From Ectocarpus siliculosus (Eukaryota > Sar > Phaeophyceae > Ectocarpales > Ectocarpaceae), in the NCBI GenBank assembly GCA_000310025.1, contig FN648555.1, positions 107,994 to 161,346 on the forward strand: a stretch of 53,353 nucleotides of DNA, in the 5' to 3' direction. The translations under genes were made by a program, and so were the position numbers. Position 1 is the stretch's first letter. The number at the start of each line of letters is the position of its first letter. This document shows, one piece after another, positions 1-53,353 of the stretch. The notes under the pieces were generated by a model that saw only the letters and a list, made by a program, of their open reading frames with translations, ran no database searches and was not told the origin of the DNA.

Positions 1-171
1 GATAGCTGTTGTGGTGGGGTCCAAGAGAAATCAGCTGACGTCGGCAGGGAAAGGTTCCGGAGGTAGCACCTGGTGTGGATATATCGACCAAGGATAGCTG
101 TTGTGGTGGGGCCTAACAAGGCCAGCGAGCGTGATGACGTAGTACACGCGCCGAGATACCACCCACAATGA
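1..171. repeat. Short direct repeat upstream of first ORF
   Basis: A 19-base sequence beginning GATAGCTGTTGTGG occurs exactly at 1-19 and again at 93-111, a spacing of 92 bases. The sequence between the copies is not repeated. No coding exon is evident here. The segment ends at an in-frame stop (169-171) ahead of the open frame that runs to 1158. Confidence 0.5.
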
Positions 172-291
172 ACTATCGTTCATCTTACTTCCCTGACTAG
201 CGTCAGTAACAACCAAAAACCACAACTGGAATCACGAATCCCCCTTTCTCCGTGGCTCGTTTTCAATTTGTCCGTCTTGGGGCTGCATGGC

Positions 292-1158
292 ATGCGTAGT
301 AGCAACCACTACAACCGCAATGACCAACCCCGTGTCCCTGCCGCGGACTGGAAACAAGAGTGGTCCGCAAGCAACAATAACACCCTCAGCTTCAACAGCC
401 CGAGCCAGAACCACGGGAGCCGCAAGTTTAGGAACGATCCTATGGGGTCCGGCCAGCAGCATCAGCATCGGGCGCAGCAGCCAACGCACCTACCGAGCGC
501 GTATCTCAACGACCTTGCGCAGCCGCCCAGCCCCTTGCAACCCACGAGGCGGGACGGTGGTGCTGCCGCCTTCAGCGGTCCCCCGTCGCCCCCTTATCAC
601 CACCGCAACCACAACAGCCATCACAATGGGGGAGGTTACCATCAACATCAGCAAGAGCGCGGCGGCACACACAACCGGTACGAGCACCAGATGGCTTCTC
701 CGACGGACTCGCGATCATCATTCCCCAGGTGGGGTGACAATGGCGCCGTTAGCAATGGCGGCTCCAGCAGCGGCACTCTTCACCGGGCGTACCACCCTGG
801 AGGCAACTTTGGCAGCGACAGCAGCGGCGGCGGCGGCGGGAGGAGGGTGGAGGATAGGCACAGGAGCAGCGGCCACCGTGGGGAGAGATACAGCAGCAGC
901 AGGGGCGGAGGTGACAGGCACAGCGGGGGTGGGTCATCACGGGGTCAGAAAGGAGGTTACCACTCGTACAGCAGAGACCAGCACCAGCCGGCTCCAACCC
1001 CGTCACCTTCTTACAGCCATCACAGTAGTGGTAGTCATCAGTGTTCTCGCTACAGCAGCGGACAGCCATACTCCTCCGGCGGGCAGTCATACTCCGCCGG
1101 CCGACGTGGGGGCGGGACAAGGGACGCGCACGCCAGTCCTAGAAGCTACGGTTACTAA
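292..1158 (+). CDS. Low-complexity RGG/His/Gln-rich protein, probably a last exon
   Basis: The frame is open from 172 to a TAA at 1156-1158; the first in-frame ATG is at 292 (about 288 residues). The product is almost wholly disordered: His/Gln-rich, Ser/Pro-rich, then Gly/Ser/Arg-rich with RGG-type stretches and repeated Tyr-Ser pairs near the end. Such composition is common in RNA-binding or condensate-forming proteins, but no folded domain is visible. A possible splice acceptor (pyrimidine tract then CTAG, ending at 200) suggests this may be the 3' exon of a gene that starts outside the window. A second plus frame (287-1222) is also open but reads as an Ala/Thr-rich shadow. Real or not, no function can be assigned. 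Confidence 0.45.
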   Translation: MRSSNHYNRNDQPRVPAADWKQEWSASNNNTLSFNSPSQNHGSRKFRNDPMGSGQQHQHRAQQPTHLPSAYLNDLAQPPSPLQPTRRDGGAAAFSGPPSPPYHHRNHNSHHNGGGYHQHQQERGGTHNRYEHQMASPTDSRSSFPRWGDNGAVSNGGSSSGTLHRAYHPGGNFGSDSSGGGGGRRVEDRHRSSGHRGERYSSSRGGGDRHSGGGSSRGQKGGYHSYSRDQHQPAPTPSPSYSHHSSGSHQCSRYSSGQPYSSGGQSYSAGRRGGGTRDAHASPRSYGY

Positions 1159-4100
1159 CTATCGCAATGAACTTTGTGGCAGCCAGGATGGTGGTGGTTG
1201 TGGATACTTTGGAGGACCCTGATGATAGGATTCACGGCCATTCAAGCACGTGAGACAGGCTCGCGCCATTTCCACCTGCTACCTGTTGATTGTCTAGAGG
1301 GAGCGCTGTATACCCACGGTCACGACCGTTTATGGGGTCCAACACTCGCACCTGAAGGGCTTGATGCACGATGCCGCCTCAACAGTGTCCTCCCTCTGCG
1401 GTAGTTGCAGTAGATGGAATAGCCCGGCTGCCCCCTCCCGCGAAGAGACCCTCCATACCCAACACGAAGAGAACCGCGAGGGAACATGATGTGCCCTAGC
1501 GATCCTTTACGTGGTATTGTAGCCCGCAGGGTTTTGATAACACCACGGTCTTTTGTGTTTATTGGGTTGTGTTGTGTTCTGTTTTTTACGCTTTTCTAAA
1601 TATTTGTTCGGTTTAGGTGGTCCACTGGCAAACCTTGTGACAAGGGGTGTGTGGTCTCAGTCCAAATTGACGAACTACGCTTGAGCGAACGCTCAACGTT
1701 CCTTGTCGACGGGGAGAGGGAAGGAGGTGTGCATGCAGTGCAAACCATGCAAGCCACGCGAGCCACAGGATTTCCGAGAAATTCGTTCTCCCTACCCTCG
1801 CGGGAAAATCGTTGCCAAGGGCCTATGGTGACTGTGGACATGCGAAATTGTCCCAGAATTTCTTCTGGCAGGGCACGGTTGATCCCTCTGCCGGTCCGAC
1901 AAATGTGGGAACTTAAACTTACGCCCTGCCATAAGAAAGAGGGTAATTTCGTTACTTGTGGAAAATGATGTGCAAACTGCCGAGAGGTCTACTGTAGCTA
2001 TCCGCGTTAAACCCGGGACGGCGCCGTGCTGAGTGTACATGACGGTACCGTCCTCTCTTGTTGTAATTGTTTCGAGTGCGGCAGGGTGTTGTTTGCAGTT
2101 CAGACGCAGATATCACGTGCACACGTGAGACACGTGGTAGAATAGTGCATGTTGTCGCGGAAGCGTCGGAATTTCTTTGAATAGTGTCCCATCTCGCACA
2201 AGAGGTTCGGCTTCCGCCCTCGAGACGTTTGGCGTCCTCAAGTCTCGCTTTGTTTCTTACCGGACCAAAGGACAAGGACTCACAAGCAAGCCTCTTTGGC
2301 AAATGGCGAACTTTTTGTTGGTGCTTCATTTGCGAAGAGGCCGCGATCAGGGACGAACGGGCAAATGACGCACCGGGTGTCCAAACCTACTGCGCAAGGA
2401 TGTATAACTAAGCATGCATGCGTTTTGTAGACAAGACGATGTACGTGTGTTGTCTAACAATAAGCCCGTATTGATTGAGGGGAGGCAGGTGCCGAAAAAA
2501 ACACCCAACCACGCCGTTGGAAACGACCATGTGCACGTATTCCCAGAAAACAAATTCGATTTTGCGTGCTTCGGAGTATTAGCAGGGGAGCCGTCACCGT
2601 AGATTCTTGCCATGTGAGGATCGGTACAAACACCGCGTGATCACCATGAAAGGACGCATTCTTTCTGTTCAATATTTTTTTCGAAGTAGCCTCTAGCATA
2701 TTAAATGCACGTACAGCAGTGCAAGATGATTTTGTTGTTGGCGGTCATGTGTGTTTTCATGCTCAGTGACGCTCAATGCCGACGCCCGGTGTGCCAGTGG
2801 CCCTACTCGCTGCGCCCTAAAGAGATGCACCGCGTATAAAGTGGTACCAGGACTTTCACCCTACACAGGGCTTAGTTAAGGGTGTATGTTGAAGGGTACA
2901 TGGTGATGCCTGTCAGGGACGGACATCCTCAGGTATGGTCAGCTTCTTGCGCCCAAATGGCTGGGTAGCGCCGGTTGGAACGAAACACACCCGTCGTGTT
3001 GTGTTTAATCTATGTATGCTGGATCACCAGCCCAAAAGGTGTCTGGAACTAACGGGCCGGGCGGGGGTTGTAGCCTCGGCCTCAACTCAAGCATTTTTTT
3101 TCGCGAGGCGGAGAGCTAGGGCCGTGGCAAGGGCAAGAAGAATGATTGTTGGTGTCGATGATGCTAATCTGTAACCTGGAAATGTTCTTCCAAGATTTTC
3201 TGCAATTAGGCTCATACTACTGTATGGCCCACCGCCGCGTCTGACTTCACAATTACCGTGGGCGTATTAATGCCGAACAACGTTAATCATCAAAGGTGTG
3301 CGGGCCCCCTAAACGGACGCAGCAAACAAGCCCTTCGTTTCGCACGGGAAGCCTATTTCATGCAGGAAAAGGGTGGTATTCATTGCACGCAGATGTTCGC
3401 AGTTCGTGGCGGAGGACCTGCAAACAGATTATCAGTGACTATGTTTGTTTTGTTGTTTCTCTCACATTAGCTCTATAGTCCACAAAAATGGGGAGCCCGT
3501 GGTCGCAAAACCCGGCACATACGACGCCGCGGGGAAACAAAACAAGAAAAGGGTACGAACCACTCGGAAACAGAAAACGAAATGATAGAAAAAGAACAGC
3601 TACCGCACCGACCGGTCGAGAAAAGGAGCCCTAGGAAACCGATCAAAATAAAACAAAACAAAAATAACGGCAAAAATAAAAAGGGAAACAGGGAAAAAGG
3701 AGGACGCTTCCCACACCCGCCTAAAAAAATCAAAGGGTACCGTACCAGCATCAGGCACTACGCACCAGGGCATGGGAGTAATGGAGGCAACAGAACAAAA
3801 CAAAGAGGCGGCAGATGGGCAGACAGCCATGTGTGACTATGCACCTCGCATGCACCTCACAGAAATATACCGCATTATCCACCACAGCAGTATATAACCA
3901 CGATGAACCACCGCTAGTTTGTATGCACCAGAAACGCATATCCATCCCTGGTAACTGGTACCCCATAAAACACTATCACCCCAAATCTTTCAGTCTTGGC
4001 TGTAACGGAGGTGTCGCGAACTATGTACAATGGACAGGTGTTGCCAACACTTGTGAAGTGGAAGGAAAGGGCGATTGTACCAGTTCCGAGGCCCAGATAT

Positions 4101-5033
4101 TTCGATTTATTTTTATTTTTATTTGTTCGACATCGGATACGCATGAAGAAAATACGCAGAATTGACCTGATACAGGGAAACACAAGCGAATGCGAAAAAA
4201 CTCGAAAGGTGAGACTCGCCCTTTAGCGATAAATCTAACCAGTCTCTCACAGCGAGTACACACGTTTTGCGATCATCCATGCAAATCATTTGCAATCAAT
4301 AGGTTTTCAAAAATGCAATTGCCCAGGTACGAGCCCAGGTACAAACACGCACCAATCACTCCTCTCTCCCCGTCTGCCGTAACACAACAGCACTGATCAT
4401 CTAAGTCATGATGATCTGGCTAGGCTATCAAATATGACCCATTTTGATGCGTTGAAGAGGGCCCGTCTCCAAGACGGCTCTCGCCAAATATCGTCTCCGA
4501 AAACAAGGTACATTGCATCACATCACCATTCCGATATGTTCATCCTCAGAAAAAACAACACAGGGCGGCGGCACAAGGGCCAGAGAGACATGGTGAACGC
4601 CACTAAGCCCGAAAACAATGGGTACTGAAGCAGGCAAACAGACGCCAACTCGTTCGTTTGTTCGGCAATGCTTGCCCCAAATCACCCTCACGTAACAACA
4701 GAACGACGGAGAACACACCAAGTCCCGCCCCCACAACAACTCTTCCATGGCATTGCACATGAGGGGTGTCGTACCACGGTACAAAGGCCGTGATCGTCTC
4801 AAGTCATGGCCCATCCGACAGTGGCACCCCCGCCTTCCGACTAGCGCTAACATGAGTGGGGTGGGGAAATCAAATGACTGCGATCGATTTCTCGAATGCC
4901 GAAGTCGTGATTGATTACGAACCCTACCCTTCGGTGCCGATCCCTACCTAGTACGGTCGTGGAAACATCAGGCGGCAACGGTCCAAAGGGAGAGAGACAT
5001 GATACATTACTTCACCTATGGTGCCTTCTCTCA
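1159..5033. other. Gene-poor interval
   Basis: No exon with convincing splice sites or domain signal was found in these 3.9 kb. The longest ATG-started frame (4518-4853, minus, 111 codons) has no recognisable features. Three CACGTG palindromes lie close together at 2114, 2122 and 2131. Base composition is more AT-rich than in the genes to the right. The interval holds the presumed 3' flanks of the ORF ending at 1158 and of the PIN gene ending at 5034, which converge here. Confidence 0.5.
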
Positions 5034-8000
5034 TCAATAGCCGCGCGAGAACGGGGAAGGGCGGGGAGGGGCAGGGCAGAGGGGCATGCGGCAATGCCCA
5101 GGATCGCATTGCGGACGGCCAGTGGTCGTCAACCCGTGCGCGGTGGCGCGAATGGCGAAGTTGTTGTCGCCGGTGACGAGGGTCACCTGCGGCAATACAA
5201 TAAAACGAAGGGAGAACGCGGTTTCAGCATGCGTCCATGAGATGAATGAAAGACGACTGGATGCGCGGGTCACGCATTCACGTCCCAAGCTGTTACGTGC
5301 CACGCGAAAATTAAGTTATTTTTTTTTTGGTCGAATGCGCGTTCAACTCTGTTTGGCGGTGTTTCGACAACCATGGTTTTGGTGGAGGAGCTTGTTGCAC
5401 ACAAGCTCACGTCAATGTAAAAGGTCACGCTCAATCGATAAATGCCCCGCAGAAGCCTCTTGCAACACCAAGGACACCCATGAGCACGGGAGGTATTCTT
5501 GCACAGTTGTTACGATATTTGTTTTGGGCGGGGGGGGTGTTTGCAGCAGGCAACGATAAATGTGTTTTAGGACACCGCTTGCTTGGTGTGTGCGTGGGAG
5601 CCGCGTCAGGTTTGTTGCAGAGTATCTGCCGGCGGGGGGATGGGAAAGCAGGGGGCTGTGTCCAATGTTAGAGTTTTTGTCGCCATGTGGTGCCCATTTG
5701 TGGGCGGTGCGTTAATACTTGGATCTCGACGGCTCCTCCCCGTCTCACAAGATCGCCATCATTCGTGCCCCCAGCATTGGACCGACAGGCGTATATACGC
5801 CAGAGCTGGCGAGATTCTTGCACTCGCCAGTGCAACAGTTTTTGGGTTGTGGTTGGAGGTAGACACGAAACCAAAGCCACAGCGGGTTTCCAGCCCTCAG
5901 GCTACACCACGGCGCTAGGCCTCACGAGGCCTAACCCACCCCTAAACCCTAACCCTAACTCACACGCACACCCCAAGCTAGGTTGACGTACCGAGCTACG
6001 GGAGCGTGCAAGCATCTCGCAAGCTCTGGCGTGTCAACGCCTCGTCAATATGTGACACAACCCCCTGCTTTCCCATCCCCCCGCCGACAGATACTCTGCA
6101 ACAAACCTGACGCGGCTCCCACGCACACACCAAGCCATAGGTTTCCTTCCAAAACACGTTTCTCGTTGCCGGCGGCAAACAACCCCCGCCCCCCCAAACA
6201 AATATCGTAACTACAGCGTTGGTGCAAGATCTTGAAATGGGACGGTACACACCTTGCGCGGCGTGTCGATTCCTTGCGTGAAGAACATGCAGCAGTTGAG
6301 AATCGAGTCGTCGCCGCCGAGGCCCTCGGGCCTACTGTGATGTCCGTTGTCCCTGCAAAGGAGAAAATTCCACAAGGGTATTCGTCAACGATACCAAACC
6401 TCTCCCATCATCACGGCAACTGATCACACCAGCATGGTTGATGGAGAGCGGCGCACGGTGCATCATTTCATCTTGGACAACGACACCATCATGTGTACCG
6501 ACAGAGCATTCGATCTACAGGACCTTTTGCGCCGAACCGTCTACAGAATATCGTGACAATGAGGACTTCTAAACGTGGCCGAGGCTCGGGTTCCGGTTGT
6601 CCCTGTGGGTTCGATTTTTTCGGGGTGGCTTTCGTGGAGGTGATTGCCGGCCTCTCTCCAAGCATGTTGAGAAATTAGGCCGCAGTGTGATGACCGCCAA
6701 GTTGTTGATTGGTGGCACTCTTAATGCAGCCGCTGAAACGCACGGCTCTCAAAAGAGAGAAACTACGCACTGGTGGCTCACCGGAAAAGCTCCGTGTCTT
6801 CCTGGACGCGAACGACGGGGAATTCCCTTCCGCGCTCGAGAGGTTTTTCGACGAGACCTCGGAAGTATCGGTTGGCCTTCTGCGCCTGAACGTGACATTT
6901 CGACACCAGAGCACACGGACATGTTTTCCGTGTTGACGGGGTAAAACAAGCTAACCCTTTATTCAACAGTATTCTTTGTATAACCGTTCGATTTGGGTCC
7001 AACAGAGAGTTTGTCGGTTGACTCTTATAGTGGTAGACGGAGATCTTGCAGAAGCATGCATCAGCAATTATAACAATCCGAGAGCAGGACACGTCACCAT
7101 GAAGGCTTGTCCGTGACGGGCTGGGAGCGAGCGCGGTCGCTCAGAAAGTCTTCATAACAAGACAAAAAACCTTCTCAACAACACCAACCTCCCCTTCGTC
7201 AGAAAACCACGGGAGAGATAGAATGAGCCTCAGCCAACACCACAACAACTACCCACCACAGGCCGATGACAACAACAGCAACAGCAACACCCACTCACGC
7301 TGGAGCGAGTAGCCTCGTCTCTTCCGCGAGTCTTGAGCCTGTCCAGCTCGGTCAACACCGCCTTGGGTATGAGGACGGAGGTGTCCTTCTGCCTGCCCGC
7401 GATGTCGCTCACGCGGCACATGGTATCGGCAAGCCGGTGGATGAGCCAGTTCGTGTCGAACGCTACCAGCACAGGAGCCGTCGGCATCGCCAGAGAAACT
7501 GCAACACACATGCAAGAGTAATTGAGACAGGCAGGGAAGCAACTTGCTCGTCTGTTGTGTTCTTGTTGCTGTATTTTTTTTTATTGTAGTCGCGGCCGTC
7601 GTCGTTGTCGTTACAACTGCTGTGCTCTTCGCGCGAACACGCAACCGTCGCTTTGAACCCATGGCAACGCCAACCCACCTGTGTCCTTCTTCTTCTTGAT
7701 CTCTTCGACCTTCGTCTCTAGTAGCTGGGATCGCTGGGTCGCTAGCTTGTCTCTGCTCTCCATTAGCTCCAATCTCGCCTGCGGACAATAACAGCAGTGT
7801 ATTCCGCGAGAAATTTCACTCAGTAGCCACCTACTGAACGACGTAGGTAGTAGCTCAGCTTCAGTCTTTGGCATGCGGTCGCGCAACGTGCGTTTTGCCA
7901 AAATTCTTTGGCCTGCCTTCGTTGACAGAACTGCGCCGGATCCGCTGACCAGTAAGGAACGCTCATATTTATCCCTCCCGGTTCGTTGTTGTTGAGCTCA

Positions 8001-11000
8001 GTTGGAAGGTTCTTCTCGTTTATCTCCCGTTCCAACAGCTCCCACATTTCCTCTCATCACACTGAAGCGCTGTACTCGCAAATTGTCGAGGCAACGCAAT
8101 GGACGTGGTAAGCGCCAAACGTGACCTCAAGCACTCCAAACAGCAAAGCGAAACTATATACGTTCCCTGGTCTTGGTGAAAACGCCGACTCACGAGGAGT
8201 GCTGGGAGGGCCTCTATGGCATCCTTCTTTTCCTGGCAGGCGACCTTGATCCAGCGGCGGGTTGTGGGGTTATAGGCCCAGCCGTCGGCGTAGCGGTCGT
8301 CCACCGTCTGGTACTTTGTGCCCTTGTACGGCTTGATCTCTCCTGTGGACGTCAAATGTGCAATGGCACCAAGGTTAGCCGAAGAGAAACGGATATGCGA
8401 AAATAATGCCTCACCTGATCTAGAAGAACGGTTAAGGCGACAAATTATATGGTAACTGGCACAGCAGTAGTGGGGTGTTTCTGCATGAAAAAAGCCGGAC
8501 AGCGACACACAAACCAAAACGAATATGGGTCTGTTCACATAGCTTTGCTTGGTGCCCTTATGTGAGGGGCTCAGTTCTTCCAGCATCATCTTTAATTTTA
8601 TTCGCATAGAAGAGGTGGTGGTAGCTGACAAGTGAACTGTTGTCTTTCTCTGTCAGAGCCACAGACGAGACACTTCATGACCAAACAGCCACAATCGCAA
8701 ACGTCAAACGTCAAGGAAACAGCGTCCTTCTGATCTCTCCACGCCAAAAGAAGAACACCCAGTTGTCCCGCGCAACAAGACTATCACCACCAGCGACGAC
8801 CAATTGACCACCACGTGCACCCCTGCCACCGCAGCCAACGAACAGCAGCAGCACCCAGACCGACCTCATAGCTCTTCCCACCAACGACAGCAGGTGCAGT
8901 AGCACAGGCATGAACGCTAGAGCCCACACGAAGATGATCAAAATGCAAGCGTCAACATCAGCAGTTTGTAACGCAAATAAAATACACCATGTTAGCATCA
9001 GCCAGGCATACCTGACGCGGTGGCCTCTTTGTACTCCTCCAGCGACAGGTATGCCTTCCCCTTCCCCGCATCGCCGCCGTTGGCCACCTTCTCCTTGCCC
9101 TCGTCGTCGACGCTTCCCTTGCCCGCGTCTATCTCAAGAGCCGTGAGCTGGCTAGCGAGCTGCTCAAGGACACGGAAAAGACAAACACAGATGCAGGCAG
9201 CATGACAGTCACACACGAGAACCGGGTAGCAGGCGGGGAGGATAATACATGCTCAGCATTCGAGTTACTTGACGTGATCCGTCTACACATCACAGCTTTC
9301 TGTGGGTAGTCCTGCATGTTTTCCGAGCCTGAAGGGTGGCAGCGGTTTTCACCTTATTATGTCCTTTTTTTGACGTGACGCTTCTACAACGCGACTCCGA
9401 TCTACGAGGTAGCACAGTACCCCAATGGCTGCAAAAGAACGCGGATAATAAAACCATCGATGCCAACCCACGCGGCCTTCGGGTGATCATGGATGCGACC
9501 TATGAAATCGAATACCAAAAGCTAATTGCGACCGCTGCCCGGTAGAAGCTGCTCTTACACCAGCAGCGAACACAATTCCTCGCACACCAAACGGGGCATG
9601 GCTACCTCGGCAATCTCGTCGTCTCGTTCCTGTTCCGGTGACATCAACGCCGTGGTAGCGCGAGCACCTGCGCTCGCGTCACGTCGTTTCTCAGCGCTAG
9701 GGGGAGGGCAGGACTTCCCGGCCCTCTGCTTCTGCCTGTCACGACCGCTCCCGCGTCGGTTGTTCTCTTCGTGTTCCCGGCTTCTTCCGTACCTCTCGCT
9801 TCCGTCGTTCGACCAACGGCCGGCGCCGTCATCCCTCGCCTGACGGCGGGAACCATCCTTGTGGTCGCCACCGCCGCTCGCGTAACGCCGGTCTTTGTCC
9901 CTGTCGTTGCGGCCGTCGCGACTGCAGTTGTTATCGCGGGAAGAGAAGCGTCGATCGTCTTTCTCTGGCGGCCGTTCGCCCGCACCAACGCGCCCGCCCG
10001 AGCCGTCGGAGCGACGGAAATCGTTTGCATCTCCCGACCGGCTCTCGCGTGGGTCCGTTCTCTCGGAGCTACGCTGGGCATCCCCGTACATCCTCAATTC
10101 GCTCTTGCTGTAAACGATTTTGGTTTGGGGTCTGGAAGTACCGCCGGTCTTCTTGGGGATGGTGTAGGAGTCTTGTCCTCGAGAGCTGCTCCCGCTATTT
10201 TTGGGGATCTTGTAGGCATCCTTGCTGCTGCTGCTGCTGCTGCCGACGGCGCCGGCGCGCTGTGACTTTGCTTTACGCGGATCGCGGGGTCTCGTCCCCA
10301 CCGCGGGCGTGTAATGTCCCTTGACCGAGGGCGTGTAGTGCCCCTCGACGCCTTCCTTCCGAGAAGGTGCTGCGCGTTGTTGGCGCGCCGGCAGCTTTTT
10401 CTTCCTCTGGCCGTCGGAATCGGCAGAGTTGCCGCTGAAGCTCTCTCCTCCCGAGTATCCCGCCGCTTTGCTGCTGTTGGCGCCGCTCTCCAGGTGCTGT
10501 TGCTGCGGTGACGCCGGCGATGCTGCTTCCTCCGTTCCTCCTCGAAATGGCAACATGACCGATGCCGGGGGGCCTGGAGGGCCCTGCCACCACTGGAGAG
10601 GTGGCGGTGACGGTAGCCAGTGCTCACCGGCAGTTTGCTGTGTTGGTGGAGGAGGCGGTGATGTAGAGTGGTATTCCGTACCCAGCTGACGCAGCGCCGG
10701 CGCTTCGAATGGTGGCTGCTGCTGCTGCTGCGGCGGCGGCGGTGGCGGTGGCGACATCGATTGACGCTGCAAAGCCTGCATGGCAGCCTCGGGGGAGGGG
10801 TAATCGGCAACGAGCTGAGGCAGTACGGGCGGGCCGGGTGGGGGCAAGGGAGCATCCACGGCGGCTTGGCCGTAAGCCCCGTTGAGTGATGTTGGGGCAA
10901 TCGCCTCCGCTCGAGGCAGCGGAGGGTACGGGGCCGGAGCCGGCGGGGTGGAGTAGTTGTAGCAAGGCTGGGCGAACTGCTGTGGGGGCAGCGGTAGACA

Positions 11001-11690
11001 GACAGCATCCAACGCTGCCGGGGCCGCCGGGGGAAGAGGTGGGTAGGGCGCGGGGCTGTTGGCGTTACCACTGCTGTAGTATTGCTGCTAAGGATGACAC
11101 AAACAACACGACAGAAGAGCGGACCGGCAAATGCAACAAAGGGAGAATTTCGGGATCGAGAAAAGCGCTGTAGGATATTGATTGGATGGACAAGCCTAGG
11201 CAAAACGGCAGCATTGGTGCGAGCGAGTAAAACTCCGCAAACAGGAACCCACGGCCACTTCAGTGTCTGCACATGTGTAGGCGGCATCTGCTCCTACTGC
11301 TGTGGTTGCGTGCTGCACATCAAAAGATACTCATTCTCACGTTGGGGCCTGAACCAATGGGAAGAGCACGCCTTGGTATGCTCACATGTACAACATGCGT
11401 ATATGTATCTGCTGTGCTCTTTCTCCCTACTGCTATGCGGGCATCGTGCAGCGTCTGCATCTACACATCAACCACGTTACCCCGTGAGACGAGTTTCCTT
11501 AATCCACCCACCTGAAACAGGACCCAACAACTAAACAGGCAACACACGCACAGACCGACCGCACCTTCCTGGAGTCGCCGTTGGCGTTTTGGAGAGGAGC
11601 CGAACTCAGGTTTGTTGTATCAGCGAGAGCGCCACCACTACAATGACCTTGGTAACCGCATGATTCCTGAGCGACATGTGCGGAATACAT
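5034..11690 (-). CDS. SWT1-like PIN-domain RNA endoribonuclease
   Basis: Multi-exon gene. Exons in transcript order: 11690-11565 (ATG at 11690), 11087-9606, 9159-9012, 8342-8194, 8050-7831, 7778-7679 (or from 7773), 7498-7299, 6885-6782, 6352-6253, 5186-5034 (TGA). Phases agree at every junction except around 8050-7773, where one base appears to be missing. The product is about 925 residues: a Pro/Gln-rich N-terminal half, a basic Arg/Asp/Ser region, a short linker with a Trp-rich patch (GWAYNPTTRRW), a Lys-rich helix and a C-terminal PIN domain. Length and layout resemble SWT1, a nuclear RNA quality-control endonuclease, but a C-terminal HEPN-like region after the PIN domain is not seen. The start codon faces the LRR gene across 343 bases. 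The PIN assignment is strong; orthology to SWT1 rather than another PIN family is inferred. Confidence 0.72.
5498..6231. repeat. Fold-back (inverted-repeat) element inside the last PIN-gene intron
   Basis: The segment 5498-5668 is closely matched by the reverse complement of 6231-6045, with a long near-identical core (for example GTGTGTGCGTGGGAGCCGCG). A second, shorter arm pair (about 5797-5823 against 6035-6000) continues the symmetry, so the left arm has roughly 120 extra bases. Both arms lie between exons 6352-6253 and 5186-5034, starting about 20 bases from the donor of the upstream exon. No transposase-coding frame lies between them, which suggests a non-autonomous element or an inverted duplication. 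Confidence 0.8.
5940..5959. repeat. Short interstitial telomere-like run
   Basis: One CCCTAAA unit followed by CCCTAA units lies in the centre of the fold-back element. It is too short to be a true telomere and may be chance or a scar of break repair. Confidence 0.45.
7900..7903 (-). other. Single-base frame break in exon 8050-7831 of the PIN gene
   Basis: From the exon start the frame is open and protein-like up to a four-base A run on the plus strand (T run in the mRNA). After it, the plausible coding frame (acidic, Lys/Arg-rich, leading to exon 7778-7679) is shifted by one. One extra base in the run would make the exon continuous and would fix its phase with the next exon. A very short intron is less likely because only a poor GT donor is available. 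Confidence 0.6.
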
Positions 11691-12033
11691 TTGGCCTGGT
11701 CGTCCAGACCTTTAGTAGAGAGGGAGGTGGTCGCCAACGTTGTTGACAAAGTGCAAGTGTGCAATCGGTCCGAAATGGCGCGAGTTTGGCGAGTTGCTGC
11801 GGGGCACCTCTGGAAAGGAACCCCTGGGGCAGGAAAGACGTCACGGAGCCTCTCAAAATCGAAGGAGATCTCGCCGCACCAACCAGTGCAACAGGCACAG
11901 CAGTGGAAGGTGGTCTCAACCCACTCTTTTCTCTCCTGCCGCCTTGCATGTAGCTGCTACTGATCGACTACAGCGGTCTCACCCGCATGTTTTGGTTGAT
12001 GATAACTTCACGGCCTCATCGCAGTCCCGTGAA
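11691..12033. promoter_or_regulatory. Presumed shared divergent promoter region
   Basis: This 343-base gap separates the proposed start codons of the minus-strand PIN gene (11690) and the plus-strand LRR/Sfi1-like gene (12034). The plus-strand frame is open backwards to about 11740, so part of the gap could be coding or a 5' UTR. No TATA box or other recognisable element stands out. The regulatory role is inferred only from the head-to-head layout. Confidence 0.4.
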
Positions 12034-15000
12034 ATGACCTCGGGCAAGCCGGCGGAGGAGCCAACGAACTCATATCTACGGCAATTTCTAACCCGGGGAG
12101 ACGGGAATCGGCAGGAGCAGCCGAAGCGGTCCGACCGCAGTAACACTAACGGCGACGGTAATATCAGCAACGAGAGTAAGGAGTACCGTGAGAGCAAGCG
12201 GGGCGGCGGCAACCATTGCCGTCCCCAACCTGACGATGAAAGTGATGATGAGGCGCGCGAACTCAGGTTACCAACGCCAAGATCCCCCCCTCAACGGCCT
12301 ACATATCAACCGCCGTCACCCCAGACCGAACTCGATCCGGGGTGCGTGATAGGCAGCGCCGCTCTCGACAGCGGAGACGGTCTAGAAAGAACAACGGTGC
12401 GTTATCCCAGCGCTGCTTCTTCGAAGCACAAAGATGGCGGCAGCGGCAGTGGTCAATGCACCCGAGCAGGGATCGGAGACCCTCCTCGGGGCCAAGAGAA
12501 GGACTTCATGGTCGATGGGGAAGATCTCTTGCGGCTAAAGAGCGTCGATGCGGTAGGACGCAGAGGTAACGCTACCTACAATGACACCAGGCACCAACAG
12601 CGGCAAACACACGCCAAAAGCCTGGCTTCCTCGTCGCTTGACCTTCACCACCGCCAAGGAGCAGGGTTGTCAACGCGCTCCGCTGGTGGACAGCAGCAGC
12701 ACCACCAGCACCGCAACGACCGAGGTAAGGGTGGTGAACATGCCCTGAGCGCCCAGGAATCAAGCACACTCTTCTGGGAGGAAGTTGATTCTCTGGACGC
12801 CAAAAGTAGTAGCGCGAACAACGACTGGGGGCAAAGGCTTGGCGGCGGTCGCGGTCGTGGCGTCGACCGGAACATCGGCGGTGAATCGATGGCAATACTG
12901 GGGGTCCACAACGGCCGCAGCCGAGGAGGAGGGCGGTCAAGGCGCGGAGGAAGAGGCAGTGGGGCAAGAGGACCACCAAAAAGCGGTGTTCGCCAGGCGG
13001 CTGCTTTTGCATCACCCGTAATCGGGGGTGGTACAAGTGTCAGGAAGAGACATCCTCGGGCGGATTTAACTTCGACAGAGTTGCCGCTCGGCCAAGTGCT
13101 GCGGACGGTGGGTGGGCTGGTTGGGGGCGAAGGGCTCAAAGTCTCTGCGGTGAGGTGATAAGTGCGCGTCCATTGCATTGTCGGCGAAACACGGTCAAAA
13201 GTGTGACTTATTCCGTTTCGGGGGTAGAACGCGTCGGTGTTTTTGCTATGCTGCCGTATTAGGTGCGATGCCTTGATTTTGCTTCTTAACGTTAGCCGAT
13301 GGAAGGGTTTGCACCGGTCCACCTTGGTGTAGCAGAGCGGGCAAAGTCAAACTTGCGAGTGGGCACAAAACTTACTTCATACAATGTGCACTGACGGTAG
13401 GTGGGAAAACACATCACCTCGCTAGAGGGCGTGCCCTCCGGCGTGTCCTCCCGAGCGACCCAGCTTTTCCTCAGCAACAACAGTCTGCGCTGGTTGCGAG
13501 GCGTTGAAGCCTTTTCGGGGGTGGTCTGCCTCTCCATCTCACACAACCTTGTGCGCCGGACGGAGGACCTCCACCCCCTCTCGCTTTTGGCTCACCTGGA
13601 GATGTTATCGCTGGAAGGCAACCCCGTGTGCGGTGCCGCCAACTACCGGGCGCATGTGGTCTCGCTTGCATCCGCGTGCCTCAAGACGCTGGACGGTAGA
13701 GAGGTCAGAGACATTACTGTGTGCTTGAAGATACGCATGGCGATATCGCGATGTTGGTTGACTTTAACTTGGGTAGCAGGCTTGTTTTGCTTTTGGTCCG
13801 GGGCCTTTGGTTCCCTTTATTTTACGTCGAGGTGCTCGATCGTCCAGAGGTAGGTACGAAGAGTGAGTAAAGTGCGACGCGGAGTTCCTGGGTGTTCGTG
13901 TAGTTTTTGGGTTCTACTACTCGTTTGTTTTTCTACTTGGACGATTACCGGCTGTAGGTGTTCGCTACTCTGATGGCGAAACACAAGCGTGCTGGTGCCC
14001 TCTCTTTCCCCCCCCCACCCGTTCCTCTCTTGATCATTCCAGCGCAACAATTTCGTTTCTGCGCTGTACGATGTTCTAGGTCATTGCTGGGGAGACGTCC
14101 GATGCTCCAGCCATCGTCGTTGCCGAAAGGTCCGCGACAAATAAAACGTCGAGAGAGTGCTGTCTCTGCCTGCTTCTTCACCACATGTCCGGGTTGCTGG
14201 AATGCCACGCCGAGCTCCGAGAGGCTTTGCTTGAGGCAGGCAGCGGTTGCAGCAGCACCGGCGGTGGCGGTATCGGCGGCGATCAGCTATCTTCAAGATT
14301 TCGCCGGGGAGGAAGGGTGTTCAACGGCCGGCGGGTGGCGTGGCGTCAACGTATGGCTGTAGCCATGCCCGTACACCACGTATGTGTGTTTGTCGCACCA
14401 AGCTACTTTTGCGTGCAACATGTTCTTTGTTGTCGACGGTTGTGATACGGTGCGGGTGGCATATGTGGCTTTTATTGAGGTTGTCGCTGGTCTTTGCATT
14501 CTTCTTGCGGGACGGGAGTGCATGCAGGCACTAGTAATACTCAGAGAAGGTTTCTCCTGCTGCCACTCGTACCGCTCGTGTTGCCCTAGATGCTAGCGGT
14601 GCTTCAGGCAGATAGCTGGCCCGTTTTCGACCAATCAGAGCTGGATGTGCTCGAGAGACAGATCCTCGAAGAGGCTGCAGAGGTGCTCGGTGAGTCAGTC
14701 GAACGAAAGTGTGCGTTGTGAAAAACCAGTCCGCCTTTCCGTCCAAGCCCCTATCTCAGATGCTTGCTGGGTTTTGCGGGAAGCACCGCGCCCTCCTTTT
14801 AATCGTCGTCTTGGCAACAGTGGATTTTTCGTTTGACCAACTCCATCTTCCGAATTTGGGACGCCGGGTATCTCAAAGCATACTCTCACCGGCGTCGTTG
14901 ACATTCCGACTGTGCGCGTGTGACATATTCCCGTGGAAACGGCATGGCGACCAAGCCGACGTTGTGAATAGCCGGCGGGCTGCGGGCCAGCGCACGAACG

Positions 15001-18000
15001 AGCTTTTGGAAAGCGCGGTAGCGACGCTCAATTCACCTGGCACTCGTATGTGGGTGCAGGTGCTAGGAGAGGTGAGGAGGGTCGGTGGGGGGGTAGAGGA
15101 AATCACTTGGTTGTCGAAGCAGGTCCTTGCTCCATTGGCAGGTATGCTACTGCTGGACCTGTCGCTCATACGTACCTTGCATTTCCCTTTTTGACCGACG
15201 AATATCTTGAGTTCTACCACGCACGAAGTATTAAGTTGGGGTATTGACCAGCAGTCATACTTGATGAGCACTGGAGAAACTGTTGACTGTTGTGATAGGC
15301 TGACGTAGGATTGTCATGTTACATGCTCTGTCCGCTTGCACGTAGAAAAACACCGCCGACTCGATCTTTGTGGCAGGTCCAGCGGCGAACTGAAGGCAAA
15401 GTGAGCGACGTTGTCTTGCGCTGCGAGAGTGTCCGTCGGCGGGAGGCGGAACGCTTTCGGCACGTGTCCGGGCAGACGAACACCTTCTTGCAAGACCTCG
15501 CGGCCGCCGTCGGCTGCAGCGACAATCAGTGGGCGGTGCCACCTTGTAAAGCAAGAGCAGTGCAGCGCACCACTGGCGCCAGCGCCGGTGGCGGCGCGCC
15601 GAGGAATACGAGGAATACAACTCCTTCTATGCCCCTGGGGGGGTCTAGACCATCGTCGTCGATATCGCTGCCTCAGCCAGCGGATAAGCCCCGAGTGAGG
15701 ATGCTCTCCAGCCCTGAACGTGGCCGGACGGTACGCACGACGCTTAGTCGCAGCTGTCCCGTGGGCATCGCTGGAACCGTCCCCGTTGCAGACACTGCTC
15801 AGTCACCGGAGGCGATGGCGGAGGAATCGATCGTCCTTGATGCCCCTAACCGTGCAACAGAGAACGGAGGACGAGGTATGGCCGGGGCTGGAAAACGGGA
15901 CCCACCGTCTCCGGGACATGTTGCTCGCGGGATTGAGGGGGAATTCGCCACCGGGGACAAGACCGAGGTACGTTTGGGAGAGGAGCGGATACAGGCTATG
16001 GGCTCGGATGGGCCAAGTCCGAATTTACTTGACCAGGAGGAACAACGACCTAGAGAACGATCTACAGTGCGCGTCACCACTTCAAGAACCTATTACTTTC
16101 CCCTGATCTCGTTTCTTCCTGCTTTGCGGCGTAACCCAACATCGACTGTATAGGTTTTGGTGTACTCTTTTTCACTGAGCACTGTTCATACGGTTAGATT
16201 CCTCAATTTATCGTTTTTTGAGCCTGAAGTTCTTTTCTCCAAGGTTATTCATTGGTGGCGCGTACTGAATTGAACAAAACTCCCGATCTTGCCGCCCAGG
16301 CACTTCGTAGTCGCTCTGCTTCGCCAGTCCTGCTCGGTGCTCAGTCCGAAGCTGGAGCGGTAGGGCAAGGCACCACGGTGGCGGCGGTGGAGCGGGTGCC
16401 AGAGGTTGCAGCGGTCGGAAGGGGTCAGAGCCTTAAATCGATAACAACCATGGCCTCCGCGGCAAAGGTTTTGCTAGCTAGAAGAGAAGACGGCGAGAGA
16501 CTGGGCGGCCCGTTATCCCTGTCCCCAACGCAGGCAGCTGCATTGCAAGACCCTTCCAAACAGTCAGCGGTGGCGGGGCGGAGAAATCCACCAACGGCGG
16601 AGGTTGATGATCTTGTGGACAGTAATAGTAACCTGTCCATTGGAAGAGGCGGAGATGACAAAGCAGAAACTCAATTGTCGAGATGGCGCGCCAGCAACAG
16701 GTTCGAGGGAAGACCAGACAGTGCTCCAAGAATTCTGAACGGGTCAAACACAAGAAGGAGACTGATTGTTGGACAAAACAGCACTGGAGAAAGCCCTGAA
16801 AGGAATGAAAGGAGATCAGAGTCCCGCAGAGTCTCTCCTGGTGGTGAGTCGGTGGAGCAGCCACCACAACCTGACGCTATCGCTTCTCCAGGCGTGTACA
16901 CCCTCGCCACGGCAGCAATCACACTCGTTGATGGCCGTCCCGCGACTGGGCAGCAACAGCTCTACACACCACAGCAAGGGGGCGTCCGATGGGGTGTTGG
17001 GACATTTGGGAGTGGTACGGTCGGGACCACAGCCGAACAAGGCGAGGATGGAGGTGCGGAGGGCGAGGTGCGCGCCGGAGGTCACCACGGGAGCACCTCC
17101 GAGGCGACAACGCGGCTCCTGCGGGAAGCTCTGCGGGTGAAGCGTGTGCTTGCCGAGATGGACAAGGCCGACGCTACCGGATCCGCTATTGACAACGGCC
17201 TCGGAGACGAGGATCCCGAGAAATTCCTCGCTACCCTCGGCCTTGTCGAGCTCAAGCCCTTGTCCGCGAGGCTCGTGGAAGCACTGGAACGCGCGCCTCG
17301 ACCCCTTCTAGGAGATCCCTCTGTTGCCGTGCCCGAGCCACGCACCACACGGGGGCTACGAGACCAGGTGCGTAATACAACGTGCTTGTGTGCGCTTTGC
17401 GTGGTCCTGTCGTAACTGTGCTGAAGGACCCAAGCACGAAGTACACTTTGTGAGGTGCCACCCGTTATCACCATATACGTCAAATACCCTTCCCAGGACG
17501 TGCATTGACCATGTTTTGGGAGAACGTGGGGCGAATTTTTACACCTCTGTATTCCGGAGTATAAAAAACAACCGGCCAAGGCGCGTGTCGGGCGTCTCTA
17601 TTCAATGCCGCCAGAGCCCGATCCATACCAACCGAAACGTATTCACTCATTTTTCTGGGCCGTTTCTTTCGACCAGCGCGAGTTAAAGCAATATACGTTT
17701 TGTGTTCCGGCGATACCAATAGGTGGCAGCTCTGGGCAAAGAGGTGGCCCAGCGAACGGAAGCGTGCGCCGAGGCGCGAAAGTTGCACGCGGCGCTGCGG
17801 AGGCAGGTCGAGGTCACGCGCCGGGCCCGCGCTAGAAACATGGACAGGGTGGACGTGACCTGCCGCACGCTGATCGCCAAGGCTGGGGGCGAGGTGCAGG
17901 TGAATGTCGAGGTTTGAATATTCTGTATATTGCAGACCATGCCCGCCTCCCGTCACCGCTTCATCTTTCCTTTCGTTATTTCGGAGGTGCACACTTCGAA

Positions 18001-21000
18001 ATTCTCCGGTATTCCGTATGGCTGAATGCATGAATTGGAGTGGAGTTCCCGGTGCGACAGTCGTATTGCAATACCGTGTATATATTGGTTGGCGATGCCA
18101 GCGTCTACGAGGTTTGTTCAAAATCGTTGTGGTCGTGAAGTTGTGGTGGTGGCGCGGGTGTTAAGAGTATGCCTGCGAGATCCAGGCAATATCTTCACAC
18201 AACATGGTTGACACGAATCTGACTTGAAATTGGCACGGGAGGAGGGGTCTCGTCGTGATGCCAGGCCCCTGAGTGGTTTGAGGGGAAGACGTCGGTCCCT
18301 TCTTCGCGTTGGGGGTAGGGCGTGCTTTCTTCTTGGACCAAGGTCGAACAAAGCTTCCGTTCAGGGCCCCCCGTGGATGGAAGGAAGACCATGTTTGCTG
18401 CTGTAGACAATCTTCACTCGCCACGCCAGCGCCTTCAGGGGCAAAGGACAAGATGTGCCTTGGCTCGGGTCTCACACGATGTCTCGAAGTCCACCCTGTA
18501 TGGCCAATACTTTGTCCAGGCGCTTACCAATGAAGACAGGACCAGGAACGTGCTTGCTGCTGACACGGTGTGATAGTTATCCCTGTGCGGTGTTCGTCCA
18601 TTGCCCTCACTGCTCCGCAGGTTCTCCATGAGTCCAGGCGCGTCGCGCACGAGGCAGAACGCTATCACGCGACCCTCGCCCGAATCCAGGTGTGCTAAGT
18701 GCCAAATGAGTTACAAAGTGTTTCGAAAGAACGTTTCGACGCGATTGAATGCCGAACAGAATCACTGACTTGCTGCTAAACCCGACGATGCATCTCGTAC
18801 TAGAGCACGTAGAGAAGGTACCGAGAAGCAATGAGACGGCGTACCCTGCCAGGTAACATGCACGGAAGGATTCTTATACTGGATGGTAGTGTTGGCAAGG
18901 TTGAGATTTTCCGTCAAAGGGTGCTTCAGTTGGTAAGAATGACAAAAAAAGAACACAACGAGATGGCGCTGTACGTACATATTTCTAAGTTCTTGACAGC
19001 GCTGTTTTGGAACGTACCCCTTTCCGGCTACCCTGTCCCCGTTGTTGTGTCTCCAGGAGCAAGTGGAGGCGACCACTGGCGAAACTCGCAAGATTGTCTC
19101 TACCAGCGAAGCCATTGCATGGGAACTCCGCGCAGAGATGGAGGGGCGCGGCGGGGAGCTCTCATGCCGCAAACGCGATGCCGAAGAGGGGCTGGCGGTG
19201 AGGCAGCTATGTACCATGTGTGAAGTCCTTTGATGATCTCACCAGCAGTTGTTTCGATATTTAGCTCGATGCATCTCGCGGGCATCGATTCATAGTCCTG
19301 CAAGAGTAAGGGGGTTCTGGAAGATGGGAGGCGTTTCATGTTGTTGAGTGGCGGTAAATCGTACAAATTGTTTGCAGTTGATCGGTCACCCTTCTTTCGA
19401 GCTCAGGTGTTGTCAAATAGTACCCATTCCGCGGGGTTGATTGTGTTTTCTTGTCGTGGTGAAATTTACTGGGCGCTTGGCTGAGCAAGCTACACACAGC
19501 AGTTATTTGCGTAGATTTCCTGTCGCTTGGGGTATGTTTTTCGCAAAGCGATTTCCAACGAGTTTTTTATAGGCCCTGGTCCTTCGGCTGTTTTCAACCT
19601 GTGGCCGTTCTCAAGGAAGTAGCGTGCTCGTTCTTCCTTGCCAATACCAGGTGTTTTGTTTCGATGCTAGCGCCTTTGTCCCCGCACGTATCTTGAAGCG
19701 AATGATGGCGATCGGCCTTATCGTCCCGCACGAACAACTCCCGAACAACAAAGCAAAACCAAATTCCACCCTTACCACCCATCAACCAACCCTCCTTCCC
19801 CAATCCCAAGGTTGAACATCCGTATCATCTACACAATGTATTTTACCAAGACGCACCGATACCTGACAACCCCCAATCCTAACTCAACCGAACAAGGATT
19901 GGGAGAGAGCGGCACAAAACGACCCAGACTTGCGAGCCCGCCGCCGGGCCTACGACTGCGAAGTTCTAGCTCTTCGGCACCGGATGGGTTGCGGCGGCGC
20001 CAACAACATCAGCCTCGCCTCCGCATTCCACCTCCTCCGCGCCCGCACAGCGCAGCAGCGGCGAGCTCGAGAGTGGTTCGCAAGGTCTACTGCCCGCCGC
20101 AACGCACTCCTTGTTCGCTCCGCTTTTACCGCCCTCGCTAGAGGAAGTCGGTGCAGGGCAGCGACGGCGGCGGTGGCCGCCGCTCGCTGTCGGAGGGGCC
20201 TGGCCGCTTGGAAACGGGCGGCCACGTTAGCCCGGAAGATCCGGACGTTGTGCTGGCTGAGGGAGCGGGCGGCTGCCGTGAAGGCCTTACAGGGGTGGCG
20301 ACAACGGTGTGTGAAGGCGGTGTATTTGGCGGGCGGCAGCGCCGGGGGTGAGGATGGGAGGTGGGCGGCTGGGCGAGAAGAGAGGGAGGATCTAGAGTGG
20401 AGGCTAGAGCTGTTTCGAGAACGCAGGGCCAAGAGGGTTGTACTTCAGGCATGGCGGGCTGCGGCGCAGACGTCGGCGGTGGTAACGGTGATGCAAGGGG
20501 AGGCGAAATGTGGCTGGGGGCGCGAAGTGGGGCGACGTGGCTGTGCGGCCATTCAAGATGAGGTGGCTGCGTGTTCAGGATGGGGCGCCAGGCTTCGCAC
20601 TGCCGAGGTAGAGAGGAAACTTAAAAAGCTTGCTTCCGATGTGTGTGAGACAGTTTAGTCAGTATGAGCAACGTCGGGCGCTCTCACGACACGAGCTCTT
20701 TTAAGACCTTGCGTTCTCAATGTCAGCACTTTTGCTGTGAAGAACCGGCAATATTTTCTTTTTCGTCCTCCGTGGGTGTGTCATCTAGGCTTGGCATCAT
20801 GGAACATTTCACACCCTGTACAACTATAACGAAACAACTAAACTAATGGTGGGGAAAGGGTTCAACTACCCGTAGTTGAACGGAATCAACTAGTTGCACA
20901 AGATTATGAGCCAGTACAGTAGTTGATTGGAATCAGCTAGTCACCCGAGATTCTGAGCCAATAGTTGATTGGAATCAACTAGTTGCACAAGATTTGAGCC

Positions 21001-24000
21001 GGTAGTTGAACGGAATCAACTAGTTGCACAAGACTTGAGCCAGTAGTTGATTGGCCAAACAAACACAACTATCTTGAAGTAGCTGTACAGGGTGTGGCAC
21101 ATTTGAATGAATGAAATGATATTCACGAAGGCGAAAAACGATTCCAAAGCAGTTGTTTTCGAGGATTGGGTTCTCCATGCTTACTTCTACAATCGACACC
21201 CACCCCAGTTCACTATCGCTTCTTCGCTCGCACAATGGTCTCTGACAGTTCCAAATAATTAACATCCTACGACACTGCTGGATGCACTGCATGACGTACC
21301 CTTCGCCCCATGCAACGGAATCAACGCAAGCAGGCCCTCGGGCGTCGGCATCGGTTTGAGACTCAAATCGGCTCAGCCTTCCGTTGGTGGCGGCGACATC
21401 GGCAGTGCAAGGTGCTGGCCAGAACGGCAGGTCAACGGCGAGCGATCCGGCGCTGGAGACACCGGGTGAACGATATTCGTTCGTCACACGAGGCTACTGC
21501 TGAGGCTCGGGGCAGGTTAGTAGGAGAGCTCCGGATGGTTCGAGTATGGGGATTACTGCAGTACAGTGTCAGCGAAAAGACGGAAGGCCGTGTTGGGGTG
21601 TTAATTGCTTCCTAAGATGGGTTGTGCAAGGTCTAGACACAGGGGTGGGCTGGGCCAACTTCACAGCAAGCATCAGAAACGTACGCAGCCTCCGCTCCCC
21701 TTCTCTCCTCGTAGGAGCAGCCTCGACGTCAGTTGAGAGACCTTGGACTTGAAGCATTGTATACACTAGAGCCAGCTTCCCTGTTGTGGTCTGAATCCAT
21801 ACCGAGGCTCATTTTCGTACGGATTGGAGTGGATGGGGCCTCCTGCGCCGGGCAGGTGTCCTCGCCTGGTATGTCACCCCATGGTGGAAGGGAACCTCTA
21901 GTGTGTTGTCGCCCAGCGCAGAATTGGTACCCGATGTACAAACCCTCAGTCGGGTGGGTGGGATGGTCTCAATAATTTCGTGATCAAAGCTCCTCACTTG
22001 GGTTTTGGAGCGAAAATACCCTCATTGCGATTACAAACCCCAAGACATCCGATTTGATCTGTGGATCAATTAATTGTTCGGATTTATCCAGAAGTGGTGT
22101 CACGTATGCTGCGCTGAGAGTTGGACCTTTTAGCGTTTCTGGCATCACGCGCCGAAGAAAACGATGCAACACTGGTACTCGCTGTGCGCTGTATGTGGTC
22201 CAATCCAATGCTGCACAGTTCACAACAAGATACGCCTGTGATAGTTTTGTTTGATGCCTTGGTTAAGATCCGAGACGCCGTTGAGAGAGACACCGCTTGC
22301 TCACACGAGAAGATAGACCTTACCCACGCCCTGTTCACCGCTCCAAACTTCGGAACCCCGCCCTTGCCTTGGTATTACCTTCATCAATAAACCCCAACAA
22401 CATCATAGCTATGTGCTTTCTCTTGGGAGGCGGGTGCTGGCCGCTTGGTCCTCCGCCGCGGCTACTCGTGTCCGTCGACGTACTGGCGCGGCCTCGCTGG
22501 CGTCAGCACTAGCGTTCAGCACAAAGCGGAGAAGCTTCAGACAGTGGGCCTTCCAGGCCGCCGCGGCCGCTCGCGAAGCCGACAACACAGTAGTCGCTTT
22601 GGGGCACTATGGCGACCGATGTCTCCGCGATCACCTGCGGGCGTGGTCGGCTTTCGCGAGGGAGAGGTGCGCGTTGCGGCGATGCGTCGGGCTCCTACTG
22701 CGCGGCCGGCGTGTGTGCTTGACGGCGGCGGGGCTGCGTCTCTGGCGGCGACAAACGGCGAAGGCTAGGGACGCAAACCTACGGGAGTGTAGAATAATGG
22801 TGAGGGTAAATATTGGCGTGAGAGGTTGAGGTTGGAGCATGCTCATACTCAAGGGTCCTCCTCACGGACCTAGTAGGGAGGTCGCCCTAGTTGCCTAGTT
22901 TCTCAGGTAGCTGGCAGCTGTGCCAGACGTGTGCTAGTAGAAGATCGGGATAATAGTAGCTTAACGCGACTTCAGTCTTTTCTGGGGTGCCATCAAGTGT
23001 TTTTTATTTAAGCCAACGCTATTGCAGGTTTTGAGCGCGTACTCACTTTCCCGACTTTGCCTTCGGCGGAAGGGCTGAATCCTCCCTGTTGACATGGGTG
23101 TGGGGGGTTGTGTGCCCGTAAGTGAAACATATCGTTGCTTCTGTTTTGTAGCTGCTTGCGAAGAACGTCTCATGGCCATCGTCATTGATCAGGCAAAAAC
23201 AGTTTTATACACGTGACGCTGCCGTTGCTCTGGCCTCGATGATGGGCTCTGAAGTAATATCCGATACCTTGTTTTCACCCCTGCCAATATTCCCTGCCCC
23301 ATCTCTGTCGCCGATCGCTTGTTGTCGTTGGGCTTCTTTTAAAGGCTTGGACGGCGGCAGCTGCCCGACGGCGCCGATTCGCTGCCCTCTCCGTATGCTT
23401 TTCTGCATGGACGTCCACCCGCCGCCGCGTGGCGGCAATCCACTCCCTCACGAGACGGGCCGCAGCACGACGGCGGCGCCTCGCCCTCGCAGTGGGCTTT
23501 CGCGCGTTCAGTCTTTCAGGCCGCCGGGCAGCAACCGCCACAGCAGCGGCCACTGCGGAAAGAAGCCACATCAGCCGTGGTGAAGACACGACTAGGTACA
23601 ACAATGGCTACCGGCCGAGAGGAGACATGGGCGTTGTTGTTGAGGAGGCTACTGCTCCTGTACAAACGGCTATCGCCGCGAAGGTTGCGCTGGAGGGGAA
23701 GGTAAGCTTGCTCCGGGCAGGCCTTGCGCAGGAAAAAGCCCGTGCGTTAGAGTGGCACGCAGCCGCATGCGGGATGGCCAAGGAGGTCGCCCGCTCCGAA
23801 CGGGAGCGAGCGCGGTACGCCAAGGTCCTTCGTCAACAGGTGAAGGAGCAGCAGCAAAAGCCGCCGCCGCCGCTCTCTTCCCCGCCAAACATGATCACGG
23901 GCGCCGAAGGGAAAGGTCCGGCCTTGGTTGAACCCTCGTTGCCGTGGCATGATGGGTTCATGACTGTGCAGCGTGAAGGTGAGGAAGGTGGAGATGGGGA

Positions 24001-26831
24001 AGTTGCGGCAGCAGTCGTCGAAGAACCCTTTCGTTCCCGGGGGAGGGGGAAGATGGGCCCGACGAAGCTCACAGAAAAGGAGAGCTTGCTGATCATCAAG
24101 CTTCAAGCGGAGACTCGGGAACTGCGGCAAAGAGAGGCGGTGGCGGCGAAGCAGGAGGAACGGCTGAGATTGGAGGCAGCGCGGAAGGCAGCCGCGACCG
24201 CAGAGTCGCTCGAAAGTGCTTTGGCGGAGCGGAACCGGCTGAAGGCGCAGGCAGAGCAGCACGAGGTGCACTAGTTTGAGAACTACCTGGGTACAATATT
24301 TTTGCAAGTAGCATGGGTGGTCTCCGTGTACGCGATTCCAACCGGTGGGGCGTCCATTATCTCGGTACCGCATGCATAGTTTGTCTGCTCAGCGTGGGAT
24401 GTTGGAAGAGTACATACCGCTTCGGATTTTTCGTCCACGACCGCGCGCGGTGCCTTACCGCAGACGAAGGTCAATTTACATCGAACAACTTTGTTCACTC
24501 GTCTACTCCGTGCGTTCTTTGCGGATGCGCCCCCGTTTTTCAAGGTTCTCTTCGCCCAGCTGGACTCGGAAGCTCAGCAGGCGGCCGCGCAAGCTGCTGC
24601 CCTCTCGGACCGGCTCGCGGGAGCCGAGCAAGACCTTGGCTTCGAAGCCACCCGCAACACACAGGAGCTGCGTGAGAGGAACGAGGGCAACGCCCGCCTT
24701 CGAGCAGCGGCTACCGCCGCCGAGGAACGCATCGCTATCGCCGAAAGCACCCTGCGGCGCAAAGGGCTGGAGATCGAGGAGTTACGATCGAAATGCGCGA
24801 AGGCAGGCCTGGATATCGGTGGCCGGGGTAAAGGGGGCCGCCAGGGCCGCGGCGGTAGGGCGAGCGATACAGCGGGGTTAGAATTTCGAATTTTTGCTGC
24901 CTCGGCGGACGCTCGGTCTGCGCTTGAGAGGTGCACCGTCGCTGCCGACGAGAGGCGCACTGCTGCGGGGTCTGTGCTTGCAGAAGCCTTGCGCGTGGCC
25001 GGATCGGAGGCTGATACAATCAAGTCCAACGAGGCAGAATTTGACTGCACTAGCCACGAAGGTAATCATTTCTGTGCGACCCTGAGGATGTGTGTGGAGT
25101 CAGGCAAGATCCTTGTCTTCGGAAGGTGTTGAAACGTGTCCTGGTGAGTATTCATATGTACCGTCAGCCCCCTTATATATGTGGTAAATGCGCCATAGCC
25201 AGTAGCATCGTTGAGAACACGAGAGGAGATACCTTGGATTACGTTGCGGGTATGCACTCTTTTATTGTTCAGCCACTCGGTGAACTTCTGAGTACATCGC
25301 ATGCACAGGTGTTGAAACGTGCCCTGGTGAGTATTCATATGTACCGTCGGCCCCCTTATATATGTGGTAAATGCGCCATAGCCAGTAGCATCGTTGAGAA
25401 CACGAGAGGAGATACCTTGGATTACGTTGCGGGTATGCACTCTTTTATGTTCAGCCACTCGGTGAACTTCTGAGTACATTACACGCACGGGTATCGCCGC
25501 TCGCCAGGCATACTGGTGTATGCCTACCCAAACAATTCCCGAATGTACGTGGCATGGTCGATAAAACCCGAGCAAGGTCATGCGTCATACACACCCACAC
25601 ACCCTTTGTGATACTGTAGCCGTCGAAGCTTACCCTTGCTTTCAATGCCAACATCGGTGCAGGAGGAGTGGCGGCGGCCCGACGGATTGCGGCAGAAAGC
25701 GTGGCCGACGAACGACGTGAAGTGGCGGATCTTGCGTTGCGGGAGGCGGAGGCCAAGCTACGCAACTCCGCCGACCTCAGCCTGCGCGCCAGTCTCGACC
25801 ACCGACCATTAGCAAACCCAAGGTCTTTGTTCGAGGAAGGCGCAACTACAACCCCCAGTTCCAAGGTCAATAGCCCTGTGCCTGGGACTGGTGATCCCGC
25901 TCCTGACAGACCCGAAAACCGAAAGGGAAACCCCAATCTCAACGGGAACTTCAGAGAGGAGGCCGCCACTGAGCAAGAGCACCCGATGGAACCACAAGGT
26001 GCATCTCAGCCGGCGCGTAACAAGGACGGTGAGCTAGCTAGGACTGGCGAAACGAACTTCTTGAATTCCTCATCTTGTCCTCCCTTCTCCAGTTTGCCGA
26101 GCTGGGGGCACGAAAGCGACAACGAGAGCGGCAGCCACGCCGAGGGCATTGGGGAAGCAGGCAGGTGTCCTGATCCGGATGTACGAAACGAACAAGGCTT
26201 GACGACTGACACCGATGGTAGGCAACATCAGCAGCAGGAGCCAGCCCCTAAGGACGGCTTGCGAGAGTTGAAACGGGAGATTTCCGACCTTGAAGGGAAG
26301 ATTTTGGGACGCCTTGGTGGTAGCGGTGGTGGCCATGATGACAGACTGACCGAGACGTATCCTTCCGGAGGTCGCGAAAGGAATGGAAATGCTGTCATAG
26401 CAAACTTCCTGGAGAACTCAGCCCGTGGCATGACATCCCGGCATGGTCAGCGCCAGCAGCAGCAGCAGCGGCCCCCACGTAGTCGAAAAGAAGGCTCTCC
26501 CTCTACGATGGTCCGTCGAAGCGTATGCTCGAGGCCGTCATTTTCGACATCTGTGAGGGCAACACGTCGCGGGCGGGAAACAAAAGTGTCGCCTGCTGGG
26601 CGCACAAGGACTGACCGCGATCCGCACGGCGTGGAACGTACAAGGCGTCCCCAAAAGACGGCAAGATCGATCGAAGCCACCAGCTCTTGCCCAGACCGTG
26701 TTCGCCTTAGCTGGGATAGGGTGTCCGCCATCTCTTCGGCGGAAACATCAGCATCTGGCCGCAGCGGGGAAAGTAGACGAGGCGATTTAAGACGGACCGG
26801 AAGCCGTTCTAACAGTTTTAGGGCGCGGTGA
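12034..26831 (+). CDS. Large LRR/coiled-coil protein with Sfi1-like repeats
   Basis: Proposed exons: 12034-13149, 13401-13703, 14080 to about 14316/14350 (frame uncertain), 14590-14689, 14956-15071, 15377-15967, 16300-17367, 17723-17899, 18621-18689, 19057-19197, 19897-20607, 21331-21515, 22409-22799, 23345-24265, 24545-25061, 25663-26831 (TGA). Reading phase matches at every junction tested except around the third exon. The product is about 2,600 residues: a disordered Gly/Ser/Gln/Arg-rich N-terminus (about 370), LRRs (about 100), a mixed disordered and helical region, coiled coils, a Trp-repeat block like Sfi1, Ala/Glu-rich coiled coil and a basic Ser/Arg tail. LRR plus coiled coil resembles centriolin/LRRCC1-type centrosomal proteins; Sfi1-type repeats bind centrin. 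A centriole or basal-body role is inferred. The ATG at 12034 is the first in frame; an upstream exon is possible. Confidence 0.7.
13401..13703 (+). other. Leucine-rich-repeat exon of the large gene
   Basis: Entered through the acceptor ACGGTAG at 13400 and left at a GTCAGA donor. It encodes about 101 residues of SDS22-like LRRs: ATQLFLSNNSL, then VVCLSISHNLV, then LEMLSLEGNPV, followed by a cap that ends in LKTLDGRE. That cap is typical of the last LRR in ciliary and centrosomal LRR proteins. The upstream exon ends at GCG before GTGAGG (13150), both in phase 0. Confidence 0.8.
19573..19650 (+). other. Possible extra 78-base exon of the large gene
   Basis: A T-rich acceptor (TTTTTTATAG) is followed by 26 open codons and a GT donor after CCAG. 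It would insert in phase 0 between exons 19057-19197 and 19897-20607 without breaking the frame. The encoded peptide is hydrophobic and unlike the surrounding coiled coil, so it may be chance or an alternative exon. Confidence 0.25.
19897..23588 (+). other. Block of Sfi1-like Trp repeats (centrin-binding type)
   Basis: Spread over exons 19897-20607, 21331-21515, 22409-22799 and the start of 23345-24265. Helical Arg/Ala-rich segments carry a hydrophobic-x-x-Trp-basic core at about 25-35 residue spacing: LAAWKRAA, LQGWRQRC, LQAWRAAA, FRWWRRH, IRRWRHRV, LAAWSSAA, FRQWAFQ, LRAWSAFA, LRLWRRQ, KAWTAAAA and FSAWTST. This matches the Sfi1 repeat pattern known to bind centrin along an extended helix. 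All intron phases between these exons agree (0, then 2+1, then 0). The block is flanked on both sides by coiled coil of the same gene. Confidence 0.65.
20861..21054. repeat. Intronic minisatellite built from AGTTGA/TCAACT palindromes
   Basis: Four and a bit copies of a 41-47-base unit start at 20872, 20919, 20960, 21002 and 21043. Each contains GTAGTTGA, an inner GGAATCAACTAGTTG and GAGCC. The unit is itself palindromic: TAGTTGATT and AATCAACTA flank GG, and the array opens with a perfect hairpin (TTCAACTAC, CC, GTAGTTGAA). It lies in the intron between exons 19897-20607 and 21331-21515 of the large gene. Confidence 0.85.
25125..25491. repeat. Near-identical 184-base tandem duplication in an intron
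   Basis: The copy at 25125-25308 is repeated at 25309-25491 with only a few substitutions and one single-base deletion. It lies in the intron between exons 24545-25061 and 25663-26831 of the large gene. The duplication creates a long antisense open frame that should not be taken as a gene. Confidence 0.9.
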
Positions 26832-26880
26832 CCCGCTCGTTTGCGAAAATTTCAGGTTCTCCGGTCCCCTCTCCTCTACG

Positions 26881-26911
<31 letters not shown>

Positions 26912-28200
26912 CTGGTGCTTCTACGGACCGATAAAGTGAGTTTTGAAACTGGAACAGTCTTAAGAGCAGAGTCGACACGGGCAAGAGAAGAGAACATGAC
27001 GGCAACGACAACGATCGATACAGACCGTTTGAGAAACCGAAGAAACGAACAATAAATACCACAACCGAAGAACAGGTGAGTTGTCAGAACGGGACAACAA
27101 GCAGAAAATGGTAGAACAAAAGGATGTACCAAACGGCAACAAGCCGATCGTAGTCATTCGGACGGAAAAAGGTGTGTGTGTGTGATACCTGTCGACGCAA
27201 GTCGACGACGCCAACACGTAAATGTGGTGAGGGTTCCACGCGTAGCAACGCCTGGACGGTCGACCCTCTGATGAAACACAGCAGTGCTGCTGTTCCCTCG
27301 CTCTCTTTGATACAATACGGGGGGAGACACACTACACCTTCCTGGGGCATCCCCGCCGTATGTATGTGCTTACTGCCTACAATTGCTTGATGTGAGAAGT
27401 TTCCGAAAGTGTCATACTGCAGGTCATCATGTGTGTTGTACGTAGTATAAGTCTCTCCTCAACTACAATGCATGCATAGTACGGAGTTCAACACTCCACG
27501 TCTGTCTGCTGAAAAATGCCAGGCAAAGGTATAAGGATAAGTAAGATTATTCATATACGTTTGCTTGATGCCAGGGACTTGTTGTAGCTGCGGTGCCCTT
27601 GCGTCCCCCCCCTTCCCCCCCCCTCGCCCCCCGCCAAAAAAGGACAAGTAGGGATTTCCAGCAGTGTAACCCGTACAGTGTAGTGTGATCCCTACCGATG
27701 TATGCGCCCAAGACCGAGACATCACACTCAGTACTTAACACTCCCACAGACGGCACAGGCAACAACAGCATCACCAGCGCTTTCTTTCTTCTGAATCCCG
27801 ATTCCGGTGTTGTTGTCCGGTTGTCCTGCTTCCAACCATCCCGCCCAAATCCCCGCGGCGGCAGGAACAGAATAACAACAGAACGGAACAACGGCGATTT
27901 TACACGGATCCCTGCTATATTTTTGGCACACCTCCCATACATGGGGGTCCAACAAAGAAATTAAACTATTTCTTCTGAATCTCCTGTCGGCCACCCGCCT
28001 ACCCGAGATAGTTTTCCTCGATATTTCTTCTGATGTGTGGGCTCTCGGCTATCGCAGTTTCCTGTCGCTGTTGTGTCGCCTTTTCGGAACTGAACAAACC
28101 ATTGCATGCGGCATACATAGCATCGTACGCCGCACCGTGCGGCCTCGGTGCAGGGTGGGTTGCAGCTGAACCTGCGTTTCACTCACGGCTGTGGTCTGGC
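26832..28200. other. Interval after the large gene, with a TTG microsatellite
   Basis: A run of about ten TTG triplets at 26881-26912 follows the stop codon by about 50 bases and may be in the 3' UTR. A C-rich stretch lies at 27605-27637. No convincing exon was found. Confidence 0.5.
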
Positions 28201-28360
28201 ATGGCGTGCCGTGGTAGTCATCCGGCACGCCCCCTTGTTGCGGGAGCTATTCGGTTGGCGAGTGCTGTCGGGTCCGCGCTGCTGTTGTTGCCGGCTGATA
28301 CATTGAGCAAATCACGTGCTGCTGCGTCGGGATCGCTCCTTGAGAAGTCTCCCACCATAG
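28201..28360 (+). CDS. Candidate first exon encoding a targeting or signal peptide
   Basis: An ATG at 28201 opens 53 codons plus one base and runs to a strong donor (CCATAG before GTAAGT at 28361). The peptide has basic residues then a hydrophobic stretch (ASAVGSALLLLPA), as in signal or organelle-targeting peptides. A possible next exon at 28515-28592 continues in phase, but its acceptor has a poor pyrimidine tract. No family was recognised. The opposite strand is also open here, so strand choice rests on the ATG and donor. Confidence 0.35.
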
Positions 28361-31300
28361 GTAAGTGAAGTGAGTGTGTGAATGGTGGCAGGTAGTGTCT
28401 CCGAGAGGCCGAACGAATGGGCACCGTATCTAGGTGTATACCCTGTCTGCGTACACATGTCTCCTCGAAAGATATGATACTGATATGCATATTTGTACCA
28501 TATGGATGGAGACGCAGCAAGCGGTAGATATCGTATTGAAGAGTAGAGTTTTCAGGCGCGCGGACTCCCTGGCGCTGGTGCATATGTATCACCAGGTCGG
28601 GGAAAGAGAGTATTGCGCCCAGAGACTGAGATAGTTGAGGGTATGCAATGCGCAATTCCCCATTCTATCATGGAGCTTGCGTTATATAACAATGCCGTTA
28701 GGCTATTGTTGTTCGATTGCCCGGTTGATCAATCGATGTCCGTGCGATTCTCGGGTCACATCTTCCAACGGTCACTGAAAAGACTCCACCACATTCCGTT
28801 CGACTGTGGGTATCTCGAATGGAGTCTTTCTGTGTGTGTATTTATTATTCCTTAAATCTTCCAACGGTCCGGAAATCCTGACCGTTACGAGAGGTGATAC
28901 ACTACTCCGCAGAACATCACCATTCTACGTAGTGGAGGAATGCACGATATATGCATGCGATGGCGTTTTGTGTGTCCACCCCACCACTGACATACCGGGG
29001 GAGCGTACCCTCAGTGTCTGTGGTTTTACCAGGATTCCGTGTGCAAGGCGTGCCGAGGTTTGTGGGAATGAAAATTATGAAGACCAGCAAAAAAAAAAAC
29101 GCCAAATGAAAACGTAGGAACCGGCTGAGGAAAATGCGTTGCTTTGCTACAATAGTGTCCATTTGTCCTATAACGATCCAGTCTCGGGAGAGCAGTGTGT
29201 ACTCGTTATTCTATTTGGCTCTGGGGGCTTTCGGTCGACCTGTCCTTTCCTGTATTTCTCCGGGGTGCCAGGCTGTATGTTGGTGTCGCTCAATATGTAG
29301 TTCGTCGCATGAGACTCGAAACCGTTCTGGCCTCTGTGGTCAATACTCAATCAATACCGTAGATGCCACCCGCCCGTAACTGGTCCAGTGACGCCAACGT
29401 CTTCCGAGGCGACAGGCAACTAACTACCTGGTGAGCGTCAAGGGTACATCGTAAACGGGCCCAGAGAAATCCAGACTTCAATGAACGCGAGTTGTCGTGC
29501 TCGGCAGAATAATATGAAAGTTTGTTGTCGCTTTGGGTCACGCGGCAGAAGGGCAGCAGCTAGCTACATCGAAATTTGGACGATAGTTAGCAATCATGTC
29601 GTGGCTTTTCTCCCACCCACCCACCCCTTTTCTTTCGAAGGTGGGGGATAGGAGAGATGTTACGAATGTGGGCTCACTTTGAAGAGGCCTCTTGATATTT
29701 TCTGTGACTCGGAGGAGCCACCTTTGCTATGTAGAAGCAAGTTAGCTTAGCATGGGGTGTTTTCTGAATGGTAGCGTACCATTGGGAGGCTCAATCGTCC
29801 GAGACTGCTACTACTGTACAACAGTTTCGTCCCGTCTGGTGGTATTCGAAGGGAGATTTGTGTTTAGTAGCAGAGACACGTTAGGATACCGCGGAGGCTT
29901 TGTGCCGTGCGGGACGTGTGGTACGGGGGAAGTCTCCCTCCGTAGGCCACAGAAAATATTGATCAATGCAATTCGAAAGAAAAACAATAAAGTGGTTGCG
30001 AAGAAATGAAGTAGGAAAAATTGACAAATTTACTTTGAGTGCACCCTGAGCACTGCATACTCCTACATGATAAGCTGCTGGTGTTACAGGGTAGTCTTTT
30101 CGTGTTTCGTGGGTTTACATCTAGCCTTTGGCCAGGCGCTGTTTTTTTGCCTTTGGGTATTAGGGACAATATGAGGTATTGGGCATCGAAGATGTTGAGT
30201 ATGGAAACAAGTGGTGGTGGCGCTCTCACTGGTTTCCCGAGCACGCACTCCTGGCGCGGGCCCTGCATCACTGACAGATCCATCTCATTTTAAGTAGACT
30301 TTGATCTGCTGGTGCCTTGTGACTCACACGCATTTATTGTACTTATCAACTACATGGGCTCAGCCAGAGTATCCTCTTTGCTGAACGCGGGGTTGCTACA
30401 CATAAACATGTTTTGGCGTGCAGTTTTTGCCGGGGACTTCGAAAATATACAACAAAATATCTCCCCGGGGCGAAAAGTCCCCGGGGGCGATAGTCTCCTT
30501 TAGTTCTGTTTGATACACCAGGCAAATACTGATAAATGTTGCCGCGGACCTCTCGCGTCGGAACCCATGATATTGGGCCTATGTAAACAACATCCACCAA
30601 AAGCAGCACACCAGAACACGAGCAACTTGGTGACCAAATTTGTTCGTTGGTTAATTTCGGCGTTTTATTTTTGCCGTCGTCTCTCTTGCCTCCGGCCATC
30701 CATGCGTTTATTCCGAACTCTGGTCTACGTGATCACTGGGCGCAACAGGAGGTTCGCTTGATGCTTCGTGAGTCCGGCGGTACTGCACGACAGTCTGACG
30801 TTGCGTATACCTGCCAAAGTGTAACCCGTATGCTTATCTGCAGGCGTAGCGGGGAGTTGGTGCCCGAATCTACAAACGTTTGGTGGATATAAATGTTCTC
30901 AAAGATATATAGAGAAGCAAGCAAAGACAGACAACAATTCCGAACAGCAGGATGACACACCGACGGCGGGGACAGTCTTACTATAGTAGTGCGTAAGAAT
31001 TTGATGGGAATGCCGAGGGAGCGGCCACAAAAAAATGTCAAGCGAAAAGGGGACGCTCCGGGGGCGCTCCCAACGGTAGCATAGCGGTAGCCCCGGCGGG
31101 GTATTGTCAAACATTTTCATTCCACGTTCAACCCGTCGGTGCTGGCGGGAGGGGGGGTAGTGCGTTCACAGAGGATATGACATGGATCCGTAATCATCGA
31201 CATATTTAGGAGCAACTAGGTGAGGGACAGGAGATGAATGTCAATGTCACTGAGTATTAAGTACAGGGCGTAGAAAGGAACTATCTATGTAGGTAAGAAC

Positions 31301-31590
31301 GACCTGGGCCGGCGAACGGCTGCTCATGAATATTGTGGTTGATCCTGCCGAGGATAGCAGCGGCAGTTCTACAGCCGACTTGGTGTTTCTTCCAGCCGCT
31401 GTACGTTCACTCTTAGGAGGGCCTCGGCACATCCCCGCGAAGGCTCGTCTTGAGTGCATCGCCCGTCGTTGATTATGGCACGTATATTTTCCGAAACCAA
31501 TCCAACCGACAATGCGCGTCTGCTTTTGCCGAAGTACGAAGTAGAAGGTTCCACGCTGGCGTGTCCTTGCCCGCTTCTTGAGGAAACTTC
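28361..31590. other. Interval without a supported gene
   Basis: Several short open frames exist on both strands, for example 30647-30892 (+). None has a domain, a matched pair of splice sites or a clear start. The sequence is AT-richer than the genes to the left. Part of it may hold later exons of the gene proposed to start at 28201. Confidence 0.4.
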
Positions 31591-31910
31591 ATGTCGGTAA
31601 CACTAAAAAGGTGGAAGCGATTCAATTTGGGATCGTCCTAGCAGGTTTTGGCCGGGTCAGTTGGGGCGTCCGAATCGCATCGCATAATGTGAAGCCACCT
31701 CATCTCGGTAACCCTATAAAGGTACCAACCTCCTCTCGGTACCCTATAAGGTGGGAGCAATTCAATTTGGGTCGTCCGAGCAGGTTTTGTCCGTGTCAGT
31801 TGAGTTGTCCGAGACGCATAATGTGAAGCCAACCTCATCTCGGTAACCCTATAAAGGTGGGAGCCATGCAATTTTTGGTCGTCCTAGCAGGTTTTGGCCG
31901 TGAGGAATGC
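31591..31910. repeat. Tandem repeat array left of the transposase gene
   Basis: Three copies of a unit containing GTGGGAGC, ATTCAATTTGG, GTCGTCC and AGCAGGTTTTG start at about 31611, 31751 and 31857. The first two also share GCATAATGTGAAGCC and CTCGGTAACCCTATAAAGG. Period is 106-140 bases, the longer one caused by an internal duplication of the CTCGGTA-CCCTATAA part. The array lies just beyond the 3' end of the minus-strand transposase gene. Confidence 0.85.
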
Positions 31911-32643
31911 TACGGTAGGGGGGGGGGCGTTTTTGGCCATGTGTTACAGGGGACACCGAACTCGGCCTTATTTGACCAGTCACTTCGTTCGTTACGTGTA
32001 GTCACAGTCGCATGTAGGGTTGCCATCAATTAAATACAGTTGTCGCCGTGATGTTTCCCAGCATACTCATTGATGTGTAAATGATAACTTTATATTACTA
32101 TGTTCGAGTGCTCGTGCACAGTCTCAACTGGTCGTCGCAGTACGTCGTGTCTTTGTCAATTGTTGGTCCAGAGCGTCTTACCACCTGCAGTACCACACAA
32201 TCGCCTCGCTCGTCAAATCACAAGGCACTCTCTGCAAACAAAGTCTGTGGAGGCTGACAAGAACAGTATCGATCACAAAGCTGCACTCCAAAGTGTGATC
32301 TATGGGCAGTCGTAGAAGGACGTAATGACTCTTGAAAAATAACCGGCCTCTGATTCGAAGAGTTCCTTTCGTCTATGAAAGTTTAGTCGAAGTTCTGAAG
32401 AAAAGTGAAAGCAACACAACAAGCAAAATAAATGCCATGAATGACCAAACCAACGTAAACGAGAACAATGAAATGCATACTTGAGAGCGGGGACGTTTCC
32501 CACACGAGTAACGACCACGAACACGACGGATCCAACGCGGTAAGGCTGTGGTCGGCATCAAGGCAAGCACTGCTCAAGATATCCCTCGTCGACCTCCGTC
32601 GGTATGCAAGCAAGTGCCTTTTCCAGTTCCGTAGCTTCCCATT

Positions 32644-35600
32644 CTAGCCCGTATTTGTGTCGGCGCTCTCGCGTACAAGTTCTAATATACAGTACTCGGG
32701 CACCAAATGTCTTGAGGCCACGCCAGGCAGTTCGACGACCCTGGGCTGGGGCTCTGAAACCTTTACGAAAGGCCTGCCCCACCTCGAACAAACTCGGGTT
32801 GACTGGTGCCCTATTCCAGTCAACTGAGCTAATTGCAACGGGTCTAAACCCTGAGTAAGCTTTACTTGGGTTTGTCGACATGAGGATCTGAGATTCGAAC
32901 GGGCATCCTCGACCACGCTGATACGCATGCAATAGCGCGTGGTCGAAGGTGATGAACTAGCTCCGGGTACCCGTTCCATATACCCTTTCACGCTCTGCCC
33001 AAGCCCTGCAATACATCGCAGGGGTACCGCCCTGGTTTCCCCCCCGTTCAATACATCGGGCACATCATACTCCCGTTCCCTCCCTGGTACTTGAACGATG
33101 TCATATATCCATACCATGGTGTCCTTACTGACGAACATGCCATCCCTCGACGATCTTGCAGAAAAATCGCTAGGAGCCTTTCGCCCGATGATCACAGGAA
33201 CCACGTCCTGGCCGAAATATTCACAAGGGTTGACTCTCAGAAGAGCTACAGAGCCATATACGAGGGAAGCCTGCATTGCGCTAAACATGACTTCCATCTG
33301 CTCGTCTTTGGAGCTGAGCTCGTCATCGCCTCTCGTCCTCCGCGACCACTCAGCGGGTGCCTCCGTGATGCCCTTACGGAAGAGTCGACAATTCTCCGGC
33401 TCCTTCTTCCTGCACGAACCACACCTGTGCAGTATGGCCAAGTTAGAAATACGCCAGTGTTATCAGGAGTGGCCTAAGTATACAAAATACTCCGTATATA
33501 GCATGACGCATATGCGTACACGTTCTGCTGATCGTAAACTTGGGTTACGAGAATATTGATGAGAGCGATGGAGAGTTAGTCCCCGACCCTATAGCGCTAT
33601 AGAGTCGACGAAAAACACCTAATATTGAAATTGAATAAGCAGTCGTGAGTACCTCGGACCGAGCAGGCACTGCATGCATCGAACTAGGCCATTGCCATGC
33701 CCCCTCGAAAGGTGTAGCATGAAACAGGAGAGTAATACTCTGGAAACATAATACTCTAGGCTGGAAGTTGGTTGTTTCGTTTTTGCTCCGTTTTTGCTCA
33801 TCATCTGACCGATAAAAATGACGGCTCTCAAACGTTGTTCTTCCTCCCTCTTCCACCCCCCCCCCCTCCCGCCAACCAGGGTACACACCGGCATGAAAGC
33901 GTGTAGGTTGCCAGGACACCCGGAGTGTCTGTTGCTGTCGTCTTGCTGATGCTTTGACAGCCGGAGACGGGAATTGCGTTGGCCTCAGATCGGGCCGCGG
34001 CGCGGAAGGCCTCGGGAATATCGCCTTGTCGAACGAAGAGGTACTTTCTTCCAAGAAGCGTGTTCTTCTTCTTTGTGAGGAGGAACGTCTTCCTGCTCTC
34101 AGCACCGTCGTCCCCTTCCACCACCTACGATCACAATGAAAACAGGACACCAGCGTTTGGCCATGTAGCAAACATTAGGTGATATGGTCGAGGCTCAAAA
34201 TGGTTAGTTTCGCCATGGGTGGGTAGAAGACAGGACGCATGTTGATGAAAGATGTCGTGGCGTTTCGGTCTCAGGTTGCGACTCCAACGTATTTACAGGC
34301 TATTCATGAAAAGACCAACGATATCTGAACAACCAAGGTCGACCTATCATCGGGAATGGGTCTATCTTTCCCGGTTGGGGGCAGTTGATGGTCGCACACC
34401 TTTGTCACCAGAAGCTGCTGCCCTCCTCGGCTGTGGCTCTTGTCTTCGTAGAAGCGATCAGCCTCGTCTGGAGAAGCCTCCTGCAGCAAGAAGGAGAATT
34501 CCTTCGCCAGCAGCTCGCAAAGATGTTCCGGGTTTCGGACGACCCACGACCCGTTCATGACGTTCGTTCTCTCTGCCAACTTCGTTATAGCTCCCTCTGA
34601 GTCCGAATTGCTCTTCCCATGACACGAGCCGAAGTAGTGGTGCTCAACAACAAGACGCATGTCGGTGGCATTCCCGTCGGAGTCGCGAATCATCACACCG
34701 CTTTGGGCAACCCAGCCAAAGTGAAATCTACACTTGAACTGCTTGGCACAGTTGTCCGTGAAGATTATGGCTTTGGTCATCGGGGCGGCCCCGACTTTCC
34801 GCAACAGGCCAGGGACATGGACACTTAGCAACTGATTCATGACGTACTGCACCCACACGTTGTCTTGGGTCCTGTCATCGCTGAGGACCTGGAAAGAGTA
34901 GCACCAAACTCGCCCTCTCATCTTGAAGTAGATAGGGGCGGGGAAAATGGTCACACTCTCGTGCTGCCAGTGTTGGGACTGAACTTCGTCCTGCTCGCTC
35001 AGTTGTAGCTGTTCCTGGAAGTCCACGACGAACACGACCTGGCCCTCTTCCAACGTTGCTAGAGTCTCGTTGAATGTACTTCTCTGGTGGTGGAATTGTC
35101 TTCGATGCTTTCTGTAGACACCCTGAATCTCCCGGACCTCTTCAAAGAACTCGTCGACCGTGCCTCTCTTGACAACAACCCCCTGCTCGATAGGGGGGAA
35201 CAGGTAACGAGACACACACGGAATGTGTACGAGTCGGGCCACAATGAAGAATCAACAGCGTTGGTGAGTTGACGTTGCGTAAACTTAGTCCCGAAAACAA
35301 TATCATTGGCGTGGCCGTTAGCGCATGGGAATATTTGTTGGCAACACATTCAACGATTGGTGTACTTGCTAACGCTATCAACTCGAACGTGGTGTATGCC
35401 TCTGCACCGATCTGTAGAAAGATTCAAAGCGCCGATCTATAGCAACGCCCGATCGGGACGAACGGCCGATCTGGACTAACGGATCGGTGCGTCGTGCCGC
35501 CCAGCGTTCCAGGTTAACTCATGCCACAGTATTATTCCAAATGTCTGGCCTAAGATAGTGCCGCTGACACACTTGTTTTCACCTTCTTCGGTCTTGGTCT

Positions 35601-37649
35601 GCCCGCGCCCCCTGAGTCGTCGTCGCTCTCTCCGTCGCCGCCCGCATTTGCCCCTTTCCTACGGCTAGGCCCCACTGCACGCCCCGCTTCATCTACCGTG
35701 TCGAACATACTCCACTCGACGGTCCCACCCGACGTTCGTCCTGCAGGATGGATGGTCGAGGAAGAGGTAGAAGCGGGCCCCAAGTCCCGGTCGATACCCC
35801 CTCTATTCCGAGGGCAACCAAAGAAACGGTCCTGCCTTTCCTTGCACCGCGGGCAATTCCCCGATACGCAAACCGATGAGTGTGCACTGATGGCCTTTCC
35901 GTTGCCGGTAGCTGTGTAAAGGAAGATTTTGTCGCACATGAGTTTGTCGCTTAACTTGCCCATGCTGGAGACCTCCTTGGGCGAGGAATACGGCAGGAAT
36001 TCCTTACAGCCCCCTGCCGAGGAGCACAGGTCGCAAGTGCACGAGCAGGCAGCTCCCGTTGTTTCGCCGTGGTGGAGCGTCGGCCACATCTTGACAAGGG
36101 AAACCGTGGCTAGCTTCGCCTTGTAACAATGCACACAAAGGCAGGAGCGAGGTGACTGTTCCACTACGTAGAAGGGTATGATGTCCTCGAATGACTTCTT
36201 GGAGATCGACCCCACTTCGACATGGCCCTGTTCGAACTGTCCATAAAGTACGGCACACGCGGGTGGGTGATGGGACCTCTTGTTAAATGTCTTTGGCATT
36301 CGAGATGGCGAGATAGTCTATATTGACATTGGCAAAGCACGACGCCCTTGATGTAGCAAGGATTTACAATGGTGTATCTATTCATTGGTCACGATAGCTT
36401 CAGCGGATGAACGGATAAGTAAGACTCGTTCTCAGGAGTAGGCTCCACCCAAAAGCAGCGCAAACAGCGTGGAAGGTAAGAAAGATTGACGCTGATTGCT
36501 GCCAAGGCATACCGGATCGTGTAGTTGGTACCAACGCATAAAAGCTTCCTCTTCTTCGCACTTACCGCTGCCTGGAGATCTTCCATGCAAGAGTTGTAGA
36601 GCTGTAGTTGGGTCCCCATCATGTAGGAAATTCCGTGTGTTTGGCACAGCTCGGGGCGCACACAAACGAGGGAGTTATCTGCGTCCGACCGGATATGGTT
36701 CCCCTTCGCGCGGTCGTGCTTCGTCTTCGTTTCGCACGGTGACGGCTGTGTGCGCTCCTCGATGCTTTCCCTAACCCTGGCCATCGCGAACGGGTAAAGG
36801 TCCTCCAGGTTGTCCGATCTTTGTTTTCGTTTGCCCGCCCTGCGCGCGACATCGGCAAAAGCAGATAGCAATCGTATCGAGAAAGCGAGGCCAAATACAA
36901 CCCTTTTCTAAAGAATGGACATTGCTTATGTACTTCGTCTGTGCACCTTAATCGTAGAAAAACCACCGTGGCTATGCATCCTTCCACAATAAATAAAAAT
37001 ACAAACTAAAAAAGCAATGACGAGGGCGTATCTAAGGTTTATCACGGTTAACCGACGCAAGCTGCGTGGCCAATGTACACATGGTGAATGGGATTATTCA
37101 ATAGTGGAAACATACACGAACTTGCCTACGATCACAAAAAAAGTGGATGCCCGGATAATGTTTGAAGTAGACTTACATTTTGCCGAAATCGTTGTTCTTT
37201 AGCGCCTCCTCTCGTCGTTCCCTGGCCTTCTTGTACGTCTTCTCTTTGAGGGTTCCTCCTAGGAAGGACTTGGCGGCCTCCAAGGTAACACGGGGAGAGC
37301 CGATGATGCCCACCATTGTTCTCCGTAGCGAATACCCTCCCGCACTTGCAACGACGCTCGACCCGCTCACGATTGACCACACGTCGCGCACGGCCTGCAC
37401 GACGGCGTGGTGTTCGTTCTTTTTTGCCTTGCACTCGTCGTGAACAACTTGTCGGCATATCTCGTGGGTCATGACGCCCTTGTAGGCGTCTTTTTGTGCT
37501 TGTTCGAAGGACATCCCAAACGTATCCGCATGGCTCCTTGCACTTGAGTCGATGTTTTCCTTGATGGCTTTCACAAACCGGCACTTTCTTGTGGATTCGG
37601 TGTTCTTCCTGTTCGAATGGCAAAACGAACATGAAGGCGAAAATCGCAT
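32644..37649 (-). CDS. Intron-containing DDE-type transposase-like gene
   Basis: Exons in transcript order: 37649-37177 (ATG), 36839-36566, 36278-35583, 35182-34400, 34124-33889, 33424 to about 32644. Donors include GTAAGT twice, and phases agree at all five junctions (2+1, 0, 0, 0, 2+1). Exon 1 has a Cys/His cluster; exon 3 is Cys-rich (CLCVHC, CSCTCDLC, CPRC) with an acidic nuclear-type tail. Exon 4 carries the core: VVFVVDFQEQ, then IIFTDNCAKQFK, then HGKSNSDSEGAITK, consistent with the three acidic residues of an RNase-H-fold DDE transposase. Exon 6 opens with CGSCRKKEPENC. Related Cys-rich plus DF/TD-C-QFK/HGK proteins are widespread uncharacterised transposon-type genes; I cannot name the superfamily. 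About 1,080 residues if exon 6 runs to its stop. No frame break was seen, so it could be intact. Confidence 0.7.
32777..32945 (-). other. Weak tRNA-derived (SINE-like) signals
   Basis: On the minus strand a box-A-like TAGCTCAGTTGA is followed about 35 bases later by a box-B-like GTTCGAGGT. A second box-B-like GTTCGAATC lies at 32900-32892 next to a hairpin (GACCACGC and GCGTGGTC). No cloverleaf folds convincingly: the T stem at the second site does not pair. The segment overlaps the 3' part of the last transposase exon, whose true end is therefore uncertain. Confidence 0.25.
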
Positions 37650-38123
37650 TTATTTGCAACATGCATTAGATAGAGTAGTTCGATGAAGCGTGTGTGGAAG
37701 ACGGTTCTCCCAACAACCAAGTCGAATATGTCAGGAGTGGGGCTAGTATATGTACATGAAAACTGTTTTGACATGGATCAGCATTGGATTAATATTATTA
37801 ACATCCCATACAAACGTCACTGGGGCTTGATCGCCCTAGCAACTCAGGGGGGGTATTGGATACAAGCTCGGACTAGATGCGCAGTACAACGTCTAGTCCG
37901 ATGGTGATCTTTCATCGACAAAAATATTTACTCTCGACTCATCGCCACCCGGTTGAGCACTGGTATTTGAGCAGGGATCTTCTGGGCGTGACCCCTCGTC
38001 AGACGTTGCCGGAAAAATAACTAATCGTGCTTTGTAGAGTGACCTGTCGGGATTTGTTCCCGTGCAGTCAACGTTGATTGCGTATATATTTAGTCCAACG
38101 GTCAGCTGCTATCGAGAAGGGGG

Positions 38124-38398
38124 GGTGGACCTGAAACAAACTTCATTGGCTTGATAGCCCTGGCAACTCGCCCATAAAGGTGGACTTGATACCAACCCCA
38201 TTGACTTGATAGACCTAGCAACTCCAGAGGGGGGGTGGGCCCGAAACAAACTTAATTGAGTTGATAGCCCTAGCAACTCGCCCATGAAGGTGGACCTGAT
38301 ACCAATTCCATTGAGTTGATAGACCTAGCAACTCGAGGGGGGGGTGGACCCGATACGAACTCCATTGATCTGATGTATATACATTGCCCTTGCAACTT
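38124..38398. repeat. 55-base minisatellite with dimeric higher-order pattern
   Basis: Five copies start at 38124, 38179, 38234, 38289 and 38343 with GGTGGAC or GGTGGGC, then CATTGA or AATTGA, TTGATAG and CTAGCAACTC. Copies 1 and 3 share GAAACAAACTT and GATAGCCC; copies 2 and 4 share GATACCAA and GATAGACC, so the array grew by 110-base dimers. A diverged single copy sits at about 37817-37860. The array lies just upstream of the transposase gene start. Confidence 0.85.
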
Positions 38399-39056
38399 CA
38401 AACCTCCCGGACTATTCATTTCTGTCACCATTCGCAAGTTTGGTAGACTGCGGACTTCGGCTTACGACGATGTCGTGCGACGGGTGCAGAAGTTGGTATG
38501 TTTTCGGTTACCCCCCAGGTTACGATGAATGACAGCAGGTTTGATACCCAACAGATATAAACATGAGGTTGCTACCTTCGCGGACTGCGTACGTCGGGTT
38601 CCGATGTTCGCCAGCATTGATTGGCGTCCTCCCACTGGGGGCCCCGCGGGTTACACAAGATGGCACCTCACACCCACCAAATCGGCTTTACAAGCTCGTT
38701 TTGGGCACGACGAAGAGACCAATGTGCTCGACGAGACAACGACAAGACTACTGCTGTTAGCACTGCCACTGCTGCTTTTAACGCTATGGAGATTCAGAGA
38801 ATTTATAGAACGGCCTAGGGCTGTGACATCTTGGGTCATGTACGGGTGGGTACGCTATTTTACAGCAGCATGCCATGTCCCACAGCATTCTACGACATAA
38901 AAACCATCGTCTTCACTACTGATGGTGCCCGTTGTTGTTGTTGTCGTCGTCTTCTCACACACAAAACAAACGTTCCCGTCTCCGCTCAATACATTCCAAT
39001 GTCGTTTTTGGTCCAACTGACGCGGATGCCTTTCTCCATGGTCACAGGTATACTGC

Positions 39057-39217
39057 CCCAAAAGGGGGTGCAATGGGGTGCCCTCTATAGTGCGGGTAGG
39101 TGCCAAGCTACTTCAAGTATTCCAATTGGGCCAGTCAATATTGTACCCGCACTAATCCGGGCACCCACACTACATAACACGCACTATAGAGGGACCCCCA
39201 CTGTACACCTTTTGTTG
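39057..39217. mobile_element. MITE-like element with about 40-base inverted ends
   Basis: The left end 39057-39098 and the reverse complement of the right end 39217-39177 share CAAAAGG, GGGGGT or GGGGTG, and an exact CCTCTATAGTGCG core. A third, inner inverted copy (reverse complement of about 39168-39145) repeats GGGTGCCC and TAGTGCGGGTA. At about 160 bases with no coding frame it fits a non-autonomous fold-back or MITE element. No clear target-site duplication was found. Confidence 0.6.
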
Positions 39218-39385
39218 TGTACACCAGAACAACCGTTATAATTTGTAATTGAAAAATACCTTTTAATTTTCATGCGAGCATGAGGGAGAATTGAACAAGC
39301 AAGATAAAACCGCCGGCAATGACAGCATATAAAAGTTTTAACAACGCTTTACCATACATTCCTGACGGCTTTTCGGTCGGTCCCC

Positions 39386-39892
39386 CTACCTGTGAAGGAA
39401 ATGAGCCGACCTCATGCTGATGATATTACATGCCAGGTCTTCGGAAATTAGCCGTTGGCACGTAATTGAGCAGCAGTGCATTGTTACGACACCACAACAA
39501 GTGCTTTGGCGTTGCAAACTTTCATTCGTGGTCTCGTCAGTGAAATCAATCCTCTCAGCTGGCGAGAGACTGCTTTCCAAATAAATTTCAACCAAAACGC
39601 TCGGCCGGCCGTGTGTGAGTCTGCGTGTGTAGTACGGGGTCCAATAGACAAAGACGTCTGGGTGTTGTAAACGGCCGAGTAGTAGTTGATATTTCCCAAA
39701 CGCAATCGTGGAAAGTTGGCCGTGAAGCACGAATAAAAACTGGCCGTTGATCCAACGAAGAAGTGACCGTTTGCTAAAAAACCGCCCTTCCAGATGCGGC
39801 TGCGTCGTATCTTCGCACGCAGTCACCACGCCCCTTTGGTATTGACTATCATCAGTAGCTGTGAGTTGTGCAACCTTTCGCATTAGGGCCAT
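39386..39892 (-). CDS. Unassigned 168-codon ORF
   Basis: An ATG at 39892 opens a single-exon frame of 168 residues. The middle is mixed hydrophobic/charged and protein-like, but no motif or family was recognised. It lies in a repeat-rich stretch and no splice sites or other exons support it. It may be a real intronless gene, a mobile-element remnant or chance. Confidence 0.25.
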   Translation of the reverse strand: MALMRKVAQLTATDDSQYQRGVVTACEDTTQPHLEGRFFSKRSLLRWINGQFLFVLHGQLSTIAFGKYQLLLGRLQHPDVFVYWTPYYTRRLTHGRPSVLVEIYLESSLSPAERIDFTDETTNESLQRQSTCCGVVTMHCCSITCQRLISEDLACNIISMRSAHFLHR

Positions 39893-40296
39893 CTATGAAT
39901 GGGACTGCTTGCACGCAGCACATCGATTGTTGGCGTAACCTTCGTTCAGCACGCACGAAAATATGACGGTTGGTCTTAAAATTTGCAACGAGAATCAATG
40001 GCCATGTCTGCACATGTTCATGCACATGCATATTTATTTGCGTTCGCACTGACATGACCGATCCTGGGTATGAGACCACGTGCGGTGCTCGAACGTGGCA
40101 CACAGACAGGCGTACTCCGCTTACTTTCTTGCTTGATTGCGATTAAAAAGCTCGCCTGGGGCGCGACCATTCATTCAGTTCAAAACTACGAACAACGGGT
40201 GCTCGAAGGAGCACGTCTCTCCCGTCCGTTCTTATGCGTGTGCACCACCAACAACAACGCCGTTAGAGAACCCTCCCTGCTGTCTACTGTGCTCAC

Positions 40297-40526
40297 CTTC
40301 TCTTTGCCGCCTGCTGGGGGTCGGCGGGTTGTGGTGGGGTGTTGATGTCTAGGCGACCCAGTGGTGTCGGCGGGGACGTTGCACCAACGTTGGCAGGCGA
40401 GGGCGTCGCAAAAAGTGTGGCTTGTGTCCGGTGTTCGCCCGACAACCGGCCGGCGGCGACGTCACGAACTGACAACATAGTCCACCACGCGGTAAGTTGC
40501 AGCAGCAGGAGCGCAAACAAGGGCAT
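40297..40526 (-). CDS. Candidate first exon with signal peptide
   Basis: An ATG at 40526 starts a classic N-terminal hydrophobic segment (MPLFALLLLQLTAWW) followed by a Pro/Thr-rich, low-complexity stem, as in secreted or type II membrane proteins. The exon ends after 76 codons plus two bases at a good donor (AGAGAAG before GTGAGC). No downstream exon could be linked with confidence. A plus-strand frame (40345-40695, 117 codons, ATG) overlaps it and contains GTAAGT and GTGAGT sites; the hydrophobic peptide favours the minus strand. Confidence 0.4.
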
Positions 40527-40699
40527 GGCGACACGGCGCGTTGCCAAAGATTCTGTATCGTCCGTCGTGGTGAGTGAGAACGGGACGATCTACCGGATGG
40601 ATGGAGGGTTCGCAATTCTACACAATTCGGACGCCGGAGCACAATTCCAAAAAAGCATATCTAAGAACGGGATCTTTACTTTGCTCATGCCGTGATGAC

Positions 40700-42337
40700 C
40701 GAGTGGTCCAAATCTCCTATAAAACATGTGCGTAGGAAAAATATATAAACTATACATAGTTTTTCAGCTTCAAGAGGCCTGAGAGTGCGTGACGTCACCG
40801 TGAAATCGTGGGTTGACAGTCCCGCCAAAAAACGCAAGTCCCGACATCCACCCCCCGGGATGGGTTCGCGCAACCGTCTTACACACCAACCGTAGTGTGG
40901 GCGAACACTAACCCTCTCATCTAGACTAGGCCAAAGGCGCAGCCTCGGTCTTCGGGCTGCCGGACCTTGCCAGCAGGCCCCGGAATGTATTCCTTGACTA
41001 GGGTGATGACTGCTACCTTGCGGAGAGTCTGGACGGCTTGCCTGTCATGTTCCGGCGAGTTGTTGTTCTTATCTGCACATTAAAAACCGTCCCGATCTCT
41101 CTCTACCCGGTACCTTCATTGGTGAGTATTGGCGCTGCGTCCGGTTATCAGACTATATGTTGCAATAGAACCTACGGGACCCGACCCGCGGCATGTCTCG
41201 TTTGTGAACTGTGAGTTTCCTCTGCTGCAAGAGCGGCAGCAATCCCCCGATCCAGGGAACCCAGATGGACGGCCAGAACTATTTGCCGGGCCGCGTCACG
41301 TCTGCGCGGCGAACCAGAAACAAAACCCCACAAGCAGGCAAATGGATAGGGTAAATATTCTCCCGAGGATTGGAACAACTGCAATCCCCGAAATGGTTCT
41401 ATAATAAAGGCAATACTGGTTTGGACAGCGAACCTGGAGGGTATTGTTAGCCAAAGCTCTCGAGGATATTGGCGGGGTAACTAGAGAGGTAATTCAGGCC
41501 GATTAACCGTGACTATATTCGTCGGCCAAAGCTCTAGAGGATATTCATTGGTCCCTTACACGTTAGAGGAAAGTAGGGGTGGAATCCCTCTGGGGGATTA
41601 TTAAAATCGTTAACCTCCACTTTGCCCTAGTCAAAAACGCCCCAAGCAAGCAGGGTTGTACACTATGCGCGTTGCAAACATTCGAGTTGATACCTTAGAA
41701 ACTACACACACCAGGTAGCTGACCACAACCATCGATATTGAAGCAGGTCAAGTTTCCTAAACTTTTTTCCAAATCACGTAACAGCCCCGCAACAGAAAGG
41801 AAGACGAAATCATGACAACGACGAAGAAAACGGCTGCCTATATTGTGGTCCACCTCGAGAGAGCTGCCGTAAAGAAAAATAAATCTCTACAATTGGCTAA
41901 GCCCCCCACCACGGGAAACTGCCGAAACATAGTGACAACGATTAAGAAACACGACTGGCTACGGGCGTGCGTGAGAGAATTTGCCAATAAACACGAAATA
42001 CTACATCAGCACGGCCCTGTTGTGCTACTTTGCCGAACGTTTACAACGCCAGCATTCATGACATTGCCTATCTGAAAGACGATCCCAGCCAACTGTAAAA
42101 ACGAGCTGCAATTGTGTGTGCTGTAGTAATATTAGTACACGGCCTTGCCGAAAACACATCTAGAAACGTAACCAAAAAGCTGCGACGAAAAAAAAAATCA
42201 TCCACGGGCTGCACGAAAGGCAACCTTCATTTCGTCATTTTTTCTCGCGCCTGGCATACGTGCAATTCCGCATGATTAATCAGCACCACGAACACCACTA
42301 AGAGCTGCCCCCCCCTTCATCCGTCATTTCTATGTAG
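40700..42337. other. Interval without a supported gene
   Basis: Only short unassigned frames are present, for example 41812-42075 (+). A direct repeat with the core CCAAAGCTCT and GAGGATATT occurs near 41450 and again near 41523. AT-rich intergenic character. Confidence 0.4.
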
Positions 42338-42546
42338 GTGCGCTCCCCAACAAGCACGACATTCTCGTCGCCCCCACCCTGCTCGAACGCCTCGACCATA
42401 CCAGGCTGGTGCTTAGGTCGCCGCCCGAGCCATCGCCGCCAAACCCATCGCCACCTTGTTCTCTATTTTTGACACCGTCATCGTCGAAGCCCGGACCGTT
42501 GGTGGGACCTGGGTGTACCGCAGGTTTGGAGAAGGGGGTTTGGCGA
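42338..42546 (+). CDS. Isolated exon with strong splice sites
   Basis: A pyrimidine-rich tract ending TATGTAG precedes 42338 and GTGAGC follows 42546. One frame is open throughout (two leading bases, 69 codons) and begins with a charged, protein-like stretch (LPNKHDILVAPTLLERLD), then becomes Ser/Pro-rich. In the second half another frame looks more natural (FSIFDTVIVEARTVGG), so a frame break or a nested acceptor at the CTTAG ending at 42417 is possible. Neighbouring exons were not identified. Confidence 0.35.
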
Positions 42547-42962
42547 GTGAGCCAGCACGGAACACAACTGGCACCAAAAGAATTAGTTTATTTAACGGAG
42601 TGACGTGGGGGAATGGGAGACTTCGCGCGCACCATATTGGCTTCGCTGCTTGCGAACGCGCGCGAAATTGCCCACACTAGTTCAAATATGTTCACGACGA
42701 AGTGATAGCTACCACGAGCTGATACATTCGATGTTCGAATACTTGTGCTGTTCTCTCACAGGCAGGACGAAGGCACTCGGATAATCACCATTACACATAG
42801 TCGCAAAACGATTGTGAATCTCTAGGTAGTAGCCATGTACGTTTGGTATTCGGTCTGAGTTCCGGTCGGGGAGGAATTCTTGTTGGTGAAATAATGCTCA
42901 TGGAAAAATATGTCGACATGCGGCGTTTCGCTGCCACTAGGCCGGAGTATTCCTCAGGAGAT

Positions 42963-43150
42963 GGTACTCGTAACCGTGCATGCCGTAGTCGTCAGATGAA
43001 GTTACCTTGCATCCGTTAGAATCCGGGAATGAGCGAACCGGGTTCTCACCGGACCAGGCTCGCAAGACCCAAGCGCGAAGCGCTGTGAGATATCGAGTCG
43101 TATGTACGGTTCGCTGCAGACCGCAAAGGATGTTTGGCAACTTTTACTTA
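42963..43150. repeat. Dispersed repeat, copy A
   Basis: This segment shares an ordered series of blocks with 48654-48850: GTGCATGCCGT-GTCGT, GGGA, CGG-TCTC or CCACCGAGCAGGCTC-like, AAGCGC, then GATGTT-GGC. Both copies are diverged and truncated, with no intact frame. Presumably remnants of one mobile-element family. Confidence 0.5.
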
Positions 43151-43271
43151 CTTTCTGGCACAAGGGTGACAGATGCGAAGGACATAATTCCCAGGGTGGT
43201 GTTTGCTATTCTAGAGACAGTTCGTTGCAAGCATTGCGAATAGGTGCACGTTGGGTGCTTGAGGTTAATAA

Positions 43272-44063
43272 ATGCGACGTTTTGTGATCATCTCCTTTGC
43301 GCCACTAGTGGGGTTTTGTTCCACGCACAATATTATCTACTCGACCATCATCGTACTTGATGCAAAACAAAAAAAAACAACGAAGGGCAAACAAAAAACG
43401 GCAACCTTATTGGTTGAGCTCACGATGGTATCGTCGTCTTTTACGACGTCATTACCAAGCAGGTGTCACTCAACCCCGACAGCTATGAAGGGGGGCGGGG
43501 GGTTAGGTGGGTTGATCAGGGAGGGTTCCGACTTTAGAGCGAGGCAAACAAACAACGTAGGCGGGCCGGAGTGGGGAGTCTCGAAAAGCGAAACTGCAAG
43601 GCGGCCTGACAAATAAGTGGACACGTTCCCGCACTTACCAAAACCTCGGCTCAATAAAGCAGGGATATGGACCGAGACGGAAACACCTTGAGCTACAAAA
43701 ACATAAAGAGCTGGAATTTTGAAGTAATCCACTATGCTGAAGCTGAAGGGGGGCAGACACACTGTCCAGAAGTTTGCTGGCAATCCTGCCGGGGCCGAAC
43801 TGGAACCGATACACGATCTCCCAGATCCTACTCAGTTGTTGTGCGAGGGCGCAAACACCGATGTAGGACGTAAGATTGCTACTCGTAGTGCATGGAACCC
43901 CCCCGCCCGAACGACAGATGAAAAAAAACAGGACCAAGCACCAACCCGTCAGAGTCAAACAGTAGAACCTTTTAGCCCACAAGAACGGCTTGTCGCACGC
44001 GGCACAAGCACACATGAAACAGTTACTCACGTGGCCACGAAAAACCTCGAAGATTGCTCATAG
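43272..44063 (+). CDS. Short unassigned frames, possibly exons
   Basis: Three weak signals lie here. From 43419 a frame reads HDGIVVFYDVITKQVSLNPD, which resembles the second half of a WW domain but lacks the second Trp. From 43667 another reads DGNTLSYKNIKSW, again WW-like. From the ATG at 43734 a 109-codon frame runs to 44063. Splice sites linking them are poor and frames differ, so this could be a decayed gene. No function is assigned. Confidence 0.2.
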
Positions 44064-44921
44064 ACGCTCTTGCCCTTGTCCTGTAGCACACAGTTCATCT
44101 GGCACTCGACTGCTGAAGCATCTCCTCGAAGCAGAGCTCCACGGTCTCGCCTTGGGGAACAGGCTCATTACGAACCGCCATGATTGCCGCTTGCACCATC
44201 CGGTTCATGGTGTATGGTATAGCGAAAGACACGGCGGGGGGTAGGAATATGGGGAAATTTAGTCGCATTATGGCCTGTGCAATAATCTCGCATTGCTAGA
44301 CCAAACGCCAATCAATAAGGGACTCAACTGCATTGCAAACAACAGTTCGAAATGCACGCGTCAAAAAGTTGATCTGGCAAAGACAACGGCATGAAAAAAA
44401 AAAGAAGACCCAGACATCAACTCATTGTACGCATAGCTACGTCAAATACCACCACCATCGTGCAGCACTGCTGTCCTCTAGGATACCAAGCCCCCGGTAG
44501 CGGAATAGTAGGAACGCAACGAACCGTACAGATGTAATGGGATTTGATCCCTTCCTGCAGAATCAACCACACTGATGGTGCCTGGACTCTGTTATCCGAC
44601 GTCAGTAGCAAGGTTGTTGCTTTCCGTTGTGCTCTTTCTTTCTTAAATAGCACAACGTTGAATCAATAAACCACAGGTGCAAATAGAGTAACAAAGTGTA
44701 CACAAAACATGTTCACTTGGAGCTACATTGAAAAAAAAAGCAGGCACTCCTACTGATGCTGATGTGCTTTCCCGAAGAGCCTATGATTGAAGAAACAAAA
44801 TAATCATGCCTGGGCTGCGAGAAACGACATGTTAGCCTTGCGAAGAAGATACTCTGGCTCGTCATTTCCAGACGACTGGGCGTACTGCGTTATCTAGTGG
44901 GCCGAACAATTCCGACAGATC

Positions 44922-46372
44922 CTAGTACGGCGGCGGCGCCATCAACTTCCTACCCTCTAAACTCTCAACCTCGCCCGTCTCGTTCAGCTCTTCCTCGTCG
45001 GAATCGGCGTCCTCTTCATCTTGTCAGTAAGGCGGGGGGACTCCGCAGCTCCCTCACTAGCGGGATAACACCGCTATTGAAGGATGCATTTGTGCCAAGC
45101 GATATCGATGCCGTTATTCAGGGCATCCCGTTATTCAGGGCACCGCTATTGAGACAACAACAGGCTGTACCCAAATTCCGAGACGCTGCCCGTGTATCGG
45201 CGAAACATGTCACGGCCAAATCCCTGAGCAAGTGCATGATTGTGGCCAATACAAGGAGGTCATGACCGTACGCCACACCCACAACAGGCGGGCACGTGCT
45301 ACGATGAGGAAATATCTGAAGCGAACCGGAAGAGGCGAAGCCTCGTCCGCCATACATGCGGCTGAAGTGGAAACTGCGTTACCAGGTTTTACGGTGACGT
45401 TCTTGGGAGACACACACCACGCCAACTGGCGGTTCTCACTTAGGGTTAGGAAATCAACGATGGAGCCCTAGGCAACGTCCTCAACACATATGTTTTCAGT
45501 GAAATGCAGAGGACGGTCAATCTACGAGCGCGCAGGGACTTTGCAGTCAAGCGGGTACAGCTGACACGGCTACCGGGGGGGCTCGTAAAATAATGTTTAC
45601 ATTCTAACACTTACAGCAACAATTAAAATGACGCTCCCACGACTGCCATGTTCGCTCACTTTGGATATTTTTGACGGACATGGGCGGACGGCCGGTGGTA
45701 GTCCCGTATCCACGTGTTCGCCTTCACGAAAGCGGCAGTGGCCAGAACTGCGCATCTCATATGGGTCCGCGCTCGAATGCCCATCCACCTTTCCACGGTG
45801 TTCGCGGCCTAAATGCCGGAGGGGGGCGGGCAATTGGTAGCAACGGTGAGGAGAGAGTGAGCCGTGAGGCAAACGAGGGATACCCATGCACGGGGAGAGG
45901 CACGACGGGAGCGTGAGAGGCGAACCAACCCTCCGACCGAAAAATTATAGCCACACGTCAACGCCCAGCACGTCTTTCCACAAAAGGATATCGAAACACC
46001 TCTCCCCAAACACAAGACACGCAAAAATAAAGAATAACGGACATGTCACGGCCAGGGTATGCACTATTTTCTATATGCACAAACGCTTTAGTATCCCTTT
46101 AGCACACGATGAAACCACATCGGTCCTGTGCTCCGCTTACCTGCCGATACAGCACCATCGCCAGCTCCTGTTTTAAAGGATAAAGGACCACAACGCCTGC
46201 CTTCTTGTAAGCAGCCGTGAGGATCGTGATGGAGCCTTCTGCACTTTCTTCGAACCCGTCACCTTCTTGTCGTACTCTGCTGCCGCTGTCGTCTTCGTCG
46301 TCGTCGTCTTCGCGGTCCTGTACGCCAGATGATTTCGGCGGGGTGAAATGGCCTCCTGCGAGTACTGGGCTC
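44922..46372 (-). CDS. Multi-exon gene of unknown family, acidic C-terminus
   Basis: Three exons are supported by splice sites. 46372-46141 (start could be 46354) has an Asp-rich run (EDDDDEDDSG) then a helical segment, and ends at GTAAGC. 45808-45615 has a very good acceptor (C-rich, CATTTAG) and donor GTAAGT, with 64 codons. 45019-44922 ends with a run of Glu/Asp and the tail RKLMAPPPY before TAG. The last two may join directly if the acceptor of the last exon lies 6-8 bases further in. Between the first two the phases disagree, so an exon is missing or misplaced. No domain was recognised; acidic character suggests a nuclear protein, but this is a guess. Confidence 0.4.
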
Positions 46373-48653
46373 CTGGCGCGTACGAAACACGTAGCATAGG
46401 GTGTAAAGGAGGGGGGGGGGCTGAGTGAGGTATCGGTTGTGGGTTTCAGGCATATGCGATAGGGTTGATGTCGGCAATGTGGTTTGGGAATTTTCTGTTG
46501 ACAGCAAACTGGCAGGACCGAGCTCAGGAAATACACTCCCATAATCCACGCAGTTTGTCACATGAAAGCACAGCGGACAGAGGGCAAAAGGACTTACGAT
46601 TGCGAACTATAGGTTGATATGGGCCTGATGTGGGGCGGTGTAGGTTGGGTAAGTTAGAGGAATCATGTCATCATGCTGCTTTCCATGTGGGGATGATTAG
46701 TTAGAGAGGCTATCCTATGCGGAGTAGGTGGTTGTGTGTGTCTTGGTTCGTCGTGTTGTGTTGTGCAATATACATAGCCGCATCCTTCGATCTGTCAGGG
46801 CAAATAAATTGTAAAATATCCATCAACTATAAACTTTCGGGCCGGAATAAACACCATCGCCCGACGTGCTCCACTTGAGATGTAGTGTTGCAGGTAGCCG
46901 CTTGTGTATCCATTTGTGCGCCAATGCCACTAAAACAAGTTGGAGAAACACGGAAAACACAGAAGACAGACTATCCTCAGGCGGGAACAACACAAACAGC
47001 CCAATCATGAGGGCGCACGTGTTACACCGCGTGGTATGCAACAGCGCAGGTACAAATTGAAGAGACAATCTGGCGTTCGCAAACTCTCGTCGTTCGTCAC
47101 ATGATCGCGACACAGTCAAGTCGAGCAAAATCCCGAAGTCGGATGAAAGCGCTATAGCTTGGGGTCTACGAGATCGTAGTGCGTGCCAAATACAAATTTA
47201 CAGACATATCTTGGTCAACATGCCACGTATTCCATCTCCGAATGTCGTATCATTCAGAGTGAACTCTATCCGACCTGAGAAGATCGCACACGCTTACGCG
47301 ACCAAGCTGATACGAAACCAACCAATAGGTTTCTTGACAAACGTTACGCAAAGGTTTCTTGACAAACGCTACGACCTAAATCGAGCGTATCTTGCCTGAG
47401 GACTGGTTGAGAACAACTCCGCCTTCACCAAAGAGGCGAACCGCATAACGGCCTGGGCTAGGTTCACGTCGACCGCACCGCATAACGACCTGCGTGGCAC
47501 ATAGACCGTCGAGATAGCCCAAAACCCAGATATCAAATATTACTGTTGTTCATGTCGCAGGCAAACGCCTGGGTCGGGGACTACCGGCGGGAACCTATAC
47601 AAGCACACAAACTACCCCTTGATACAACGTCAAAATAAGGACAAGAAACACATGATAAGGCATACCGCTCACGTTGGTTAGGGGGCTTCATGCTTCGGAC
47701 AAGAACCAACCCCCGGCGCCGGTTAAAATAATGGTTATCTGCGTTTTTCAACTTTGCCGCAGTTAGGTTTCCTGCGCAAGCTCAACGAAGAGAGCCCAGA
47801 CATACTCCCCACATATAACACCCCCAGGTAGTTGGCTACAACGGCAAAAGGGTTAGGAACAGTACCAAACAAATAATACCGACTCGGACATCACTTTAGG
47901 CTCCTTGCGACGACAGGCGCAAACTTCTCCCGTCCATGCGCGGATGCAGGCCAACACGCAACATCAAGTCAGCAGCTACAAGGCAGCAGTAAACGTCTTG
48001 GGCGGGGAAGTCTCATATATGTCTGAGGCAAGTCCACTCGCCGCAAAGGAGAAATGACGCCCCTACCCTGTTGGACAGACATAACGCTGTGATCACACGA
48101 GAATGTGAAAGGCGAAGGATAATGTCCATGTATTTCTCAACACTGCCAACCGCGGGCGTCCCTGGCGACCTCCCCAACTACATTTTTCAGTAGCAGGAGC
48201 AAGACGGGTTAGGGACCAGCAGATCTAAAGTGCTAAGAGTATGAATCATTATCTGGTGTCGCAACCTTGCCCATACACACAGAGGTCAAGGCGCTCTTGC
48301 AACACCCCCGCTACAGCTCCAGAAAACGACGGTACATACAGCTCCTGCGCTGTGGTTTATCTCGGAGCCACACCTGCCGAGAGCTTGCTCACAATATACC
48401 GAAGGAAAGGACACCAACAAAAGCGTGGGTGTTGCACCGTCATTATTGACTCTCACCTTCATAGCCAGGCGCCGACCGCGGCACACGCCACAACGCGAGG
48501 GAAATAGTCTAGCGACGGAAAAATAAAGCGACAAAAACCTGCGTTAAGATACGGGGGAAAGAGAGGGACGCCGTCAAAACAACCACAATTACAGAGGATG
48601 AGATATAGAGAGGGATGAGAGATGTATTGCCCGACAGGCGGGTAGGGGGGGAG

Positions 48654-48850
48654 GCGTACTCATGGTCGTGCATGCCGTGGTCGTTAAACCAGTTGACCTC
48701 GCATATTCGGAAAGTCGGGACGGCTCACGCCAGGTTCTTTCCACCGAGCAGGCTCTCACTTCATCAAGCGCAAAGCTCCATGAGATGTTCGGCGACATTT
48801 TCATCGTGCCAAAGCGTTCGGAATCTTGTGCTTACTTCCTATCGCTGGGT
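48654..48850. repeat. Dispersed repeat, copy B
   Basis: Second diverged copy of the repeat at 42963-43150, same orientation. A 78-codon plus frame crosses it (48662-48895) and probably reflects the former coding content of the element. Confidence 0.5.
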
Positions 48851-49888
48851 GACAGCTGCGAAAGGCTTGATGTATTTTCCGGTGCTTTCACTTAAAGAGA
48901 CAACCACAGTGTAACTGCCTCGAGGGTGCTTTGACACAAAGTGGTACGAGCGTCCCCTTGGCTCGGAGTACGCGATCTCGACCCCGCACAACACGGTTAT
49001 CCTCGACCACGATTATGGTTACGCCCAAAAAACACAAATAGAAAAAAAATGGTCACCTTGTTGCACGGATCGGGAAGGCGAGGAGGGAATTAGAATTTTC
49101 CCATGATGCTTTCAGTACTGTCGCCTGAAACCTCACAGAGGCATTTTCGTTCAAAGCACGGTCACTGCCATGTGTGCCCTTCGTTCCTAGCCACCGTGGA
49201 AATCGGCTCCAATACACATGCCTACGAGAAACCGAACATACGCACGCTGACCTCTTGCAAAACCCTCGCTGTCCAGCGTACGCCCTCTTCAAGGCACGGG
49301 TGCTAGTATCCCCTCCATACGACCAGCGACCGCCCCCCTGGCTGTGTGACTCCTGTTGCGTTTCGACCGACCTGCGGGAGATTAAAACGCAGCAACAACC
49401 GAGGTAGCCTGCGGGTTAAGCAATTAATATGAGGGGTGCACCCATCCTTCGCATGCCTTACTTGTCTACGCTACATGAACGGCCGGGTGCGCCCCCCTGT
49501 GCCTTGCTATACTTAGCAAGCTTAGCAGCTACCGATGCGAAAGTCAAGTTTCTCGAGGAGATCACTCGGACAAAAGTCCAATTGTATGGGGGAACGATTG
49601 TGCGGTTAGTCTTCGGGGTTAGGTTGGCGCGTTAGCTGTGAACACACAAGTTCAACACAGGATAATGTTTGCGCAAGGCCGAACGATAAAAAAAAAATGC
49701 ATCTGCGCACGGGAAATACGGTGAACGAATTGGTAATAAAAAAAATGCATCCGCGCACGTCTTCAGAAGCGTTGAGAAGATAGAACTTGCCGAGGAGGTG
49801 GACGACGGCATGTCGTCCCGGCTGACGTGCGCATGGGAGACAACGTGCAACGCATCACGGGAGGTGACGAACAATATGGGAATCATTT

Positions 49889-50245
49889 TTGAATAACCCC
49901 AGTCAGACTGCACCGTTCGACTGGAAAACAGAGCAGCGGGCGGACGGTTGCGCTGGTTGTGTGCATTTAGTCCCAGCAGAGCGGGATAACCTACCTCAAG
50001 TAACCCCGCGAAAACCTATGTGTCATTTCAACTTCCACGGGTTTCTAGATGCGATGCCTGGGTTGCCCCGCTTCAATCATGATCACCACACACGAGGCAC
50101 AACTTTATCCGCGAACAAGTTCACCGAGGTAAGCTATCGCGATCGTCTCTGGGGACCGTGTATTCACGCCCCGTGCGTGGTGCCACCCCCTCCTGCATCT
50201 GTCACCCCGCCACCAAATCCCGCCACCGTCGTCGCTGCCGCTTAA
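49889..50245 (+). CDS. Cys/His-containing ORF, possible element remnant
   Basis: A 118-codon frame contains CAGC, HLV and CHFNFHGF, then a Pro-rich end. The order of Cys and His residues recalls the N-terminal part of Helitron-type replicative proteins, but the match is too short to claim. The frame opens with a TTG; its first ATG is at about 50020. Possibly a degraded mobile-element fragment. Confidence 0.2.
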   Translation: MNNPSQTAPFDWKTEQRADGCAGCVHLVPAERDNLPQVTPRKPMCHFNFHGFLDAMPGLPRFNHDHHTRGTTLSANKFTEVSYRDRLWGPCIHAPCVVPPPPASVTPPPNPATVVAAA

Positions 50246-51938
50246 TCGTACCATCTGCCATCCAGCGGTTCTTCGCCCGCCCCGAGTGCGGGGGTGCCCC
50301 CGATCTAGCCGTTGCTTAGCAGCCTGTTGCTTTCGGAGTACCCTTCATTTTCAAAGTTGGGGTTTAGCCGGTGGAAACGGTGACCGGGGGGTAGACAGAT
50401 GATGGCGGGTAGGGGGGTGGGGGGGAGTCGAGGGCAAGAGTCCAGTCACATCGAAAACCTTTTCTTTTGTTGCTGTCATTTTTTACCACAGGCGGGGTGA
50501 CACACAACCTACGCATTCCCGTTCGTCCACCCTCTAGAGAGGCAGTGGGTATTTCAAACTGCTCTACTATCCCATATCCAAGATAGAATGATACGAGAAA
50601 GACACGTACAACGCATCACTCTGTGCCCAACGAGTATTACGAGTTAGACAGTTCCGGGAAAATGTGTCAAGCAAATTATAATGGCGCGTAAAGAGGGCGG
50701 GAGGGTTCCTGATCGACTTTTCGTCGTTTAACAGTAGTGGCTTATGGATAGAGGAGACGTACAGATATACGGCATAGCAAGAGTCGTGGATCCAGCTAAT
50801 GCGATGTCCATCTACAGCAAGTATGAGCGGGCGCACGTTCCACCCGAAGTATTATCGAGACAAGGCGGAACCCCACCTGCTGGACCATTATTGAAGTTGC
50901 CGTCGCGTGAGACATCGTGTAGCCCCGCGACAGCGCCACGACCCATTGGAACTCGTTTGGAAGCGCGAATGTATCATGTCGGCTGACTTGGTGGCGGCGA
51001 GGCGTCATCCAGGTGGCAGGCGATGATTCATGACAAGAGAAGGGTTGTGTAATAGGCAATGGCATTCTGGAACGGTGGGGTAAAAGTTAGATAGAGACAT
51101 AAGATAGTAAGAAAAGAGGAAAGGCTATTTGCTTAGGAGTCGCGCGTGTACGTTGGGCGGTCGAACGAGATTGCTGCTTCTTACGCTGCCGCCGCCGCCT
51201 ACACCCTTTTGTTCAGCTGACCTGTTCCGTGAAAAACCAGACGTAACATTTTAAGCGTGCGGGAGATGGCGGGCAAGCCTATACGAGAGGGTTTATTTCA
51301 TGGTGTCAAACAATTTGCCCTGCACCTGTAGCCGGCGACGCTATGCGCTTCCCAGGTGGCTCGACCCTGCGGAGTACGTGGCAAGCCGTGTTTATCCACC
51401 GTCATCTCAACAACACACCCAGACAAGACGGAATGATACGGCGTCCTCGCATGCGCCTGTAGGCAGCGTGACTTGTACGCTCCTTTACCTTTAACCCTAT
51501 TTTGTTTTTGTAACCCACAGCGTTTATGTCGGTTAGGATCTCCGAACCGTGGTCACACGGGAGAGCTCCTCTCCCTCCCCACCTTTCTCCTGCGGTACTT
51601 TTGCCCAAGGTTTTTACGAGAAGAGTGCGGCCCTCTGTTCACTGTGCACACACGTATTAGCGCTATCCACATCCAGGAACGCGAGCGAGGTAAAAACTCA
51701 TGCAGCATTGTACACAGTTCAATCTCCTAGTAGTGAACACCCCGTGTGACCACCCGCCATCGCCGTCGTAGGGTTTGTCCTATCCCCGCACGCGTCAATT
51801 CCATGGCAAAGTCATCTACCTTATTACTCAAGTAGGGAACACAAAAGAAGTGCGACATTTGACGCACCACACCGAGGACGCGCATGGGTACTGCTAAAAA
51901 AGAATGGCGTCTTGTGCACAGCAGCCCGAAAATCTTAT

Positions 51939-53344
51939 TCACGCGACTTCTTTGCGGCAAGAGGGGCACTGTGAACTGTAGTTAAGAAGCAACGTGTGCG
52001 CGCAAACCCTGGACAGGGCAAAGGGGGAGGAGGGGGGGCGGAGAGAGGTTGTCGTTATGAAGGCGTGTTAATAATGTCTTACATTCCACATGACGACTCA
52101 CAGGGACAGCCTCGGGGGTAAAGCAAACACGGTACGCCCGAAGCAGAAGGTGGTATCGAAACCGATTAGACCAGTGGCGATTCGTACACGAGATATGGCT
52201 TCGGGTTGGGCGCGAGAAAAAAATAACAATATATCAATGATGATGCCCCAACCATCGATCACCTGATAATGTTTGCACGGCGCTAAACCTGACCTCAGCG
52301 ACATTCGCGTGCGGCGGTCCGGCGAACGTACACCCAGAACGGCCGAATGCAAGCAAGACTATGTACGATACGCGTTAAGCTTGTCTGGACGACACAATAC
52401 ACACAGCGGGGGTGTTCATTATTCACACCGGGCAGATAATAAATGCATTCTTCATGTGCACGGAATCAAGAATGGGACCTAAGCAAGGAGGACATACATA
52501 CACCGGCCCACACGCTTACCAGTGGAAGACATGCCCGCAGGGCAGAGTTGTCCGGCCCTCAAAAGGCGTAATAGAGTCGAGGCAAATGGCGCAGTCGTCA
52601 TACTTCTTGCGTTTGAAAGAAGTTTTACGCTTGCGCTTCTCCTTTCCCTTCATTTTCTGCTTGACCCTCCCGTCTTTAAATCCGGCGTCGTCCTCACCGC
52701 CCCCCTCCACCCTCCTCCTCTTTAGCCTCCTCCTCCTCCTCCTCCACCTCCACCTCCTCCTCCTCCTCCTCCTCCTCCTCCTCTTGTTCCTCCTTCTCCT
52801 CCTCCCCTTCTTCCTTCTTCTTCTTCTTGTCCTCCTCCTCCCTCTCGAGGTCTAGCATGTACTGTAAGGCGGCCGTCTCGTCCTCCTCCGAGCTCGGGAG
52901 GACGGTAGTGGTGTACATGTCGAACTCCCACTGGGTGAGGCCTTTAAAATGCACGCGTACGGAGTGGGCGTATATAATCAGCATCCCAGCGTGTAGCAGT
53001 TACTCCACCACGAGGGCCTTACCCAGACGTCAGGCGAGCGCGTACTATTTAGACCTTCGTGCTGGGGGACATCTGTATCCTCTTATCGAACAACCGTAAG
53101 CAAGTGCACCATTTTCAATCCCGGGGCGCACGCGGGAATTTAACAGACGGATGGCACGCAAGTGTACAGACGTTTTATCTGTCTGGCTGGTGCACGCCCT
53201 TTATCCCTACAACGAATTATGGACGGAGTAACAAGACATGAACGGCACGAGATACTTACTTCCTGTGAGGTCGGTCACGACGGGCGACAACGAATGCAGC
53301 CGCAGAATCTGCTCCTGGCTCAACGTCGGTGTCGGCGTGTCCAT
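51939..53344 (-). CDS. RING-H2 finger protein, putative E3 ubiquitin ligase
   Basis: Exons: 53344-53260 (ATG at 53344; the frame stays open to the window edge), 52941-52520, 52008-51939 (TGA). Phases are 1+2 and 2+1. Donors are GTAAGT and GTAAGC. Product about 190 residues: a short N-terminus, a poly-Glu/Lys coiled region, a basic stretch, then a C-terminal RING. The RING is split by the 511-base intron: CAIC and LPCGHVFHW in exon 2, then VC and CPSC in exon 3. Together they give C-x2-C, C-x-H-x2-H-x2-C and C-x2-C, the full RING-H2 zinc ligand set. RING-H2 proteins recruit E2 enzymes; the substrate is unknown. Exon 2 has one extra base in a C run (see separate entry). Confidence 0.72.
52700..52705 (-). 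other. Single-base frame break in RING gene exon 2
   Basis: The poly-Glu frame entered from exon 1 meets a stop just after this run of six C on the plus strand. The frame carrying the RING motif is shifted by one from this point. Five C instead of six would make the exon continuous and give exactly the phase required by the exon 3 junction. Read error in a homopolymer next to a GGA repeat, or a recent mutation. Confidence 0.65.
52722..52850. repeat. TCC/GGA microsatellite coding for poly-Glu
   Basis: Interrupted TCC/CTC triplets on the plus strand, read as GAG/GAA codons in the RING gene. Such tracts vary in length by slippage and by triplets, so they would normally keep the frame. Confidence 0.85.
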
Positions 53345-53353
53345 ATCGAACTC

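Follow-up and report, generated by a model that had tools for sequence, protein, structure and literature searches.

Sfi1 proteins carry repeats with a period of 33 residues and the motif Ax7LLx3F/Lx2WK/R, as set out in the accessible parts of two reports (PMC5112337, PMC9406199). In the Sfi1 triad, Trp (position 1) and position 4 are critical and position 8 is minor, according to the available portion of the second of these (PMC9406199). Other scaffolds of centrioles and flagella combine LRRs with coiled coils, and the following descriptions come from the accessible parts of the papers concerned. Centriolin (CNTRL), of 2,325 residues, has LRRs at its N-terminus and several coiled coils after them (PMC10731774). 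LRRCC1 and its Chlamydomonas counterpart Vfl1p, centriole proteins, contain an LRR, disordered regions and a long coiled coil (PMC8983040), and TbLRRP1, with LRRs and a coiled coil, belongs to the flagellum-associated hook complex (PMC4695855). Centrin fibres and LRR/coiled-coil centriole proteins have so far been known separately. No protein with both an LRR and Sfi1 repeats was found in the literature searched, which was seen in part and took in few subscription papers.

The locus described here lies in a window of 53,353 nucleotides from Ectocarpus siliculosus, the whole stretch of DNA that was analysed. It appears to be a large gene of a flagellate-type eukaryote, and its sequence suggests that it probably encodes a long scaffold with an LRR cap, several coiled coils and a series of Sfi1-like Trp repeats. 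The name Sfi1 is used in the sense of 'works like', as the repeats suggest, and does not claim membership of the family.

Exon structure of the candidate gene

A manual model was built from splice signals and open frames, with some exon borders taken from a gene finder. It places 17 exons with GT-AG borders on the + strand from 12034 to 26831; joined in phase, they code for 2,653 residues and close with a stop codon. This agrees with the sequence-only reading, which had proposed at least 16 exons and about 2,600 residues, and the joined frame runs in phase without an internal stop. The exons are as follows.

Exon 1, 12034..13149, + strand: residues 1-372, low-complexity, disordered-looking N-terminus
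Exon 2, 13401..13703, + strand: residues 373-473, LRR and LRR cap
Exon 3, 14080..14379, + strand: residues 474-573, last part of the LRR match, plus heptad-rich 496-532
Exon 4, 14590..14689, + strand: partly heptad-rich
Exon 5, 14956..15071, + strand: partly heptad-rich, acceptor uncertain (AAG)
Exon 6, 15377..15967, + strand: residues 646-842
Exon 7, 16300..17367, + strand: residues 843-1198
Exon 8, 17723..17899, + strand: coiled-coil-like, part of segment 1190-1306
Exon 9, 18621..18689, + strand: coiled-coil-like
Exon 10, 19057..19197, + strand: first half coiled-coil-like
Exon 11, 19897..20607, + strand: residues 1328-1564, where the Trp block begins; AAG acceptor, uncertain
Exon 12, 21331..21515, + strand: to residue 1625, Trp repeats W1584 and W1606, phase-2 end, acceptor uncertain (AAG)
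Exon 13, 22409..22799, + strand: residues 1626-1756, with W1639, W1672, W1705 and W1738 in exact 33-residue steps
Exon 14, 23152..23253, + strand: residues 1757-1790
Exon 15, 23345..24265, + strand: residues 1791-2097, last Trp repeat W1812, coiled-coil-like 1896-1962 and from 2030 onward, AAG acceptor
Exon 16, 24560..25061, + strand: residues 2098-2264, coiled-coil-like
Exon 17, 25663..26831, + strand: residues 2265-2653 and the stop, short coiled-coil-like start, disordered-looking C-terminus

The open frame that holds exon 1 spans 11719-13158, and its first ATG is at 12034. The chosen frame has the top coding score of the six in 12 of the 17 exons, the others being exons 2 (the LRR exon), 3, 9, 12 and 14; exon 14 is the weakest, with a coding score below 0. 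Such values would be expected if the gene were decaying or if some exons were wrong and the architecture an artefact of hand annotation. We regard this as very improbable: the open frames are long, in-frame stops are absent from the interior of all 17 exons, and at the DNA level exon 11 showed no second copy in the genome. The shorter protein of the gene finder, described below, counts on the side of an artefact.

Four of the 16 acceptors read AAG (exons 5, 11, 12 and 15). Two repeats lie in the introns. One is a 41-base minisatellite at 20872-21050, with about 4 copies and a palindromic AACTAGTT core, in the intron that separates exon 11 from exon 12. The other is a 183-base tandem duplication (98% matches) at 25124-25479 within the last intron, from which the two open frames listed there probably arise as spurious calls.

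Several regions outside the gene were also noted. On the opposite strand, a Pro/Gln-rich open frame (510 aa), part of which is rich in Arg, Asp and Ser, adjoins the gene at 9558-11087 (-); it has no Pfam match at E 0.01. A series of long open frames at 32647-37665 (-) probably represents exons of one or more genes, and six of these frames, compared with Pfam, gave no match at E 0.01. A tandem array of 55/110-base units occupies 38118-38368.

One gene or several

Little weight can be placed on phase agreement across the junctions, since GT..AG and phase guided the selection of splice sites in the manual model. The sequence-only reading had argued from phase match to a single gene; the junctions are indeed in phase, but the argument loses force for this reason. 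The same selection leaves room for neighbouring genes wrongly joined, two or more in number, with an LRR/coiled-coil gene at 12-19 kb and a Trp-repeat/coiled-coil gene at about 20-27 kb. Further features consistent with separate genes are the long gaps 19198-19896, 20608-21330 and 21516-22408, within which stops occur in all three frames, and the AAG acceptor of exon 11, preceded by a stretch poor in any clear pyrimidine run.

The gene finder, which was run before the manual model was made, bears on this point. Its codon usage came from 11 open frames in other parts of the window, none of them a proven gene, its splice weights were set by hand, and it was allowed to split the region. At both of the two gene penalties tried, it favoured a single gene at 12034-26831, with the start and stop of the manual model, although with other exons in the middle. 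All 16 gaps of the manual model measure 91-893 bases and have a G+C of 0.45-0.53, which also argues against a division. A 33-residue step between Trp residues spans the exon 12/13 junction, yet it links only Trp exons to each other. Taken together, we consider wrongly joined neighbours unlikely, though worth keeping in mind, and the region 12034-26831 likely to be one gene.

The gene finder's protein has 9 exons and 1,908 aa. Seven of the nine exons (1, 6, 7, 8, 10, 16 and 17) are common to both models, an agreement that is not independent because some manual borders came from the gene finder. Exons 2-5, 9 and 12-14 are omitted, a piece of exon 11 (20142-20347) is read in a different frame, and exon 15 is begun late, with one border in common. 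The resulting protein lacks the LRR exon and all ten Trp repeats. As an arbiter of exon choice the program was judged too weak, and the manual model was retained.

LRR and heptad-rich segments

Residues 376-487 match Pfam PF14580 (LRR_9) at E 9e-6 with 25.8 bits, which is below the curated cut-off of 30.5. A sequence search of the PDB with this region matched 54 distinct sequences with an E of at most 0.1; almost all carry the names of known LRR proteins, dynein light chain 1 among them. SDS22 was the best row (E 6.4e-9), as the sum of weak stretches, and U2A' (E 1.1e-7) was the best with one stretch that passes alone. The region thus resembles, at the level of sequence, a short LRR of SDS22/U2A' type plus cap. 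The LRR cap proposed near residue 400 would correspond to 376-487, which we read as an LRR from this PDB similarity and from the PF14580 match, sub-cut-off as it is. A single-sequence structure model of exon 2 (mean pLDDT 45.9) was all helix and not an LRR fold. Elsewhere in the organism's own genome, the LRR had one weak match (E 0.01).

Heptad-rich segments were scored on a home-made scale, with a 99% threshold derived from three shuffles. Before the Trp block they lie at 496-532, 588-629, 640-667, 1104-1141 and 1190-1306, and after it at 1896-1962, 2030-2186, 2202-2264 and 2267-2308. Five further segments fall within the block. On this scale, the coiled coil expected on both sides of the Trp block was recovered, with more inside it. 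The order of an N-terminal LRR (376-487) followed by long heptad-rich regions (588-1306 and 1896-2308, with gaps) corresponds to the Centriolin/LRRCC1 plan in architecture only. Heptad register was also considered as support for the exon joins. With flanks scored apart, it carried on as first choice at 3 of the 16 junctions (1|2, 7|8 and 9|10), which is about chance, and at junction 15|16 continuation ranked fourth; it was of no help.

The Trp-rich block and its 33-residue period

Of the 34 Trp in the protein, 20 fall within the 548 residues of the block (1328-1875), and the remaining 2,105 residues contain 14. For 19 of the block Trp the flank within the block is long enough to be scored. Ten of them have [FLI] at -3 (mean 4.4 in shuffles, P 0.005), and W1329, the twentieth and outside this count, also has Leu at -3. 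Hydrophobic residues at both -3 and -7 accompany three of the 19 (shuffle mean 1.0, P 0.07). The triad Leu at -7 of the Sfi1 motif is not clearly enriched in the array. K/R follows at +1 in seven of the 20 block Trp.

W1606, W1639, W1672, W1705 and W1738 are separated by four consecutive steps of exactly 33 residues. The first of these steps spans the exon 12/13 junction and hence depends on the model; the choice of that junction followed splice site and phase and took no account of spacing. In 5,000 shuffles, which preserve composition only, no run of four constant steps arose for any step length between 20 and 45, 33 included. The pair count at the best distance among 20-45 is by itself unremarkable (P 0.07). 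The top self-similarity lag over residues 1585-1771 is again 33 (lags 15 to 59), a value to which the Trp themselves contribute. The ten repeats have little in common at positions other than Trp and -3 (combined z 1.7). The single-sequence structure model of exon 11 is of low confidence (mean pLDDT 49.5).

About a dozen Trp-centred Sfi1-like repeats had been proposed for the middle of the protein. Ten or eleven can be counted, and the strict period of 33 is confined to five Trp of the array. As far as its sequence goes, the array fits Sfi1 in part of the period and in the two main positions, not in the full motif.

Profile searches

The sequence-only reading had named the lack of an Sfi1 profile match on the Trp block as a result that would refute it, and this is what was found: Pfam PF08457 (Sfi1) gave no match up to E 10 with the spliced block. 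A PF08457 search of the genome (189 Mb, 492 contigs) scored one candidate and returned no match. We take this profile to be built on fungal proteins. Its silence is weak evidence and does not show absence, because it also matched none of 14 control genomes, and no known non-fungal Sfi1 sequence served as a positive control.

No solved Sfi1 was matched in a PDB sequence search with the Trp block and with a repeat profile. The ten repeats came out gapped when aligned as 33-mers, so 23-mers were used instead; the 23-mer profile retrieved nothing from the PDB and one unrelated weak match from Pfam (E 0.19, 1 of 10 members). An NCBIfam search gave no match.

These results leave some weight for another reading of the single gene, in which the Trp block would be a degenerate helical scaffold that binds no centrin and might instead bind calmodulin or light chains, or only pack on itself. 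The unmatched Sfi1 profile, the lack of clear enrichment at -7 and the slight likeness of the repeats beyond two positions are all consistent with it. The exact 33-residue period with [FLI]xxW and the centrin-like genes of the same genome speak against it, and on balance it seems unlikely.

Genome context

Six EF-hand loci were fetched, two of which gave peptides that were compared with the PDB. For both, caltractin/centrin was best (E 6.7e-33 and 6e-29), above the calmodulins, among the best 60 matches listed. The genome also has three matches to SAS-6_N at two loci and four to Radial_spoke at one locus. By these similarities, the organism has the expected centrin-like partner and parts of the centriole/flagellum toolkit. 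PAP2, which might mark brown algae, had 0 matches in this genome; the genome's size and G+C would suit a brown alga.

Searched against its own genome, the Trp block gave a single weak match outside the gene, at locus L006 (E 0.08, one stop inside), which was taken as chance. Apart from this match and the weak one to the LRR, a second copy of the gene did not appear. No relatives of exon 13 were found in viral contigs, nor of exon 11 in prokaryote genome contigs.

Proposed role

The comparisons above support a three-part architecture in one putative, frame-compatible gene. That this 17-exon gene encodes a centrin-binding scaffold of the basal body or centrosome, with a predicted LRR docking end, is a serious possibility, to which we would give a little under an even chance. 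The Trp block would then form an Sfi1-like long helix on which centrins could bind one per repeat in a calcium-responsive manner. The flanking coiled coils might dimerise or bundle this helix, and the LRR may attach one of its ends to a basal-body or centrosome partner, thereby tethering a centrin filament to that organelle.

More doubtful, though still conceivable, is the wider proposal that an LRR docking cap fused to an Sfi1-type centrin array constitutes a protein class of this lineage, tying a calcium-responsive filament to a basal-body site. If the scaffold reading is true, one protein would directly connect a calcium-sensitive fibre with the centriole or basal body, and through it the linkage of basal bodies in Ectocarpus siliculosus could be tested.

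Comparison with known scaffold proteins

If the scaffold reading holds, the combination of an LRR with an Sfi1-like array would be new within the literature searched, while its constituent parts are known. TbLRRP1 likewise has LRRs plus a coiled coil, but at 79 kDa it has seven LRRs and one coiled coil, and Sfi1-type repeats are unlisted in the accessible part of its description (PMC4695855). The order of LRR, disordered region and long coiled coil recalls LRRCC1/Vfl1p as described; the available portion of that report does not mention a Trp array (PMC8983040). Centriolin shares the N-terminal LRR before coiled coils, a likeness of architecture, and Sfi1-type repeats go unmentioned in the part of its source that was accessible (PMC10731774).

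From Sfi1 proteins, the candidate differs in having an LRR, in lacking an Sfi1 profile match and in the triad Leu at -7, which is mostly absent here. Its repeats are also fewer, ten or eleven as against 21 in yeast Sfi1 and 31-32 in Toxoplasma, by the figures in the accessible parts of the two reports (PMC9406199, PMC5112337). With the Sfi1/Sfr proteins, TgSFI1 included, it has in common Trp-centred repeats, in part of the array a period of 33, at ten of 19 Trp a hydrophobic residue at -3, and the great length of the protein.
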